From Desulfatibacillum alkenivorans DSM 16219 (GTDB lineage: Bacteria; Desulfobacterota; Desulfobacteria; Desulfobacterales; Desulfatibacillaceae), in contig NZ_FQZU01000001.1 in the NCBI RefSeq assembly GCF_900142135.1, forward strand, positions 285,653-349,652: a stretch of 64,000 nt of DNA, read 5' to 3'. Positions 1-64,000 of this stretch are shown piece after piece. The notes beneath the pieces are model-generated. The model did not search any database and was not told where the DNA came from. It was given only the letters and a program-made list of their open reading frames with translations. Positions within the stretch are counted from its first letter, which is position 1. Each line of letters starts with the position of its first letter. A program made the position numbers and the translations under genes.

Positions 1-594
1 AAAGTCCGCTCCCACCATGTCGGCGAAAATTTGGTCCGCGATGCCGCCTCCTATTATAAAAAGCGGAATAGAGGCCCCTTGCGGGACTTCGGATCGGATC
101 AGGGAGATGGTTTCCTTCATGGCGTCGATAACGCTGGTCAACAGGGCGGAAATTCCGACGATTTGGGGTTTATGTTCAATAAAACTTTCCAGGAAGGCCT
201 GGGGCGAAACGTCCACGCCCAGATCAATGACGTGGAACCCGTAGCATTGGAGCAGGGTGATGAAGAGGTCTTTGCCCAGGTCGTGGATGTCGCCCTGGGC
301 CGTGCCGATCAGCACGGTCACGGCGCTTTTTCCCGAATGGATTTCCCGGATGTGAGGGGCCGTGAGGTTGACTACGTCCTTGAGTATCTCGGCGGCGATG
401 ATGAGCCCCGAGATGAAGTATTCCTTTTTTTCGTATAAAAGGCCCACGCCCTCCATGCCTTTTTGGCATTCGTTGAGGATTTCCATGGGATCGTCCCCTC
501 GCTCCAGACGGGCGACCACCTGGTCGTGGACCTCTTGCTCTTTCAGAGCGGTTACCAGTTCGGGAAGGGATTGGTTTAATATGTTGTTCGGCAT
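1..594 (-). CDS. Corrinoid (B12-binding) methyltransferase carrier protein, 3' end missing
   Basis: This gene starts at ATG 594 and stays open for 198 codons to the window edge, so the C-terminus is missing. It resembles MtaC/MtbC/MttC-type corrinoid proteins, which carry a methyl group on cobalamin between a substrate methyltransferase and a methyl acceptor in the cytoplasm. Residues 1-85 look like the helical cap. The Rossmann-like B12 domain follows, with DIHDLG at 102-107 (His104 would be the lower cobalt ligand), the Ser-x-Leu stretch near 149-151 and GGG at 182-184. The GntR/UTRA gene ends 73 bp upstream on the same strand, so the two may be co-transcribed. The partner methyltransferase is not in the window, so the substrate is unknown. 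The family call is firm; the substrate is not assignable. Confidence 0.9.
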   Translation of the reverse strand, partial: MPNNILNQSLPELVTALKEQEVHDQVVARLERGDDPMEILNECQKGMEGVGLLYEKKEYFISGLIIAAEILKDVVNLTAPHIREIHSGKSAVTVLIGTAQGDIHDLGKDLFITLLQCYGFHVIDLGVDVSPQAFLESFIEHKPQIVGISALLTSVIDAMKETISLIRSEVPQGASIPLFIIGGGIADQIFADMVGADF

Positions 595-667
595 GATTTG
601 GACCTCGTTGAGAATCGTTGCTGCGCCAGGCTGTTCCAGCCTTCGGGACGGGCGCTCATCCTTGCTG

Positions 668-1432
668 TTACCACGGCCCTACGGCCGCCCTGAACTGGAC
701 GCGTTCGCTATGGCAGACAAACCAACCCCAGCTTACGGGCTGGTCTGCAAAATCAAAAAACAAATGCTCCAGGCGGATGGCCGGCGACCCTGTGGGCAGC
801 CGGAACCATCCGGCTTCCTGATCGCTGAGCTGGGTTGCGTTGATGGCGACCTGGCCTTTTTTCAAGCCGCTTTGATTCAAACCGGTGAACAGCCCTTTTA
901 AAGAGGTGACCTCCATTTCATCCTCCACAATGGGCCTTTTGGGATCGCACACCAACTGCTCCTGATGATACAAAACAGGGTCTTTATCCAGATAGATCAG
1001 CCTGCGGATGTAAATAATCCTGTCTCCGGGCTCAATGGCCAGATGGGCCGCCGCTTCCGGCGAGGCCTTCACGGCGTTCAGCTCCAGCAAGCGCACGCTG
1101 GCCCCGTCCTCTTTCAGGATGTCCACAAACTCCGTCAGGGAGAAATTAACCGAACTCAAGGCAATGGGCTTGACAAAGGTGCCCTTGCCCTGGGTCGTAT
1201 CCACCATCCCCTGGTCAATGAGCAGGTTGATGGACCTGCGGACGGTCATGGGGCTGATGTTGTATTTCTTGCAAAGCTGCGCCTCCGAAGGCAGGCGGCT
1301 CCCCGGGGGGAACTGGCCCGAGGCTATCTGGCTTTTTAAAAGGTTGACGAGTTGAACGTAGGCGGGTTCGTATGAGTTTCTGTCTATGCTGCCTTTTAGG
1401 TTAAAGGCTTCTTTGCGTTGGTTCCTTGGCAT
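668..1432 (-). CDS. GntR-family (HutC/UTRA-type) transcriptional regulator
   Basis: This is a 254-residue DNA-binding regulator. An N-terminal GntR winged helix spans about residues 18-88 (YVQLVNLLKSQIASG, then SRLPSEAQLCKKYNISPMTV and the GKGTFV wing end). A UTRA effector-binding domain of about 140 residues follows and includes a typical IYIRRLIYLDKDPV strand. UTRA regulators usually repress genes for uptake or catabolism of a small ligand. The gene lies immediately upstream of the corrinoid protein on the same strand, so it may control corrinoid-dependent methyl transfer; that link is inference. No strong Shine-Dalgarno sequence precedes ATG 1432, so the exact start is less certain than the identity. 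Confidence 0.9.
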   Translation of the reverse strand: MPRNQRKEAFNLKGSIDRNSYEPAYVQLVNLLKSQIASGQFPPGSRLPSEAQLCKKYNISPMTVRRSINLLIDQGMVDTTQGKGTFVKPIALSSVNFSLTEFVDILKEDGASVRLLELNAVKASPEAAAHLAIEPGDRIIYIRRLIYLDKDPVLYHQEQLVCDPKRPIVEDEMEVTSLKGLFTGLNQSGLKKGQVAINATQLSDQEAGWFRLPTGSPAIRLEHLFFDFADQPVSWGWFVCHSERVQFRAAVGPW

Positions 1433-1720
1433 AATGGTTGCCTATATAACATCATAAGATTCCTTGTCCATGGAAAAGTATGGAAGAGAACCTTTGGCGC
1501 CGATAAACGTTATCAATTGCAATATGTAGTATTATTAAGGAATTGTACTTTAAGATAATTGGCTATGATGGGGGGTAAGCGCTCTCGTTTGCATATTTCA
1601 TTGGTTTACCAAGCATGGAGGTCATCCCCGCGAAAGGGATAAAGGGTGAAAAAAGCCGGGCGCGGCGCCTAAAAAGGAGCGCCGCAGGCCCGGCTTATTA
1701 ATCAGATTTTACACCCTGCT
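1433..1720. other. Intergenic region with GntR upstream DNA and dctP terminator
   Basis: The part next to the GntR start (about 1433-1600) is AT-rich and probably holds its promoter, but I could not assign -35/-10 boxes with confidence. The part next to dctP holds the hairpin listed separately. No coding sequence is seen. Confidence 0.5.
1647..1696 (-). terminator. Rho-independent terminator after dctP
   Basis: Arms AAGCCGGGC-GCGGCGC (1653-1668) and GCGCCGC-AGGCCCGGCTT (1679-1696) form a long GC-rich stem with a small bulge. Read on the minus strand, it is followed by a run of Ts. It lies just past the dctP stop codon. Confidence 0.75.
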
Positions 1721-2746
1721 CTATCCGGAATGCGCCTTGCGAAAGTCCGCCAGGTGTCCTTTGACTTCCTCCAGGACTTCTTCGGGGTATTCCTCTCCGG
1801 CCAGTTCATCCCAGATAGCCGTCGCCTTCTCCCGGACGATGGCGAAGTCTTCTTCCGTCATCTTGGTTTCTTGCAGGCCGTATTTGATCAGGGCCGCCAG
1901 GGATTTTTCATTGTCCTTGCGAACGGCTTCGCAATATTTTTTCTCCACGTCAGGACGGCGCCTGAAAAATTCCTCTTTATATTCGTCGGGCAGGTCCTCC
2001 CATACATCCATGGACAAGAGGATCAGGGACGGGGAATAACGCACCTTGATGGGATTCACATAAGGAATCTTGGCGTATAACTGGCTGCCCACCACAAAGG
2101 CGGCGGGGGCGATGGCGGCGTCCACGATGCCCTGACGCACGGACGTGGCGGCTTCGGGGACGTTCACCTTGACCGGATGGGCGCCCAGGCTGGTCAGCAG
2201 GGCTTCTTCAACCGGACCGTACCAGGTGATGAACTTGGCGGAGCGAAAGTCGTCCAGGTTGGCCAAAGGGGACTTGGTGGAATACATCTGGTCGAAATCC
2301 TGGTCGTTCCAGGCCAGGGCCATGTATCCGTCGTCAGCGAGCAGTTGGTCGAACTGGGAGCGCATTTTTTCCTTGATATAGTCCACTTCCTCCCAGGACC
2401 GGAACAAAAAGGGCAGTTCCACAACGGACATGGGCTTGCACGCCAGGGTCACTCCCTGACCGGACAGGCCGACCCCGTCCAATTGGCCGATGCGCAATTT
2501 TTTGATGATGTCTTCATCATCGCCCATGACGCCGCCCCAGTAAATCTTGATTTTTATGGAGCCGTCGGTCACCTCTTCCACGGCCGGCAGCACATGGATT
2601 TTGATCTGCTTCGCCCAGCCCACTCCGTCGGGCGCCAGGGTGGCGAACTTCCAATAAGTCGGTTGCTCCTCAGCATTCGCCCCGGGGACGAACGCCGCCG
2701 CAATCAAGGCCGAAAACACGCATAATAAAACAGCTTTCTTCAACAT
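1721..2746 (-). CDS. TRAP transporter substrate-binding protein, DctP family
   Basis: This is a 341-residue periplasmic solute receptor for a tripartite ATP-independent transporter, which uses an ion gradient to import organic acids or similar solutes. A Sec signal peptide is clear (residues 1-25, basic start, hydrophobic core, ANA cleavage site). The mature part shows DctP-family features: YWKFATLAPDGVGWA at the start, a KIYWGGVMGDDED stretch, and the central SAKFITWYGPVEEALL region in place of the usual R-x-P-x-solute-binding segment. The companion membrane subunits DctQ and DctM are not adjacent, so this is an orphan receptor here. The gene is monocistronic, with its own terminator and a 329-bp divergent gap to the HU gene. 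The substrate cannot be read from sequence alone. Confidence 0.92.
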   Translation of the reverse strand: MLKKAVLLCVFSALIAAAFVPGANAEEQPTYWKFATLAPDGVGWAKQIKIHVLPAVEEVTDGSIKIKIYWGGVMGDDEDIIKKLRIGQLDGVGLSGQGVTLACKPMSVVELPFLFRSWEEVDYIKEKMRSQFDQLLADDGYMALAWNDQDFDQMYSTKSPLANLDDFRSAKFITWYGPVEEALLTSLGAHPVKVNVPEAATSVRQGIVDAAIAPAAFVVGSQLYAKIPYVNPIKVRYSPSLILLSMDVWEDLPDEYKEEFFRRRPDVEKKYCEAVRKDNEKSLAALIKYGLQETKMTEEDFAIVREKATAIWDELAGEEYPEEVLEEVKGHLADFRKAHSG

Positions 2747-3075
2747 ACTCTTAGACCCCTCCTTCCAGTGCTGTCCTTTACCGGACGTTGATAAATCGTC
2801 CTTTTCGTACCCGCTGCCGCAAGAATTGTCAATAAAAAACCATGCTTTGCTTTACACAGATAGCAAGGTGTGAGAGAATGGATTCCGTATTTTTAATCTT
2901 TGGTTTTTCCATGGCTTGACTTTTTGGCCATTTGAAATTAAGCATTAAGAATTGTTAGGCTAATTAGCCCCGCGGCGGGCGCCGGCCTTGTTGGCGGCCC
3001 CCTGCCTTGCAAGAACGGCGCTGGCTTATGAACGGGGCGAAATTCCTTGCGCAAGATGATTTTCCAGGAGGCGAT
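2747..3075. other. Divergent intergenic region between dctP and HU gene
   Basis: This AT-rich stretch separates divergently transcribed genes and should carry both promoters. A TTGACT hexamer at 2916-2921 with TAAGCA 17 bp downstream (2939-2944) is a weak sigma-70-like candidate for the plus-strand gene. No other feature is clear. Confidence 0.35.
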
Positions 3076-3351
3076 ATGAACAAGCTGGAACTGGTGTCCA
3101 CGTTGAAAAACAGGGCTGGCATATCCAAAACCGATGCCGCCAAAATCGTTCAGATATTCTTTGATTCCATGGCTGACGCTCTCGCGGAAGGCGAGCGGGT
3201 GGAAATCCGGGGTCTGTGCAGCTTTTTCGTCAAAGAGTACAAAAGCTACACCGGCCGGAACCCCAAGACCGGAGAGCCTGTAAAGATAAGCCCGAAAAAG
3301 CTCCCGTTCTTCAAGTGCGGAAAAGAACTCAAAGAGCGGGTGGACTATTGA
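3076..3351 (+). CDS. HU/IHF-family DNA-binding protein
   Basis: This 91-residue histone-like protein bends and compacts DNA as a dimer. The start chosen is ATG 3076, because CAGGAGG sits 5-10 bases upstream and the resulting MNKLELVSTLKNRAGIS is a normal family N-terminus; an earlier in-frame start would add 23 unrelated residues. The beta-arm segment carries GRNPKTGEPVKI, the conserved Arg-Asn-Pro tip that intercalates into DNA. The family is certain. Whether it works as HU homodimer or as an IHF subunit cannot be decided from one gene. It precedes the holB-ricT-metG set by 28 bp and may be co-transcribed with it. Confidence 0.95.
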   Translation: MNKLELVSTLKNRAGISKTDAAKIVQIFFDSMADALAEGERVEIRGLCSFFVKEYKSYTGRNPKTGEPVKISPKKLPFFKCGKELKERVDY

Positions 3352-3379
3352 TCAGAAGCATTTAGGCAGCGCCCTGCAA

Positions 3380-4372
3380 ATGGATCCGGTTCGGCATCAA
3401 AAACGGGCTTTGGGTTTTTTGTCGGGAATCCTGGCAAAGAACAATGTCGCCCATGCCCTGGTTTTCACCGGCGACGCGGGACTGGGCAAAAGGCAGGCGG
3501 CTGTGCACTTTGCCATGGCGCGCAACTGCGAGGGGACTCCCGACCCGGAAAGCGCCATGTTTGGAAGCCAGGGGCCCTGCGGGGTCTGCGGCTCCTGCCG
3601 CAAGATTCTTTCCGGCAATCATCCGGACGTTCTCTTTGTTGAAAAACGAGGCGCGTCTATAAAAATCGAACAAATCCGGGATCTTCTATCCGTGTTGGCC
3701 ATGCGGCCTTCCGAGGGGAAGACCCGGGTTGTTTTGATTTCGGGCGCCGGAGACATGACCGCTTCGTCCTCCAACGCCCTGCTAAAAGCCTTGGAGGAGC
3801 CGTCGGACACCACTTGCTTTGTTCTGCTGGCCGGGCAAAAATCGGAGTTGCTTCCCACCGTGGTTTCCAGGTGCCAGGAAATCCGCTTCTCTCCTTTGCC
3901 GGTTTCCTTTCTTATTGAAAGCCTGGAAAATGACGGAGTCGACCCGGATCTGGCCCATGCCTGCGCTTCTATAGCCTCGGGCAGCCTGGCCAAAGCCCGG
4001 GCTTTGGCCTCGGACCAGGGGCTTGCCCGCAGGAATTGGCTTGTCAATCAGCTTTGCGCCCTGGAGGACCAGGGCATGGGACAGGCCTTGCTTTTGGCGG
4101 AGTTTCTGGCCAAGGACAAAAACGCCGCCCAGGAAGACTTGAATTGGATTCGCACCTGGCTGAGGGACCTTTTGGTCAGCCGGTATGCGCCTCAGCGGGT
4201 GATTAACAGGGATCTCATGGGCCTGGTAAACAGCCGGAGCGCCAAAAGCGCCCCGGAAGTCTTGCTGGAAAAGCTCCAGGCCGTTGCGGATTGCGAAAAT
4301 GATCTGACAAGAAACGTAAACACAAGGCTTTCCATGGAAAACCTGTGCATGCGTTTGTCGTCAGGAGGATAG
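3380..4372 (+). CDS. holB: DNA polymerase III delta' subunit
   Basis: This 330-residue clamp-loader subunit helps place the beta sliding clamp on primed DNA in the replisome. The N-terminus has an AAA+ fold with a P-loop-like FTGDAGLGKRQAA at about residues 29-41. A zinc-binding module of Cys residues follows (CEGT, then CGVCGSC, about 49-74), and then the NALLKALEEPSDTTCFVLL region with the SRCQ-type sensor segment typical of delta'/gamma proteins. The C-terminal third is the less conserved oligomerisation domain. It lies directly before the RicT-like gene (stop and next start are adjacent), an arrangement common in Deltaproteobacteria. Confidence 0.93.
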   Translation: MDPVRHQKRALGFLSGILAKNNVAHALVFTGDAGLGKRQAAVHFAMARNCEGTPDPESAMFGSQGPCGVCGSCRKILSGNHPDVLFVEKRGASIKIEQIRDLLSVLAMRPSEGKTRVVLISGAGDMTASSSNALLKALEEPSDTTCFVLLAGQKSELLPTVVSRCQEIRFSPLPVSFLIESLENDGVDPDLAHACASIASGSLAKARALASDQGLARRNWLVNQLCALEDQGMGQALLLAEFLAKDKNAAQEDLNWIRTWLRDLLVSRYAPQRVINRDLMGLVNSRSAKSAPEVLLEKLQAVADCENDLTRNVNTRLSMENLCMRLSSGG

Positions 4373-5509
4373 ATGGGTAAGGTAGTCGGGATTAGATTCA
4401 AACCCCAGGGTAAAACCTATGATTTTGACCCTGGCGTATACGTCCTAGCCAAGGGCGACAAGGTGGTGGTGGAGACCGAGCAGGGCCTGGGCTTCGGAAC
4501 CGTGGCGACAATAGCCCGCCAGGTTTCGGAGGAAATGCTCAAGCTGCCCTTAAAGAAAATTCACCGGATCGCCACCCAGGAGGACCTGGACCAGTACGAG
4601 TCCGTTCTTTTGCTGGAAAAAGACGCCTTTGATTATTGCGAAAAGGCCATCGGCGAGCTTAAATTGGAAATGAACCTCTTTTCCGTGGACGCCTCCTTTG
4701 ACTCCTCCAAGCTGACTTTCTTTTTTACGGCTGACGGGCGTGTGGACTTCAGGGAGCTGGTCAAGATGCTTGTGCGCCATTTCAGGGTGCGCATTGAACT
4801 GCGTCAGATCGGGGTTCGGCATCAGGCCAAAATGTGCGGAGGATTAGGCCGATGCGGCAGAGAAACCTGTTGCACCTCGTTTATGAGCGGTTTTGTCCCG
4901 GTTTCCGTCAAAATGGCCAAGGTCCAGAATCTGTCCCTCAATCCCACAAAGATTTCCGGATTGTGCGGGCGGCTTATGTGCTGTCTGACCTTTGAGCATG
5001 AAACCTATAAAGAGCTCAAGGACGGCTTTCCCAAACTGGGAAAAAGGGTCAATACGCCTTCCGGCAAAGGCAAGGTGATTCGCCACAATCTGTTGAAAGG
5101 GCTGGTATCCGTGCGCCTGGAGGAGGGGGCCGAAATCGAATTGCCCGCAGATCATTGCGCTCCTCCTGACGAGCCTGCGCCCCAAATCGCCGCTCCCGCG
5201 CCTGAAGAAAATGATCAAAAGCCGGCCAAAGCCGAAGATGCTCAGGCGGACCCGAAGCCGGACAGGCCTGAAAAGAAAAGAAGGCCTCGGAGAAAGAAAA
5301 AACCCAGGCAGGCAAAGGGAAATCAGAGCCAGGATCCGTCTAAAGAGGACAAGCCGAAGCAAAAGCAGGGAACTCCCCATCCAAAGCAAGGCAAAGGCAA
5401 GCCCCGGCGTCCAAGAAACAAAAAACGAAACAGGCAAAACCCGGACAAAAAGAATACGGCGAATGCAGACAAGCCGGCCCCCAAAAACAACTCCGGAGGC
5501 GATTCTTAA
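4373..5509 (+). CDS. ricT: RicT/YaaT-like PSP1-domain protein with basic C-terminal tail
   Basis: This 378-residue protein belongs to the PSP1 C-terminal domain family (Bacillus YaaT/RicT). In Bacillus, RicT forms an Fe-S-containing complex that affects RNase Y and phosphorelay activity. The cysteine-rich core is clear: CGGLGRCGRETCC (about 151-163), then SGLCGRLMCCLTFE (about 196-209). After residue about 265 the protein becomes a long low-complexity tail of Lys, Arg, Pro and Gln, which is probably disordered and may bind RNA. The start abuts the holB stop, indicating translational coupling, and metG follows 46 bp later. The family is confident; the role in a non-sporulating proteobacterium is not established by the sequence. 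Confidence 0.88.
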   Translation: MGKVVGIRFKPQGKTYDFDPGVYVLAKGDKVVVETEQGLGFGTVATIARQVSEEMLKLPLKKIHRIATQEDLDQYESVLLLEKDAFDYCEKAIGELKLEMNLFSVDASFDSSKLTFFFTADGRVDFRELVKMLVRHFRVRIELRQIGVRHQAKMCGGLGRCGRETCCTSFMSGFVPVSVKMAKVQNLSLNPTKISGLCGRLMCCLTFEHETYKELKDGFPKLGKRVNTPSGKGKVIRHNLLKGLVSVRLEEGAEIELPADHCAPPDEPAPQIAAPAPEENDQKPAKAEDAQADPKPDRPEKKRRPRRKKKPRQAKGNQSQDPSKEDKPKQKQGTPHPKQGKGKPRRPRNKKRNRQNPDKKNTANADKPAPKNNSGGDS

Positions 5510-5555
5510 ACCGGCGCCTTTTGACATATAGCCAAAAAAGTAAGGAGGAAGCATC

Positions 5556-7487
5556 ATGGCTTCACCATTTTACATAACCACCCCTATTTACTATGTAAAC
5601 GCCCGCCCCCATTTGGGGCACGCATACACCACCATTGTGGCTGATACAGCCAAACGCTACCATCAGCTCCGGGGCCAGGACGCCTATTTTCTCACGGGCA
5701 CCGACGAGCACGGCGACAAGGTGGTGGAAGCCGCGGAAAAGGAAAATAAGGAAGTCAGGGACTATGTGGACATGATTTCCGGCCTGTTCCGCAACCTGTG
5801 GCCTGAACTCTTGATCAGCAACGACCAATTCATCCGCACGACGGACGCGGATCACATCAAGGTCGTCCAGGAAGTGCTGCAGAAAATCTACGACAACGGA
5901 GACATTTATTTTTCCGAATACGAAGGCCTGTACTGCTTTGGATGCGAACGGTTCTACCTGGAACGGGAGCTGGTGGACGGAAAATGCCCGGACCACGAAG
6001 TTGAGCCCAAGAAAATCAAGGAATCCAATTATTTCTTCAGGATGAGCAAGTATCAGGACTGGCTCATCGACCATATCAAGAAGAATCCCGGATTCATCCG
6101 GCCCCAGCGCTACGCCAACGAAGTGCTTTCCTTTCTTAAAGAGCCCCTGGAAGACCTGTGCATCTCCCGGCCTAAAACGCGTCTGACCTGGGGCATCGAC
6201 CTGCCCTTCGACGAAAACTACGTCACTTACGTCTGGTTCGACGCCTTGTTGAACTACGCTTCGGCCTTGGGATATCCCGAGGGGGAGAAGTTTCAAAAAT
6301 ACTGGCCCGGCGTGCAGCACGTGGTGGCCAAGGACATCCTGAAGCCCCACGGCATATACTGGCCCACCATGATGAAGGCGGCCGGCATTCCCGTGTATAA
6401 CCACCTGAACGTCCACGGCTACTGGAACGTGGCGGACAGCAAGATGTCCAAGAGCCTGGGCAACGTGGTGGAGCCCCTGGAGTTGTCCAAGAAATACGGC
6501 ATTGAGCAGTTTAGGTATTTCCTCATGCGGGAAATGACCTTTGGCCTGGACTCCAGCTTTTCGGAAGAGGCTTTGGTCGGACGCATTAACTCGGACCTGG
6601 CCAACGACCTGGGCAACCTGTTCTCCCGGGTGGTTTCCATGGCCCACAAGTTCTGCAAGGGGACAGTCCCGGAAAATCATCCGGACCTGGCTTTCGACTC
6701 TGACTGGAAGCTGTCGGACGCCGCCATGGAGGCGGTGGAAGCCTACGACCTCGCCATGGATGAGTTCCAGTTTCACAAAGGACTGGCCGCAGTGTGGGAA
6801 TTCATCAGCCGCATGAACAAGTACGTGGACTTCACGGCTCCGTGGGTCCTTGCCAAGGATAAAGCCGCCGCCGCCCAACTGGAAGCGGTGATGTACAACC
6901 TGCTGGAAGGCCTTCGCCTTGTGGCCGGCATGGTTTGGCCGGTGCTGCCCAACGCCGCGGAAACCATGGTCGAGCGCCTGGGCTTAAACAAGGACGCGTT
7001 CCTCAAGGACTCCGCAGCCCTGGGGGAATGGGGCGTGCTGAAGCCGGGAACCCAATTGCAAAAGGCCGTGACCCTTTTTCCCCGAATCGACGTGAAAAAG
7101 ATGGAAGAAAAGGCGCCTGAGAAAAAGCAGAAAGCTCCCAAAACTCCTGAGCTGAAGCCGGAGATTGATATCGAGGACTTCGGCAAGGTGGACCTGCGCG
7201 TGGGAACCATCATCGAAGCGCAAGCCGTGCCCAAGGCCAACAAGCTCCTGCAACTCACCGTGGATCTGGGCGAACCCGAACCCCGCACCGTGGTCGCCGG
7301 CATTGCAAAGGCTTTTGAGCCTCAAGACCTGGCGGGCCAGCAGGTGATTGTGGTCGCCAACCTCAAGCCCGCAAAGCTCATGGGAATCACTTCCCAGGGC
7401 ATGGTTGTGGCGGCGGTCAATAAGAAAGGAGTCATCGGCCTTTCCACGGTTAACACGCCTGTTCCTCCCGGAACCACACTGCGTTAG
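5556..7487 (+). CDS. metG: Methionyl-tRNA synthetase
   Basis: This 643-residue cytoplasmic enzyme charges tRNA-Met (class Ia). Features in order: the HIGH-type motif PHLGHAYTT near residue 18; a zinc knuckle with CFGC and CPDH (about 127-147), where the fourth ligand is His, as in Thermus-type enzymes; the KMSKS motif near residue 296 (SKMSKSLGN); the anticodon-binding helical domain; then a Lys/Pro linker and a C-terminal EMAP-II/Arc1p-like tRNA-binding domain (DFGKVDLRVGTI to the end, from about 540) that mediates dimerisation. GGAGG stands 8 bases before the ATG. Length and domain order are normal for the long bacterial form. Confidence 0.98.
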   Translation: MASPFYITTPIYYVNARPHLGHAYTTIVADTAKRYHQLRGQDAYFLTGTDEHGDKVVEAAEKENKEVRDYVDMISGLFRNLWPELLISNDQFIRTTDADHIKVVQEVLQKIYDNGDIYFSEYEGLYCFGCERFYLERELVDGKCPDHEVEPKKIKESNYFFRMSKYQDWLIDHIKKNPGFIRPQRYANEVLSFLKEPLEDLCISRPKTRLTWGIDLPFDENYVTYVWFDALLNYASALGYPEGEKFQKYWPGVQHVVAKDILKPHGIYWPTMMKAAGIPVYNHLNVHGYWNVADSKMSKSLGNVVEPLELSKKYGIEQFRYFLMREMTFGLDSSFSEEALVGRINSDLANDLGNLFSRVVSMAHKFCKGTVPENHPDLAFDSDWKLSDAAMEAVEAYDLAMDEFQFHKGLAAVWEFISRMNKYVDFTAPWVLAKDKAAAAQLEAVMYNLLEGLRLVAGMVWPVLPNAAETMVERLGLNKDAFLKDSAALGEWGVLKPGTQLQKAVTLFPRIDVKKMEEKAPEKKQKAPKTPELKPEIDIEDFGKVDLRVGTIIEAQAVPKANKLLQLTVDLGEPEPRTVVAGIAKAFEPQDLAGQQVIVVANLKPAKLMGITSQGMVVAAVNKKGVIGLSTVNTPVPPGTTLR

Positions 7488-7489
7488 AC

Positions 7490-8806
7490 ATGGCTGTTGA
7501 AAAGCCTGAAATAGAAGCCAAGGGAATGTCCTGGAGGGAATACCAGGCTTCCCTCAAGCGCAAACGGGAAGCCAGGAAAAGGAGTTGGTTCGCCTTTAAG
7601 TGGGCGTCCATGTTCGTCCTGGCCCTGGTGCTCGCCATAGGCATAGCCTTCGGCGTGACGGAGTTTTATCCCCGTTTTGTAACGGAAAGAAAAGAAAAAG
7701 CTCCCGCCGTAGAAATGCTCTCCAAAGCCCAAATCAGGGATCTCATGCATGGGCAAAGGCTTTGGGACGTGGCCGAAGAGCCTCCAAGGATCGCTTTGGA
7801 GGGAAAAACCTACGAGCTCACCTCCACCCTGGACCTGGAGTTCCAACGCCATATGCTGGCGGAATTGAAGCCGGAATACGCCAGGGCCATTGCTTTTGTG
7901 GCCATGGAGCCCCAAACCGGCAAGGTTCTCACCATGGTCGGATACCACAAAGACCCAAAGGCGGGAAACCCCTGCACCCAGGTTCTTTTCCCCGCGGCCA
8001 GCGTTTATAAAATGGTGACGGCCGCCGCCGCCATGGATGACAAGAATTTCACTCCCCAGACCCCGGTCCGGTACAACGGCAAAAAGCACACCTTATACAA
8101 GTCCCAGCTTAAGGATGTTGACAACAAGTACACCCGGCACATCGACCTGGAAGAGGCCTTTGCCGACTCCATCAATCCGGTTTTCGGAAAGATCGGCGTT
8201 CTCGTAGGGCCGGAAGCCCTGACAGCCAAGGCTAAGGCCATGGGCTTTGAACAGGATCTGGGCGTGGAGTGCGATTTCACCCCCAGCCAGTTGGGCAAGC
8301 CCGAAAACAACTACCGGACCGCGGAAATCGCCTCCGGCTTCAACCGCGAAACCCTCATATCCGCCATGCACGGCGCGGCCATGGCTTCGGCAGTGCTCAA
8401 TAACGGGGTCATGCCCCAGCCTTACATCATCGCCTCGGCGGAAAATCAGAAAAACCAAATCGTTTATGAAGGCGGCCTGACTCCCATGGGCCAGTCCATG
8501 AGCGAAAGCTCCAGCCTTGGCCTGCAAAAAATGATGGTGGAGGCCGCCTGCCATGGAACCGGGCGCGGCTGCTTCAGCAGACGGCAGCGCGGCAAGGCGC
8601 TGAGGGAAATCGTGGTGGGCGGAAAAACCGGCTCCATCAATAACGATACGGATTACGACATTCGCTACGATTGGTTTGTGGGCTTCGCCCATGACAAGGA
8701 AAATGAAAAACAGCTCGCTTTTGCGGCCATCGTCGCCCATGAGGATTATATCGGCAAAAAAGCCGGCGATTACTGCAAGGACGCCATCGAATATTATTTT
8801 GATTAA
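7490..8806 (+). CDS. Penicillin-binding transpeptidase (no glycosyltransferase domain)
   Basis: This 438-residue protein has a single N-terminal membrane anchor (about residues 29-51, after a Lys/Arg-rich cytoplasmic start) and a periplasmic penicillin-binding domain. The three active-site motifs are present: SVYK (Ser171 to Lys174), SIN near residue 226 and KTGS near 379. It should cross-link peptidoglycan strands. The N-terminal part is short and I see neither a family 51 glycosyltransferase nor a typical FtsI dimerisation domain, so it is a compact class B-like enzyme. Its ATG follows the metG stop by 2 bases, so it is likely co-transcribed with metG. Its specific role (division, elongation or a specialised task) cannot be told. 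Confidence 0.9.
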   Translation: MAVEKPEIEAKGMSWREYQASLKRKREARKRSWFAFKWASMFVLALVLAIGIAFGVTEFYPRFVTERKEKAPAVEMLSKAQIRDLMHGQRLWDVAEEPPRIALEGKTYELTSTLDLEFQRHMLAELKPEYARAIAFVAMEPQTGKVLTMVGYHKDPKAGNPCTQVLFPAASVYKMVTAAAAMDDKNFTPQTPVRYNGKKHTLYKSQLKDVDNKYTRHIDLEEAFADSINPVFGKIGVLVGPEALTAKAKAMGFEQDLGVECDFTPSQLGKPENNYRTAEIASGFNRETLISAMHGAAMASAVLNNGVMPQPYIIASAENQKNQIVYEGGLTPMGQSMSESSSLGLQKMMVEAACHGTGRGCFSRRQRGKALREIVVGGKTGSINNDTDYDIRYDWFVGFAHDKENEKQLAFAAIVAHEDYIGKKAGDYCKDAIEYYFD

Positions 8807-9258
8807 CAGTCCGGATTCATTGCGCTCCAGTATGCATTCCCACGCGAGCATGGGAACGAGTTTTCCGCCCACGACATATATCAGCCGCACATTCCCAGTT
8901 CCAACAAACTCTCCCGGTTGCACTCATTGGCCTATCGGCCTCCGCAATGATTGCCCGGGCTGACCGGGTTAAAAAATCTCCTCCAAACAAAATCCGGCCA
9001 TTCGCTAAACAGCCTCCGGCAATGCATACACGGCTGGCCTGGATATGGCCGGCGATGTCCTATCAGCAGTGTAGTTGCAGGCCCCCGTGCCTGCCATGGA
9101 AGCGTAACACGCGTCAAAAAGGCGCTCTCAGGGGGGCGCAGTTACAATGAGAATTGCATCCCTTCGGCCGGCGTCGCAAGCCGGGATCCAGCGTCATTCT
9201 TATACTTGCCCTGAAATATGATTACCTGTTTGAAGGCGATTTGGTATCAGTCTCACAG
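8807..9258. other. Gene-free stretch with degenerate dispersed repeats
   Basis: No plausible gene is seen in these 452 bases between convergent genes. The left part holds a GTGGGAATG-type inverted repeat (8835-8860, listed separately). The part around 9050-9150 contains repeat-like text (GTAGTTGCAGGCCCCCGTGCCTGCC; GGGGGGCGCAGTTACAATGAG), similar in style to repeats near 23475 and 29455. Confidence 0.55.
8835..8860. repeat. CATTCCCACGC/GCATGGGAACG inverted repeat
   Basis: CATTCCCACGCGAGCATGGGAACGAG is an imperfect palindromic unit. A related copy lies at 26432-26455. It is intergenic, and no function is assigned. Confidence 0.55.
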
Positions 9259-10647
9259 TTACTTGTTCACCACGCTTTTTAAATCCACGCCGTAGCGCTT
9301 CATCCGGTTCCAGACCGTCACGCGGGAAACACCAAGCAGCCTGGCCGCTTCGGTCTGGTTTCCGTTGGATTTTTCCAAGGCCTCGATCAGTTCGGTTCTG
9401 GCCCTGTCGTCCGGGCTCTGGTATTTCTCCGCGGGCGCCGGCTCCAGGCAGTCTACAAGGGGCGCTCCAGCCACGACCGGGGGCAGATGTCTGGGCTCGA
9501 TCAGGTCTCCATGGCAGGTCACAAAAGCGTATTCAAAAGCGCTTTTCAACTCCCGCACGTTTCCCGGCCATACGTGATTCACGATCATGCGCAGGGCCTC
9601 GTTGGATATGCCCGTAATGTTCTTGCCGCTTTTCAAGCGCGCCCTGGTTAAAAAATGGGTGGACAACAGGGGGATGTCCTCCCGCCTCTCCCGCAACGGC
9701 GGCAAATGGACGGGGATGACGTTCAACCGGTAATACAGATCCTGCCGAAACCGGCCCTCCCGAACCATTTGGCCGAGATCCCGGTTAGTGGCTGAAATCA
9801 CGCGAACGTCAATGGGGATGGGCTTGCTGGACCCCACCCGTTCAATGACCTTTTGCTCCAGCACCCTAAGCAGCTTGACCTGTGTGCTCAACGGCAGGTC
9901 CCCGACCTCGTCCAAAAAAATCGCGCCCCCATGCGCCGCTTCAAATCGGCCTGTGCGTTTTTTATCCGCTCCGGTGAAGGCGCCTTTTTCGTGCCCGAAC
10001 AACTCGCTTTCCAGCAATTGCTCGTTCAAGGCTGCGCAGTTGACCGCCACAAAGGGCTTTTGGGGATCCCGGCTGTTGTGGATGGCCCGGGCCGCCAACT
10101 CCTTGCCCGTCCCCGATTCTCCGTAAATAATCACGGGCGCATCCGATCCCGCTGCATCCCGGATCAGGGAGAATATCCTGCGCATGGGCTCGGACTGACC
10201 GATCAGCCCGAAGAAACCGTCCTCCCTGCGCAACTCGCGCTGGTATTCCTGGATGCGATTGTCCTTCTCGATCAATTCCGAAATGTCGGTGATGGTTTCC
10301 ACCGCTCCGATGGTCTCGCCGTCCGAATCCTTCAGCAATGAGGCGTTTTTCAAGACGGGAAAGGTCTTGCCGTCCCTTCGTACGATGTTGCACCGGCGTT
10401 CGTTGATCCGTCCCGTTGCAAACAAAGCGCACCAGTGCCCGCCCCCGTCTTTTTGAGCGATTTCGCAGATATCGCAATTAAGCATGGTGCACGACTTCCC
10501 CACCATTTCGCCTGCCTTGAAGCCGCTGATTCTCTCCATGCCCTTGTTGATGCTCACCACCACGCCCTGGTTATCCACAATCATCACGCCGTCGTGGATC
10601 GTGTCCACCACGGTTTTCCAATAGCTGTTCCAGTCCTGTTTAAGCAT
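9259..10647 (-). CDS. Sigma-54-dependent activator with Cys-rich PAS sensor domain
   Basis: This 462-residue enhancer-binding protein should open sigma-54 RNA polymerase promoters by ATP hydrolysis. The N-terminal PAS domain (about residues 8-125) carries five cysteines at 53, 58, 61, 73 and 86, inside CTMLNCDIC and downstream; this pattern suggests a metal, Fe-S or redox switch. The AAA+ domain follows, with Walker A GESGTGKE (176-183), the sigma-54 contact loop GAFTGA (222-227) and Walker B FLDEVGD (244-250). A Fis-type helix-turn-helix ends the protein (NQTEAARLLGVSRVTVWNRM). It is transcribed away from the barrel/ferredoxin/cytochrome operon across a 270-bp gap and is the obvious candidate regulator of it. 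What the PAS domain senses is unknown. Confidence 0.94.
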   Translation of the reverse strand: MLKQDWNSYWKTVVDTIHDGVMIVDNQGVVVSINKGMERISGFKAGEMVGKSCTMLNCDICEIAQKDGGGHWCALFATGRINERRCNIVRRDGKTFPVLKNASLLKDSDGETIGAVETITDISELIEKDNRIQEYQRELRREDGFFGLIGQSEPMRRIFSLIRDAAGSDAPVIIYGESGTGKELAARAIHNSRDPQKPFVAVNCAALNEQLLESELFGHEKGAFTGADKKRTGRFEAAHGGAIFLDEVGDLPLSTQVKLLRVLEQKVIERVGSSKPIPIDVRVISATNRDLGQMVREGRFRQDLYYRLNVIPVHLPPLRERREDIPLLSTHFLTRARLKSGKNITGISNEALRMIVNHVWPGNVRELKSAFEYAFVTCHGDLIEPRHLPPVVAGAPLVDCLEPAPAEKYQSPDDRARTELIEALEKSNGNQTEAARLLGVSRVTVWNRMKRYGVDLKSVVNK

Positions 10648-10803
10648 GTTAATCCTGCCGTTAAAGGTTTAAACAACTGTTAAGGCTATGTTAACGTTTG
10701 TGTTGCCTGCAGTCAAGGGACTATGGCGCAAAAAACTGAGATTCATGTTTTTATTAATCATAATATCAAATTGTTATCGCTAATTAATTTTTCCGCAGAA
10801 GTG

Positions 10804-10820
10804 CTGGCCTGCTTTTTGTA
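10804..10820 (+). promoter_or_regulatory. Candidate sigma-54 promoter (-24/-12)
   Basis: CTGGCCTG-CTTT-TTGTA matches the -24/-12 consensus (CTGGCACG, 4 bases, TTGCA) with correct GG-to-G spacing, but has GT in place of the conserved GC. It lies about 100 bases before the outer-membrane barrel gene and faces it, next to a divergent sigma-54 activator. TTAA/GTTAAC-rich DNA at 10665-10700 could hold activator sites. Confidence 0.45.
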
Positions 10821-10917
10821 ATTCCAGAGGACAACGGCTGAGGCGGGAGTTCGCCTGCAGCCCAAGAAAGCCGGGCCCGGCTCAGATAGGGATCAATTTT
10901 ACAAGGAGGTGTGGAAT

Positions 10918-12552
10918 ATGAAAATGCGAAAATTGTGGACGACTCTCGCTGCTGCCTTGTTGCTGATCGCCTTTATGAGCCCAGTTTCGGCCCAGGAAGA
11001 CGAAGTGCAGGACATAACCAAAGAAACCATTGTAGGGCCGGGAAGCATTGAAGTGAAAACCGGCAAGGACGTGCTCATGAGTTTTGGCGCCACGGCGCGC
11101 TTGATTCCCACGGCGGAGTCCAACTGGGATTTCGGCCTGAGCGATAACACGGACAGCTTTTTGTTGGGGGGATTAAACAAGGATTTTTTCCGCACCCACG
11201 GCAATGAATCCGGTTGGGTGAAGGACAATTATATTCGGACGGAAGCCAAACTCCATTTCAACGCGCTGCCCAAGGACCGCAAATGGAGCTTTTACGCAGC
11301 CCTGGAATACGACCGCCCCCTGGATACAGCCACGGTGGATTCCCGAGGCGGCATGACCAATGACGACAGCAACTTCGGCCTGGAGCGTTTGCACGTCTCT
11401 TACGCTCTGCCGAGCAAGACCCGCTTTCATGCAGGCTGGGACGTCTGGCATCTGGACGCCATGGAAGGGGCCGGGCTGGTTTACGGGGACGATAATCCCG
11501 GATTCTGGCTAACCAGGGATTCCGACAAACTGGACATAAACGTGGGCTTTTTCAAATTGTCCGACAACGACATCGGCAGCGCCCCTAACTTCCTTTCCGA
11601 CGACGGCGACAACGACCGCACGGTGTACGCGGGATATCTGGCCTGGAAGCCGGACAAGATCAATAAGGTCAAGGTGCTGTACGCCTTTGACCGCATTCGG
11701 GACGTGCCCGCCAATGATTTGCTGAATTACCTGGCCGGGGCGCCCTTTGGAATCGCCGGCGGAATTCCCGACACCGACTCCCATCACGCCGGAATCTTAT
11801 ATACGGGAACTTCCGGGGGATTCTCCTGGATGGGCGAGGCGGTCTATCAGTTCGGCCAGGCCAAGGACGTGGGGCTGCAATACGATGACTACGACATCAA
11901 CGCCTACGCCCTGGCAGCGGATTTCTCCTATGATTTCAAGGAGCAGGCCGGTTTTCAGGTCAAGCCTCACCTGGGGATAATGTACACCTCGGGAGACGAC
12001 GACCCCTCCGACGACGAACTGGGCGGCTATGAAGGCGTCACCAACGCCCAGCGTTTCGCCAACGCCTGGGGCGGCGAGAACACCATTATCGGCGACACCA
12101 ACATGGTTCTGGGCTCCCTGATCTACGGATATTTGCCCGAGCTCTATGGAAACGGAACCCCGGTATTCACCGGCGGCGTGCAGAACTACACAGGCTTCGG
12201 CGGCGGCCGCGGCGACAACCCCGGCATGACCTTGTACAGCGCCGGCATAACCATCGCCCCAAAAAAGTTCCTGATCTTCCGGACCAACGTCAACGTGTTC
12301 AACTGGAACGAAGATTTTGAAATCTACAACCTGGTCAACCCGTTAAAAGGACCGTCCCCGGTGAGCAGCGGTTACGTGGGAACGGAATGGGACAACGAAG
12401 TCACCTTTGCGACTTCCAAAAACAGCTTCATCAAAGGACAGGCGTCGGCTTTTTTCCCCGGCGACGGCATTGAGGAGGCCACCGAAGCGCTTGGCGCGAA
12501 AAGCGACGATACCGCGACCAGGCTGGCCATGGAGTTCATCATCAACTTTTAA
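10918..12552 (+). CDS. Outer-membrane beta-barrel protein (porin-like), first gene of redox operon
   Basis: This 544-residue protein has a Sec signal peptide (about residues 1-23, ending VSAQ). The rest alternates short amphipathic beta-strands with Asp/Gly/Asn-rich loops, for example the strand series in KWSFYAALEYDRPL, TRFHAGWDVWHLD and TVYAGYLAWKP. It ends in Phe (MEFIINF), as outer-membrane barrels usually do. The start is ATG 10918, because AAGGAGGT stands 7 bases upstream; an earlier in-frame start would overlap that ribosome site. I do not recognise a specific family; alginate-export-like or generic porin are possibilities. It precedes the ferredoxin gene by 233 bp on the same strand and may supply outer-membrane passage for the substrate of the downstream redox complex (inference). 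Confidence 0.75.
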   Translation: MKMRKLWTTLAAALLLIAFMSPVSAQEDEVQDITKETIVGPGSIEVKTGKDVLMSFGATARLIPTAESNWDFGLSDNTDSFLLGGLNKDFFRTHGNESGWVKDNYIRTEAKLHFNALPKDRKWSFYAALEYDRPLDTATVDSRGGMTNDDSNFGLERLHVSYALPSKTRFHAGWDVWHLDAMEGAGLVYGDDNPGFWLTRDSDKLDINVGFFKLSDNDIGSAPNFLSDDGDNDRTVYAGYLAWKPDKINKVKVLYAFDRIRDVPANDLLNYLAGAPFGIAGGIPDTDSHHAGILYTGTSGGFSWMGEAVYQFGQAKDVGLQYDDYDINAYALAADFSYDFKEQAGFQVKPHLGIMYTSGDDDPSDDELGGYEGVTNAQRFANAWGGENTIIGDTNMVLGSLIYGYLPELYGNGTPVFTGGVQNYTGFGGGRGDNPGMTLYSAGITIAPKKFLIFRTNVNVFNWNEDFEIYNLVNPLKGPSPVSSGYVGTEWDNEVTFATSKNSFIKGQASAFFPGDGIEEATEALGAKSDDTATRLAMEFIINF

Positions 12553-12614
12553 ATGAGAGCATGGCGAGAACAGAAAACAAAGCCATCCATTTCTGTTCGA
12601 GCCTCCCCGGGCAA

Positions 12615-12642
12615 GGGACGGGCATCCGGCAATGCCCGTCCC
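12615..12642 (+). terminator. Strong hairpin between barrel gene and ferredoxin gene
   Basis: GGGACGGGCAT (12615-12625) and ATGCCCGTCCC (12632-12642) form a perfect 11-bp stem with a 6-base loop. No T-run follows, so it may only partly terminate transcription, or it may mark an mRNA end that sets the ratio of barrel to redox proteins. Confidence 0.5.
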
Positions 12643-12785
12643 GCCCAATAAATAAAATGGATCTATTTGTTGTTTATATGAGATTATGAAACAAATATTT
12701 GAAACGGATGTCCGGAGCAATGGCGCTTCGGACGCAATGAGCTGAACCTGTAAACACGCCGAGTTGAACAGAGAAGGAGGTTGGA

Positions 12786-13724
12786 GTGAACATTTCGCGC
12801 CGGTTTTTTATGAAAACGTCTGCGGTCGCTGTGGGAGGAGCAGTGACGGCAAAGGCGGGAACCGCGAAAGCGGAATCCCGCAACAGGGCGCCGGCTGATC
12901 CATTCGGGTGCCTGGTGGATTTGACCCAGTGTGTGGGCTGCAGAAAATGCGAGCAGGCCTGCAACGAGGTGAACCATCTGCCCGAGCCGAAAGTCGCCTT
13001 TGACGATACCCGGGTTCTGGACTGCAAGCGCAGGCCGGACCAAAACGCTTTTACGGTGATCAATCGCTACTATCCGGGGAAAAAAGACGAGCAAAATCGT
13101 CTGGTTCCTACCTACGCCAAGATCCAATGCATGCATTGCCAGGACCCCGCCTGCGTGTCCGCGTGCATTGTGGGCGCCCTGACCAAGCAGGAAAACGGGG
13201 CGGTCATCTACGATAAAAGCAAGTGCATCGGCTGCCGGTACTGCATGGTGGCGTGCCCCTTCGGCATTCCCGCTTACGAGTACGACCAGCCCTTCACCCC
13301 CGAAGTTCGCAAATGCACCTATTGTTTCGAGCGCATCAGCGAGGAAGGCGGCAAGCCCGGCTGCGCCAGCGTATGCCCGGTGGAAGCCATTACCTTTGGG
13401 AAGCGCGACACGGTGCTGGCCCTGGCCAAAGGTAAAATCAAAAAGGATCCCGGCCGCTACATCAATAAGGTTTACGGAGAAGAGGAAGTGGGCGGCACAA
13501 GCTGGATGTACATCAGCGAGCATCCTTTTGAAAAGCTGGGCTTTCTTTCCTTGCCCAAAAAGCCGTTGCCCACACTGCCCGAAACCATTCAGCACACCAT
13601 ATTCAAGTTCCTGTGGGCGCCCGTGACCTTGTTTGCGGCCCTGGCCGGGGGGATGTGGGTTTTTAATCGGAAGCAAATGACCGGTGAGGACATCTCGGAG
13701 GAAAGGGGGGCGGACAATGAGTAA
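12786..13724 (+). CDS. Tat-exported 4x[4Fe-4S] ferredoxin, HybA/DsrO-like electron-transfer subunit
   Basis: This 312-residue iron-sulfur protein moves electrons between a membrane quinone-interacting subunit and a periplasmic partner. The GTG 12786 start is supported by AAGGAGG 5 bases upstream. The N-terminus has a twin-arginine signal (SRRFFMKT). Four cysteine groups follow: CVGCRKCEQAC, CMHCQDPACVSAC, CIGCRYCMVAC and CTYC...CASVC, enough for four [4Fe-4S] clusters. A hydrophobic segment near the C-terminus (about 279-297) would anchor it in the membrane, as in HybA. The next gene (HybB/NrfD-like) overlaps its end by 8 bp, so the two should form a complex. Confidence 0.93.
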   Translation: MNISRRFFMKTSAVAVGGAVTAKAGTAKAESRNRAPADPFGCLVDLTQCVGCRKCEQACNEVNHLPEPKVAFDDTRVLDCKRRPDQNAFTVINRYYPGKKDEQNRLVPTYAKIQCMHCQDPACVSACIVGALTKQENGAVIYDKSKCIGCRYCMVACPFGIPAYEYDQPFTPEVRKCTYCFERISEEGGKPGCASVCPVEAITFGKRDTVLALAKGKIKKDPGRYINKVYGEEEVGGTSWMYISEHPFEKLGFLSLPKKPLPTLPETIQHTIFKFLWAPVTLFAALAGGMWVFNRKQMTGEDISEERGADNE

Positions 13725-14880
13725 TCACGCACAACCAAGACCCATAAACTCCCCCTTCTGGACGCCAGGGGTTTTTGTCATGCTGGCCTTTATGGCGGCT
13801 GCGGCGCCCTTTATCCTGGCCCGGTACATCAAGGGGCTGGGGTTTGTAACCAACCTGACCGACATCTACCCGTGGGGCCTGTGGATCGGCGTTGACGTCG
13901 CCAGCGGCGTGGCTTTGGCCGCCGGCGGGTTCACCACGGCGGCCCTGGCGCATATTTTCGGCAGGCATCATTACGAGGCGGTCACCCGGCCGGCCCTGCT
14001 GACCGCCATGCTGGGCTACACCTTTGTGGCCGTGGGATTGTTCGTGGATATCGGGCGGTCCTGGGCCATCTGGAAGCCGGCGATTTTCTGGCAGCCCAAT
14101 TCCGTGCTGTTCGAGGTGGCCATGTGCGTCATGATCTACCTCACGGTGCTTTACATTGAATTTTTCCCCATTGTTGCGGAGCGCCTTCGCGGCAAGTTCC
14201 CTATCGTGGATTCTCTGGACAAGATTATTGACAAGTTCATGTGGCTTTTCATCATCCTGGGAGTCGTTCTTTCCTGCATGCATCAATCGGGCCTGGGGTC
14301 CCTCATGCTCATCGCGCCCACCAAGCTGCACCCTCTGTGGTACACGCCCATCCTTCCCCTGCTTTTTCTCACCTCGGCCATATCCCTTGGCTATCCCATG
14401 GTGGTTGTGGAAACCATCATCGCTACATCGTCCCTCAAGCTGGATCGCGAAATGGACGTTTTAGGACCCCTCACCCGAATCACCCTGCTGCTGCTTGGAA
14501 TTTACGGCGGCCTCAAGATCGGCGACATGCTGGTCCGCGGGACCTACGTTTACCTATGGGACGGATCGGCCCAGTCTTTCGCCTTTATGGCGGAAGTGCT
14601 CCTGGGCGTCATCATACCCTGGTGCATGCTCTGGATTCCCAAGGTCAGAAAAACTCCGGGGCTGCTGTTTACAGCCGCAGCCATGGTTGTCGGGGGCGTG
14701 GTGTTAAACCGCATCAACGTATTTATTGTGGGATACCAGCCGCCCTTTGCACAACACTCCTACTATCCGGCAATCGGAGAAATTCTGGTGACCGCCGGCC
14801 TGGTTGCGTCCATCATGTTCCTGTACAGGTTAGCGGTGACCTTCCTGCCTGTTCTTAGCGCCCGGAGAAAGGAGGCTTGA
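13717..14880 (+). CDS. HybB/NrfD-family integral membrane quinone-interacting subunit
   Basis: This polytopic protein of 387 residues has about ten hydrophobic segments and a HybB-like start (FWTPGVFVMLAFMAAAAPFI, then YPWGLWIGVDVASGVALAAGG). Proteins of this family exchange electrons and protons with menaquinone in the cytoplasmic membrane and pass electrons to a ferredoxin subunit. ATG 13717 is chosen: a purine-rich GGAGGAAAGGGGGG tract precedes it and it overlaps the ferredoxin gene by 8 bp; longer in-frame starts would extend into that gene. The cytochrome gene begins 4 bases after its stop. The direction of electron flow cannot be read from the sequence. Confidence 0.93.
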   Translation: MSNHAQPRPINSPFWTPGVFVMLAFMAAAAPFILARYIKGLGFVTNLTDIYPWGLWIGVDVASGVALAAGGFTTAALAHIFGRHHYEAVTRPALLTAMLGYTFVAVGLFVDIGRSWAIWKPAIFWQPNSVLFEVAMCVMIYLTVLYIEFFPIVAERLRGKFPIVDSLDKIIDKFMWLFIILGVVLSCMHQSGLGSLMLIAPTKLHPLWYTPILPLLFLTSAISLGYPMVVVETIIATSSLKLDREMDVLGPLTRITLLLLGIYGGLKIGDMLVRGTYVYLWDGSAQSFAFMAEVLLGVIIPWCMLWIPKVRKTPGLLFTAAAMVVGGVVLNRINVFIVGYQPPFAQHSYYPAIGEILVTAGLVASIMFLYRLAVTFLPVLSARRKEA

Positions 14881-14884
14881 TGCC

Positions 14885-17023
14885 ATGCGGACTCTATTTA
14901 AACCCCTGTTGATTATTTCCGCCTCCCTGATCCTGATTGCAGGAGGCTTGTTCTTCATAAACTACGACGCCGGGAGCACGCTCTCCCAGGCTTTTGCCGC
15001 GGCTCCGGAAAAAGCGCCTACAAAGGTCCCCACTCCGCCCAAACCGCCTGAAAAGGTTAACCCGGACGGCACTCCCTGGTCCCCGGCCGCGCAAGTTGCG
15101 GCCATGGAGCGGGCCAAGGAAGTCCCTCCCTTCATAAAAAATGTCAAGGACGAAACCGCCTGGGAGCGCAAGCAGCGCCTGGGTGATGACGCTCCTACGC
15201 TGAAAGATCAGGACCACGCCTACGTGGTGCTGAACAGCCCCATCGTCAACAAGGACCAGGACATGTACGAGCCCGTGCGGTTCATGCACAAGAAGCACGC
15301 CGCCGTAACCGGCGACTGCCTCAAGTGCCATCACGCCAGCGCGGACGAGCCCGGCGCGGCGGAAACCGCCAAGTGCTCCGCCTGCCATCAGGAGGCCTTT
15401 AACCCGGAGTTTCCTGAACGCCCGGGCCTGAAGGCCGCGTATCACAGGCAGTGCATGACCTGCCACGAAGAGCAGGAAAAAGGCCCCCTGGGCTGCACCG
15501 ACTGCCATGGCAAGAACGTCCCGGATCACTCCAAGCTGGTCAAGCTGCCCAAGAACCCCAGCCCCACCCAGGTGACCACCGAATGCCTGCGCTGCCACGA
15601 AGACCAGGGCGAAGACATGCTTAAAAGCGCCCACTGGCTGTGGAAAGGCCCGTCCCCTTACACCGTGGACGGCGAAAAACGCGTGGACTCGGGCAAGGCC
15701 ACCAACACCATCAACAACTTCTGCATCGCCCTGCCTTCCAACTGGCCCCGATGCACAAGCTGCCATGCGGGCTACGGCTGGAAGGACGAGACCTTTGACT
15801 TTACAGATAAAAGCCGCATTGACTGCCTGATCTGCCACGATACCACGGACACCTACGCCAAGGTTCCCACGGACGCCGGCATGCCTTATCCCCAACTGGA
15901 TCTTGTCAAGATTGCGGAGCACGTGGGCAAGCCTTCCCGCAAGACCTGCGGGGACTGCCACTTTCAGGGCGGCGGCGGAGACGCGGTCAAGCATGGAGAC
16001 ATGAACGCCATCCTGTACTACCCGACCCGAAGCTGCGACGTGCACATGGGCGACCTGGACTTCCAGTGCCACGACTGCCATAAAACCCGGAACCATAAGA
16101 TTTCCGGCCGCTCCCTGTCCCTGCCCGTGGCCGAAGGCGCCCGAAGCTGCGAGGATTGCCATACCAGCCAGCCTCACCACGGCAACGATCTTTTGGATCA
16201 TCACCTGAACCGCCACGGCGAGCACATCGCCTGCATGACCTGTCACAGCCCGGTTTACGCCAAGTGCAAGCCCACCAAAACCTGGTGGGACTGGTCCGAA
16301 GCCGGGGACAAAAAACGCAAGGTGAACAAAGACAAATACGGCATGCCCGACTACTTCTGGAAAAAAGGCGAGTTCCTTTGGGACGAAAGCGTTCAGCCCA
16401 CTTACGCCTGGTACAACGGCACGGTGGAGCGCTACTTGATCGGCGACGAAATCGACGACGACGGCGTGACGGAAATCACCCGGCCCGTGGGCGGAATCAA
16501 GGATTCCAAGTCGCGCATCGCGCCTTTCAAGATCATGGCAGGCAAGCAGCCCGTGGACAAGAACAACAAGACGCTTTTAACGCCCAACCTGTTCGGCCCC
16601 AAGGGATATTGGAAGAACGTGGATTGGGATCAGGCCTTTAAAGTCGGCGCGGAAGCGGCGGGCATCGAGTACTCCGGCGAATACGACTGGGAGGAAACCA
16701 AGATGTATTGGTCCCTCAACCATGAAGTCACGCCCAAGGAAATGGCGCTCTCCTGCGTGCAGTGCCACGAAAGCCTGACCCAGGAGCGCTCGTGCGACCG
16801 GTGCCATCAGGACAAGCGGGATGTGGACTTCAAGGCCCTTTCGTACAAGGGAGTCGACTTCAAGACCATGGCCGCCAGGGGCCGCGACACCCTGGATCTG
16901 GTGGAAAAGACCGATTACATCAACTTCAAGGCCCTGGGCTACAAGGGCGACCCCATCATCTACGGCGGCCGCTTTAAGCAACTCCCCCTGGGCTGGCATA
17001 AGGACGGAAAGGAAGAAAAATGA
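14885..17023 (+). CDS. 13-haem c-type cytochrome: tetrahaem c3-like part fused to octahaem tetrathionate-reductase-like part
   Basis: This 712-residue periplasmic cytochrome has an N-terminal hydrophobic signal/anchor (about residues 7-26) and a Pro/Lys linker. It carries 13 CxxCH haem-binding motifs, at about residues 145, 164, 190, 204, 234, 290, 314, 355, 395, 422, 450, 624 and 637. The first four, with HKKH before them, look like a class III (cytochrome c3) tetrahaem domain. From residue 230 on it matches the octahaem tetrathionate-reductase family: NNFC, CTSCHAGYGW, CHFQGGGGDAVKHGD, DVHMG and PTKTWWDWSEAG are hallmark segments. Shewanella OTR can reduce tetrathionate, nitrite and hydroxylamine in vitro. 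Here the membrane ferredoxin/HybB pair just upstream probably connects it to the quinone pool. The true substrate is unknown. The flavodoxin start overlaps its stop by 4 bp. Confidence 0.92.
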   Translation: MRTLFKPLLIISASLILIAGGLFFINYDAGSTLSQAFAAAPEKAPTKVPTPPKPPEKVNPDGTPWSPAAQVAAMERAKEVPPFIKNVKDETAWERKQRLGDDAPTLKDQDHAYVVLNSPIVNKDQDMYEPVRFMHKKHAAVTGDCLKCHHASADEPGAAETAKCSACHQEAFNPEFPERPGLKAAYHRQCMTCHEEQEKGPLGCTDCHGKNVPDHSKLVKLPKNPSPTQVTTECLRCHEDQGEDMLKSAHWLWKGPSPYTVDGEKRVDSGKATNTINNFCIALPSNWPRCTSCHAGYGWKDETFDFTDKSRIDCLICHDTTDTYAKVPTDAGMPYPQLDLVKIAEHVGKPSRKTCGDCHFQGGGGDAVKHGDMNAILYYPTRSCDVHMGDLDFQCHDCHKTRNHKISGRSLSLPVAEGARSCEDCHTSQPHHGNDLLDHHLNRHGEHIACMTCHSPVYAKCKPTKTWWDWSEAGDKKRKVNKDKYGMPDYFWKKGEFLWDESVQPTYAWYNGTVERYLIGDEIDDDGVTEITRPVGGIKDSKSRIAPFKIMAGKQPVDKNNKTLLTPNLFGPKGYWKNVDWDQAFKVGAEAAGIEYSGEYDWEETKMYWSLNHEVTPKEMALSCVQCHESLTQERSCDRCHQDKRDVDFKALSYKGVDFKTMAARGRDTLDLVEKTDYINFKALGYKGDPIIYGGRFKQLPLGWHKDGKEEK

Positions 17024-17496
17024 AATCATTAGTGGTTTACTCAAGCCAATCCGGCAATACGGAAAAACTGGCCAAAGCCGTGTACGAAAATCTTGACGGC
17101 GAGAAGGACATATTCCCCCTGGCCCAGGCGCCCGAAGCCGGCGACTACGATCTGATCGGCGTGGGCTTCTGGCTCCAGGCGGGCAAGCCCGACCCCAAAT
17201 CCCAGGAGTATCTGGCGAGCCTGCCTGAAGGCGCCAAGGTTTTCCTTTTCGCCACCCACGGCGCGGCCAAAGGCTCGGCCCACGCCAGCGGGGCCATGGA
17301 GTTCGCCAAATCCCTGCTGAAAAACGCAGAGGTTGCGGGAGCCTATTCCTGCCAGGGCGAGGTCAACCCCAAGGTCCTGGAGAAGGTCAAGGCGAAACCC
17401 GAGCCGCCTCCGTGGATCGGCGACGCCCCTGCAGCAGCAGGGCATCCGGACGCCAAGGACCTGGAGGAACTGGCGGAAATCGTCCGCGCCTTATAG
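17020..17496 (+). CDS. Flavodoxin-family protein
   Basis: This 158-residue cytoplasmic flavoprotein has the FMN phosphate-binding loop SSQSGNT at residues 8-14 and a flavodoxin fold (YDLIGVGFWLQAGKPD, then KVFLFATHGAA). It has no signal peptide, in contrast to the exported subunits before it. Its ATG overlaps the cytochrome stop (ATGA), so it is translationally coupled to the respiratory operon. Flavodoxins are one- or two-electron carriers, so it may serve a cytoplasmic step linked to the same pathway. The specific subfamily and partner are not identified. Confidence 0.88.
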   Translation: MKSLVVYSSQSGNTEKLAKAVYENLDGEKDIFPLAQAPEAGDYDLIGVGFWLQAGKPDPKSQEYLASLPEGAKVFLFATHGAAKGSAHASGAMEFAKSLLKNAEVAGAYSCQGEVNPKVLEKVKAKPEPPPWIGDAPAAAGHPDAKDLEELAEIVRAL

Positions 17497-17654
17497 CCGA
17501 ACAGGCAAAGGCGAAACATAAAGGCTGTACATGGGGAACTCGGCGTTACCTCCAATCTCCTCCCCATTAAAAGGGCTGGCGCTCTTTTCCGGCGATCGAG
17601 CGCCGGCCCAAACATAAAGGCAGCCAGGGAGCAATCCCGGAAGGAGGTTTGATA

Positions 17655-18308
17655 ATGAGCGAGTCTTTCAAAGGCATAGCCATCGTGGCCTGCGGCACCC
17701 TGAGCCCGGAGCTTAAGCGTCTGCAGGAGGAAGGCTTTTTGGATACGGAATATTTGTACTTCACCAAGCCGGGACTTCATCAAAACGTCCATGAACTGGA
17801 GAAGCAGTTGCGCAACCAGGTCGCCAAGGCCAAGGAAAAGACGAACAAGGTCATTGTGGTTTACGGCGGCAAGTTTTGCTACGTGAACGCGGACGAGCCC
17901 ACCAAGACCATGCAGAACATCATCGAAAGCCTGGGCGGCAGCGTAAAAAGAATTCAGGCCACCCACTGCATGGACATGATAGCCGGCGAGGAGGAACGCG
18001 CTCAAATCGCGGACGAACTGGCCGGCGGAGAACTGGTCTGGTGGATGACGCCCGGCTGGGTCAAGTTTCGGCATCAGGTTTTTGACGGCTGGGACCAGGC
18101 CCTGGCCAATGAGAATTTTCCCCGGCATTCAGGCGGCGCCATCGTCCTGGACGGCATCGGATTCATGGACGAGTATATGACGGAAAAACCGGAGGAGTTT
18201 TTGGAATACTGCGACTGGATGGGCATTCCCATGCAAAGCAATCCGGGAAACCTGGACCGGCTGAAGAGTCTTTTGTTGGAACAGAGACAGCTTTTGGATG
18301 GGGAATAA
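17655..18308 (+). CDS. DUF1638-like protein
   Basis: This 217-residue soluble protein resembles DUF1638 proteins: an IVACGTLSPEL start, a VIVVYGGKFCY strand, the THCMDMIAGEEER segment and a WWMTPGW motif. ATG 17655 is preceded by AAGGAGGT with 6-base spacing; a TTG two codons earlier is less likely. In methanogens, relatives of this family occur near corrinoid methyltransferase genes, but their reaction is not known to me. The gene is 158 bp downstream of the flavodoxin on the same strand and may be the last gene of the sigma-54 operon. No metal site can be claimed beyond two candidate Cys/His spots (FCY, THC). Function is unassigned. Confidence 0.65.
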   Translation: MSESFKGIAIVACGTLSPELKRLQEEGFLDTEYLYFTKPGLHQNVHELEKQLRNQVAKAKEKTNKVIVVYGGKFCYVNADEPTKTMQNIIESLGGSVKRIQATHCMDMIAGEEERAQIADELAGGELVWWMTPGWVKFRHQVFDGWDQALANENFPRHSGGAIVLDGIGFMDEYMTEKPEEFLEYCDWMGIPMQSNPGNLDRLKSLLLEQRQLLDGE

Positions 18309-18855
18309 TTCCAAAAGGAAGCTACATCCCTGCAAGGGGTGAAGAAGGCCTTAACGGGGAAATTCATTTGTTGGGTTTCGCACCTATGTTTTTGGCCTTG
18401 ATAACTACTCAGGCGAGAAACGGACAGCCTTTGCGGGAAACGTTCTGCAAGCTCTACCCAACCTACTATTTTTATGGGTAAAATTTAGGTTGGGTAGAGC
18501 GTCGAACCAGGCATATTGGATTGGAAAAACGCGTCTTGCCTAAACGCATTGTAAGGTTTATGCGGCCGCTGCGAAACCCAACAAAAATGGACGGTCTTGG
18601 CAGCCAGTGTTCTCAGTGAACCCACAAGTTTCGTAGAATGAAGCATCATGAATAAGGGCGGCTTTGGGGGCCGTTAACACGTCTCCCCGGCCCCGGGACC
18701 GTCTTTGTTCACAATGGAAAAATCCGGGCCTGAAAATGCTGTGCATCAAGGACTTGCCGCCGGGCCAATATACTTTCGCCGCTCCTGAAAGGCGTGCCCG
18801 GCGATCCTCGACAGCGCGGCCATGGTTCATGGGGTCCAGGTCCGGATTTTTTCCG
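18309..18855. other. Gene-free stretch with nested inverted-repeat element
   Basis: Five hundred bases between convergent genes hold the nested palindromic element listed separately (18368-18584). From 18585 to 18855 I see no convincing gene or RNA; short open frames there lack ribosome sites and family likeness. Confidence 0.5.
18368..18584. repeat. MITE-like element with two nested inverted repeats
   Basis: The outer arms TTGTTGGGTTTCGC (18368-18381) and GCGAAACCCAACAA (18571-18584) are perfect 14-bp inverted copies. Inside lies a second perfect 15-bp pair, GCTCTACCCAACCTA (18451-18465) and TAGGTTGGGTAGAGC (18486-18500). A half copy of the same unit occurs at 49044-49068. No transposase is encoded. 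Confidence 0.65.
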
Positions 18856-19587
18856 TTATTCCGGCAATGCATAGTCTCTGGGCTTTTCCATCTTCGATTG
18901 CTGGCCGTAGGCGTCTATAGTGTACATTGTCCTGCCGCTGGGGTGGTAAGCTCTGATCATCAATTCTTCATAAGTGTTCGGGTCGATTACAATCTTAACT
19001 CCCGCTGTGGCCGAATATCCGTATTGAATAAGATTTTCCACGGAGGCCGCTCCCTCAGGCTTTTCCGCAAAGTAGGCCTGGGCCGCATAATATGCGGAAT
19101 GCGCTGCAGTTTCCGCCGTCTTGTCGTAGGCCTTCATCCGATATGAAATAAAGTTTGGAACGGCGATGGCCGCCAAAATGCCTATCATAAAAACAGCATA
19201 GCCGACCACGGGAATAACAATGACCGGGGCCAGGTTATTGACTTCCGGATACTTTTCCCGGAGCTTTTCCGTGTCGGTTGCTGCATAGATAATTAATTCG
19301 ATTATCATGCCGATAAAAGTCAGGCCGGTCCAAGAGAACAGAAAATAAAAAATTCCCATGCCATATCTTTTCAGATAAAACTTGTGTCCGCCAAGCGCTC
19401 CAAAGAACAATGTGATGAGAATCAGGGACGGCTTGTCCAGGCCGGATTTTTGCTTTGCATGGCAGTGGGGGCAGTTAGGCAGTTTGGATGGAATAAGGTT
19501 TCCGCAATTTTCGCAATAGTGTTCATTGGCGCCTCTAAGAGAAGGCTTAGCGTCCAGCGCAGGGGGCAGATCAGCGACGGTTTCCAT
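18856..19587 (-). CDS. Zinc-ribbon / TM2-domain / pilin-like helix membrane protein
   Basis: This 243-residue protein joins three parts. A zinc ribbon has CENC (25-28) and CPHC (39-42). A TM2 domain follows, with two membrane helices and a GGHKFYLKRYGMGIFYFLF core (about 52-102). Then comes a hydrophobic helix GILAAIAVPNFISYRMKAYD (about 136-155) that looks like the N-terminal helix of a type IV pilin or pseudopilin, followed by a soluble tail. ATG 19587 is chosen because AAGGAG precedes it; an upstream in-frame start would lie before that site. The pilin-like sequence is internal and has no leader cleavage site, so it is probably not an assembled pilin. Function is unknown. Confidence 0.75.
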   Translation of the reverse strand: METVADLPPALDAKPSLRGANEHYCENCGNLIPSKLPNCPHCHAKQKSGLDKPSLILITLFFGALGGHKFYLKRYGMGIFYFLFSWTGLTFIGMIIELIIYAATDTEKLREKYPEVNNLAPVIVIPVVGYAVFMIGILAAIAVPNFISYRMKAYDKTAETAAHSAYYAAQAYFAEKPEGAASVENLIQYGYSATAGVKIVIDPNTYEELMIRAYHPSGRTMYTIDAYGQQSKMEKPRDYALPE

Positions 19588-19977
19588 TTTTTTTCTCCTT
19601 CTTGAATGCAGCATCTTTAAGTTCGGATGGTTGAAATAATCATTACAAATGCAGGTGCATTCCCTCTCATAACGCTTTTTGGCGGCATATTAAAGTAAAT
19701 TTGTCAAAAAATACGAAGAACAGGCTTCTGAAACTGATGGTCATCAGCAGGAAATGTCTGCGGATTCATTTGATGAGCGGCAATCGGCCTTGACGCCCTA
19801 TGCTGTATTATTGACGCAAAGCGTCTTGGAACTCCTTGTTAGAGCGCCGGGTTTATGTTAAAAAAACCTCCACCTTTCGTTGCATTTTTTCATTAACCAA
19901 AATATCTCCGTACGCCGCAACAACAACAACGGCCTTGGATTTTACCAGCGGTGGAGAAAATACAGAAAAGAGAATTC
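19588..19977. other. Divergent intergenic region before RND exporter
   Basis: This AT-rich DNA separates the TM2-pilin gene (minus) and the RND gene (plus) and should hold both promoters. A short palindrome GACGCAAAGCGTC (about 19813-19825) is the only notable motif. No gene is seen. Confidence 0.4.
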
Positions 19978-22473
19978 ATGGCAAACGCAAAGGCGCCAAT
20001 CGAGGGGGCGTTTGAGCAAAGCGGGCATTTTTTTTACAGACATGCAAAAATGACCCTGGCGATTGTTTTCGCCTTTATAGCCTTGCTGGCTTTGCAGATT
20101 CCACGCATTACCGTGGACACATCGGCCGAAGCTCTGCTGCATAAAAATGATCCGGACCGGATCGACTTCAACAAATTTCGGGATCAATTCGGGCGTTCCG
20201 AGGTGGTGATCATCGGCGCCCGGGGCGGGGAGGTGTTTTCCCCGGAGTTTTTTGAAAGGCTCCGCAGCCTCACCGAGGATTTGGAGGAAAACGTCCCCTA
20301 CGTCAAGGAGGTTACGAGCCTTATCAACGTCCGCAACACACGGGGCGAGGCAGACGAATTGATTGTGGAGGACCTGACCGAGGAATGGCCGGAAAGCTCC
20401 GAGGATTTCGCGGCTTTGAAAAAGCGGGTGCAGCAAAATCCATTATACATCAACCATGTGATCTCCCGGGATTTAAAGACCGCCGCCGTCGTCATCGAGA
20501 CGGAAGCGGTGGTTGTGGAAGACGGCCAGGGGGACGACGCCTTTGAGGTTTTTGACGAGGGCTTTTCCACGGATTCGGACGATCCCTTTGATGCGTTTGA
20601 GTCCGGGGCGGCGCAGCCGTCCGGCGAAAAGCCCGAACTGCGGTATTTTTCCAACGAGGAAAACCTGCAAGTGGACAGGGCGGTCAAGGAGATCGTCGCC
20701 CGGCATGAAACCAGGGATTTCGACCTGGTCTATTCGGGCGGGCCCGCCATTGCGGTTGTATTCAACAAGGCGGTCATGGACGACACCCGGCTGTGCATGA
20801 TGCTTGCCATGATGTCCAGCATGTTCTTTCTGGTGCTGATTTTTAGACGGGTTTCCGGGGTGTTTTATCCCTCCTTCATCGTGTGGGCCTCTTTAGTATG
20901 CACCATGGGGCTGTTCCCTGTTTTCGGGGTTCCTTTCAAGCTGACGGCGTCCATCATCCCTGCTTTTCTGGTGGCCGTGGGCGTGGCCGATTCCGTGCAC
21001 ATCCTGGCTATATTCTACCGGAGGCTGAACGAGGGGGCCAGCCAGGAGGACGCTATCGCTTACTCCCTGGGCCACTCAGGCCTTGCCATTGTCATGACCA
21101 GCATGACCACGGCGGCCGGGCTGCTGTCCTTTTCCATGGCCGAACTCACGGCCCTGGCGGAGTTGGGAGTCTTTGCAGCCATCGGCGTGATGCTGGCCCT
21201 GACCTTCACCCTGACCATGCTGCCGGCCATGCTGGCCGTTTTTCCCATTCGCGCGGCCAAGTCCCAGGCCAGGCAGACCATGCTCATGGACCGTTTTTTG
21301 CTCTTTTTCGCCAAAATCTCCACGGCCCGGCCCTGGCTCGTCGTCATCGTAAGCATGGCTTTGATGGCGGTTTCGGCCAGCTTTCTCCATGACCTGGTGT
21401 TTTCGGACAACATCGTGGAATACCTGCCGGACAGCACGGATGCCAAGCATCATATTCTGGACCTGGACCAACGTCTGGACGGCGTTCTGACCCTGGAGGC
21501 GGTGCTGGACTTCGGCCGGGCCGAGGCCTTGTACGAACCCGCCAACATGGACAAGCTCCAGACCTTTTGCCAGCGGGTGGAGCCTTTTGAGCTAAAGGGC
21601 CTGCACGTGGGCAAGATCATCTCCATCCTGGACGTGGTGCGGGAGATCAACCAGGCCTTGCACGAAAACGATCCGGCCTATTATTCCATACCGGACTCCC
21701 GGCAGGCCATCGCCCAGGAGTTGCTGTTGTTTGAAAACAGCGGGGCGGACGACCTGGAAAAAGTCACCGATACGCGGTTTTCCAAGGCAAGGGTTACTTT
21801 TAAGGCTCCGTGGGAGGATTCCGTGGTGTACGAGGCTTTTATTCAGGAAATATGGCGCGTGTATCACGAGGTTTTTGACGAGGATTCCGTCCAATTAACG
21901 GTCACGGGCGAGACCGCGCTTATGGCCAAAACCATCCCGGCCGCCCTGCGAAGCATGACCAAAAGCTACGCCATCGCCTTTGTGGTTATCACCATCATGA
22001 TGATCTGGCTGGTGGGTCATGTGAAAACCGGAGTGGTTTCCATGTTTCCCAACCTGCTGCCCATTGTGCTGGTGATGGGCGTGATCGCCCACTCCGGTGT
22101 GATGCTTAACCTCAACACGCTCATGATCGGCAGCATCGCCATAGGCCTTGTGGTGGACGACACCATGCACTTCATGTATAACTTCAGGCGATATTTTGAC
22201 AGCGGGATGGACCCGGAAAAGGCGGTGCGGTGCACCCTGTTGGGAACCGGCCGGGCCTTGCTCATCACCTCCCTGGTGCTGTGCTCCGGCTTTTTGGTGC
22301 TTTTGGCGGCCAGCCTGAGCACGTCCATCCAGTTCGGCATCTTCACGGCAATGATCATCCTGCTGGCCCTGCTGGCGGATTTTGTCCTGGCGCCCGCCCT
22401 GATGGTTCTTTTAACCCGCAAGGAGCATCAGGCCAGGCTCGCCCTTCAAGAAAGCGAGGAAACCCATGTCTGA
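19978..22473 (+). CDS. RND-superfamily (MMPL-type) exporter
   Basis: This is an inner-membrane transporter of 831 residues with the duplicated RND layout: one N-terminal helix, a large periplasmic loop, a five-helix bundle, then the same again. Typical motifs are VADSVHILAIFYRRLNEG in the first bundle and GLVVDDTMHFMYNFRRYF in the second, including the acidic residues used for proton coupling. MMPL proteins move lipids or hydrophobic compounds without a dedicated outer-membrane channel gene nearby. ATG 19978 is preferred over GTG 19951, although its ribosome site is weak. An acidic insertion (DDAFEVFDEGFSTDSDDPFDAFE) in the first loop is unusual. The metallo-hydrolase gene overlaps its end by 8 bp. 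The substrate is unknown. Confidence 0.92.
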   Translation: MANAKAPIEGAFEQSGHFFYRHAKMTLAIVFAFIALLALQIPRITVDTSAEALLHKNDPDRIDFNKFRDQFGRSEVVIIGARGGEVFSPEFFERLRSLTEDLEENVPYVKEVTSLINVRNTRGEADELIVEDLTEEWPESSEDFAALKKRVQQNPLYINHVISRDLKTAAVVIETEAVVVEDGQGDDAFEVFDEGFSTDSDDPFDAFESGAAQPSGEKPELRYFSNEENLQVDRAVKEIVARHETRDFDLVYSGGPAIAVVFNKAVMDDTRLCMMLAMMSSMFFLVLIFRRVSGVFYPSFIVWASLVCTMGLFPVFGVPFKLTASIIPAFLVAVGVADSVHILAIFYRRLNEGASQEDAIAYSLGHSGLAIVMTSMTTAAGLLSFSMAELTALAELGVFAAIGVMLALTFTLTMLPAMLAVFPIRAAKSQARQTMLMDRFLLFFAKISTARPWLVVIVSMALMAVSASFLHDLVFSDNIVEYLPDSTDAKHHILDLDQRLDGVLTLEAVLDFGRAEALYEPANMDKLQTFCQRVEPFELKGLHVGKIISILDVVREINQALHENDPAYYSIPDSRQAIAQELLLFENSGADDLEKVTDTRFSKARVTFKAPWEDSVVYEAFIQEIWRVYHEVFDEDSVQLTVTGETALMAKTIPAALRSMTKSYAIAFVVITIMMIWLVGHVKTGVVSMFPNLLPIVLVMGVIAHSGVMLNLNTLMIGSIAIGLVVDDTMHFMYNFRRYFDSGMDPEKAVRCTLLGTGRALLITSLVLCSGFLVLLAASLSTSIQFGIFTAMIILLALLADFVLAPALMVLLTRKEHQARLALQESEETHV

Positions 22474-23335
22474 CAACGAAAAACCCCAGGTTAAGGCCAG
22501 TTTTCGCGGAACCAATTGCCTGGTCCTCAAGGACGGAAAATCCACCATCCTGGTGGACCCCTATTTCACCCGGGTGGACGCCAAAACCGTTTTCCTGAAG
22601 AAAATCCAGCCCAATCCGGCGCGTATAACCAAGGCGCTCAACGACGCCCAGGTGGACCGGGCCGACGCCATATTGATCACCCACGCCCATTTTGACCACG
22701 CCCTGGACCTGGCCCACGTGGCCAAAGCCGCCGGCGCCGTGGTTTACGGGTGCGAGTCCGTGGCCAACGTCTGCCGGGGCGGGGATTTGCCCGAAGATCA
22801 GATTTGCGTGGTGGACCCCAAAAAGCCCGTGGAGATCGGCGATTTTTCCGTGCGGTTCATCCCGGGAATTCATCTGGCCTTTCCCTTTATCCTGCGTTTG
22901 CTTTTAAGGCCGGGACGAAAAATCACCGCGCCCCTGCGGCCGCCCGCCAGAAGCAGCGCCTGGGCCGAAGGCCAGGTGCACGCCCTGCATTTCACCCATC
23001 CGGCGGGAACTTTTTTCAACCAGGGCAGCGCCAACTGGGTGGAAGGCGCCCTAAAAGGATATGAAGCGGACGTGGCCTTTTTGGGCGTGGGCGGCCTGGA
23101 TCTCCACAAGGCCGATTACTGGGACAAATGGTACGCGGAAACCGCCGGATACGTGAATCCCAAGCAGATCTACTGGACCCATTGGGACGATTTTTGCCTG
23201 TCCCTGGACGAAAAATGGCGATACCTCAGGCAGGTGGACACGGTCCTGGCCCACTTCTCCCACAAACTGAAAAAAGAGGGCGGCCCGCCCGAGGAAAAAA
23301 TGCCCTGGCTGGAATGGATCGACGTTTTTGCCTGA
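22466..23335 (+). CDS. Metallo-beta-lactamase-fold hydrolase
   Basis: This 289-residue protein has the metal-binding THAHFDHALD motif (HxHxDH, about residues 71-80), an early GTNCLVLKDGKSTILVDPYF strand pair and a late His-containing WTHWDDF segment, all typical of the MBL fold. The reaction could be hydrolysis of an ester or thioester; the sequence does not show the substrate. It overlaps the RND exporter by 8 bp, so the two are co-translated and may act on the same compound. No signal peptide is visible, so it acts in the cytoplasm. Confidence 0.9.
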   Translation: MSDNEKPQVKASFRGTNCLVLKDGKSTILVDPYFTRVDAKTVFLKKIQPNPARITKALNDAQVDRADAILITHAHFDHALDLAHVAKAAGAVVYGCESVANVCRGGDLPEDQICVVDPKKPVEIGDFSVRFIPGIHLAFPFILRLLLRPGRKITAPLRPPARSSAWAEGQVHALHFTHPAGTFFNQGSANWVEGALKGYEADVAFLGVGGLDLHKADYWDKWYAETAGYVNPKQIYWTHWDDFCLSLDEKWRYLRQVDTVLAHFSHKLKKEGGPPEEKMPWLEWIDVFA

Positions 23336-23563
23336 TTAAAATGACTAAACTCTCAATACGCACCAGCACCCCCCGGCATGCAAAATACGCCGAAAATGAA
23401 TGGTAGGGCGCGGGGCTTGCCCCGCCCGCCCACTGCGAAAGTTTTAACTCCAAACGCAATGCATCCCATAACAAGGTAGTTGCGCCCCCTGTGGGCGTCC
23501 ATGATTCTCAGAAGCCAAACGGAAATTTGACCCCATTCAAGATGAGGAAAGGAGTTTTGATCC
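23336..23563. repeat. Intergenic GC-rich repeat DNA before ilvD
   Basis: This contains GTAGGGCGCGGGGCTTGCCC and GTTGCGCCCCCTGTGGGCG, text also seen (direct or inverted) near 25300, 25497 and 29455. It ends with the ilvD ribosome site (GAGGAAAGGAG). No gene is seen. Confidence 0.5.
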
Positions 23564-25207
23564 ATGAAAAAGCCCAAGAGCCATTCCATTTTCGACGACA
23601 GCGACTTTCCCATCAGCATTGTGCGCAAGACCATCTTCCAGGGCACCGGAACCGACATGGACGAGGCCGGGCAAAAGCCTTTGATCGCCGTGGCAAGCTC
23701 CCAGACCGACATCAACCCCGGGCATATGCATTTGCAAAACCTGGCGCTGAGGGTCAAGGAAGGAGTGCACGCGGCCGGCGGCCTGCCCTTTGAGTTCAAC
23801 GTGCCCGCGCCCTGCGACGGAATCACCGAGGGCCACGAAGGCATGCGCTACGTCCTGGCCCAAAGGGATTTGATTGCGGACATCATCGAAACCCACGTGC
23901 GCAGCATGCGCTACGATGGCATTGTGTTCATCGCCGGATGCGACAAAATCATCCCCGGCATGCTCATGGCCGCAGCAAGGCTGGACCTGCCTTCAATTTT
24001 TCTGACCGGCGGCCCCAACTCCTGGAATATCCGCCACACGCCTTTGATGGACGGCAGCGTCAACCATCAGTCCTACGACGACCTGGAAGCCAAGGTGTCC
24101 TGCGCCACGGCCGCCACCTGCGGCTCGTGCGAGGTCATGGGCACGGCAAACACCTTCCAGTGCATCGCCGAAGCCCTGGGCATGACCCTGCCCGGATCGT
24201 CCAACGTTCCGGCCTTTTTGTCCGAAAAATTGACCTTCGCCCGGAAAACCGGCAAGCGTATCGTCTCCCTGGTGGAGGAGGGCGTCAACGCCCGGCAGGT
24301 GCTGAACAAGCAATCCCTGCAAAACGCCGTGATGGTGGATCTGGCCATTGGCGGCTCCACCAACTCCACCCTGCATTTGCCCGCCCTGGCCCGGGCCATG
24401 GACCTGGAATTGCCCCTGGAAACCTTCAACGAATACGGTGCGAAAATCCCCACCCTCACCAGCATCGCCCCCAACGGCCCCCATGGAATTCTCGACCTGT
24501 ACATGGCCGGAGGCGTGCAGGGCGTCATGAAAATGCTGGAAGACGATCTGAATACAGATGCCTGGACCGTTGCAGGCGGCCCCTTGAAAGACGTTCTGGC
24601 CTTTGCAGCGGTCAAGGACCCTGCGATCATCCGGCCCAAGGACAATCCCTACCTGGCGGAAGGCGGCACGGCGGCCCTTTTCGGCTCCCTGGCGCCGGAA
24701 GGATCGGTGGTCAAGCAATCCGCCGTCATCGAATCCATGCGGGTGTTCACGGGCAAGGCCCGGGTCTTCGAGTCCGAGCACGACGCCCTCAAAGCCGTCC
24801 GCGAAGAAACGATCCGGGAGGGAGACGTGGTGGTCATCCGCAACGAAGGCCCCAAGGGAGGGCCGGGCATGCCCGAAACCCTGGCCGTCACCATGGGCCT
24901 GGACATGGCCGGATATAAGCAGGTGGCGCTCATCACGGACGGGCGATTTTCCGGCGCCACCTCAGGCCCGTGCATCGGGCATGTATCCCCGGAAGCGGCG
25001 GCGGGAGGCCCTATCGCCCTGGTGGAAAACGGGGACGAAATATCCATAGACATCCCGGCCCGCAAGCTGGATCTTCTGGTGTCCGAAGACGAGTTGGAAA
25101 AAAGGCGCGCCAATTGGAAGCCCGTGCAAAGGGAAATCCCGCCGGGATACATGCGCCGGTACGTGAAACTGGTCTCCTCCGCCGCCAAAGGCGCGGTGTT
25201 GGAGTAG
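23564..25207 (+). CDS. ilvD: Dihydroxy-acid dehydratase
   Basis: This 547-residue cytoplasmic enzyme dehydrates 2,3-dihydroxy-isovalerate or -methylvalerate to the 2-keto acids of branched-chain amino acid and CoA-precursor synthesis. It is full length. It shows the early GTGTDMDEAGQKP segment, the cluster-ligand regions AGCDKIIPGM and CATAATCGSCEVMGTANTFQ, the substrate-site NEGPKGGPGMPE and the C-terminal TDGRFSGATSGPCIGHVSPEA signature of the IlvD/Edd family. The related 6-phosphogluconate dehydratase and sugar-acid dehydratases share these, but overall length and motifs favour IlvD. It stands alone between repeat-rich gaps. Confidence 0.93.
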   Translation: MKKPKSHSIFDDSDFPISIVRKTIFQGTGTDMDEAGQKPLIAVASSQTDINPGHMHLQNLALRVKEGVHAAGGLPFEFNVPAPCDGITEGHEGMRYVLAQRDLIADIIETHVRSMRYDGIVFIAGCDKIIPGMLMAAARLDLPSIFLTGGPNSWNIRHTPLMDGSVNHQSYDDLEAKVSCATAATCGSCEVMGTANTFQCIAEALGMTLPGSSNVPAFLSEKLTFARKTGKRIVSLVEEGVNARQVLNKQSLQNAVMVDLAIGGSTNSTLHLPALARAMDLELPLETFNEYGAKIPTLTSIAPNGPHGILDLYMAGGVQGVMKMLEDDLNTDAWTVAGGPLKDVLAFAAVKDPAIIRPKDNPYLAEGGTAALFGSLAPEGSVVKQSAVIESMRVFTGKARVFESEHDALKAVREETIREGDVVVIRNEGPKGGPGMPETLAVTMGLDMAGYKQVALITDGRFSGATSGPCIGHVSPEAAAGGPIALVENGDEISIDIPARKLDLLVSEDELEKRRANWKPVQREIPPGYMRRYVKLVSSAAKGAVLE

Positions 25208-25242
25208 CCGGGATGGCCAACGGCATGTAATGCCGGAGAGCA

Positions 25243-25297
25243 GCCAAGAATGGAGTAGGGTGCAGGGTTCCCGTGCCCGTTGTACATTGAATTGTAG
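25243..25297. repeat. 55-bp direct repeat, copy 1
   Basis: This copy runs from GCCAAGAATGG to TTGAATTGTAG. It matches copy 2 at 25443-25497 at 50 of 55 positions, exactly 200 bp apart. Confidence 0.85.
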
Positions 25298-25442
25298 TTT
25301 CAGGGCTTGCCCTGCTGTTTTTTAGCGTCCCCCCTGTGGACGCCCACGGGACGCACGACGCGCGTCCCTTGCAGGCATGGGGGCCTGCATCTGCACTGCC
25401 ATGAAGACGTTGGCGCCATCCATATCGCATAATACCAGGGCG

Positions 25443-25497
25443 GCCAATAATGGCGTAGGGTACAGGGTTCCCGTGCCCGTTGTTTATTGAATTGTAG
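25443..25497. repeat. 55-bp direct repeat, copy 2
   Basis: This copy runs from GCCAATAATGG to TTGAATTGTAG, with five substitutions relative to copy 1 and no length change. Confidence 0.85.
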
Positions 25498-25537
25498 GGT
25501 GCGGGGCCTGCCCCGCCCGTCACGGAGGAAATCAAAC

Positions 25538-25864
25538 ATGCCTATGCCGCAAGATGCGCCTATTTCATTCAAGGCGTTTCGATTTATAAAATTGAGCCTG
25601 TATTTGGCCACCGCCGCGGTTATTGGACTTCCTTTTTTGACTGTGTGGGAGAAAATGGCCTTTATCGAGCCGTATCATCATGTCTTGTTTAGACTCTGGC
25701 TTGGATTAATCATCCTAAACAGCCTGTGGATATGCCCCCGGTGCGGAAAAATGCACGCCCTCTCCCGCAAGTTTGCCTTCACGATAATTCCCTTCACCAG
25801 CAAATGCTTGAATTGCGGCCTGAAAATGGACGGAACCGGCGTGGACACAAGGCTTCACCTTTAG
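25538..25864 (+). CDS. Small two-helix membrane protein with zinc ribbon
   Basis: This 108-residue protein has two predicted membrane helices (about residues 14-33 and 45-64) and a C-terminal four-cysteine knuckle, CPRCGK (about 67-72) and CLNCGL (about 90-95). ATG 25538 follows CGGAGGA by 9 bases; an earlier in-frame start lies in repeat DNA and is unlikely. I do not recognise a family. The zinc ribbon on the cytoplasmic or periplasmic side could be structural. Confidence 0.7.
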   Translation: MPMPQDAPISFKAFRFIKLSLYLATAAVIGLPFLTVWEKMAFIEPYHHVLFRLWLGLIILNSLWICPRCGKMHALSRKFAFTIIPFTSKCLNCGLKMDGTGVDTRLHL

Positions 25865-25975
25865 GGTGGAAAGTTGTCGCGCGAAGCGCCATTTGAAGTT
25901 TTTTGTGGAGCTTTTTTTCAAAAAAGCGATACGCCGGAGGCTATTTAGTTTTTTAGGATTTTATCGTCTTGAAAA

Positions 25976-26068
25976 TGGCGGAGAGGGTGGGATTCGAACC
26001 CACGATCCCGCTTGTGGCAGGATACTGCTTTTCGAGAGCAGGGCCTTCAGCCGCTCGGCCACCTCTCC
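25976..26068 (-). tRNA. tRNA-Ser (anticodon CGA)
   Basis: The minus strand folds as a class II tRNA: acceptor GGAGAGG (5' end at 26068) pairs with CCTCTCC, followed by discriminator G and an encoded CCA (25976-25978). The D-arm TGGCCGAGCGGCTGAAGGC, a long variable arm and the T-loop GGTTCGAATCC are normal. The anticodon loop CTCGAAA gives anticodon CGA at 26032-26034, reading UCG serine codons. Confidence 0.97.
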
Positions 26069-26261
26069 GCATGGGGGAACAAAATTTGAAGCAAAACGTT
26101 TATCCCTATTGGCCCTTTCTGTCAATGGAAAAGCGCGTTTGCTGATTGAACCTGGGTGCGAACCCATGCAGTTCAATCTCTGATGTGGAATTCCAAGTGT
26201 GTTTGACGAACGGACGCCCTGTCCGATTTCATATTAAAAAAAAGAGACTCAACCAAACCCG

Positions 26262-26353
26262 TACGCCCGCCGGAACCCCCCAATCTTCAAATCTTTCCCG
26301 GCCGCGCCTACCGTCCTATCGGATCCAGGCAAAAAACTGCCTTGCCTGGGCCG
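26262..26353. repeat. Dispersed repeat unit B, copy 1
   Basis: This begins CGTACGCCCGCCGG, contains CTTTCCCGGCCGCGCC and ends in the CCAGGCAA...TTGCCTGGG palindrome. It matches 29663-29760. Confidence 0.65.
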
Positions 26354-26431
26354 CCCATTTCAATCGGTGTTGGATGAAGTAGTTTGCAGGTAATAAGTGA
26401 TAAGTCCAAGGATTTGTTGTAATTCCATGTA

Positions 26432-26455
26432 CATTCCCACGCAGGGCATGGGAAC
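26432..26455. repeat. CATTCCCACGC/GCATGGGAACG inverted repeat
   Basis: This is a second copy of the palindromic unit at 8835-8860, with a different centre (AGG instead of GA). Confidence 0.55.
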
Positions 26456-26546
26456 GGGGTCCCAATCATCGCCTTATTCCCGCCGAACTTGCCTGATTTC
26501 CACTGGCCGGATCGGCCGCACTTATTGGCCTGCGGCCCCCGGTATT

Positions 26547-26760
26547 GCATGCCGCGGCTGGCCGTTTCAAATTACCTCTGAAAATGAATTTGATTTGTAG
26601 TTTCAGGGCTTGCCCTGCCCGGGACAAGCTCTGCGCGTCCAACAAGCACAGCAAGCTGTGCGCCTACATTGTTTCAAGAATCCAAAAAGGTTTAATTCGG
26701 CAGGATCGTCATGGGTAACCCAGGCAAAGCAGTACCTTGCCTGGGCGCGCCAGCGTATGC
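26547..26760. repeat. Dispersed repeat unit A, copy 1
   Basis: This composite unit of about 214 bp runs from GCATGCCGCGGCTGGCCG through GAATTTGAT, CAGGGCTTGCCCTGC and CTACATTGTTTCAAGAATCC to the CCAGGCAAAGC...GCCTGGG palindrome. The same order of blocks occurs at 29353-29570. Confidence 0.8.
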
Positions 26761-26954
26761 ATCTCGGCCTTGCGGACACTATACGGCTATCATGCCGAGG
26801 CCGGCCTTTCAAAATCGGCGTTGCTCAGAAATGGAGGTATTTCAACAGTCGTGCTGTTTTTATCCGCTCCGGGATTGCAAAAGCGCGCGGATTTGTTTAT
26901 GATGCAAATTCCATGTTTTACGGTTAGACTATTTCGGAGGGGAAAGGAAGGGGA

Positions 26955-28058
26955 ATGGCCGGAAAAAAACGATCTGTCCTGATCACCGGGGTCTCCCACT
27001 CTTGGGGACGGAACCTGGTTCCCTTGTTGGAGCAGGACCCGGAGTTCGACCCGATTATCGGCATTGATTTTGAAAAGCCCAAAAAACCGTTCAAGCGCCT
27101 TGAATTCTTCCAGGTGGATTTGCATACCCCGCTTTTGGCGGAATTGCTCCAGGTGGCCCGGGTGGATACGGTCTGCCACCTTCTTTTTCTGGACTCCTAC
27201 ACGTCCAATGAAGAGCATTTCGACCAGAACGTCATGGGAACCATGGATCTTCTGGCGGCCTGCTCGGCGGCCGAGACCAAGCGCCTGATCATCAAAAGCA
27301 GCACCAAGGTGTACGGCGCCCAGGCCAGCAATCCCAATTACATCTCGGAAGACGCGGACCTGAAAGGCCAGCATCAGCACCGTTACATCCAGGACCGGGT
27401 GGAGTTGGAAAAGATGGTCCGGCGGTTCTCCCGGAGCAATCCCATCCCGGAAATCGCGGTGCTTCGGTTCGCCAACATCCTGGGCCGCACCGTGGATACG
27501 CCGGTCATGCGGTATCTGGACTCCAACATCGTGCCCACCTGTCTGGGCCACGATCCCTTGTTCCAGTTCACCCACGAACAGGACGTGCTGGCCGCCTTGT
27601 ACCAAGCCATCAAAAGCGACGTGACGGGCGCCTTCAATATTTCCGGGGACGGGGTGTTGCCCCTCTCCCAGATTTTGCGCATAGGCGGAAAAGTGCCCCT
27701 GCCCCTGCCAAGCCCCCTCATGCGGGCGTCCAGCATGATTTTACGGCCCGGCGGCAGACAGGGCCTTACTGATTCCATCCCCATCGAGACGGACTACATC
27801 ATGTACAACTGCCTGGGCGACACCGCGCGCATGAAAAAGGTCTTGAAGTTCAAGCCCCATTTTTCGTCCAAGGAAACCGTCAAGGAATTCTTCGAGCACT
27901 TGCGCATCCGCAAATATCTGCCGTCCCGGAACAAAATCCAGTCAGACCCCCAGTCTTCGGAGCGCATGCAGGCCTGGATCCAGGCCCGGCAAAGGGCGTC
28001 CAACTATCTTTCCAATTTGATCGAAGACTTCAACAAGGAAGAGGGTTATGACCAGTAA
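26955..28058 (+). CDS. Divergent NAD-dependent epimerase/dehydratase (extended SDR-like)
   Basis: This 367-residue protein has the Rossmann start VLITGVSHSWGRNL, where the middle Gly of the usual GxxGxxG is His15, and the VDTVCHLLF and SSTKVYGAQ segments of extended SDRs. The catalytic YxxxK position reads YIQDR (Tyr144, Arg148), so the usual Lys is replaced. It may still bind a nucleotide, but normal epimerase chemistry is doubtful. The next gene, an acyltransferase, overlaps its end by 11 bp; such SDR-acyltransferase pairs suggest a role with lipid or envelope intermediates (inference). Confidence 0.83.
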   Translation: MAGKKRSVLITGVSHSWGRNLVPLLEQDPEFDPIIGIDFEKPKKPFKRLEFFQVDLHTPLLAELLQVARVDTVCHLLFLDSYTSNEEHFDQNVMGTMDLLAACSAAETKRLIIKSSTKVYGAQASNPNYISEDADLKGQHQHRYIQDRVELEKMVRRFSRSNPIPEIAVLRFANILGRTVDTPVMRYLDSNIVPTCLGHDPLFQFTHEQDVLAALYQAIKSDVTGAFNISGDGVLPLSQILRIGGKVPLPLPSPLMRASSMILRPGGRQGLTDSIPIETDYIMYNCLGDTARMKKVLKFKPHFSSKETVKEFFEHLRIRKYLPSRNKIQSDPQSSERMQAWIQARQRASNYLSNLIEDFNKEEGYDQ

Positions 28059-29052
28059 GGGTTTCGAGGGGAAATGCCAGGGGGTTACCGCCAAGGGCGC
28101 GCAGTGCAAAAACAAGGCCTTGGAAGGCCACGATTATTGCGCTCTTCACATAGACCAGGAGGAAGCGGCGTCCGGACCGGATCTGTTCGCCGGGAATGCT
28201 GAAACGCCTTCCGAACAGTGCATAGAGGCCTTTAAGGAGGCCATGGAGTTCATCCGCCGCAGGCGTGCCGGGGATTACGAAATCGACGCCTGGGGCCGGG
28301 ACGACGAGCTTACACAGCGGCTTATGTTCATTGGCCGGTTTATCTACAAATATTACTGGCGCGTGACCGTCACCGGCGTGGAAAACATCCCCGCCGAAGG
28401 CCGGTGCCTCCTGGTGGCCAATCATTCCGGCGTGCTGCCCTACGACGGCGCCATGACGGTCCTGGCCGTCCAGGAGGAGCATCCCCAGCCCCGGCTGGTG
28501 CGGGCTTTGGTCCTGTCCCTGGTCTTTAAGCTTCCCGTGACCGGGCCGTTGCTGCTTCGCCTGGGAGGGGTTCAGGCCTCTCCGGAAAACGCGGAACGGC
28601 TTCTGGAGCAGGACGAACTGGTGCTGGTCTTCCCCGAAGGCATCAAAGGCATCGGCAAGCCCTTTTCCAAACGATACCAGCTCGCCCGGTTCGGCCGCGG
28701 CGGATTCACCCGTACGGCCCTGAAGACCAAGTCTCCCATCGTGCCCGTGTCCATTGTGGGCGCCGAGGAAATTCATCCTAAAATCGGGAATATCAAGCCT
28801 CTGGCCTCCCTTATTGGAATTCCCTACGTGCCGCTAACCCCGACCTTCCCATGGCTGGGGCCTTTGGGGCTGATTCCCCTGCCCACCAAGTGGCATATTC
28901 ATTTTGACGCGCCCATCCGCCTGCAGGACCTGGATCACCGCCCGTCCGAAGAGCCCCTGCTGGTTTCCAAGGTCTCCAACCAGGTGCGGGACACCATCCA
29001 ACGGAGCATTTACGACATCCTGAAAAAACGCCGCAGCGTGTTTTTTGGATAA
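28048..29052 (+). CDS. Lysophospholipid acyltransferase-like protein with N-terminal zinc motif
   Basis: This 334-residue protein begins with a short C-C-C-H module (Cys10, Cys20, Cys31, His34; GKCQGVTAKGAQCKN then YCALH), similar to small DUF5763-type zinc fingers. A PlsC-like acyltransferase domain follows, with NHSGVLPYDG (His126 and Asp133, spaced HX6D as in one branch of the family) and the FPEGIKG block (about residues 191-197). It should transfer an acyl chain to a lysophospholipid or related acceptor at the inner membrane. It is translationally coupled to the SDR gene. Confidence 0.88.
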   Translation: MTSKGFEGKCQGVTAKGAQCKNKALEGHDYCALHIDQEEAASGPDLFAGNAETPSEQCIEAFKEAMEFIRRRRAGDYEIDAWGRDDELTQRLMFIGRFIYKYYWRVTVTGVENIPAEGRCLLVANHSGVLPYDGAMTVLAVQEEHPQPRLVRALVLSLVFKLPVTGPLLLRLGGVQASPENAERLLEQDELVLVFPEGIKGIGKPFSKRYQLARFGRGGFTRTALKTKSPIVPVSIVGAEEIHPKIGNIKPLASLIGIPYVPLTPTFPWLGPLGLIPLPTKWHIHFDAPIRLQDLDHRPSEEPLLVSKVSNQVRDTIQRSIYDILKKRRSVFFG

Positions 29053-29352
29053 AAGCGCTAAAAAGACCAAATTGCATCACTGAGGAACTGCATAACTACG
29101 TAGAAACCTGCCTCCAGCGAACTGCAAACTGCAAAAAAACTGCCTCCGGCGAACCGCAAACTGCAAAACAGCGAGAGTTGCCAGCCTCCGGCGGCGAACT
29201 TTTTGTAAAAAGTTCGATCAAAAACTTTTCAATGGCTCTGCGCGCAATAGGCGTTTCTCGGGTAGGGGCGCTGCTTGCCGCACCCGTTGTCCGTCATGCC
29301 CGAGCGCCGTTGCCGGAAGTCCAGCGTCTTCATTTTTGAGGGCTCCGCCATT

Positions 29353-29570
29353 GCATGCCGCGACTGGTCGTTTCAAATTACCTCTGAAGATGAATTTGAT
29401 CTGTAGTTTCAGGGCTTGCCCTGCTCGGCACGCGCTTTGCGCGCTTTAAAAACGGCGCCCACAGGGGGGCGCGCTACAATGTCTCATGGATCCTAAAAGG
29501 TTTAAATCCTGCATGATGGTCATGGGTAACCCAGGCAAAGCAGTATCTTACCTGGGCCCGTAAGCGTATG
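29353..29570. repeat. Dispersed repeat unit A, copy 2
   Basis: This has the same block order as 26547-26760: GCATGCCGCGACTGG, GAATTTGAT, CAGGGCTTGCCCTGC, a CACAGGGGGGCG insertion, CTACAATGTCTCATGG and the CCAGGCAAAGC...CCTGGG palindrome ending near AAGCGTATG. Confidence 0.8.
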
Positions 29571-29662
29571 TTGTTAGTCCTTGTCGCCGCAGGACGCCAA
29601 CAAAGTTGAAAAAACCGAAGCCCTTTCGAAATCCAAGAAAAATCCCGCCTTTCAACTAACTC

Positions 29663-29760
29663 CGTTCGCCCGCCGGCCATCCTCAATTTCTACCATCTTT
29701 CCCGGCCGCGCCTTTTGGCGCCAAGCAATCCAGGCAATACACTACATTGCCTGGGCCACC
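29663..29760. repeat. Dispersed repeat unit B, copy 2
   Basis: This copy matches 26262-26353. It has CGCCCGCCGG near the start, CTTTCCCGGCCGCGCC inside and CCAGGCAA...TTGCCTGGG at the end. Confidence 0.65.
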
Positions 29761-29787
29761 CCAGAACGGCGCCCTCCCCCCGGCATT

Positions 29788-29930
29788 GCATGCTGCGGCC
29801 GGCCGTTTCAAATATCCTCTGAGGATGAATTTGATCTGTAGCACCAAGGCTTGCCCTGCCTGGGACGCGCTTTGCGCGTTCATAAAGCACCGCAAGCTGT
29901 CCGCCTACATTGTCTCAATTATCCAAGAAG
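29788..29930. repeat. Dispersed repeat unit A, copy 3 (shortened)
   Basis: This copy keeps the left two thirds of unit A (GCATGCTGCGGCCGG to CTACATTGTCTCAATTATCC) and lacks the terminal CCAGGC palindrome. Confidence 0.75.
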
Positions 29931-30040
29931 GGAACATCCTTGCAGGAGGGGCGGGGGCGGCCCCTGCACAGGAGTACCGTGCCGGGGTGCGCAGCACATG
30001 TTGTCAAACCTTAAATAAGACAGGAACCAATGATTTGTAT

Positions 30041-30748
30041 CTATTTTTTCCTGACCCACAATAAAAACAGGTTGCCGAATTTGTAAAAGCCTTCGTGGAT
30101 GAGGTTGAAGCGGGACTCCCGCATGTCGTGGCAGGAGACCGGAACCTCGGTGATCCGATGTCCGTCCCGGGCGGCGAAATAGACGATTTTCACCACGTAA
30201 AAGGTCAGGTCGTCGGCGTAGGGAAGGTATTTTTTGATTACCGGGGTGCGGTAGGCTTTGGCTGCAATGGAGTAGTCGTGGAATCCGATGTTCAACAAAA
30301 CCCGGGCGAGCTGGATGAACAGGTTGCTGACGGATTTGCGAATCCAGGGGCGCTTTTGGTCTCCCGTAACCTTGGAGCCTATGACGATGTCAAAACGGTC
30401 CAGCAGTTCCAGGGCCTGGGGGATGAACCCCATGTCGATGGAGAGGTCCATGTCCACGGTGACGACCCTGTCGTACCGGGCCGTTTCCACCCCTTGGGCG
30501 AAGGCTTTTCCCACGCCTTTTTCCGGCAGATGAAAGACCGTCAGGCGGGGGGCGAATTCCCGGGCCAGGCTTTGGGCGATTTCCACGGTGCGGTCGTTGG
30601 AGCCGTTGGAGCCGATGATCACCTCATAGGGAGCGGCCGGGGTCAGGGAGTCCAGAAAGGCCATCAACCGCCTGATGTTGGCTTCCATGATTTCCTCTTC
30701 GTTGAACACCGGGCAGAAGATGGTCAGGCCGGGCAGTGTGCTTGTCAA
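30041..30748 (-). CDS. Family 2 glycosyltransferase (polyprenyl-phosphate sugar synthase-like)
   Basis: This 235-residue GT-A enzyme starts TIFCPVFNEEE, has the nucleotide-binding SNGSNDRTVEIAQ segment and the DXD-like VDMDLS at about residue 98. It is of the dolichyl-phosphate-mannose-synthase type, which would load a sugar onto a polyprenyl phosphate for use by membrane transferases. It starts at TTG 30748, overlapping the stop of the large membrane protein (TTGA), so the two are translationally coupled. A likely partnership is that this enzyme makes a lipid-linked sugar for the multi-TM neighbour. Confidence 0.87.
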   Translation of the reverse strand: MTSTLPGLTIFCPVFNEEEIMEANIRRLMAFLDSLTPAAPYEVIIGSNGSNDRTVEIAQSLAREFAPRLTVFHLPEKGVGKAFAQGVETARYDRVVTVDMDLSIDMGFIPQALELLDRFDIVIGSKVTGDQKRPWIRKSVSNLFIQLARVLLNIGFHDYSIAAKAYRTPVIKKYLPYADDLTFYVVKIVYFAARDGHRITEVPVSCHDMRESRFNLIHEGFYKFGNLFLLWVRKK

Positions 30749-33700
30749 GAATTCAACTCCTTCAATCGGTCTCTGGCCTGGTTCGCCCAGGGCGAGTCGG
30801 GGCTTCTTTCCACCACGTTGGTGAAATCAAGCCGGGCCATATCAGGCTGGTTCAACTTCATGTGCGCCAATCCCAGGTGATACCAGGCCTCCGGGGCCAG
30901 GGCGGTTTGGGGGTATTGACGCAATAATTCTGTCATGGACGCGGCCATATTGTCAAAGTCCTGTTCATTGAAAAAGCTCAGCCCGGTCTGGTAAAGGGCG
31001 TGTTCGGCCCACAGCGCATCCTCATAACGCTCCCTGACAATCCGGAAGTCCAGGCGCGCTTCCTGGTTGTTCCCCTGGAGCATGAGGCACAGGCCCCGGT
31101 GATAAAAAGCCTCGGCCGCCAGGCCTCTTTCCGGCGCCATGGATAGCAGGCGGTCCAGGGACTCCTGGGCGTCTGCATACCGCCCTTCCCGATACAGGGA
31201 CATGGCGTGATGATAGGCAGCCAGCCTGCCCCAAACGGTTCCGGGGAACTCCTCCACGGTCCGGTTGAAAGCCTGCCGCGCTTGGCCGAATCGCTTCTGC
31301 TCCATTTTGCACAGGCCCACATGATACCGGATTTCCGGCGCCCGCGGGCTGTCCGGATATTTTTCCAGGGCGGATTCCAGTTCTTTCAGGGTTGCGGGCC
31401 AGTTTTTCTGACGATAATAGCACATGGCCAGGTGATAGGCCGTTTCGCCGGCGATCAGGCTTTGGCCGTGGCGCTCGAGAACTTGCCGAAAGGCCGGAAC
31501 GGCTTTTTCGTAGTCTTCGGCCGCAAAATATTTGAGGGCTTTGTTATACGGAACGGCCGGGAATTCCGGGGCCTCGCGGGAAAGAAACAGTCCCGCGCCC
31601 GCGGCCATGACAAGGAGTAAAGGAACGGCCGGATAGATGGCGTATTGGTTGAAAACCCTTCCCGCCGTTCCCGTAATCCCCCGGGAAAAGGGGAGGGCGC
31701 ACAGGGCGATCCAAAACAGGGCGGCCAGGGTCAGGATTTTGCCGATCCAGTCCCATTTTGTGGGGCCGTATTCCAGGGTCACGTCCGGCGAGTTGGGAAA
31801 AAGCAGCATAAAGCCCGGGCCCGCCAGATAAATCCGCTCTCCGCCCGAGGCTTTCCAGCCCGGATGATAGGACGCCTTCACCAGCAGGGGCATGCCCGGC
31901 CTGGCGCCGGTCACGACGATTTTTTCGTGAAGCAGGGCCGCTTTTAAGGCGGGCGCCTCCGCGTTTTTCAATGCGACCTCAGGCAGGGAGCGCATGGGCG
32001 CGTCTCCGGCAGGAGCGAACAGGGTTTTTTCCGCCAGGCTCAGGCCGTCGGCGAAGACCGGGGTCACGTCCAGGTCTCCCAGGCGGAACCAGGTGTAGGC
32101 CTTTTGCATCCATCCTTCCAGGGGAAGCAGCACGGGACGGCGGCTCAGGGCGGTTACGTAGCTTTTGGGCGCATCCTTGATTCCGTAAACCTCAAAGGGC
32201 CGGGCCGAGAATTCGCGTTCATAGTCCGGGGCGGCGGCCAGGGCCCGTTTGGTCTCGGTTTCCATGGCGATGAACTGGGAAACGTTGAAGTACCTCATAT
32301 GTTCTGCAGCGCGCTCCAGGTTGAAGCGGGAGTATATAACCTCCGGAATGGGCGTGGACGGACGCTGGCAGGTTTCGGACTGGATGTAAAACACAAAGGG
32401 CGCGGGAACCGACGCCTGGATGTAGACGCATTCCAAGGTGGACCTGCCCGAAAACAAAGGCAGGTTTTCATAGGCGCGCACCGATCCGACTCCCTGATTG
32501 ATGGTGGAGTGCTCGTAGTGCACCCTTGGGTCGTTCCAGTCTCCTTTTAAATAGCCGTTCACCGCCTTGTATTCGGGCCACAGGACCTTGCTTTCCATTC
32601 CCCGGTAATTGGATGCAACCCACGAGCGGATAAAGGTTACGCGTCCGTCCACCCACAAAGCCGTGGAGAGCAGGGCGACGGCCGCCAGAAGAACGGCCAA
32701 GGTTTTCGAGTTCCGCACGATCAGCCGGGACCGGAACAGCATGGCGCCGCCGATGATCAAATACAGTTGGAAGAAGGGGATAAACCGTACGTCCACAACC
32801 CTGGCCCGGTATCCGGCGAAATACAGGGCCGCGCCGCATACTATCAACCCCCAGATGTAGGCCGTGGGGCGCAGGCAAAAGGGCGTTTCCCCGCCGTCTT
32901 CCTCCCGGCTTTTTTTACGGAGAAAAAAGGCGGCCAGGGCTGTGACGGCCGCAACAAGGGTCAGGGCTATGAACGGCTGGATGGTTGGGGGGAGGATTTC
33001 CTCCACCGCCTGCTTCCAGGAAAAAAAGATCCACAGAATATTGAACTTGGTGGTCCAGGGCAGGTTGGCCAAGAGGGGCGTGATCCAGAACCCCAGGAGG
33101 CAAAAGGCCAGGCCGTGGATTTTAAGCAGCGCGTTCAAATGCTCTTTAAACCGGATTCCGGTGAGCAGAAAAAAGCCGGAGCCGAAGCCCGCAAAAAGCA
33201 GGGCGTAAGCGTGGCTCAACCCCACCAGGGCCAACAGGCCTGCGCACAGGATAACGCGCCGGGCCGTTGCTTTTTCCATGGCCCGGTACACGCAGCCCAG
33301 CCATAAAACCGCCAGGGAAAAGCCGATGCTGTAGCAAAACTCACCCGCCAAGGTGCTGGGAATGTTGCCGCCCCACATCTTGTTGCCTTCGTTAAAGAGA
33401 AAAACAAGGCTGAACGCCGCGCCGATAATGGGAACGGGAAAAGGCTGCCTTAAACAGCGCAAAAAAATGTACACGGAAGCCGGCAGCAAAAAGACGCCCA
33501 AAACCGTGACCAGCTTGAACGCAACAGGCAGTCCCAAAAGGGGCGCAAGGGCGGCCGCCAGCAGAAAAGGAGCCGGAAAATAATATTGCAGCATGGGAAA
33601 TCCGGCAAGGTTGCCGTGGCACCAACCAGATATTTTTCCCGAAGGAACTAGTTGTTCTTGCAAAAAATACGCAGTAAAGTAATGGGATGAAGTGTCTCCG

Positions 33701-33918
33701 CCGGCCGTGATGGAGTCAAAGAAAATCAGGTGCGGGGCGTAATAGAGGCCCAAAAAAACCCACAGAAGGATGAGGAAAAACAAATCCCAAAAAATTAAAT
33801 ACGTTGAGCGTCCCAGTGTGACGGGTTTAACACCTTTATAATCATGAAAATGCTTGACACCAAAGGGTTCTCCCTCTAAATACTGAAGAATACGTACTTT
33901 GTCGGCTTTAGCTGTCAT
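30745..33918 (-). CDS. Large multi-TM protein (6-PTP-synthase-related/GT-C-like) with C-terminal TPR repeats
   Basis: This 1057-residue integral membrane protein has a dozen or more hydrophobic helices in residues 40-430 and an extracytoplasmic middle region, then further helices near 720-780. Asp-Thr-Ser-Ser-His (GGDTSSHYF) after the first helix resembles membrane proteins annotated as 6-pyruvoyl-tetrahydropterin-synthase-related, which look like GT-C glycosyltransferases. From about residue 790 to the end it carries six or seven TPR-like repeats (AVPAFRQVLERHG, QARQAFNRTVEEFPG, ARLDFTNVVERSPD). ATG 33918 is chosen over a TTG two codons earlier. The TPR gene on the plus strand begins only 39 bp away in the opposite direction. 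Fusing a GT-C-like body to TPRs is unusual. Confidence 0.72.
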   Translation of the reverse strand: MTAKADKVRILQYLEGEPFGVKHFHDYKGVKPVTLGRSTYLIFWDLFFLILLWVFLGLYYAPHLIFFDSITAGGDTSSHYFTAYFLQEQLVPSGKISGWCHGNLAGFPMLQYYFPAPFLLAAALAPLLGLPVAFKLVTVLGVFLLPASVYIFLRCLRQPFPVPIIGAAFSLVFLFNEGNKMWGGNIPSTLAGEFCYSIGFSLAVLWLGCVYRAMEKATARRVILCAGLLALVGLSHAYALLFAGFGSGFFLLTGIRFKEHLNALLKIHGLAFCLLGFWITPLLANLPWTTKFNILWIFFSWKQAVEEILPPTIQPFIALTLVAAVTALAAFFLRKKSREEDGGETPFCLRPTAYIWGLIVCGAALYFAGYRARVVDVRFIPFFQLYLIIGGAMLFRSRLIVRNSKTLAVLLAAVALLSTALWVDGRVTFIRSWVASNYRGMESKVLWPEYKAVNGYLKGDWNDPRVHYEHSTINQGVGSVRAYENLPLFSGRSTLECVYIQASVPAPFVFYIQSETCQRPSTPIPEVIYSRFNLERAAEHMRYFNVSQFIAMETETKRALAAAPDYEREFSARPFEVYGIKDAPKSYVTALSRRPVLLPLEGWMQKAYTWFRLGDLDVTPVFADGLSLAEKTLFAPAGDAPMRSLPEVALKNAEAPALKAALLHEKIVVTGARPGMPLLVKASYHPGWKASGGERIYLAGPGFMLLFPNSPDVTLEYGPTKWDWIGKILTLAALFWIALCALPFSRGITGTAGRVFNQYAIYPAVPLLLVMAAGAGLFLSREAPEFPAVPYNKALKYFAAEDYEKAVPAFRQVLERHGQSLIAGETAYHLAMCYYRQKNWPATLKELESALEKYPDSPRAPEIRYHVGLCKMEQKRFGQARQAFNRTVEEFPGTVWGRLAAYHHAMSLYREGRYADAQESLDRLLSMAPERGLAAEAFYHRGLCLMLQGNNQEARLDFRIVRERYEDALWAEHALYQTGLSFFNEQDFDNMAASMTELLRQYPQTALAPEAWYHLGLAHMKLNQPDMARLDFTNVVERSPDSPWANQARDRLKELNS

Positions 33919-33957
33919 AACCAATATTTTCCATACTTAAAATCCTGTGAGGGACTT

Positions 33958-35601
33958 ATGCGACAAACGGGCTTACACGCTTTCCGTTGCTTATCGTATT
34001 CTGTTTTTGTTGTTCTTGCACTGTCTTTTGCATTTGTCCAAACCTCCTATGCCCAGGAAAACCCCATGAGCCTGTATGTGGACGGGGTTGAAGCCTTTGA
34101 GGCGGGAGATTACGACCAGGCCCTGTCCTACTTGGATAAAGCCATTGCATTGGACCCTCAGAATACCGAATTTAAATACTACAAAGCCGTGGTTCTTTCC
34201 AAGGCCGGAGAATCCGGCCAGGCGTTGGCTATTTGGAATGCCTTGGTTAAACAATATCCAAAAGAATATCGCAAGGCGCTTTTTGATATTGCTGCAGTCT
34301 ATACCAAAAAACGTCAATACGAAAATTCGTTGCAGGTCCTGGAAAAAGCCATCCATCTGAAACCCAAGGGAGCGAGGGCCTACATGGAAGTGGCCGTGGT
34401 GCAAAGGGAGCTGGAGCAATACGATCTTGCTTTAAGCAACCTGCAAATGGCCAAATCCCTGAATCCCCAGTACGGCCCGGCCGTCGACCTGACCACCGCC
34501 GCCATTTATCTGGAGCGGGAGGAGTTTGACAAGGCCGAGAACTTGTTCAAGCAGGTGGCTGACCAGGATTCGGGCACGGATATCGGCGCCGCGGCCGTCA
34601 AATCCCTGGAAGCGGTGGAGCAAACCCGCCGGGCCCGCAAGCCCTGGTACGTAAACGGCCAGTTCACCTGGGGATACGACGACAATGTCACCCTCCGTCC
34701 CTTGGATTCCGAGCTGCTGCAATTTCCGTCGGACGAAGAAGACGCCTTTCAATCCCTGTATGCGGAAGCCGGATACCGGATTATCAATCGCCAGGATTGG
34801 CGCGCGGGGCTTAGCTTTGCTTTCAACCATCAGGGATATCAGGACCTCGCCGAAAACAACACCATGTCCTACAACCCCACGGCGTTTCTGGAATATTACA
34901 AAAGGAAGAAATACACCTTCCGCTTTTCCTATGACTATGCCTACTACTACGGGGGAGGCCAGGTCCGGGATTTGCAGGACGCGCAATGGTACCTGCTTTT
35001 CGACGCAGATGACGACAAGCTCCAAACCCACCGTCTCATGACCAACTTCACCCTGCTTGAGCCTTACGGCCTGTCCAGCGTGGTCAATTTCGCCTGGATG
35101 CAAAAGGATTACTGCGATTTCACGCCCGACGCGCACGTGTATCAGCCCGGAATCACCCAGAATTGGGCTTTGCCCAATATTCCCGTGGTCTTGAGGGTGG
35201 GGTATCAATTGTATTGGGAGGATTCGGAAAACGCCACCTATTCCTATTACAGCCACACCGGCCTGGGCGGTCTCTCCGCGATTTTGCCCTGGGACCTTAC
35301 GGCCGACCTTCAATATACGCAAGTCCGGACCCATTACGACGAAAGCCCCCAGCTGTTCGGATCGCAAGTGTTGTGGAAAGGGGACAGGGCCGACACTCTT
35401 CACGGATTCAGCGTCAACCTGACCAAAAAGATCAACGACATCTGGCGGATTCAGGCCAACTTCTATCATGGAGACAGCGACTCCAACATAGTCCGCAAGG
35501 ACCCCTGGTACATCAAGGGCGGCAAGCTGTACAACAAGTACTGGGATCCCTATGAGTTCAGAAAGAACATATTCAGCCTGTCCGTGGCTTGCAATTTTTA
35601 A
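33958..35601 (+). CDS. TPR domain plus outer-membrane beta-barrel protein
   Basis: This 547-residue protein has a Sec signal peptide (cleavage after about residue 31, SYAQ). Five or so TPR repeats follow (residues about 35-220; AFEAGDYDQALSYLDKAIAL, NSLQVLEKAIHLKP, ALSNLQMAKSLNP). Then comes a C-terminal barrel of alternating strands from WYVNGQFTWGYDDNVTL to the final Phe. The TPR-then-barrel order resembles surface-lipoprotein-assembly (Slam-like) and exopolysaccharide-export TPR porins. It is first in a plus-strand unit with the FecR protein and the giant protein, so it may help export or anchor one of them (inference). Confidence 0.82.
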   Translation: MRQTGLHAFRCLSYSVFVVLALSFAFVQTSYAQENPMSLYVDGVEAFEAGDYDQALSYLDKAIALDPQNTEFKYYKAVVLSKAGESGQALAIWNALVKQYPKEYRKALFDIAAVYTKKRQYENSLQVLEKAIHLKPKGARAYMEVAVVQRELEQYDLALSNLQMAKSLNPQYGPAVDLTTAAIYLEREEFDKAENLFKQVADQDSGTDIGAAAVKSLEAVEQTRRARKPWYVNGQFTWGYDDNVTLRPLDSELLQFPSDEEDAFQSLYAEAGYRIINRQDWRAGLSFAFNHQGYQDLAENNTMSYNPTAFLEYYKRKKYTFRFSYDYAYYYGGGQVRDLQDAQWYLLFDADDDKLQTHRLMTNFTLLEPYGLSSVVNFAWMQKDYCDFTPDAHVYQPGITQNWALPNIPVVLRVGYQLYWEDSENATYSYYSHTGLGGLSAILPWDLTADLQYTQVRTHYDESPQLFGSQVLWKGDRADTLHGFSVNLTKKINDIWRIQANFYHGDSDSNIVRKDPWYIKGGKLYNKYWDPYEFRKNIFSLSVACNF

Positions 35602-35689
35602 ATCACCGGGCCGCCGGCGCGATTGTGGGCGGACTTGAAGCATGGAATTCGGGAAATAAACCGAACTATTATACAGAGGACATTCGGCT

Positions 35690-36580
35690 ATGAGAATGGG
35701 AAGACTTTTTATCGTCATTTTGGTAATGTGCGGCCTTTTTATGGCCTTTGGCGCCGAGTTCGCCGGCGCTGCGGAAAAGCCCATAGGAAGGATTACTCAA
35801 CTCTCCGGAAAGGCCTTTGTGGACCACGAGGGCAGAAGCATCCCCGCCCGCATAGGACGCAGCCTTTACCAGAAAGACGTCATCCGTACGGAGGACAAGG
35901 CTTCTTTGCGCCTGACGCTTAACGACAACTCCATCGTGAGCGTGGACGAAAATTCCACCCTGGATTTGGCCGAATACGAGTTCGAGCCCGAGAAAAAAAC
36001 CCGCAAAGCCTTTTTTAACATGGTGCGGGGCAAGATCCGGGTTTTCGCCAACCGTTTGACCGGGTATCGGTCCAGAGACTTTAACGTCAAGACCCCCACG
36101 GCTATCTGCGGGGTGCGCGGCACCATTTTTATTGTGGAGGTGGTGAATAACCAGTTGACCATCGTCCAGTGCTACTCCGGCGCCGTGAGCGTGGCTGAGC
36201 TGCAAAATCCCGATCAGTACGTCACTCTTACCAATCAGATGAGGACGGACATTGTGGGCGGGTCTCTGCCCACCACGCCCATCGCCATGACCCAGGAGGA
36301 AATCGACGCCTTGCGGGATGCCGGCGTGGATATCATGGACAGCGGCGAGTACGGCGGCGAAGGCAACGGAACCGGCGAGGGCGACGGTTTGGAGGGCTCC
36401 ACAACCGCCGCCAGCACCACGGAGGCCACAACGACGTTAGGGTCGACCACGACGACGACATCCACGACGACGACCACAACAACCACGACGACAACGACGA
36501 CAACGACCACAACGACTTCAAACCCCACGTCCACAACCATATTGCAAAAGTTGCCTGGACCTCCGGGGCTGCCCGGTTAA
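35690..36580 (+). CDS. FecR-domain protein with poly-threonine tail
   Basis: This 296-residue protein has a signal peptide (about residues 1-28). A FecR domain spans about 55-150 (IGRSLYQKDVIRTEDKASL, then GVRGTIFIVEV), the kind found in periplasmic and surface beta-sandwich proteins. After a Gly/Glu/Asp-rich linker, residues about 237-283 are almost all Thr and Ser, encoded by a run of ACN codons (36398-36540). The protein ends PGPPGLPG. The Thr tract is a good candidate for O-glycosylation and for length variation by slippage. AGAGGA precedes ATG 35690 by 9 bases. Confidence 0.83.
   Translation: MRMGRLFIVILVMCGLFMAFGAEFAGAAEKPIGRITQLSGKAFVDHEGRSIPARIGRSLYQKDVIRTEDKASLRLTLNDNSIVSVDENSTLDLAEYEFEPEKKTRKAFFNMVRGKIRVFANRLTGYRSRDFNVKTPTAICGVRGTIFIVEVVNNQLTIVQCYSGAVSVAELQNPDQYVTLTNQMRTDIVGGSLPTTPIAMTQEEIDALRDAGVDIMDSGEYGGEGNGTGEGDGLEGSTTAASTTEATTTLGSTTTTTSTTTTTTTTTTTTTTTTTTSNPTSTTILQKLPGPPGLPG
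36413..36540 (+). repeat. ACN-codon microsatellite-like tract
   Basis: This low-complexity run of ACA/ACC/ACG/ACT codons encodes the poly-Thr part of the FecR protein. It is a coding repeat, not an array with spacers. Confidence 0.85.
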
Positions 36581-36658
36581 GTCGCCGCCCGCCCTGCGTT
36601 AAGGGCGCGCTAAGTGGCGCCGTAAGTTCAAATACATAGTAAATCACAGGCGCATACG

Positions 36659-36680
36659 GGGCCGGGAAGGATCCCGGCCC
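36659..36680 (+). terminator. Hairpin between FecR gene and giant gene
   Basis: GGGCCGGGA (36659-36667) and TCCCGGCCC (36672-36680) form a perfect 9-bp stem with a 4-base loop. Only weak T content follows. It may attenuate read-through into the giant gene. Confidence 0.45.
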
Positions 36681-36719
36681 TCATTGTTTGACCTGGGCTT
36701 TTTTCAAGGGGAAATGATT

Positions 36720-39700
36720 ATGAAGGCTATATCCTCCATCCTATCGGCGTTTTTGACTTTGGCCTGTGTCGCCATGCTGGCCCTGCCGGCAATGGCTACG
36801 ACAGTCGCCAGCGAAATCTACCCGGCGGCAGCCTACGACTCCAGGGCCGGGGTCAACCAGCACCTTTTGGTTTACCTGGTGGACGGCGAGGTTTCTTCGC
36901 CGTACACCCGCTCAGGCAGCCATATTGCGGGCCAATTTGTGGACTCCCTCTCTGGCGCCGCCATAGGAGACCCTTTCCCCATCACCGAAGCCTCAGCGGC
37001 ATTTGAGACCTTCCCTGACGGCGCCATGCCGGACGTCGCATTTGTGCAAACATTGACCGGCGGCGTCTACTGCGTCGTCTGGGCGGAAGACCTCCGCAAC
37101 ACGGATGCGCAAGTGTATGCGCAACTGGTGGACGCGGACACCGGGGCGCTTATCGGCTCCAACCGCATGGTGTCCTCTTCCGACAATTTGGAGACGAAAG
37201 TTTTTGCAGCCGTAGCCGCAAACAATCAGGGATCGGATGCATCCCGGTTCATGGTCGCGTGGTCCGAACTCAACCCCGTCTCCGGCGGGTACGACATCAC
37301 CGGCGCTCTGATGACGGCGGATGGGTCGGTTGACACCCCGGTCGCCGTGTCAGACGCCGCCGGCGACCAGTCTTGGCCTGATGTCGCTTATGACTCGATC
37401 AATGAACGCTACCTTGTCGTTTTTAAGAGCTACCAATCCTCCCGTTATCGCATTCACGGGCAATATATGGAGGACGGCGGCGGAAGCGCTCTGGCCCCCA
37501 TGGGAACTTCCACCTCCGCAAATTTCGCCATTTCCGATTCAACCGGAGATTGCGAAGCCCCTGCCGTCGCCTACGACGGCTACACCCAGAAGTTCGCCGT
37601 TGTTTGGGAGGACGCCAGAAATAATTCGGAAACCATGTATGACATATACGGGCAGGTGGTTGTTTCGACCACACGCCAGATGGCGAATGACTTGGCCATT
37701 TGCCAAAACCCCTACTGGCAGGATCTTCCGTCCTTGGATTCGGGAGATTTGGGCGGCGTGGGCATTGTGTGGCATGATTATCGGTTCAATCCCACTGGTG
37801 GTTCGAAAAACCCCACGGGATCGATTTTCGGCCGGGCGCTTTCTTTAGCCGACTATTCCCTGAGTCCTGAAAGGGAGGTGGCCATTGCGTTGCCGGAAGG
37901 CGATGCCGGCCATCCCGTTATCAGCAGCGCAGGGCTTGACGGCTCCCTGATTGCCTACCCGGCTGGCAGCTCCCCATCCAGCATCGAGTGGGTTAATATG
38001 GGGACGTCCCAACTCACTGAGACCCCGGACGACTTCCTGATCGCCCGCTGGGCCATGAATGAAGGCGCGGGGGCAACCGCGAATGATTCCACCCCCAACG
38101 GCTATGACGGAAATATCAACAAGGCCCAATGGGCCGTGGACAAAGACGGCGCCCAAGGCCGCGCCCTGTATTTTGACGGCGCCAGCTATGTCTCCGTTCC
38201 CAATTCCTCCAGCTTTAATAACGCCATAAGCTCCGCCGTCACCCTGGCAGGCTGGATTAAGCTGGATACGGACCAGAACAGCTATCAACCCATGATTGCC
38301 AAAACCGTATCCGGCAATCAGGCTTTTTGGCTGGGAACCTATTACGGAAGCCCCAAATTCAGGATTTCCACCGGCGGATCGACCTGGGACGGCGAGATTT
38401 ACGCCGACAGCATCTATCTGACTCCCCAAAAGTGGTATCACCTGGCCGGAACCTATGACGGCGAGACCATGAATTTGTACCTTAACGGATCCCTGGTAGG
38501 AAGCTACTCCCTTTCCGGGACTGTTTACGCAAGCTCCGCCTCCTTAACCCTTGGCGCGGCCGACGGAATGTTTCTTGAGGGCGCCCTGGACGACGTACGC
38601 GTTTATGGCAAGGCTCTTAATTATATCGATATCGCAGAGACCGCCGGCCTGGATGCCCTGATTCGCGGCTTCGTTTTTCAGAACAACCCGCAAACCCAGA
38701 GCGAAGATCCGCTGTCAGGCGTGGCCATTGAAGCGGTGAGCAACAAGGACGGCGCTTTCTACACCGCCGTTAGCGACGCCAACGGGTATTATAATCTGTT
38801 TGTACCGACCGGCTGCTACGAACTCACCATGAATCCTGTGGGCGCATCCCCGTACATTCCTTTCCAAGCCGCGGACTATGCCGAGCCCGCCGGCGCTCAT
38901 GAAGGCGGCAGCATTTACGATTATGACCTGACTCCCGGCGGCCCGGTCAACGGCGGCGTATTCACCATCACCGGCGGCATCCAGGATTATTATTCGAACC
39001 CGGCGGGCGGCGTTGTTTTTTACCGCAATGACGACCTGAACATTTATTATGAAGTGCAAACGCAGGACGGCGTTTACACCCTGACCAATCTGCCTGGCGG
39101 GGAAGGCGTTATTGGCGTCCGGCCCTGGGACGATGAATTAGGCGCACAAGCCATGACCGTGGATATTTCGGCGGACTCCGTAGTTACCTTTACGCTGACC
39201 GGCGGCGTCCCTGTGTTCGGCACGGTCTCGGACGAGGACGGATACCCCCTGGAAGGGGTGGCTGTCACCTATTATGCGCCCTATCAACCCTTAACGCTTA
39301 CCGAATACACCGATGAAAACGGCGAGTTCAACATTCTCGGCGCCCCGGATTCCGGGCCGGGATACGTTATCGCCAGCCCGGACCCGGATACGCGTTATTG
39401 CGGCTCCGGCAGACAATACGTGTCTTACGACAACCTGCACGGCGGCATGGCGGCGGGTTTGATTCGCTTGCAAAAGGGCGTGATGGTCAGCGGTAATGTA
39501 TATGACGCCGCAACCGGGGATTTGACCTCCGGCGTGAATGTGGAGGCAGGCGGCCTTTCCATGCATTCGCAAGGCCGTACATGCGGCGGCGCCTACTCCC
39601 TGGTCATTCCGGAAGGGACTCACGCCATATACAGCGGCGGATTTTTCTACGACAATGCGGAACTTGCTTGGTGGCCTTATACGGAGCATCCTGAAAGCCT

Positions 39701-42700
39701 GATAGCCGGCAACCCGGTCACCGTAACGGTTTCAGCAGCCGACGTCATGTCCCGCACCATGGTTGTCTCAGCGCCGGACATGTACGTGACGCTCATTGAC
39801 GATGGCGGAGCCCTTGAGGTGACCGTGGTGGACGAGAATTCCTCCTGGGCCGGCTCGGGCGGAGAATTTGTCTGTGCGGCTTACGTGCCGGGAACCCTGT
39901 CCGGAACCTTCGACCCCAATGTGACGGTGCAGAATCCCGTCTCCACCATGGTGTTGACCCCAACCATGGGCGCCCCCACGTATATGGCGCCTTTTCCCCT
40001 GGGACAGAGTTACGATTTGTACCTGGCCTGGGTCCAGAGCGACGGATACGGCGGGACAACCACCACCATCCTGGACAGGGCCTTTAACGTGCCCATCACA
40101 CCCACTTCGGCCATCACCTTCACCTTGCCCGCGGCGTGCAATAGCGTGGCTTACGGCGAAGTCACGGCGGGCTACACCACATACAGCGGCGCTTTGGTGT
40201 ACCTGACGGATGTGAACGGAGATATTGCGGGCTGGGGAACCAGCGGCATGTCCGGCTTCATGTTTTATAACGTCCCTGTGGGCGCGGATTACACGGTGAC
40301 CGCCTATGCACCGGAAGACGGCGCCACAGACTCGAATACGGGATACGAAGCCACCGAGGGCGGCGCCGATAATTTCGGCTACCTGGAACTCACGAAAACC
40401 GCCACTCCCGCTTTGGCGCTGATCGAAACCCATCGGGTCAACGCAGACGGGGACGTCTTCGACGGATCCCGCACCTCGGGCGGCGATTATCATTACCAGG
40501 TCAGAAACTCCGTCTGGTTCGAACCGCCGTACGGCGTTCTGCTGAATGTTGACGACATCAGCGCCTCCCTGGAGCCGGGAAGAAGCACGGAAAACGTCAT
40601 GGCTTCCGAAGATGTTATGAACGATGGAATGTGGGCAACCTACAACTACATCCCGGAAAACAACGATAACGTGTGCGGACCCCAATGCACGGAAATCTGC
40701 TCCAACCCTGTATATAATTGGGGCGGGGAGCATTCCTCCATCTATTTTAACAGCGACATGTCGGACGGCCTGGAATACTCCATGGTGGACAGCGCCCAAT
40801 CAACCTGGGCCGGCGGCATTGTGGTCACCAGGACTGCAGACGTGACTTCCGGCGCAGGCAATTTTGTGCAAGTAGTCACCGTTTCCGCCAAGGTCACGGA
40901 CGGAACGCCCGGGGACGTATACACCGGAACGCTGCAACTCAGGGTTTATAATACGGATCACATATTGGGAAATGCCGATGTGCGGGACTGGACGCCCGGC
41001 GTTGACGAAAACGGTTATGATGTGGACGACGGATTCAACAGCGCCTGGGGATTCGCCTATTACAACATTGAAAACCCCATCATAGGCCATGAGTACTCCT
41101 ACTCCAAATATGTGGACGTTTCGGTCAACGGGAACGTGGCCAACGACGTGTTTTACATGCCCAGAACCCGGGTGCGTTTGACCGAGTATCTGGGCGCGCC
41201 CAATTATTCCGTCGATCAGTACGGAATTTACCTGAGCGAGTCCGGGACGCTGGGAGACATGCATCTCATGTCTAACGCCACTCCCATGGAGTTTTTGCCC
41301 GGCTACCTCAGGAAACTCCACCGCCGGGAAGTGCAGCATGAGATGAAAATCGGCGAGATCGGCGCAACCAGGCCCGAGTTGACGGCCTCCTATCCCCAAA
41401 ACGGCGACATGGGCATTGCATCAACCGCGGTAATTTCCATGACCATAGACAAGCCCGGCATGTGGGGCGGGTACTTCCTGAACGTTGTGGACCAGTGGGG
41501 CAACCTCATTGCGGACACGGACCTGGGACCCTATCCTTATAATGTCAGTTTCGTGGACTCTGTCAGCCAAAACGACACCATGAATTTCGCACCGGACGGC
41601 GGCTTTGCTCCGGGAACGGCCTATGGCGTTACGGCGATGTTGCGGGACTCCACTTACTACCGCATGCCGACCATAACGGATAAGGACCTGATCAACTTCT
41701 GGTTCGCCACCGCACCCGAGCCTGGAGACGTCACTCCTCCGGAAGTGGTTTCCACCAGGCCGTATGACGGAGAAACCGGCGTGCCCACCATGATCACGGA
41801 CAAGATGGACTCGTACCAGATCGTGGTCAGCTTTTCTGAAGCGGTGAAGTACATGAGTACGGAACTGACCACCATGTACGTTTTGGACGGCCCTGGCGGA
41901 TCATCCCTGGGGACGATTCCCATCACCAGCAAGTGGATGGGGCATCGGTTCGCCATCTTCCCGAACGGCGAGCTGGCGGACAACACCTGGTATCGCATTG
42001 AACTCTTTAAAGGTAATGCAACAACTGGCATTCAGGATCTTTCATCCAACCTGATTGACGCCAATTACGTTTTTGAATTCTCCACAGGAGACTACGACGC
42101 CCAGGGCCCTGTCCTTAGCATGCCTCTGGACGGCGCCACGGACGTGGCGGTCAAGAATCCCTCCATTGTGCTGTACGCGGACAAGGAACTGGACCCGTCC
42201 ACTCTGATCCTGGGAACCACCCTGCACCTGTACGCCGGGGACGAAGACATTTCCTCCCTGTTTGAAGTGCAGTACTTAAAGGCCCGTCAGGGCGTGCAGT
42301 TTTTCCTGAACGCAGAAAACCAGTTCACGGTGCTCCCCAACGATACCGTGATCACTCTGATCGTGGATACGGAACTGCCCGACGCCGTCACCGACGCGGC
42401 GGGCAACGCACCCGTGGGAGGAACAGCTTCTCAGTCCTTCTCATTCAGGACCGTACCTACATTCGGCAATTCCATGCCGTCTTTCTACAATATATTAACG
42501 CGCGTTGGGCCGCAGTATCCCCAGGTGTATAACACCGTCAACGGCTACTACGTCAACGCATCCGCCAATATTGCGGACGACGGATACGACAACCTTACTT
42601 ACGGCGCTAACCGAAAGTTGGAGAGCTCCGTGGATCCCATGTACGGGCGGGTTATTACCATGACCATCGGCGATTTTTCCGCCGCCATGGAAGGCTACAC

Positions 42701-45700
42701 CGAATCATATTGGAATTATCAGACGTGGGCCTATGACATGCCTCCGGGCGCCAACCTGATTCCCGGCGATTACGACCTGGAAATCACGGCGTACGACACC
42801 GCATGCCATTCCGCGACGCTCACGCAGCCTGTCCGGGTTTATCAGTTCTTGCCCGGCCTGGAGAGCCCGGCGGACGGAAGCCTGGTTGTAGCCCCGGTGA
42901 CCGTGGAATGGTCTCCCATAAACGGCGAAGCCGCAGGCTACTACATCCAATTTTCCCATAACAGCTTTGCCTCGTGGTTCGCCAGCTACTTCATCCCGGA
43001 GGACGGCAGGACCGGGAACTACACGTTCACCATTCCTGAAGATGCGGATCTTGGCGGCGTGGGCGCAACCGTGCAATGGCGAGTGATCGCCGTCGCCAGT
43101 CTGGATCAGCCTTTCAGCCCATTGGGCGGCTCCATAGCGCCCATGCAGGAATTTACGCTCGGCGAGGATTCGGATCCCCCGTGGCTGTCTGATAGCTCGC
43201 CCTACGGCGGCGAAACCGGCGTGGAGCCCACGGCCGGCATCTATCTGACCATAATGGACGATGTTTCCGGCGTGGACGTAAGCACGCTCGACGTGCAGTT
43301 GAACAGCATTTCCTTAACGGGCTTGACTGTCGACGATTCCAATCCCAATGAGGTGTACGTTTCCTACACGCCCGAAACCCCCTGGTACGCCGAGGATTAC
43401 CATACGTTAAAGGTGTATTGTCAGGACTACCAGGGCCAGAACATTGATCCTTACCCGACGGTCATCACGTTTACGGTGCGGGCCAACCGGGGCGAGGCGG
43501 ACCCCATCATGGTGCCCACGGATTTCGCCACAGTGCAGGACGCTTTGGACTCGGCCACCTATGGAGACCATATCCTAGTTGAAAACGGCAGCTACAGTGA
43601 AAGCCTGTCTTTGACCGGCCGCCACACAGGCATAACCCTCACCGGTTCGGGCTACCAAAAAACCACCCTGCAGGGTCCGGGAACCGCGCCGGTCATCAAC
43701 GTGGAGAATTCCAGCGAGATCATCATCCGCGACATGACCATTACAAACGGCACTTACGGCATCAAGGTGAACAATGCCGATATTGTGGATATTATCAACT
43801 GCCGGATCGCTGGAAACACCACAGACGGCGTCAACATAACCGGCAGTTCCTATTATGACCTCACCAATAACCTGATTTACGGCAACTTGAACTGGGGCGT
43901 TTACCTGCACAGCACCGTCGGCATGAAAGCCGGCAGCCCCTTGGAAGCGGAGCTTCTGAACAACACCATCGCGGATAACTACCAGGGCGGAATTTACGCC
44001 TACAGCAGCAGCGTCTACGCTTATTACAACATTGTGGCCGATAATACCGGAAACGGCGTTTACGATGATGTGGCCGATTTCTATTGGGATTACAACCTGG
44101 TTTACGGCAACGGCGTAAACTACACGGACGTGACTCCCGGCGCCAACGACGTCAACGAAGATCCTTTGTTTGTGGATACCGGCAATCTTGCTGTTTTGGA
44201 TAATGATTACCATCTGCAGAATGGATCTCCAGCCATGGACATGATTCCCAACGCAGCTCCGGGGTCTGAGCCGCCGCCCGCGGCGCCGGGTGAAGACCTG
44301 GACGAAAACATCCGGCCTCAATTCAATCCGGGCGGGGATTACGACGCAGGCTGCTACGAGATGACCGATGATTCGGCTCCGTTCATCGAATGGGCGGTTC
44401 CCGGAAACGGGGATACGGGCGCCTCGCCCGCCGGCCCCTGGCATCTGGAATTGAAGGATTACGGCTCCGGCATTGATGAGACGACTTTGTACGTGGGAGT
44501 CAACTCGGGCTACCTGGTTGCAGACGTCGTCACCTCATCCACAGTGACCGGATCCTTGTTGGTTGACATCTATCCGCAGTCGTCTGCTGGGTTGGAAGAA
44601 TCCGTCTGCATTGACGTTACGGTTTCGGATAAGGCGGGCAACTCCATGAATCAGGCGTCCTATTGCTTCACCACCAGGGGCAACACGGGCCTGTACGTCA
44701 ATCCGGGAGACTCCATCAGCGAAATCCTGCAAACCGCGGTCAGCGGGGACGTGGTTTACGTCAATCCCGGCGAATACGTGGACAACCTCGTGGCGCCTTA
44801 CATTCAAAGCGGCGTCGTTCTGACCAGTACGGGCGGCCCGGAGGTGACGAAAATCACCAGCGCCTGGGCGCTCACCCAGGTGACGACTGGCGAGGGAACG
44901 ACTTTTGTGAATGCGCCGGTGGGACCGGTCGTGTCCATTGAGGATGTTGACTCGTTTACAATCAGCGGCTTCACCCTGGAGTCGGGATCGGACATTGTGC
45001 AGGTGCATTCCGATGCGGACAACGTTCTGATTTCCGGCAATGTCATTTCCGGCTGCGTCGGCCATGTGGGCGGCGGCGGGGCCATCATGTGGCTCTCCGG
45101 CAGCGGTATAGACCTGACCTCCGAAGGAAACTGCCGTATCGAGAATAACCTCATCATGCACAACGGCTGGGGGATCACTGTCGAGGATAACAACACGGAA
45201 AACCCGTATGATCCGGTTATTGTCAACAACACCGTGGTTTCCAACTCCGTCTCCGGCGTTTACGTGGTGGACGGCGCCCCCGATATTTTTTACAACATCA
45301 TTGCCTATAATAGAAATTACGGCCTTGAGGTGGATGACGGCGCGGTCAATGATTACAACTGCCTGTACTCCAACACGGCGGGCAACTCCATCGGAGTGAC
45401 CCTGGGCGCAAATACCATCCAGGACGATCCTCTGTTCATAGATCCTGCGCACAATGACTACCAGGTGGAGGGCTACTCGCCCTGCGTGGACGCCTTTGAT
45501 GAGTCCGAGGCCTCGGCCTCCCCCGAAGCGCCCAATGTGGACATCCTGGGCGTTTCCAGGCCTCAGGGACAGGGTTACGACCTTGGTTGCTACGAAAAAA
45601 CGGACGGCAACCCTCCGTACCTGTTGTGGGCGGTCCCGGACGACGGCGACATGGACGCCAATCCCTCCGGTCCATGGCGTTTTGAACTGGACGACAATGA

Positions 45701-48700
45701 ATCCGGGGTGAATCCCCTGTCCGTGACGGTTCAGGTGGACTACGGAGACATTCCAGGCGTGTTGAACGCTTCGGAAACCCTCAGCGGCACGGTGCTTTGC
45801 TCGTGGACGCCTGACAGCCCGCTGGACGCCAATCACAACGTTAATTTCAAGATCTGGGCCTATGACTACACCGGCAACCAGTTTCATACCACCCTGTACT
45901 TCCGGACGCGAGGCCCCATCACCATCACGGTGCCCACGGACTACCCCACCATCCAGGAAGGCCTGGATGCAGCCGCCAGCGGCGACACGGTGCAGGTCCT
46001 GGCAGGTACATACACCGAAAACCTGGAGATAACCTCCGCACACAGCGGCGTCGCCTTGGTGGGCGCAGGCGCGGACCAGACCATCATCCAGGGCGAATGG
46101 GTGGACTTTGACGGCCTCTTGAGGCCGGCCGGACCCACCATTGACATTATGGATGCAGACGGCTTCAGCGTAGAGTATTTTACCCTGACCGACGGCGCCT
46201 ACGGCGTGTTCATTGACGTGGACGCGGACAATATTGTCATCAGCAAGAACATCATCAGCGCCAACTACAATGACAACGTGCTGATTTACGCTGGCAGCTC
46301 CAACATTCGCATTGAAAACAACCTGGTTCAGTTCGCTGCGCGGGGTTCCGGCATCGCCATAGAGGATTACAATACCAGCGACGGGCTTACACCTGCTCCG
46401 AAAATTGTAAACAACACGGTGGTTTCAAACACGTTGCACGGCATTTCCGCCGATGATGCGGCGCCGACGTTCTTCTACAATATTTCCGCTGAGAACGGAA
46501 GTTACGGATTCTATTATGGAAGCTCCGTCGTCACCCGGGCCTACAACTGCGCCTGGGATAACGGAACGAACTTCCCCACAATCCTTGGAACCGGAGAGAT
46601 TGAAGAAGATCCCTTGTTTACGGATTCCGCAAACGGCGATTATACACTCTTGCCCGACTCCCCGGCCATCGACGCCATTCCCCGGAATGTTGCGGAAGGC
46701 GGGACGGTGACCGCGCCGGACATGGATCTTTTGGAAAGGCCCCGTCCTCTGGGACCCAACAGCGATTACGACATGGGCTGCTATGAGGAATACGGCCTGA
46801 CCATTACATCCACGCCGCCGGATTCGGTTTTGGAAGGCGGCCAGTACACCTATCAGCCTGCCGTCTACGGAGACGTGGTGAGCTGGGCCTTTGGACCTGA
46901 CGATCAACGCCCGAACGGAATGACCATCGACCCGTTGGATGGCGAGATCGCCTACACGGCTGGCGATGACGACGCCGGAACCTACACCGTGCAGATAGCA
47001 GCCACGGACGTTCACGGCAGGACCACCTACCAGACCTTCACCCTGACGGTAACGGCGGTGAGCAACGGGCCGGGGGCTCCTGTCGCCGTCCTGGACCCGC
47101 CGTATTACGCTATGATCAACCGGACCTTTGACCTGGAATTCACCGCCAGCAATCCCGAATCGGCGACTTTGGAATATTCCATGGTTTCAGGACCCGCCGG
47201 CATGGACTTCCCGGACGTATATACACCCGAACTGGAGTGGACACCAACGCAGGGCCAGACCGGGGTGTATCCCTTCCAGGTTCAGGTCAGCGATGGAACG
47301 ACCACGGTGCAGGGCGACAACCTGACCGTAACGGTCCTGGATCCGCTGAAAGCGTCGCCTGCCAAGGCTTCGCCCTTGATCCTGGTGACCGGCGCCGTAA
47401 CCACTACGGTGGCCGTCAATTGCCGGATTGAAGGCGGCTTGGCGCCCTATAGCGTGGACGTTGGAAACCCGGATTACGGAACCATAATCAATCTGGACGC
47501 TCAGGCCGGAACCTTTACCTTCATGCCTTTGGACAAGGGAAAAACGTCCTTGTGGGTGTACGATTCCGCCGGATTCTCCCTTACCGCCGGACCGTATGAT
47601 GTGCAGAAGATGCAGGTGGAACTGGCCGCCGATCCTCAGTACGCTCCGGCCGGACAAGGCGTGGATATGGGCGTCAACGACCCGCAAAGCGACATTTACG
47701 GCATGGGTTTCTCCGTGCCTGGCTCCTCCACCAGCGCTCCCGTAACCTTTACCATCGGAACGATCAACTCCGGCGCTCCGTACCTGGCCGAGGGATCTTC
47801 CTCCGTGGTTCAGATCGGGCCTGATGGAACCACCTTCGCCATTCCGGCTACCTTGCAGTTTCCCTACACCGGAGACGGAGACATTAACAGCCAACTGGTG
47901 TTTACCTTTAATCCGGAAACCGGCCGTTGGGAGTATGTGCCCGACGAAGGCAACGACGGCAGCTTCATCACGGTGAACCTGCAGCATTTGTCCCTGTACA
48001 CCTTGGCCGAGCCCAGCGAGAACGAGCTTGACCTGGAAGGCGGCACGACTGTAGACGCCTACCGCATGGTCAGCTTCCCGCTGTATCCTGCCGCCGAATC
48101 CTCCATTGTGGATTTGCTCGGGGACGACGCCAACCTCGGCGCCTATGACGATACCCTGTGGCGCATTTTCGCCTTTGATCCCCTGGATCAGGCCAGCGGA
48201 GACGCCAATGAGTACTACATAGAGGGCAATGAGGCTGACTTTGACCGCCAGTTCCCCATGGAGCCCGGCCAGGCTTACTGGCTGATTTCCCGCAACGGCG
48301 GAACCGTGACCGTGCCCGGCCTTAAGATGGAAACGTCGCAGGATTACTACACGACGCTCCAGGCTGGCTGGAACATGATCGGCAACCCCTACGACCACTA
48401 CGTCAACTGGAGCGTCACCCTGGCCTCCACCGACGGCGAGGACTATTACTACCCCACCAGCACGAACTCGCCGCTTTACGGCAAGGATCTGTTCACCTAC
48501 GATCCCGACAACGCCGCCGCCGGCGATGACGGCTATGTGGTCGTTACGCAAATGGATCCCAACGGCGGTTACTGGATCCATAACCCGGCGGGCATGCCTA
48601 TTAGCTTCCGGATTCCGCATTACGCGCTGGACAACGTAAAGAGCGCCGCCGTAAGCAAGACGGAATCCAGCTTCCTGGCCAGCGTTAAGCGCAAAATCAG

Positions 48701-48941
48701 CCGCGCCATCCAGGGCCAGGCCTGGGCCGGCGACGAGGACGAACGTCCGCCCAAGGCGCCTGGAACCAGCGGGGCTAACGCAGGCTCCAGCAGCGATTCC
48801 ATCGGCGTTGCCGAAGGCGACGGCGGCGGAGGCGGCTGCTTTGTGGACGCAGCGTCCAACAGCGGCGCGGCCTTGCCTCTGTGGCTGCTCATGGCAACGG
48901 GCCTGCTCGCGGCAGCCCTGCTGCGCAGGCGCAACGCCTAA
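36720..48941 (+). CDS. Giant multidomain surface protein (LamG, carboxypeptidase-regulatory-like, Ig-like, three beta-helices, sorting-type C-terminus)
   Basis: This protein of about 4073 residues begins with a Sec signal peptide (residues 1-26, ending AMA). Domain order by position: propeller-like VVWAEDLRN repeats (about 30-430); a LamG/concanavalin-like domain (437-640, WAMNEGAGATANDSTPNGYDG start); several carboxypeptidase-regulatory-like beta-sandwiches (645-1000 and near 1141); Ig-like Big_5 domains (near 1551, 1671-1910 and 2151); three right-handed beta-helix regions (about 2264-2547, 2657-2957 and 3067-3357), two of which open with VPTDF/VPTDY-type repeats; Ig/cadherin-like domains (3360-3540); a ZU5-like region (3657-3763). 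The tail has GGGGGC with Cys4040, one TM helix (about 4050-4068) and RRR, like protein-sorting signals. ATG 36720 is preceded by AAGGGG. It is probably an adhesin or matrix protein. Confidence 0.85.
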   Translation: MKAISSILSAFLTLACVAMLALPAMATTVASEIYPAAAYDSRAGVNQHLLVYLVDGEVSSPYTRSGSHIAGQFVDSLSGAAIGDPFPITEASAAFETFPDGAMPDVAFVQTLTGGVYCVVWAEDLRNTDAQVYAQLVDADTGALIGSNRMVSSSDNLETKVFAAVAANNQGSDASRFMVAWSELNPVSGGYDITGALMTADGSVDTPVAVSDAAGDQSWPDVAYDSINERYLVVFKSYQSSRYRIHGQYMEDGGGSALAPMGTSTSANFAISDSTGDCEAPAVAYDGYTQKFAVVWEDARNNSETMYDIYGQVVVSTTRQMANDLAICQNPYWQDLPSLDSGDLGGVGIVWHDYRFNPTGGSKNPTGSIFGRALSLADYSLSPEREVAIALPEGDAGHPVISSAGLDGSLIAYPAGSSPSSIEWVNMGTSQLTETPDDFLIARWAMNEGAGATANDSTPNGYDGNINKAQWAVDKDGAQGRALYFDGASYVSVPNSSSFNNAISSAVTLAGWIKLDTDQNSYQPMIAKTVSGNQAFWLGTYYGSPKFRISTGGSTWDGEIYADSIYLTPQKWYHLAGTYDGETMNLYLNGSLVGSYSLSGTVYASSASLTLGAADGMFLEGALDDVRVYGKALNYIDIAETAGLDALIRGFVFQNNPQTQSEDPLSGVAIEAVSNKDGAFYTAVSDANGYYNLFVPTGCYELTMNPVGASPYIPFQAADYAEPAGAHEGGSIYDYDLTPGGPVNGGVFTITGGIQDYYSNPAGGVVFYRNDDLNIYYEVQTQDGVYTLTNLPGGEGVIGVRPWDDELGAQAMTVDISADSVVTFTLTGGVPVFGTVSDEDGYPLEGVAVTYYAPYQPLTLTEYTDENGEFNILGAPDSGPGYVIASPDPDTRYCGSGRQYVSYDNLHGGMAAGLIRLQKGVMVSGNVYDAATGDLTSGVNVEAGGLSMHSQGRTCGGAYSLVIPEGTHAIYSGGFFYDNAELAWWPYTEHPESLIAGNPVTVTVSAADVMSRTMVVSAPDMYVTLIDDGGALEVTVVDENSSWAGSGGEFVCAAYVPGTLSGTFDPNVTVQNPVSTMVLTPTMGAPTYMAPFPLGQSYDLYLAWVQSDGYGGTTTTILDRAFNVPITPTSAITFTLPAACNSVAYGEVTAGYTTYSGALVYLTDVNGDIAGWGTSGMSGFMFYNVPVGADYTVTAYAPEDGATDSNTGYEATEGGADNFGYLELTKTATPALALIETHRVNADGDVFDGSRTSGGDYHYQVRNSVWFEPPYGVLLNVDDISASLEPGRSTENVMASEDVMNDGMWATYNYIPENNDNVCGPQCTEICSNPVYNWGGEHSSIYFNSDMSDGLEYSMVDSAQSTWAGGIVVTRTADVTSGAGNFVQVVTVSAKVTDGTPGDVYTGTLQLRVYNTDHILGNADVRDWTPGVDENGYDVDDGFNSAWGFAYYNIENPIIGHEYSYSKYVDVSVNGNVANDVFYMPRTRVRLTEYLGAPNYSVDQYGIYLSESGTLGDMHLMSNATPMEFLPGYLRKLHRREVQHEMKIGEIGATRPELTASYPQNGDMGIASTAVISMTIDKPGMWGGYFLNVVDQWGNLIADTDLGPYPYNVSFVDSVSQNDTMNFAPDGGFAPGTAYGVTAMLRDSTYYRMPTITDKDLINFWFATAPEPGDVTPPEVVSTRPYDGETGVPTMITDKMDSYQIVVSFSEAVKYMSTELTTMYVLDGPGGSSLGTIPITSKWMGHRFAIFPNGELADNTWYRIELFKGNATTGIQDLSSNLIDANYVFEFSTGDYDAQGPVLSMPLDGATDVAVKNPSIVLYADKELDPSTLILGTTLHLYAGDEDISSLFEVQYLKARQGVQFFLNAENQFTVLPNDTVITLIVDTELPDAVTDAAGNAPVGGTASQSFSFRTVPTFGNSMPSFYNILTRVGPQYPQVYNTVNGYYVNASANIADDGYDNLTYGANRKLESSVDPMYGRVITMTIGDFSAAMEGYTESYWNYQTWAYDMPPGANLIPGDYDLEITAYDTACHSATLTQPVRVYQFLPGLESPADGSLVVAPVTVEWSPINGEAAGYYIQFSHNSFASWFASYFIPEDGRTGNYTFTIPEDADLGGVGATVQWRVIAVASLDQPFSPLGGSIAPMQEFTLGEDSDPPWLSDSSPYGGETGVEPTAGIYLTIMDDVSGVDVSTLDVQLNSISLTGLTVDDSNPNEVYVSYTPETPWYAEDYHTLKVYCQDYQGQNIDPYPTVITFTVRANRGEADPIMVPTDFATVQDALDSATYGDHILVENGSYSESLSLTGRHTGITLTGSGYQKTTLQGPGTAPVINVENSSEIIIRDMTITNGTYGIKVNNADIVDIINCRIAGNTTDGVNITGSSYYDLTNNLIYGNLNWGVYLHSTVGMKAGSPLEAELLNNTIADNYQGGIYAYSSSVYAYYNIVADNTGNGVYDDVADFYWDYNLVYGNGVNYTDVTPGANDVNEDPLFVDTGNLAVLDNDYHLQNGSPAMDMIPNAAPGSEPPPAAPGEDLDENIRPQFNPGGDYDAGCYEMTDDSAPFIEWAVPGNGDTGASPAGPWHLELKDYGSGIDETTLYVGVNSGYLVADVVTSSTVTGSLLVDIYPQSSAGLEESVCIDVTVSDKAGNSMNQASYCFTTRGNTGLYVNPGDSISEILQTAVSGDVVYVNPGEYVDNLVAPYIQSGVVLTSTGGPEVTKITSAWALTQVTTGEGTTFVNAPVGPVVSIEDVDSFTISGFTLESGSDIVQVHSDADNVLISGNVISGCVGHVGGGGAIMWLSGSGIDLTSEGNCRIENNLIMHNGWGITVEDNNTENPYDPVIVNNTVVSNSVSGVYVVDGAPDIFYNIIAYNRNYGLEVDDGAVNDYNCLYSNTAGNSIGVTLGANTIQDDPLFIDPAHNDYQVEGYSPCVDAFDESEASASPEAPNVDILGVSRPQGQGYDLGCYEKTDGNPPYLLWAVPDDGDMDANPSGPWRFELDDNESGVNPLSVTVQVDYGDIPGVLNASETLSGTVLCSWTPDSPLDANHNVNFKIWAYDYTGNQFHTTLYFRTRGPITITVPTDYPTIQEGLDAAASGDTVQVLAGTYTENLEITSAHSGVALVGAGADQTIIQGEWVDFDGLLRPAGPTIDIMDADGFSVEYFTLTDGAYGVFIDVDADNIVISKNIISANYNDNVLIYAGSSNIRIENNLVQFAARGSGIAIEDYNTSDGLTPAPKIVNNTVVSNTLHGISADDAAPTFFYNISAENGSYGFYYGSSVVTRAYNCAWDNGTNFPTILGTGEIEEDPLFTDSANGDYTLLPDSPAIDAIPRNVAEGGTVTAPDMDLLERPRPLGPNSDYDMGCYEEYGLTITSTPPDSVLEGGQYTYQPAVYGDVVSWAFGPDDQRPNGMTIDPLDGEIAYTAGDDDAGTYTVQIAATDVHGRTTYQTFTLTVTAVSNGPGAPVAVLDPPYYAMINRTFDLEFTASNPESATLEYSMVSGPAGMDFPDVYTPELEWTPTQGQTGVYPFQVQVSDGTTTVQGDNLTVTVLDPLKASPAKASPLILVTGAVTTTVAVNCRIEGGLAPYSVDVGNPDYGTIINLDAQAGTFTFMPLDKGKTSLWVYDSAGFSLTAGPYDVQKMQVELAADPQYAPAGQGVDMGVNDPQSDIYGMGFSVPGSSTSAPVTFTIGTINSGAPYLAEGSSSVVQIGPDGTTFAIPATLQFPYTGDGDINSQLVFTFNPETGRWEYVPDEGNDGSFITVNLQHLSLYTLAEPSENELDLEGGTTVDAYRMVSFPLYPAAESSIVDLLGDDANLGAYDDTLWRIFAFDPLDQASGDANEYYIEGNEADFDRQFPMEPGQAYWLISRNGGTVTVPGLKMETSQDYYTTLQAGWNMIGNPYDHYVNWSVTLASTDGEDYYYPTSTNSPLYGKDLFTYDPDNAAAGDDGYVVVTQMDPNGGYWIHNPAGMPISFRIPHYALDNVKSAAVSKTESSFLASVKRKISRAIQGQAWAGDEDERPPKAPGTSGANAGSSSDSIGVAEGDGGGGGCFVDAASNSGAALPLWLLMATGLLAAALLRRRNA

Positions 48942-48962
48942 AAGCCGTCACCCTTAACAATA

Positions 48963-48997
48963 AAAGGGAAGCTCCTCCAAAGGGGCTTCCCTTTTTT
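48963..48997 (+). terminator. Rho-independent terminator after giant gene
   Basis: AAAAGGGAAGC (48963-48973) and GCTTCCCTTTT (48985-48995) form an 11-bp stem followed by Ts, 22 bases past the stop codon. It could also serve the opposite-strand gene. Confidence 0.85.
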
Positions 48998-49043
48998 AAT
49001 TGGCTGAATTAATGGAGTTTTGAATCTTTGGGATGTGTAGAGT

Positions 49044-49068
49044 GGGTAGAGCTTGCGAAACCCAACAA
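49044..49068. repeat. Half copy of the GGGTAGAGC/AAACCCAACAA repeat
   Basis: GGGTAGAGCTTGCGAAACCCAACAA matches text at the inner and outer arms of the nested element at 18368-18584. Confidence 0.6.
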
Positions 49069-49069
49069 A

Positions 49070-50536
49070 TCATTTTGTGATTCTTTTCGTTAGGATCAAC
49101 CTCAACATCCTGAATGCCGTCCGGGCGGAGTTTTTGTAGTTGCCGGAGAGCTTGGACCCTCCACCCAGCCGGGGGTGGTACGATATGGGAACTTCCGCGA
49201 TGCGCAGGCCGTGATCCATCAACTCCAAAGCGACTTCCGGCGCAAATTCCGGGCCCTGGCCTATGAGGCTGCTTTGAATGTCCAAAAACGCGTCTTGCCG
49301 CATTACCCGCAGGGAGCACCCCACGTCCGTGAATTTCGCCGGATGCCAAGGCCAAAGCAGGGACAGGAACAGCCCCACGGTGCGATTGGCCATGCGCACA
49401 AGATACGGCATAAAAGCGCCCGGCTGCACCAGGCGTTCGCTGGTGCGGGAGCCGAACACCGCGTCGTGGGAAGCCAGATAAGGCAGCAGTTTTTCCAGGT
49501 CCGATGACTTAAAGGAGCCGTCCGCCTCGGCAACGGCGACCGCCTGGGCCGTACACAATTCCAAGCCCTGTTTGATGGCGTCCCCATAGCCTCCCATGGA
49601 GCGGGTGACGACGCAAGCTCCGGCCTTCCGGGCTTTTTCGGCGGTCAAGTCTTCCGACATATTATCCATGACGATGACCTGTTTGCAGACCCTTTTAAAA
49701 TCCAGGACAACCTGTTCGATGCATTCCTCTTCGTTCAATGCCGGAATGACGACGTCCACATCAGGCAGGCCTTTGCCTTTTCGCCAAAATAAGTCCCTGG
49801 CTATCCAAAGATCTTCCGTCGTGTTGACGTTGACGTAATCTCCGGTAAAACGGCAGCCCAGGATCGGGCCGGGCAGGGCGTTGATCAATTCATAAGGCGA
49901 GGCCTTGGCTCCACGGCCGCAATAGTCCCGGCATAAATGGGCGAGTTCGCCTTTGGCGGCGGCCAACCCCAGGCCGAAAAAACGGCCCTGGCCGCTGTCG
50001 TCCTTTTCCCGGATGGAGCTGACCCGGCGGGTGGATTCGTCGTACACCAGCGAAAAATTGCGCTGGCAGTCTTCCTGATTTCGGCAGGGCTTGAAAGCGC
50101 ACAGGGCGGAAAAATCGTTATGTTCGGCAAGAGCTTGGGCGAAGGTTTTATGGTCCGCGCCTTCGTAGAATTCGTCCCCCAGGGCGGCGATAAAGACCTC
50201 ATCCGGTTGGACGTATTCTGCTATGGCGGCGAAGCCTCCAAGCAGCCCGGCCTGCATCTCTTTGGGAGCCGCTTCCGAAACAATCATCTTTGCCCGGATG
50301 GAGGAAAAAGACCGGACGGCCTGCTTTACGATCTCCGGCGCGCCTCCTGCAACCAGATGCACGATTTCAGGACGAAGCGCCTGGTCGATCAGCCGGATGT
50401 TGCGTTCCAACAGGCTGACGCCTCCCACCGTACTGAGGGTCTTGGGCGGCGCCGACGGTTTTTTCCCAAACCGGCTGCCCTTGCCCGAGGCCATGACAAA
50501 AGCCTTGCGAACCATGGGTGTCGTCATGCTATCCAT
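49070..50536 (-). CDS. Nucleotidyltransferase / family 2 glycosyltransferase fusion
   Basis: This 488-residue protein joins two enzymes. Residues 1-235 are a MobA/GlmU-like sugar-nucleotidyltransferase (FVMASGKGSRFGKK, with the LSTVGGVSLLERNI follow-on). Residues about 250-488 are a GT-A glycosyltransferase of the polyprenyl-phosphate-sugar type (DVVIPALNEEECIEQVV, VIVMDNMSEDLT, AVAEADGSF). One polypeptide could therefore make an activated sugar and pass it to a lipid carrier. ATG 50536 is the likely start. It lies convergent to the giant-protein gene, and a half repeat sits at its 3' end. The sugar is unknown. Confidence 0.85.
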   Translation of the reverse strand: MDSMTTPMVRKAFVMASGKGSRFGKKPSAPPKTLSTVGGVSLLERNIRLIDQALRPEIVHLVAGGAPEIVKQAVRSFSSIRAKMIVSEAAPKEMQAGLLGGFAAIAEYVQPDEVFIAALGDEFYEGADHKTFAQALAEHNDFSALCAFKPCRNQEDCQRNFSLVYDESTRRVSSIREKDDSGQGRFFGLGLAAAKGELAHLCRDYCGRGAKASPYELINALPGPILGCRFTGDYVNVNTTEDLWIARDLFWRKGKGLPDVDVVIPALNEEECIEQVVLDFKRVCKQVIVMDNMSEDLTAEKARKAGACVVTRSMGGYGDAIKQGLELCTAQAVAVAEADGSFKSSDLEKLLPYLASHDAVFGSRTSERLVQPGAFMPYLVRMANRTVGLFLSLLWPWHPAKFTDVGCSLRVMRQDAFLDIQSSLIGQGPEFAPEVALELMDHGLRIAEVPISYHPRLGGGSKLSGNYKNSARTAFRMLRLILTKRITK

Positions 50537-50671
50537 TCCGAAAAATCATGTTGGTTGTAGGCGTACTCCATCCTCGCCCGGGAATATACCACTCAAACAA
50601 GGGGTTTTGCAATCGCGCTTTAGCCGCATGAGACGTTGGCCCGGCAACAGTTTGCATTCAACAAGATGCCA

Positions 50672-52804
50672 TTATTCCCTTTTCATGCGGGAGTGGGATA
50701 TGAAAGCCCGGATGTCCTGGATGGGCTGCAGGGGCAGGATGCCGTCCTTCCACCTGTCGTAAGGCTCATAGTGGACGGGCAGGGGGGCGGGACCGTTCGC
50801 AATGTATGGCCGCGACTTGCAATCAAAATAATACTTCAGGATGGCGGGGACGCTGTTTGAAAAAGGCGCCTGATAATGAATCTGGTCGTCCCATGCCGTG
50901 GCTTCAAACCGGCGTTCGCTGATTCCCGCCCGCAAGGGCCCGGGCGCCAGGCCTTTATGCACGCCGTCGGTAAAGGCGGCAAGCACGGCCGCTGCCATGC
51001 AGATTCTCGCCAGGGCGTTCTTGTCCAGGCTTTTCAAGCCTGCAGAGTCCAGGATAATGCGGATCAGGCAGATCCAAAGGGGGACGGCCAGAACCGAGGC
51101 CATGGCTGCAAAGTGGACGGTGCTGAAGGTTCCGTCAGGCTCTCCGAAAAAGCGCTGCCCGCCGGAGATCATCATAAAAAAGGTTGCGATGAACAGATAC
51201 AGGGCCAGGCCGAACAGCCTGTGCCGCCGGGCTTTGGCGGGTAGGATTCCAACAAAAACCAGCATGGCGCCTAAGGCGTTCAGGTAATGAAATATGGAAA
51301 GGGTATGCTCCCGGAACAAGGCCATGAACAGGTGCCGGCCTTCTCCAAGTTTTACCAGCGCCCCTCCGGAATCCAACATGGCGAAGGGCTGGTGGATGAA
51401 AAACATGGTCAAGGGAATGCGAAAAATAATGATAAATGCGGCGATCACGCCCGCAATCCCGGCGGCAACGGCGGCCTTGTTTTGCATGCGTGCGGGTGAA
51501 AAAATCATAACTCCGGCCAGGGCGCACAGGCCGGCCAATCCGAAAAAAGGCTCGTAGAAAAACGAAAAGGCGTGAACCCCGCCGACCAACAGGGCGAACC
51601 TGGGGCCGCCTCCTTTTTGATACAGCCGAAAAAACAAAAGCGCGCACACAAAGCAGATTATGCTGCGTTCCGCGATGGTCCACGCTCCGGGGAAGGGGTA
51701 GCAAATCCCTATGAGGCTCAGGTTGGTTATCACGATGGCGCAGGCCAGCAAGGCGGAGGAGAATTGCGTCGCCCTCAGCACCCTGTTTAAAAAGGCGTAC
51801 ACCAGATACAAAAACAAGGCCTGGGAGGCGAAGCAGAACCCGGCCATGAGCGCGAAGTAGCCGCCCATGGTCTGGTTAAGACCCACAAACCAAAGCCTTG
51901 GCAGCATGGTTTCGAAGATGAATCCTTCAAAGGGCACGTAATGCACGTAGGGCTTCATGGTGTCGTATACGGCGTCCAGGCCCGGCGCCACGTGGATCCA
52001 CCAGTGGAAATCCAGCAAAAACAACGGCGTGGACATCCCGGCTTCGAGGTTAACTTCCGTAATCAGGCTGAGGGCGAAAATCAGCAGGCACGCGCGGTTG
52101 AAGGTCTTCAGCCAGGGGCTTTGATTTTTCGCCAGCATAAAGCCCAGGGCGATCAACCCCAGGTACACGATGACGCCGGCTATGAGGACTATCTTGGAGC
52201 AGGAGGGGTAGCTGTTCACCAATTGATTGGACAGGTTCAGGAAAAACCACAATGCCATCAAAGGGCTTAAAAATGCGGTCAGAAAGCCCGGCCTACCGCG
52301 GCCCATGACCCCGTACCCCGCGCCGACCGCCAATAGTCCCGCGGCAAGGCTTAAAGGCCAGAATGACGAAACCCGCGGCGCCAGAGCCGCCGCCGCAATC
52401 TGGCACAAAAAGGTTAGAAAGCCTTCGGCCATTTCCTCCAGGCTGTCCGGCTCCCTTGTAAATATTTTCGCCCAGAGCATGGCCATAAACGGAATCGCCA
52501 GCACAAAGCCGGGAGCTTGGGCCGGGGAGAAAATGAAGTTCAGCGCACTTGCCGGAAACATGAAGCTGCAAAGCAGCAAAAAGTCCCGCGCGTCCGCGTT
52601 CCAATGATCCGAGCCGCTCCATATCCTTTTTGCCGCCCATACACTCGCTGGAACGCAAATCAGCGTCATCAGAATAGTCTTTTGCCCGGCGGACGGCTCA
52701 ACCCCGGCGGCCGTCAAACCGGCCCAATAGGCCGCGCACAATCCCAGACAGGCAAAGTTCCCAAGCCATAGGGCGAAGCGCATATGTTGTCTGGCGTCAG
52801 TCAC
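50672..52804 (-). CDS. Multi-TM membrane protein, paralogue 1 (GT-C-like?)
   Basis: This 710-residue polytopic protein has about 18 hydrophobic segments and a central conserved block, HWWIHVAPGLDAVYDTMKPY, followed by a FEGFI segment. The same block occurs in the next gene (HWWVHVAPGLDAMYENMQPF), so the two are tandem paralogues. I do not recognise a named family. The topology and the glycosyltransferase neighbours suggest a GT-C-type transferase or flippase (inference). It begins at GTG 52804, overlapping the upstream gene by 8 bp. Confidence 0.7.
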   Translation of the reverse strand: MTDARQHMRFALWLGNFACLGLCAAYWAGLTAAGVEPSAGQKTILMTLICVPASVWAAKRIWSGSDHWNADARDFLLLCSFMFPASALNFIFSPAQAPGFVLAIPFMAMLWAKIFTREPDSLEEMAEGFLTFLCQIAAAALAPRVSSFWPLSLAAGLLAVGAGYGVMGRGRPGFLTAFLSPLMALWFFLNLSNQLVNSYPSCSKIVLIAGVIVYLGLIALGFMLAKNQSPWLKTFNRACLLIFALSLITEVNLEAGMSTPLFLLDFHWWIHVAPGLDAVYDTMKPYVHYVPFEGFIFETMLPRLWFVGLNQTMGGYFALMAGFCFASQALFLYLVYAFLNRVLRATQFSSALLACAIVITNLSLIGICYPFPGAWTIAERSIICFVCALLFFRLYQKGGGPRFALLVGGVHAFSFFYEPFFGLAGLCALAGVMIFSPARMQNKAAVAAGIAGVIAAFIIIFRIPLTMFFIHQPFAMLDSGGALVKLGEGRHLFMALFREHTLSIFHYLNALGAMLVFVGILPAKARRHRLFGLALYLFIATFFMMISGGQRFFGEPDGTFSTVHFAAMASVLAVPLWICLIRIILDSAGLKSLDKNALARICMAAAVLAAFTDGVHKGLAPGPLRAGISERRFEATAWDDQIHYQAPFSNSVPAILKYYFDCKSRPYIANGPAPLPVHYEPYDRWKDGILPLQPIQDIRAFISHSRMKRE

Positions 52805-54962
52805 GGCCGAACTCCTGCTTGAGGAAAAAGCCCATGGTCCGCGCTATGGGAACCTGAATGTCCGGATTGTTCTTCCAGGCGGAATAGGGCTGCAAATGGA
52901 TCGCCAGGGGCGCCGGGCCTGCCAAAACGGCTTTCCGGTTTTTATAGGTGTAATAATAAGACAAAACATCCCCCAAGCCGTAATCGTAAGGCGCGTTGTA
53001 ATGCTCCTGGGCCTGCCAGACCGTGGGGGCGAATTCCCGTCCCGCCATCTGGATTTTCAGGGTTCCGGGGGACTTGCCGTAAAACAGGCCCGTCGTGCAG
53101 GCCGCCGCAATTAAAAGGCCGGCCAGGGCCTTGGGAGCCCAAGAGGGCAGGGGGGCTTCGCCCCATAAATCCAGGGCGATCCTCCCTACGCAAATGAGCA
53201 GGGGGATGACAAGCACCGAGGACAGCGCGGCGAAATGCACGGTGGAATAGGTTCCCTCCGGGTCTCCGAAATAACGCTGGCCGCCGGAAATAAACATAAA
53301 AAACGTAATCAAAAACATGTACAAACCCGGCGTAAAGGAGCGGCTTTTCCAAGGCTTAAAAGGCAGTAAGCATAAAAAAGCTGTGAGCGAGGCCAGGGGC
53401 CAGGTGTAATGCAGGGTGGACAAAAAGCGGCCGCGGTAAAACACGGCGAAAATGCTTACCTGGCCGTTTGGATCCATGTGCTTCATGCCCGATTGGATCA
53501 GGGTGAGCGGTTGAAGGACGAAAAAATCCCATAAGGAAGGCCGGACGATCAGCAATATTACGATCAAGGCGCCGAATCCGCCCGTCAGGATGTATTTTTT
53601 TTGCGGAATTCTCTGCGGCGCCAGAATCATCACGCCCAGCAGCCCGGCGATGGCGCCCAGGCCCAGCAGGGTTTCGCACAGGAACGAGAGCATGTGCACG
53701 GCCCCCAGGCAGACTGCGGCCCAGGCCTTGGCGCTTTCCCCGGCTTCAGAGGCTTTCCAAAAGAACAAAAAGGCCAGAACGCAGATAAAAAAAGCCGGAG
53801 CGCGTTCCGCAATGCTCCATCCGCCGGGAAAGGGATAGGACGTTTGCAGCAGCGCCAGGTTGGAAACTGCGATCAGGCAGGCTGCGCAAGCGGCCTGAAA
53901 CGGCTTCAAACGGCCGATCGCATAAAACGCATAGCCCATCAAGGCCGCGCACAATACTTGGGCCAGAAGGCTGGATAAGGCGAAAACAAGCCCATACCCG
54001 GCCGTGCTTCCGTTCAGGATTTCAAACCACAGCCTGGGCGCCCAGGCGGCCCAGGCCACTCCTTCAATGGGCGCGTAGTGGACGAACGGCTGCATGTTTT
54101 CGTACATGGCGTCCAGCCCCGGCGCCACATGCACCCACCAGTGGAAATCCCAATCCTCCGGAGGAACGGTCAGGACCGACCCCAGGTTCAGATCGAAAAG
54201 CAGGCTTACGGCCAGCATGGCCATGCACAGACGATTGATCCGCAGGCCGCCTTGAAACTTCTGCGAAACCAGGATTCCCGCCATCAGCAGGGCGGCGGCC
54301 AGGCCCGCCCAATATAGGATTTGAGACGGCCCGGGAAAGATTGCAGCCATCTGGTCCGACGCGCTCACAAACAGCCACAAGGCCATGATCGGGCTGATTA
54401 ACGCCGCTTGTTTGATGGAGTACACGTCCTTGCCCAAAGCCTGAAAAATGTGCCAGCCAAGAATCAGGGCCGCCGCCGCCATAAAGGATACGGCGTAATA
54501 AGGTCCTGTTCGGATTAATAGGCTTAACGCGAGAATCTGGCAGAAAATCGTGGTCAGCAATTCCAGGTTGGGTTCAGGCTCGCCGCCCAGTTTGGGCGCC
54601 CACCGAAACACGGCGTAAAGAATAAACGGCGTAAGCAAAAGCGGGCTGAGCACGGAGTTCTGCGTGAGAATCACGTTTAATGCGGCCGCCGGAAACAGGA
54701 CCGTCACAACCAAAATCCAATGGCGGCGCTCCCGGCTCAGCGTTTCCAAACCTTTGAAAAACAAGAGCCCTCCCCAGGAGCAGGCCAAAAAGGCGCCCAT
54801 GAGAAGGAGGATGGATTTCTGGCTGTTCGGGGTTCCGATTGCGGCGTAGGCAAGGGTGAGACCTTGCGCCAGGGCGATAGCCAGGCACCAGAAATTTATA
54901 AGGCAAAAGGCTTTGGGGAAAATCCGTTTCAGATCATCCATCGGCTGATTGTGCTTCCCCAT
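52797..54962 (-). CDS. Multi-TM membrane protein, paralogue 2 (GT-C-like?)
   Basis: This 721-residue polytopic protein has the same plan as its downstream neighbour, with a conserved HWWVHVAPGLD core, a PIEGVAWAAWAPRLW segment and a VALRQ-free C-terminal tail ending FGRD. Its last codons overlap the start of paralogue 1 by 8 bp, and its own start lies 29 bp inside the end of the spermidine-synthase-like gene, so the three are tightly coupled. Function is not assigned. Confidence 0.7.
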   Translation of the reverse strand: MGKHNQPMDDLKRIFPKAFCLINFWCLAIALAQGLTLAYAAIGTPNSQKSILLLMGAFLACSWGGLLFFKGLETLSRERRHWILVVTVLFPAAALNVILTQNSVLSPLLLTPFILYAVFRWAPKLGGEPEPNLELLTTIFCQILALSLLIRTGPYYAVSFMAAAALILGWHIFQALGKDVYSIKQAALISPIMALWLFVSASDQMAAIFPGPSQILYWAGLAAALLMAGILVSQKFQGGLRINRLCMAMLAVSLLFDLNLGSVLTVPPEDWDFHWWVHVAPGLDAMYENMQPFVHYAPIEGVAWAAWAPRLWFEILNGSTAGYGLVFALSSLLAQVLCAALMGYAFYAIGRLKPFQAACAACLIAVSNLALLQTSYPFPGGWSIAERAPAFFICVLAFLFFWKASEAGESAKAWAAVCLGAVHMLSFLCETLLGLGAIAGLLGVMILAPQRIPQKKYILTGGFGALIVILLIVRPSLWDFFVLQPLTLIQSGMKHMDPNGQVSIFAVFYRGRFLSTLHYTWPLASLTAFLCLLPFKPWKSRSFTPGLYMFLITFFMFISGGQRYFGDPEGTYSTVHFAALSSVLVIPLLICVGRIALDLWGEAPLPSWAPKALAGLLIAAACTTGLFYGKSPGTLKIQMAGREFAPTVWQAQEHYNAPYDYGLGDVLSYYYTYKNRKAVLAGPAPLAIHLQPYSAWKNNPDIQVPIARTMGFFLKQEFGRD

Positions 54963-57540
54963 TCAAGGCCAGGCCAAAGGCCGCGCCTATCAGGTAGATC
55001 AGGCCCGCCAGCATTAGTACGCGGGAGAATCCAAAGCTCATGGCCGCCATGATGGCCAGCACCGATCCCAGGACCGTAAAAAAACCGTTGACTGCCCAGG
55101 CCCAGGCTATCATTGGAGGCGATTTTTCCGCTGCAGCGCGAATCCCCAAGGGAAAGAAAAGGCCCAGAACAACGCCCGTGGGGCCGATCAAAGCCCAGGC
55201 CGCGGCCATGCGCAGGGGCAAAGGCAGTCCCGTCAAAAGGCCGGTCAGGGCATCCGGAAAAAATGCGTTGAAGCAACAAAGGATTAACACGCCCGCTCCT
55301 GCAGTCAACAGCCTTTTCCTGGTCCAGGGGGGAAATCGCTCCGACAGCCAGGCGCCCAATCCCGCGAAAAAAAGCATTCCGGCCAGGACCACCGTCACGG
55401 CGTATGTCGGGCGTCCCAAAAAGAGAATGAGCTTTTGCATGAGGCAGATTTCAATGAAAATGAATCCCAGGCCGAGCGCCGCGAAGTAAACAAAGGTCCT
55501 TGCTTTGCCTTCCAGGGGCGCTCCCCTTTTATTCCACGCCCATACGGGAAGCAGGATGAACAGGGCCGCCAACAGGCTCACCTGGATGACCGCAGCTGTC
55601 AGGATCATGTGCCCGGCGGGGAAGTCCGGCAGAAATTTGGTTTTCATTTCCCCCCTGGCGCCATGGCCCCACCACGAAGCTACATTGGAGATTTTGTAGT
55701 AATTGAAGAAAAACGGCTTGTCGTCCGAGGGCGGATATAGATTGAAGGCCGATTCCTTTAGAAGCCGATTCAATTCCCTGCCGTCCGACATCAGGGCCTG
55801 ATGGAAAAGCCGCCTGGATCGTGCAAACGCATCCAGGGGAAACTGCTCCTCCCCTTTTTCCAGATAAGGCGCAAACACCACTCCGGCAAAGCCCTCTTTG
55901 CGGCCGAATTCAGCCAGGGCTGCGCATTCCTCGGGGGTGAAGGGGCTTTTTTTAATCATGGTGGAGGCCCAGTTGTTGGCCTGGAGAATGGCGATATGCC
56001 GCCAGGGTTCTTTAACGCCGGCGCGCTCCAGGGCGGTCCGGGCTGTGACGGCCAGACGCAGGGTTTCCCGGGGCGGCCCGAACAAGGAGAATATGGGCCG
56101 GGAGTAGCAGACCATTCCGTTTTCAGACAGGCGGTCCAGCATGTTTTCAATCGCCTCCACCGTGTACAGGTAGTTTTCGCTCAGGGTGTAAGCTCCGGTG
56201 GAAAGGGCGGTGAGCGTATCCACCCCGGTCAGTTGAATGACGTCGTACTCGTCTCTGGATCGGTCCAAAAACGACCGGCCGTCCTGGTTGATCAATTCTA
56301 CGCGAGGGTCGGAGAACAGATGGCCGATGTAGCCTGCGTATTTTTTTGTGACCATGCGGATCATGGCCGGGTTGATTTCCACAGCGGTGACGGACGCGGC
56401 GTCGTGAAAGAGGGCGGTCATCACGTCGATGCCGCCGCCCACGCCGATGACCAGCACGTTCGGCCTGGTTTTGCCCTGGGTTTTCAAAGCCAGGTAAGCC
56501 GAGGAAATTTGCGAATCGTCCAGGGAGGGGAATTTCTTAAGGTCGCCGGCGTCCTTGTACAAAAAGGTCGGCCCGATGCCGTCCTGGGTGACCATGCGCA
56601 TGGGGACTTCCTGATAATCCACCAGCCCGAACTCCCCCCCGCCCAGCATATGCATGCGGTGCTCGGGCCATATGTCCAACTGGGCGATGGCGCTGTGCAG
56701 AATCTCGCGCCGCCGCATGTCCGGGAGCGAGCGTTTGTAAACCAGATGCCTGCCTCCGAAAAAAGGAATTTCCAGGGAATAGACTTTGTTGAGCCGAGGG
56801 TCTTCCTGATACGCGATGGTGAGCCTTTGCTTGGAAAGATCCATGGGAATTTCCCAGAACAAACGCCCTGAGTTGAAACCCAAGAAGGCCAGCAAGTAAA
56901 GGACCGTCAAAACAGCCGCCGCCCATTTTCCGGCTTTTTTTTCTGCGGACAGGCACACGGCCGCCAGCCCTGCCAGAAAGGCCGAAGCCATGGCCGCACC
57001 GTTCACGCCTGCCGCGTTCAATAAAAGCGGAGCCGCCGCGGCGCCCAGGGCGGCGCCCAGCATGTCAAATCCATAGAGCTTGCCCGCCTGCCTGGAATAC
57101 GCCTGAAAGCAAACGGCGATGACGTACCCTGCAAAGAAAAAGGGGACGGCCAGCAATCCCAATAGGGCCAGAAATGTGCAGAAGTTTTTCCAATCGCCCA
57201 ATAGCTGCATGGCTTCTATATGCAGGCGGGAGCCCATAAAATACGAGGCCGGCAGGGCGGCGGCGAAAGCCAGGGCGCTTGGAAACAGGCCCCTGGTCAT
57301 GGCGGAAAAACCTTGGTTTTGGTTGAATCTTATGGCGGCGACGGCGCCGGAGGCCCCAAAGCCCAGCAAGGCCACGGACACGACCAGATAAGCGTGGTGG
57401 TGCCACATGATGATGGAAAAAAGGCGGGTGAGGGCGATCTGATAGGCCAGGGCCGAGGCCGATATAAAAAATACGCCGGCCAGGACGGGACGGGCTATCC
57501 CGGGAGTCTGTTCAGAATGGGAGTCCGATAATGGTTTCAA
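54934..57540 (-). CDS. Membrane-embedded spermidine-synthase-like protein
   Basis: This 868-residue protein has an N-terminal set of hydrophobic helices, a methyltransferase-like Rossmann domain with VLVIGVGGGIDVMTALF near residue 357 and the SpeE-like INQDGRSFLDRSRDEYDVIQ segment, then further helices to the C-terminus. Such membrane-bound spermidine-synthase homologues are common in bacteria and their products are often unknown. It starts at TTG 57540. It opens a minus-strand unit with the two multi-TM paralogues. Confidence 0.8.
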   Translation of the reverse strand: MKPLSDSHSEQTPGIARPVLAGVFFISASALAYQIALTRLFSIIMWHHHAYLVVSVALLGFGASGAVAAIRFNQNQGFSAMTRGLFPSALAFAAALPASYFMGSRLHIEAMQLLGDWKNFCTFLALLGLLAVPFFFAGYVIAVCFQAYSRQAGKLYGFDMLGAALGAAAAPLLLNAAGVNGAAMASAFLAGLAAVCLSAEKKAGKWAAAVLTVLYLLAFLGFNSGRLFWEIPMDLSKQRLTIAYQEDPRLNKVYSLEIPFFGGRHLVYKRSLPDMRRREILHSAIAQLDIWPEHRMHMLGGGEFGLVDYQEVPMRMVTQDGIGPTFLYKDAGDLKKFPSLDDSQISSAYLALKTQGKTRPNVLVIGVGGGIDVMTALFHDAASVTAVEINPAMIRMVTKKYAGYIGHLFSDPRVELINQDGRSFLDRSRDEYDVIQLTGVDTLTALSTGAYTLSENYLYTVEAIENMLDRLSENGMVCYSRPIFSLFGPPRETLRLAVTARTALERAGVKEPWRHIAILQANNWASTMIKKSPFTPEECAALAEFGRKEGFAGVVFAPYLEKGEEQFPLDAFARSRRLFHQALMSDGRELNRLLKESAFNLYPPSDDKPFFFNYYKISNVASWWGHGARGEMKTKFLPDFPAGHMILTAAVIQVSLLAALFILLPVWAWNKRGAPLEGKARTFVYFAALGLGFIFIEICLMQKLILFLGRPTYAVTVVLAGMLFFAGLGAWLSERFPPWTRKRLLTAGAGVLILCCFNAFFPDALTGLLTGLPLPLRMAAAWALIGPTGVVLGLFFPLGIRAAAEKSPPMIAWAWAVNGFFTVLGSVLAIMAAMSFGFSRVLMLAGLIYLIGAAFGLALNGEAQSADG

Positions 57541-57559
57541 GGCCTAGTAACCATGCGGG

Positions 57560-57602
57560 AAAAAAAAGGAGCGGCGGGCGAGAGCGAAGCGCGCAGCGCC
57601 CG
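57560..57602 (-). terminator. Rho-independent terminator after merR-like gene
   Basis: On the minus strand, CGGGCG (57602-57597) and CGCCCG (57580-57575) close a GC-rich hairpin, followed by CTCC and eight Ts (57567-57560). It separates the translation operon from the spermidine-synthase-like gene. Confidence 0.75.
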
Positions 57603-57968
57603 TCAGTCCAGCATTCGACGGATGGCGAGCAGTTCGTCCCTGATTTCCTCCAGACCCGGGGCGGACTTCGCGCCTGCCGAAGATTCTTTGACTTCCTTGG
57701 CTTGTTTGGCCTCTTGGGCCAGGGCGGCTTTGGCGCCCGGGATAGTGAATTTTTGGGTGTACAGCAAGTCCTTGATGCGCAGGATCAGGTCCAGGTCGGC
57801 CCGTTTGTACACCCGGTGCCCTGACAAGGATCTGCCGGGGCGGATTTGCTTGAATTCACTTTCCCAAAAACGTAACACAGAAGGTTTAAGCCCTGCAATG
57901 GAGCTGACTTCTCCAATCCTGAAATACCGCTTATCAGGGTCCAGCACGAATTCTTCACTCATGGACAC
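57603..57968 (-). CDS. MerR-family transcriptional regulator
   Basis: This 121-residue regulator has a MerR helix-turn-helix (YFRIGEVSSIAGLKPSVLRF, about residues 15-34, with the RVYKRADLDLILRIKDLLY dimerisation helix after it). There is no obvious metal-binding C-terminal motif. It is the last gene of the infC-rpmI-rplT-pheST block, a position where MerR genes are common in Deltaproteobacteria. The target is not known. Confidence 0.9.
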   Translation of the reverse strand: MSMSEEFVLDPDKRYFRIGEVSSIAGLKPSVLRFWESEFKQIRPGRSLSGHRVYKRADLDLILRIKDLLYTQKFTIPGAKAALAQEAKQAKEVKESSAGAKSAPGLEEIRDELLAIRRMLD

Positions 57969-58015
57969 CCCTCCATGGGAAAAAGCAGGACTGGCTTTCA
58001 GGCCTTGGCCGGAAC

Positions 58016-60421
58016 TCAGGCAGCCCCAAAGGCTTCCATCAGCTCCTTGCCTATCCTTTCATGCACCTCGTTCACTTCCTTGTCTTGCAGGGTCGTGGAG
58101 TCCGACCTGTACGTAATGCGGAACGACAGGCTTTTTTTGCCTTCGGGCACGGGCTCGCCTTCGTAGACGGCCACAATCTCCAACGCCCGGATCCATTCCT
58201 GATCCATTTTGCGGACATGGGCCAGGACGGCTTCGGCTTCCACTTTCTTGTCCAGGACAATGGTGATATCCCTGTCCGTGGCGGGAAACCTGGGCGGCGC
58301 CTGATAGGTCAGTGCATCCGGGACGGCGGCCAAAAGGGCTGCCGCGTCAAACTCGGCGACGAACACGTCCTGCTTGACTTCAAACTTTTTCAGAACCTCG
58401 GGCTTGACCTTGCCGAGCACGCCCACGCGTTGGCCCTGGCACACGATTTGCGCGCACTGGCCTTTGACCAGATAAGGCGCGGAATCGTCTTCAATCCTGG
58501 AGTATTCGGCGTTTTCGATATGGAAGTCCGCCATCAAAGCCTCGCAGCAGCCCTTCATCTCGAAGAAGTCCGTGCGCACCGCCTTGCCTTGCCAGGAAGG
58601 GGCGGTTGCGGCGCCGGAAAGAACCAGGCACAGGCACTCGATTTCCGTGGGCAGTTCCCGGCCTTTTTCCGCGATGAAGGTCTTGCCGATTTCAAACAGA
58701 GCCAGGTCCTTGTTTTGATAATTGATGTTTACCGCCACAGAGGCGAAAAGCCCGGGCAGCAAAGACGTGCGCATGACCGCCTGATCCTCGGTCAAAGGAT
58801 TGAGGATGGGCAGGGTCCGGGTTCTTTTGTCCGATTCGGCCAGCATGAGGCGTTGGGGCGTGTCAGCGCCCACAAAGCTGTAATTGATGGCCTCGCGGAA
58901 GCCCTGGCCGCCCAGGGAGGTCCTTAATTTCAGTCCGAAATCCCGGATGGGGTCGGACGGATGGATTTCCATGGTCGCGGCCGGCCAGGTCGTGGGAATG
59001 TTGTCGTACCCGAACAGCCTGGCCACTTCCTCCATCAAATCCTCGGGACGGGAAACGTCCACGCGGTAGACCGGGGCCAGCACCTTCATGGCGTCCTGGT
59101 CGATGGGCGTGACTTCCATGTTTACCGATTCCAGATATTTTACGATCTGGCCGAAAGGAATGTCCGTGCCGAGTATTTCGTTGGTCCGGGAGGCGGAAAG
59201 GGTGATCTCCGTTTTTTCCACGGTGACCGGATGAGCGTCCACCGCGCCCTTGGCGCAAACGCCGCCGGCGGTCTGCAGCATAAGCTGGGCGGCCCTTTGG
59301 GCGGCGAACAGAACGCCTTCGTGATCCGTGCCGCGCTCGAACCTATGGGAAGCCTCGGTGTGATACCCCAGCCGTTTGGCGGTTTTTCTGACGCTCATGG
59401 GGCTGAAATGGGCGCTTTCGATCAGCACGTTGGTCGTGCCGTCGTTGATTTCGGAGTTGAGTCCGCCCATGACCCCGGCCAAGGCCACGGCCTTTTTGCC
59501 GTCGCAGATCATGAGCATGTCGTCTTCCAGCTCATTCTCCTTGCTGTCCAGGGTGGTGAACTTCTCGCCCTTGGCGGCCAGACGAACCACAATCCTGCCT
59601 TCTTCCAGCAAATCGTAGTCAAAGGCGTGCAAAGGCTGCCCGGTTTCCATCATCACGTAGTTGGTTACGTCCACGATGTTGCTGATGGGGCGAATGCCTA
59701 TGGCCAACAGGGCCTGGGCCAGCCAGTCCGGGCTGGGGCCGATCTTGATGCCCTTGATCACCCTGGCTGCGTACCGGGGGCAATGATCCGGGGCCAGAAT
59801 CTCTACGGCGGTGACGTCCTCGACGGCGCCGCCTTCTTCAGGCAGGCTGGCGTCGGGCAGGGTCATTTCCACGCCGTAGATGGCGGCCAGCTCCCGGGCC
59901 ACGCCGATCATGGAAAGGCAGTCAGACCGGTTGGGGGTGATCCCCAGTTCAAAAATCGTATCGGAAAGAATAAGGGCCTCGGCCAGGTTTTGGCCGGGAG
60001 TCAGGGAATCGTCCAGTTCCATAATGCCGCCGGCGTTTGCGCCGATTTCCAGCTCTTTTGCAGAGCAGAGCATGCCTTCAGAAACCTGTCCCATGAGCTT
60101 GCCCTTGGAAATGACCATGCCGTCGGGAAACTCGGCGCCCTGGAGAGCCAGGGGGGCTTTCAGCCCGGCCCGGGCGTTGGGCGCGCCGCACACGACTTGC
60201 AAGGTTTGGCCGCCGGCGTTCACTTGGCAAACCTGCAGGTGGTCGGATTTTTTCACGGGTTCCGCGGACAGAATTTCGCCTACCACCACCTTTTGCAGGT
60301 GGGCGAACCTGTCATGCACCCCTTCCACCTCCAGACCGGCCATGGTCAGGGCATGGGCGATTTCCTGGGGATCCGCATCCACGTTGACGTATTGTTGGAG
60401 CCATTTCAGACTGACTAACAT
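58016..60421 (-). CDS. pheT: Phenylalanyl-tRNA synthetase beta subunit
   Basis: This 801-residue subunit of the alpha2-beta2 enzyme has an N-terminal tRNA-binding EMAP-like domain (VVGEILSAEPVKKSDHLQVC), B3/B4 editing and B5 domains in the middle, the catalytic-like core and a C-terminal FDX-ACB domain (YQAPPRFPATDRDITIVL). Length is normal. It follows pheS by 68 bp. Confidence 0.97.
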   Translation of the reverse strand: MLVSLKWLQQYVNVDADPQEIAHALTMAGLEVEGVHDRFAHLQKVVVGEILSAEPVKKSDHLQVCQVNAGGQTLQVVCGAPNARAGLKAPLALQGAEFPDGMVISKGKLMGQVSEGMLCSAKELEIGANAGGIMELDDSLTPGQNLAEALILSDTIFELGITPNRSDCLSMIGVARELAAIYGVEMTLPDASLPEEGGAVEDVTAVEILAPDHCPRYAARVIKGIKIGPSPDWLAQALLAIGIRPISNIVDVTNYVMMETGQPLHAFDYDLLEEGRIVVRLAAKGEKFTTLDSKENELEDDMLMICDGKKAVALAGVMGGLNSEINDGTTNVLIESAHFSPMSVRKTAKRLGYHTEASHRFERGTDHEGVLFAAQRAAQLMLQTAGGVCAKGAVDAHPVTVEKTEITLSASRTNEILGTDIPFGQIVKYLESVNMEVTPIDQDAMKVLAPVYRVDVSRPEDLMEEVARLFGYDNIPTTWPAATMEIHPSDPIRDFGLKLRTSLGGQGFREAINYSFVGADTPQRLMLAESDKRTRTLPILNPLTEDQAVMRTSLLPGLFASVAVNINYQNKDLALFEIGKTFIAEKGRELPTEIECLCLVLSGAATAPSWQGKAVRTDFFEMKGCCEALMADFHIENAEYSRIEDDSAPYLVKGQCAQIVCQGQRVGVLGKVKPEVLKKFEVKQDVFVAEFDAAALLAAVPDALTYQAPPRFPATDRDITIVLDKKVEAEAVLAHVRKMDQEWIRALEIVAVYEGEPVPEGKKSLSFRITYRSDSTTLQDKEVNEVHERIGKELMEAFGAA

Positions 60422-60489
60422 AATCTTTCCTAATCCGTTTGGGAAATTTCAAAAAAAATTAATCTGACAAGGACGATTTCGGCTTGGAA

Positions 60490-61494
60490 CTAAAACTGGT
60501 TCAAAAAGCGTACGTCGTTTTCGTAATATTTACGGATGTCGTCAATGCCGTATTTGAGCATGGCGATGCGCTCCACCCCCATGCCGAAGGCAAAGCCGGA
60601 GATTTCGGACGTGTCATACCCCACGAACTCGAACACACGGGGGTGGACCATGCCCGAACCCAGGATTTCCAGCCAGCCGGTGTGAGAGCACACGCGGCAG
60701 CCGGAGCCTTTGCACATGACGCATCCGATATCCACTTCGGCGCTGGGCTCGGTAAACGGAAAAAAGCTGGGCCGGAATCGAAGCGGCGTTTTATCGTCGA
60801 AAATTTGGTGCACCAGGGTGGTCAGCACCCCCTTGAGGTCGGCGAAGGAAATGCCTTTGTCCACCACCAGGCCTTCCACCTGGGCGAACATGGGGGTGTG
60901 GGTGATGTCGGAGTCGCACCGGTAAACCTTGCCCGGGGCGATAACCCGCACGGGCGGCTTCTGCTTTTCCATGGTGCGGACCTGCATGGGCGATGTATGG
61001 GTTCTCAGCACCACGTTGTCCGACACGAAAAAGGTGTCCTGCATGTCCCTGGCGGGGTGGTCTTTGGGAAAGTTCAGGGCCTCGAAATTGTAATAATCCA
61101 ACTCCACTTCCGGCCCCTGGGCGATGTCAAAGCCCAGGCGAGTGAAGATATCGCAGATTTCCAGGTTGATGGTGGTGAGGGGATGGAGTCCGCCCACCTT
61201 CCTGGGCCTGCCGGGCAGGGTGACGTCCACCACGTCCCCGGCCTCCTTGCCGGAACCGAATTTCTCCACGGCCTTGGCAAAGGCGTCCTGGAGATCATTT
61301 TTCAATTCGTTTGCAAGACGCCCGATCAGGGGTTTTTCGTCGGCCGGAACCTTGGCCATCCCCTTCATGAGATCATTGACCAGGCCCTTGCGGCCCAAAT
61401 ACCGGATGTTCAGTTCATCAATGGCTTTGGCGTCGCCGGCCGACTCAATGTCGGCCAGAGCCTGGGTCCTTAATTCTTGGATTTGTGTTTTCAC
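60490..61494 (-). CDS. pheS: Phenylalanyl-tRNA synthetase alpha subunit
   Basis: This 334-residue catalytic subunit has an N-terminal coiled-coil, the LHPLTTINLEICDIFTRLGF entry segment, a class II core (PARDMQDTFFVSDN, RTHTSPMQVR) and the C-terminal FAFGMGVERIAMLKYGI motif 3 region. It starts at GTG 61494 with a weak ribosome site. The 168-bp space before it holds hairpins that may attenuate transcription. Confidence 0.97.
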   Translation of the reverse strand: MKTQIQELRTQALADIESAGDAKAIDELNIRYLGRKGLVNDLMKGMAKVPADEKPLIGRLANELKNDLQDAFAKAVEKFGSGKEAGDVVDVTLPGRPRKVGGLHPLTTINLEICDIFTRLGFDIAQGPEVELDYYNFEALNFPKDHPARDMQDTFFVSDNVVLRTHTSPMQVRTMEKQKPPVRVIAPGKVYRCDSDITHTPMFAQVEGLVVDKGISFADLKGVLTTLVHQIFDDKTPLRFRPSFFPFTEPSAEVDIGCVMCKGSGCRVCSHTGWLEILGSGMVHPRVFEFVGYDTSEISGFAFGMGVERIAMLKYGIDDIRKYYENDVRFLNQF

Positions 61495-61545
61495 TGTAGC
61501 CTTTTTGCAAATAAACCTCCCCGCGGGGCGCCGCGGGGCGCATGA

Positions 61546-61629
61546 TTACAGGAATGGCGGCAAAATGGAGCTAAACGCCCCGAAGGGCGTCACCAAACAA
61601 AACCAAAGCCCAAGGGGAGGACCCGTCAT
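61546..61629 (-). other. Possible Phe-containing leader peptide before pheS (speculative)
   Basis: A 27-codon frame (ATG 61629, stop 61548-61546) has four Phe codons in its length and overlaps the hairpins below. The Phe codons are not tandem and there is no clear ribosome site, so this is only a weak attenuator candidate. Confidence 0.2.
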
Positions 61630-61660
61630 GAGAACTGCGGCGGGTGAGACCTTGGGCTTT
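61575..61660 (-). terminator. Hairpins between rplT and pheS (terminator or attenuator)
   Basis: AAAGCCCAAGG (61660-61650, minus strand) pairs with CCTTGGGCTTT (61615-61605), with a nested ACCCG/CGGGT pair, and is followed by TTTTGTTT. A second short stem (61590-61575, ACGCCC-TTCG-GGGCGT) has a UUCG loop. Together they could end most transcripts after rplT or attenuate pheST. Confidence 0.6.
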
Positions 61661-61662
61661 GC

Positions 61663-62013
61663 TTATGCCTGTTTTGCTGCCAGGCTGGTGATTTCAGCAA
61701 AACATGCCGGATCGGAAATCGCCAGTTCGGCCAGAACTTTGCGGTCCAGGGCCACGTCGGCTTGTTTCAGTCCATGGATGAATTTGCTGTAGGACAGGCC
61801 GTTCATACGGGCGCCCGCGTTGATTCTGGCGATCCAGAGTGCGCGGAAGTCGCGTTTCTTTTGACGGCGGTCCCTGTAAGCGTACATAAGAGCCCGGTCC
61901 ACGGTGTCCGCTGCGGTGCGGTAGAGCTTGCTGTGTCCTCCGCGGAAGCCCTTGGCCAGCTTGAGTACTTTTTTACGGCGTCTGCGCGCCTTAAAACCTC
62001 TTTTTACACGCAT
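61663..62013 (-). CDS. rplT: 50S ribosomal protein L20
   Basis: This 116-residue basic protein has the [20 protein letters not shown] start and the [20 protein letters not shown] segment of L20. ATG 62013 follows a GGAGAAG ribosome site; an upstream in-frame start would add nine odd residues. It binds 23S rRNA early in assembly and in many bacteria represses its own operon by binding the leader mRNA. Confidence 0.98.
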
Positions 62014-62078
62014 GTTTCTTCTCCCTTGCGCGGAAAGCAAACAGCCTTCCGGCGGGTCAGTCTGTTAAAAAGAACTCT

Positions 62079-62276
62079 CTACCAGTAAGGAAGGAGCCTT
62101 TTGATGTTCTTCATGTTGGCGTCGTCCAGAATGTGGCTCTGGCGCAAGTCCCTTTTACGCTTCCGGGATTTTTTGGCCAAAATATGGCTTCCGAAGGACT
62201 TGGAATATTTTACTTTTCCCGAGCCCGTCTTCTTGAACCGTTTGGCTGCCGCCCGGTTGGTCTTGATTTTTGGCAT
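62079..62276 (-). CDS. rpmI: 50S ribosomal protein L35
   Basis: This 65-residue basic protein begins [20 protein letters not shown] and ends [11 protein letters not shown], typical of L35. ATG 62276 is preceded by GGAGATGG. Confidence 0.98.
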
Positions 62277-62348
62277 GCTTTCCATCTCCTTTGGGGCTCC
62301 CGTCATGGGGAGCCGGGATATTTCTCATAAGCGCCTAAACACTAATAA

Positions 62349-62375
62349 ACGCCCCGCCGTATTAGTACGGGGCGT
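62349..62375 (-). promoter_or_regulatory. Hairpin in the infC-rpmI spacer (possible L20 control site)
   Basis: ACGCCCCG (62349-62356) and CGGGGCGT (62368-62375) form a perfect 8-bp stem with an 11-base loop before rpmI. Its position fits an L20 autoregulatory leader or a processing site; this is not proven. Confidence 0.45.
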
Positions 62376-62399
62376 CAGGAATAAGGCTGCTCTGTATAT

Positions 62400-62915
<516 letters not shown>

Positions 62916-62981
62916 ACCTGTCACCTCCCACCTGATTAAAGTTTGCTCAAAAAACATACTCCATAGTGCAAGATGGTGTGG

Positions 62982-63010
62982 TAGATACAATACACCATGC
63001 CATAATGCAA
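62982..63010 (-). promoter_or_regulatory. Candidate sigma-70 promoter for infC operon
   Basis: TTGCAT (63010-63005) and TATCTA (62987-62982) on the minus strand are separated by 17 bases, giving a start near 62975 and a leader of about 60 bases before infC. Confidence 0.4.
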
Positions 63011-63158
63011 GAGGAAAATAGTGCCCCGAGCCCCTTGGCCGGGCGGTCTATGGAGTGCGCTTCCCCAAGATGCGGGGGCCTTGTTTCATGACTTCCCGCA
63101 TTAAACCCTAAGGATGTCAGAAAAATGCTCTTTTGGCAAGCAAATGATTATTTTTCCG

Positions 63159-63887
63159 CTAATTTTTTTCCGAACCGTGCACCTTGCGAATCCGAAACAG
63201 CTCCTGAAACACAAACAGCGACTTGGCCAGACTGTCGTAAACGATCCGGGAATCCTCCACATGAGACCAGACCACCGGGAATTCCCCCACCTTATAGCCC
63301 CTTTGACGGGCCAGCCACAAAATCTCGGGGTCGAATATCACGCTGTGAAGCTTCTGGCGCGAAAAAAGATCCTGGGCCGCCTCTTTGGTGAACATCTTGA
63401 ACCCGCACTGGGTGTCCGGATGGCTGATCCCCAAAACCAGCCTTTGGATGATTTTATACACCTTGGCGGAAATGGCCCTGGGCAGGCTTTGGGCCTCCTT
63501 GACCACGGCGCCGGTCATGGCCCGGGAGGCGATGGCCGCATCAAACCCCTTGTCCAGAAGCTCCATAGGCTTGACGATTTCCTCAATGGGCACGGCGTAG
63601 TCCGCATCCATGAACAAAACCCGCTCCCCCTGGGCGCGCAGCATGCCGTATTGCACGGCATAGCCCTTGCCCCGGTTGGGAAAATACTCCAAAACCCGGA
63701 TTTCAGGCCCGCCTTCCCGGGAATAGCCCCTGGCCACGGCCACGGTGTTATCCTTGCTGCCGTCGCTCACCACCACCACTTCGCTGGAATAGTCCTGGGC
63801 GGAAAGATAGTCCACGGTTTTTTCCAAAGTCCGCACAATGCGGTCTTCTTCATTATATGCAGGAATGACGATTGATAATTTCGGCAT
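63159..63887 (-). CDS. Dolichyl-phosphate-sugar-synthase-like family 2 glycosyltransferase
   Basis: This 242-residue GT-A enzyme has SIVIPAYNEEDRIVRTLEKT at the start, VVVVSDGSKDNT, the FMDADYAVPIEE metal-binding segment and a HPDTQCGFKMFTKEAA block like the Alg5/DPM group. It should transfer a sugar from a nucleotide to a polyprenyl phosphate. GGAGA precedes its ATG by 8 bases, and the ABC transporter gene ends 15 bp upstream, suggesting one operon for lipid-linked sugar handling. Confidence 0.9.
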   Translation of the reverse strand: MPKLSIVIPAYNEEDRIVRTLEKTVDYLSAQDYSSEVVVVSDGSKDNTVAVARGYSREGGPEIRVLEYFPNRGKGYAVQYGMLRAQGERVLFMDADYAVPIEEIVKPMELLDKGFDAAIASRAMTGAVVKEAQSLPRAISAKVYKIIQRLVLGISHPDTQCGFKMFTKEAAQDLFSRQKLHSVIFDPEILWLARQRGYKVGEFPVVWSHVEDSRIVYDSLAKSLFVFQELFRIRKVHGSEKN

Positions 63888-63902
63888 TCGCCATGTCTCC
63901 TA

Positions 63903-64000
63903 TCAAGCCTTGTCTTCGCTGAACTGCATGGAGTAGAGCTTGTGGTAGGCGCCCTTTTTCTCCAAAAGCTCGGCGTGGGCGCCTTCTTCCACCACTTGGC
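63903..64000 (-). CDS. ABC transporter ATP-binding/permease C-terminal end (partial)
   Basis: The last 32 codons before TGA (63905-63903) read QVVEEGAHAELLEKKGAYHK and on to a short tail, the usual C-terminal end of exporter-type ABC ATPases (MsbA-like). The rest lies beyond the window, so the substrate cannot be judged. Confidence 0.8.
   Translation of the reverse strand, partial: QVVEEGAHAELLEKKGAYHKLYSMQFSEDKA

Follow-up and report, generated by a model that had tools for sequence, protein, structure and literature searches.

The octahaem cytochrome OTR of Shewanella oneidensis (1sp3; profile TIGR04315) carries an active-site haem that is ligated by lysine (PMC12285233). In vitro it reduces nitrite and hydroxylamine; its physiological substrate is given as undetermined (PMC4911364, PMC4335978). 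A three-gene module that combines an OTR-family cytochrome with a ferredoxin and a HybB-like protein has also been published; in the portion of that paper available, the cytochrome is labelled octahaem, no function is given, and the legend of the Desulfosarcina ovata example names a sigma-54 regulator gene (PMC10924467). Humidesulfovibrio mexicanus, a sulfate reducer that carries this core, is also named there. In Desulfovibrio vulgaris, the OhcBAC system consists of an octahaem cytochrome, an Fe-S partner and a haem-b membrane subunit, with a divergent sigma-54 activator, DVU3142 (PMC4641369). The Hmc and Nhc complexes use HmcB/HmcC-like ferredoxin and NrfD-like subunits together with a 16- or 9-haem cytochrome. 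A further point of reference, for mechanism instead of family, is the dihaem protein TsdA, in which a cysteine serves as haem ligand; a Cys-S-thiosulfonate route is proposed for its reduction of tetrathionate, and TsdA lacking this cysteine retains residual activity (PMC5146829).

The locus described here lies in a stretch of 64,000 nucleotides from Desulfatibacillum alkenivorans DSM 16219, which is called the window below. Six open reading frames that a sequence-only reading of this DNA had placed between 10918 and 18308 were all found in position. A seventh gene, encoding a divergent sigma-54 activator, was absent from that reading. The features are as follows.

9259..10647, minus strand: sigma-54 enhancer-binding activator gene (PF00158, 240 bits; PAS; HTH_8)
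10805..10820, plus strand: candidate -24/-12 sigma-54 promoter before the barrel gene (score 17.3; the 95th percentile of shuffles, 17.5, is not reached)
10918..12552, plus strand: barrel gene (Alginate_exp, PF13372)
12615..12642, plus strand: hairpin between barrel and ferredoxin genes (z -3.2; 0 of 200 shuffles equally stable)
12721..12736, plus strand: candidate sigma-54 site before the ferredoxin gene (score 18.0, barely over 17.5; poor -12 element)
12786..13724, plus strand: ferredoxin gene, GTG start (Fer4_11)
13717..14880, plus strand: HybB/NrfD gene (NrfD, PF03916)
14885..17023, plus strand: 13-haem cytochrome gene (TIGR04315 octahaem)
15722..15724, plus strand: codon of the conserved cysteine, Cys280 (aligned to 1sp3 Cys64)
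15989..15991, plus strand: codon of the predicted haem-ligand lysine, Lys369 (aligned to 1sp3 Lys153)
17020..17496, plus strand: flavodoxin gene (Flavodoxin_3, PF12641)
17573..17609, plus strand: hairpin between flavodoxin and DUF1638 genes (z -2.3; 5 of 200 shuffles equally stable)
17655..18308, plus strand: DUF1638 gene (PF07796)

The tight spacing that had been ascribed to the whole set holds for its central part, where the ferredoxin and NrfD genes overlap by 8 nt, a gap of 4 nt separates the NrfD and cytochrome genes, and the cytochrome stop and flavodoxin start overlap as ATGA. It does not extend to the barrel gene, which ends 233 nt before the ferredoxin gene, or to the DUF1638 gene, which follows the flavodoxin gene after 158 nt. 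Each of these two gaps holds a strong hairpin; neither hairpin is followed by a T-run or appears in the terminator-scan output. Family searches revealed no hydrogenase among the seven genes of 9259-18308 and no further Hmc-type subunit in the operon, and the cytochrome is the only multihaem cytochrome in the window.

Exactly 13 CXXCH motifs were counted in this protein, which is built from N- to C-terminus of an anchor or signal, a 4-haem c3/c7-like module, an 8-haem OTR core and one extra haem. It scores over the curated cut-off of the OTR family (528 bits with TIGR04315, cut-off 375; E 4e-140 against 1sp3), with all eight core CXXCH motifs aligned. The haem module at the N-terminus is similar to the final unit of HmcA; the HmcA profile matches the whole protein at E 4.7e-23 (82 bits, under its cut-off of 400). 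Lys369 aligns with 1sp3 Lys153, which we take to be the haem ligand of the OTR active site, and a lysine occupies this position in 62 of 62 alignment rows (the window is counted twice, as WIN and L001; L003 and L025 gave no row). Cys280 aligns with 1sp3 Cys64, presumably a residue of the same active site. Since AlphaFold2 reached a pLDDT of only 37 for the cytochrome with a five-row alignment (33 for the barrel, single sequence), the closeness of Cys280 to the haem is presumed from the alignment.

The ferredoxin contains 18 cysteines, a twin-arginine motif and a C-terminal transmembrane segment (275-293). Its best-scoring families are HmcB (335 bits, cut-off 420) and HybA (254.5 bits, cut-off 263), both under the cut-off, and judged by sequence it is a periplasmic HybA/HmcB-like protein of the four-cluster type, tail-anchored in the membrane. 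Its neighbour, with ten hydrophobic stretches of which the last two overlap, scores 332 bits with HybB (PRK10881, cut-off 450) and 267 bits with HmcC (cut-off 550), again below both cut-offs, and had no match at E 0.001 in a sequence search of the PDB; by family it is a predicted HybB/HmcC/NrfD-like membrane quinol oxidase subunit. Of the resemblances to HybA/HybB and the OTR family suggested earlier, the second is over its cut-off and the first is best-scoring but under the cut-offs. The findings support the idea of a periplasmic multihaem protein that is linked to quinone and has a complete core of the OTR type.

It had also been said that no described complex with such a set of components was known. 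This does not hold, because the ferredoxin/HybB-like/OTR module is already in print (PMC10924467). The module consists of the same three kinds of genes, with the ferredoxin directly before the quinol oxidase, and the window is a member: its ferredoxin has the Tat signal and C-terminal anchor, a HybB/NrfD-like gene lies directly downstream, and the cytochrome belongs to the OTR family. The published cytochrome carries the octahaem label, which may come from the TIGR04315 annotation, whereas that of the window has 13 CXXCH motifs and is accompanied by barrel, flavodoxin and DUF1638 genes. Compared with OTR itself, the complete 8-haem core, the conserved lysine and the aligned cysteine are shared, but the window adds the N-terminal 4-haem module, the thirteenth haem and the adjacent ferredoxin and HybB-like genes.

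The similarity to OhcBAC lies in the octahaem cytochrome, the Fe-S partner and the divergent activator, without presuming that OhcA belongs to the OTR family; the membrane subunit differs, being HybB-like in the window, where no cytochrome b was matched in the operon and NRFD is present instead. Of 36 8-haem OTRs, 19 have cytochrome b at a distance of up to about 1.5 kb, and none has NRFD. The genome of the window carries an ohc-like set elsewhere (L078), in a locus that also holds a CoA-disulfide-reductase-like gene (398 bits, cut-off 579) and an ACR3/SBF-like transporter. Membership of Hmc is unlikely, with the HmcB, HmcC and HmcA cut-offs all missed; in contrast to the Hmc and Nhc complexes, the window combines its ferredoxin and NrfD-like subunits with an OTR core, in an operon without a cytoplasmic branch. 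A link to Hydrogenase-2 (HybA/HybB) is likewise held unlikely, given the missed equivalog cut-offs and the absence of a hydrogenase gene from 9259-18308.

A search for conserved gene order separated the core of the locus from its surroundings. Ferredoxin, HybB-like and 13-haem cytochrome genes directly adjoin one another in all 10 untruncated 13-haem loci besides the window (the truncated L080 was left out), none of which has barrel, flavodoxin or DUF1638 genes beside the core, and 13 haems are encoded in all 11 untruncated loci examined, window included. The six genes had been read as a single system, but none of the 20 other core or fused loci has the full set. The conserved unit is ferredoxin, HybB-like protein and cytochrome; the other three genes are local additions.

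Among these additions, the barrel is a predicted porin-like outer-membrane beta-barrel of accessory character, with a signal peptide-like N-terminus and an Alginate_exp match that covers residues 264-395 only (37 bits, cut-off 25; E 1.9e-9). In the phylum, 35 of 395 genomes have homologs at 1e-20, which lie away from the cytochrome in the loci inspected; in none of the 20 other core or fused loci does the barrel adjoin the cytochrome. Barrel homologs were present in 3 of 13 genomes with the 13-haem/fused group against the 35 of 395 overall, a co-occurrence that was not taken as evidence. The flavodoxin, a putative cytoplasmic accessory protein of the Flavodoxin_3, BilS-like type, adjoins the cytochrome in one of the 20 loci, the fused locus L073, which is also the only other place where both flavodoxin and DUF1638 lie 3' of the cytochrome; DUF1638 alone occurs near L075. 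The DUF1638 protein is accessory and cytoplasmic. Most of its homologs (33 of 395 genomes at 1e-30) lie away from the cytochrome, and 9 of 30 loci taken from the homolog search have an OYE-type gene within about 1.5 kb. It accompanies the 13-haem/fused group in 6 of 13 genomes, compared with 33 of 395 overall, a co-occurrence that was set aside because four of the six genomes are of one genus (g58).

Regarding regulation, the divergent gene encodes a PAS - AAA+ - Fis HTH protein, which is likely the regulator of the operon. In 5 of 10 other 13-haem loci, the recognised gene closest to the ferredoxin gene is a divergent homolog of this activator, at a distance of 0.24-2.6 kb (the sigma-54 gene of L065 is co-directional and was therefore not counted); in 7 of 10 fused loci, such a homolog lies some 0.5 kb away. 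All 13 regulators aligned from operons of this type, that of the window among them, retain five PAS cysteines (C53, C58, C61, C73 and C86). Clear sigma-54 sites above shuffle level were found in 6 of 15 other regions (L060, L062, L063, L068, L076 and L077). The operon is probably under sigma-54 control.

In a tree from which L001 was dropped, the 13-haem cytochromes group together in a single clade (SH-aLRT 99). Its sister clade (99) has the cytochrome fused to NrfD, with the motif that seems to be lacking in this fused form present as CX3CH in 9 of 10 rows and as CXXCH in L015. A PhsA-like molybdoenzyme with its Fe-S subunit lies directly 3' of the fused gene in 6 of 10 fused loci, a denominator that keeps L073 and L077, whose sequences stop within the fused gene or shortly behind it. 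Four of these six loci also have a three-domain rhodanese, L073 has a single rhodanese, and the same rhodanese family adjoins 6 of 36 8-haem OTRs. None of the 10 other 13-haem loci has a PhsA-like gene or a three-domain rhodanese next to the cytochrome. Two of them are partial exceptions: in L060, a rhodanese/metallo-beta-lactamase gene is located roughly 1 kb beyond the cytochrome on the opposite strand, and in L066 another kind of molybdoenzyme lies some 4 kb upstream (best match PhsA, 299 bits, cut-off 694). The links to sulfur thus stem mainly from the fused sister clade and the 8-haem relatives.

The position of S. oneidensis Cys64 is occupied by cysteine in 54 of 81 OTR rows, by an in-frame TGA in 26 (20 of which had been picked for their TGA) and by threonine in one fused homolog, L015, so that cysteine or selenocysteine is present in 80 of 81. 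In every one of these 26 genes, the haem-bearing part contains a single TGA, which falls exactly at this position. A SECIS-like stem of at least 7 pairs follows it in all 26 cases, as compared to 1 of 53 cysteine-type genes at the same place and a mean of 4.4 pairs in codon shuffles. At least five Cys/Sec changes are needed on the tree, four of them forced, and one falls within the 13-haem clade (L034). In the window, codon 280 reads TGC in place of TGA, and the protein is not a selenoprotein. A tRNA-Sec search gave matches in 24 of 24 genomes of both types and in 14 of 14 controls (5 over the cut-off); it permits selenocysteine reading but does not separate Sec-type from Cys-type genomes. Taken together, the clues point to a cysteine- or selenocysteine-based reaction.

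From this material we infer an electron path and its direction, a mode of regulation, a substrate and a chemistry. The system may be a membrane-bound quinol:polythionate oxidoreductase, with tetrathionate as the probable substrate and a cysteine or selenocysteine that attacks near the lysine-ligated haem, a reading to which we give about an even chance. Menaquinol would be oxidised by the HybB-like protein, and the Fe-S clusters of the tail-anchored ferredoxin would hand the electrons on to the tetrahaem module at the N-terminus of the cytochrome, from where they would follow its haems to the active site of the OTR core. At this site, Cys280 would attack an S-S bond, tetrathionate being the best guess; thiosulfate would be released, and the Cys-S-thiosulfonate held would be reset by two electrons, in analogy to what is proposed for TsdA (PMC5146829). 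The barrel would probably act as a local porin for the substrate, with flavodoxin and DUF1638 as cytoplasmic passengers or helpers instead of subunits. The genome has a dsrA over the cut-off, and the bacterium is probably a sulfate reducer. A sulfur or nitrogen oxyanion or an extracellular acceptor had been considered at first; the sulfur oxyanion is favoured, and the extracellular acceptor is set low.

A menaquinol-fed nitrite or hydroxylamine reductase, for respiration or detoxification in place of NrfA, would fit the in vitro activities of the S. oneidensis enzyme. There is room for such a role because NrfA (PF02335) was not detected in this genome; across the 13-haem/fused group, just 2 of 19 genomes have a full-length match. 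We nevertheless consider it unlikely, since we know of no multihaem nitrite or hydroxylamine reductase with a Cys/Sec residue of the kind retained in nearly all OTR rows, and rhodanese or PhsA-like neighbours occur at part of the related OTR loci. Thiol or selenol chemistry is not specific to tetrathionate, and the same chain could reduce another soluble oxidant such as selenite, arsenate, disulfides or sulfite, as the ACR3/SBF-like transporter of the ohc-like locus might suggest; however, the selected neighbours that were scanned included no recognisable dedicated reductase for arsenic or selenium, and the adjacent rhodanese and PhsA-like genes of relatives speak for sulfane sulfur, which makes this quite unlikely. 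Slightly less probable still is a reversed, Hmc/Nhc-like flow, in which periplasmic cytochrome c3, charged from H2 or formate, would deliver electrons via the cytochrome to menaquinone, with the OTR core as relic or wire. The best matches of the ferredoxin and HybB-like subunits (HmcB/HybA and HybB/HmcC) and the HmcA-like haem module agree with it, but the lysine and Cys/Sec of the core are retained and, as described above, the Hmc cut-offs are missed and further Hmc-type subunits are absent.

That cytochrome and barrel form a conduit across the outer membrane to minerals is very improbable. The barrel gene does sit between regulator and ferredoxin, DUF3373 barrels occur in five 8-haem OTR clusters (L168, L171-L174), and a weak barrel relative (83 bits) lies about 4 kb from the 8-haem OTR of L183. 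However, the window has no second multihaem cytochrome, the barrel is not conserved with the cytochrome, and the complete OTR core is retained; a conduit of the Mtr porin-cytochrome type was rejected on the first two grounds. A single dedicated complex or pathway of all six products, to which the ATGA overlap and the similar order after the fused cytochrome of L073 could be taken to point, is hardly credible in view of the missing recurrence of the full set and the mostly separate location of DUF1638 homologs.

If the proposed quinol:polythionate reductase is real, polythionate respiration would gain a defined quinol-linked haem enzyme beside the molybdenum (Ttr) and TsdA routes, and the published octahaem label would be corrected to 13 haems for the 13-haem branch. 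A direct test of the OTR substrate is possible because of the Cys/Sec exchange, the rhodanese and PhsA-like neighbourhoods and the dedicated quinol oxidase. More tentatively, and with clearly less than an even chance, OTR-family cytochromes may in general be haem-chalcogen enzymes, in which a cysteine repeatedly swapped with selenocysteine attacks S-S oxyanions near a lysine-ligated haem. In this phylum they would comprise the quinol-wired 13-haem form, as in the window, and a second form that carries its own quinol oxidase as a fusion and shares a relay with rhodanese and a PhsA-like thiosulfate reductase, leading from polythionate via thiosulfate to sulfide.

The six open reading frames that the sequence-only reading had placed at 10918–18308 on the forward strand were confirmed exactly. 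They form a real operon, in which the genes for ferredoxin, NrfD-like protein, cytochrome and flavodoxin overlap or lie almost end to end, and the barrel and DUF1638 genes are separated from the rest, each behind a hairpin. Family scans matched the barrel to Alginate_exp over part of its length, scored the ferredoxin at 335 bits for HmcB (cut-off 420) and 254.5 for HybA (cut-off 263), and the NrfD-like protein at 332 bits for HybB (cut-off 450) and 267 for HmcC (cut-off 550), and assigned the downstream pair to PF12641 (flavodoxin) and DUF1638. The ferredoxin has a twin-arginine motif and a hydrophobic C-terminal tail; the NrfD-like protein has 10 hydrophobic stretches, the final two of which overlap. 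With 528 bits against a cut-off of 375, the cytochrome belongs to the octahaem tetrathionate reductase (OTR) family TIGR04315, and its N-terminal part, with c3/c7 domains, resembles the last unit of HmcA. Its 13 CXXCH motifs and the neighbouring regulator are as follows.

Cytochrome residues 145, 164, 190, 204: CXXCH motifs of the N-terminal module
Cytochrome residues 234, 290, 314, 355, 395, 422, 450, 624: CXXCH motifs of the eight OTR haems, from alignment to the Shewanella oneidensis structure 1sp3
Cytochrome residue 637: CXXCH motif of an extra haem
9259–10647, reverse strand, divergent: sigma-54 activator whose PAS domain has five cysteines

The PAS cysteines (C53, C58, C61, C73, C86) are kept in 13/13 aligned regulators of this operon type, and the domain is likely a metal, Fe-S or thiol sensor. 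Elsewhere in the window, one open frame at 36684–48941 (forward strand; 4,085 aa) probably encodes a giant surface or repeat protein, judged by its length.

With the window's cytochrome as query (threshold 1e-30), matches were found in 84 of 395 genomes of the phylum and in 22 of 40 genomes of relatives. Among the 428 different genomes pooled from both searches, the 13-haem type, recognised by a match spanning the N-terminal module, occurs in 10, as does a type with NrfD fused to the cytochrome; one genome (G421) has both types, and another genome of the window's genus (G370) has an 8-haem OTR only. Two of the records that carry the 13-haem type are named, one a Desulfomicrobium assembly and the other a Desulfovibrionales assembly. 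In a quick-search tree of 81 OTR cores, the 12 13-haem rows form one clade (support 99), sister (99) to a clade of the 10 fused rows (99), whose haems are arranged in the same way, with one motif reading CX3CH in 9 of the 10. In several fused loci (L068–L071, L074, L076) a single chain of ~1,085 aa unites a membrane quinol oxidase with a multihaem OTR.

The three-gene module of ferredoxin, NrfD and cytochrome is real and conserved, being contiguous, in wider stretches, in all 10 other untruncated 13-haem loci (L059–L067, L079). A divergent sigma-54 gene is the nearest recognised gene in five of these ten (0.24 kb away in L062 and L063, 0.6 kb in L067, 1.1 kb in L060, 2.6 kb in L059); in L065 it is co-directional, and in 7 of the 10 fused loci (L068–L077) it lies divergently at ~0.5 kb. 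The earlier claim that all six genes make up one undescribed respiratory system does not hold: barrel, flavodoxin and DUF1638 genes adjoin the core in none of the 10 other 13-haem loci, and the core itself is already in print in PMC10924467, with no function assigned to it and no conserved flanking genes found there. Among fused loci, L073 has flavodoxin and DUF1638 genes and L075 has DUF1638. Since NrfD goes with 13-haem or fused cytochromes in the sample examined, and lies within ~1.5 kb of an 8-haem OTR in 0/36 loci, the term octahaem in PMC10924467 may reflect the annotation name, as judged from our sample. By arrangement, the closest named system is Ohc, which according to PMC4641369 comprises the Fe-S protein OhcB, the octahaem OhcA and the haem-b protein OhcC, together with a sigma-54 activator encoded divergently. 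The window's own genome has an Ohc-type set with a second OTR copy on another contig (L078; G000:C88:1-15000), in which a HybA-like protein, an 8-haem OTR and a cytochrome b are accompanied by a CoA-disulfide-reductase-like gene, an ACR3/SBF-like transporter and a sigma-54 activator.

A lysine ligates the active-site haem of OTR (PMC12285233). In 1sp3 this ligand is Lys153, with Cys64 near by, as reportedly described in the 2004 structure paper; the chain numbering in our alignment is compatible with both residues, which align with Lys369 and Cys280 of the window's cytochrome. With the window counted twice, the ligand position is Lys in 62/62 aligned rows, and the Cys64 position has 55 Cys, 6 in-frame TGA and 1 Thr. 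For the tree set the window duplicate was removed and 20 OTRs from the phylum search were added, chosen for a visible TGA, which gives 54 Cys, 26 TGA and 1 Thr among 81 OTRs; the 26 are for this reason no rate. In all 26 TGA-bearing genes (L021–L024, L034, L046, L145–L164), the Cys64-aligned codon is the sole TGA within the stretch bounded by the outermost haem motifs and is followed by a stem with no fewer than 7 pairs, present at the same place in 1 of 53 Cys-type genes (codon-shuffle control: mean 4.4 pairs). All 26 copies are predicted, from their sequences, to encode selenocysteine there. The exchange of Cys and Sec requires at least five changes on the tree, four being forced by starred branches and one lying inside the 13-haem clade (L034). 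Selenocysteine in the family as such is already known, since a table of a selenoproteome review (PMC13188914) lists TIGR04315, without a motif, as a GenBank-annotated selenoprotein; its placement at this cysteine was not found in a literature search that covered passages of that review. The fused homolog L072 (L015), on a long branch, has Thr instead, with an arylsulfotransferase gene near by and no PhsA-like gene directly downstream; a changed function of this OTR is possible.

Read from its parts, the module would pass electrons from menaquinol through the HybB-like subunit, the Fe-S clusters and the N-terminal tetrahaem to the OTR haems and the substrate. Energy conservation may be possible, since passages of PMC8076601 ascribe quinone interaction and putative ion-conducting pathways to NrfD-like subunits. 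For the chemistry at the OTR site TsdA serves as the model: in the part of PMC5146829 concerned, its haem-side cysteine is proposed to cleave tetrathionate via Cys-S-thiosulfonate, and a Cys-less variant keeps some activity. The Cys/Sec swap at a fixed place of the OTR core would fit a nucleophile better than nitrite chemistry. The window's genome contains dsrA (615 bits, cut-off 393) and no detectable NrfA. In 6/10 fused loci (L068–L071, L074, L076) the cytochrome gene is succeeded by those for a PhsA-like molybdoenzyme (the L076 copy has 536 bits for PhsA, cut-off 694) and a TtrB/PsrB-like Fe-S subunit; L072 has the Fe-S subunit without the molybdoenzyme. Downstream of the fused gene, L068, L069, L070 and L076 also have a three-domain rhodanese, and L073 has a single rhodanese. 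The 8-haem OTR has a relative of the three-domain form beside it in 6/36 loci (L047–L050, L052, L056); in wider stretches, five have the order CYC1-RHOD-OTR-cytochrome b, and L168 has the rhodanese beside the OTR with CYC1 not in line. That neither a PhsA-like gene nor a three-domain rhodanese adjoins any of the ten other 13-haem loci counts against the sulfur link; in L060 a rhodanese/metallo-beta-lactamase gene lies close to the cytochrome gene on the opposite strand, and L066 has a different molybdoenzyme ~4 kb upstream. The proposed substrate class, polythionates, has about an even chance of being correct, and confidence in the electron route is higher than in the substrate.

As for the remaining genes, barrel homologs lie away from the cytochrome in all eight loci read (L096, L104–L106, L138–L141). 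Since DUF3373 barrels hold a comparable place in five 8-haem OTR clusters (L168, L171–L174), the need for a porin adjoining an OTR may recur. Passages of PMC5764234 and PMC12478193 connect DUF1638, in alphaproteobacteria, with the reactivation of cobalamin alongside a RamA-like protein. An OYE-type gene lies within ~1.5 kb of DUF1638 relatives in 9/30 loci from the homolog search, a RACo-like protein near DUF1638 in L075 and L113, and flavodoxin and pyridine-nucleotide oxidoreductase genes beside it in L179. A sigma-54 activator is at times also present at DUF1638 loci. It is possible that DUF1638, OYE-type protein, RACo/RamA-like activator, flavodoxin and oxidoreductase form a corrinoid-reactivation module, and conceivable that flavodoxin and DUF1638 feed such a branch apart from the respiratory complex.

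The interest of the system rests on the function now suggested for it by the wider OTR family, and on a single residue that allows this function to be tested.
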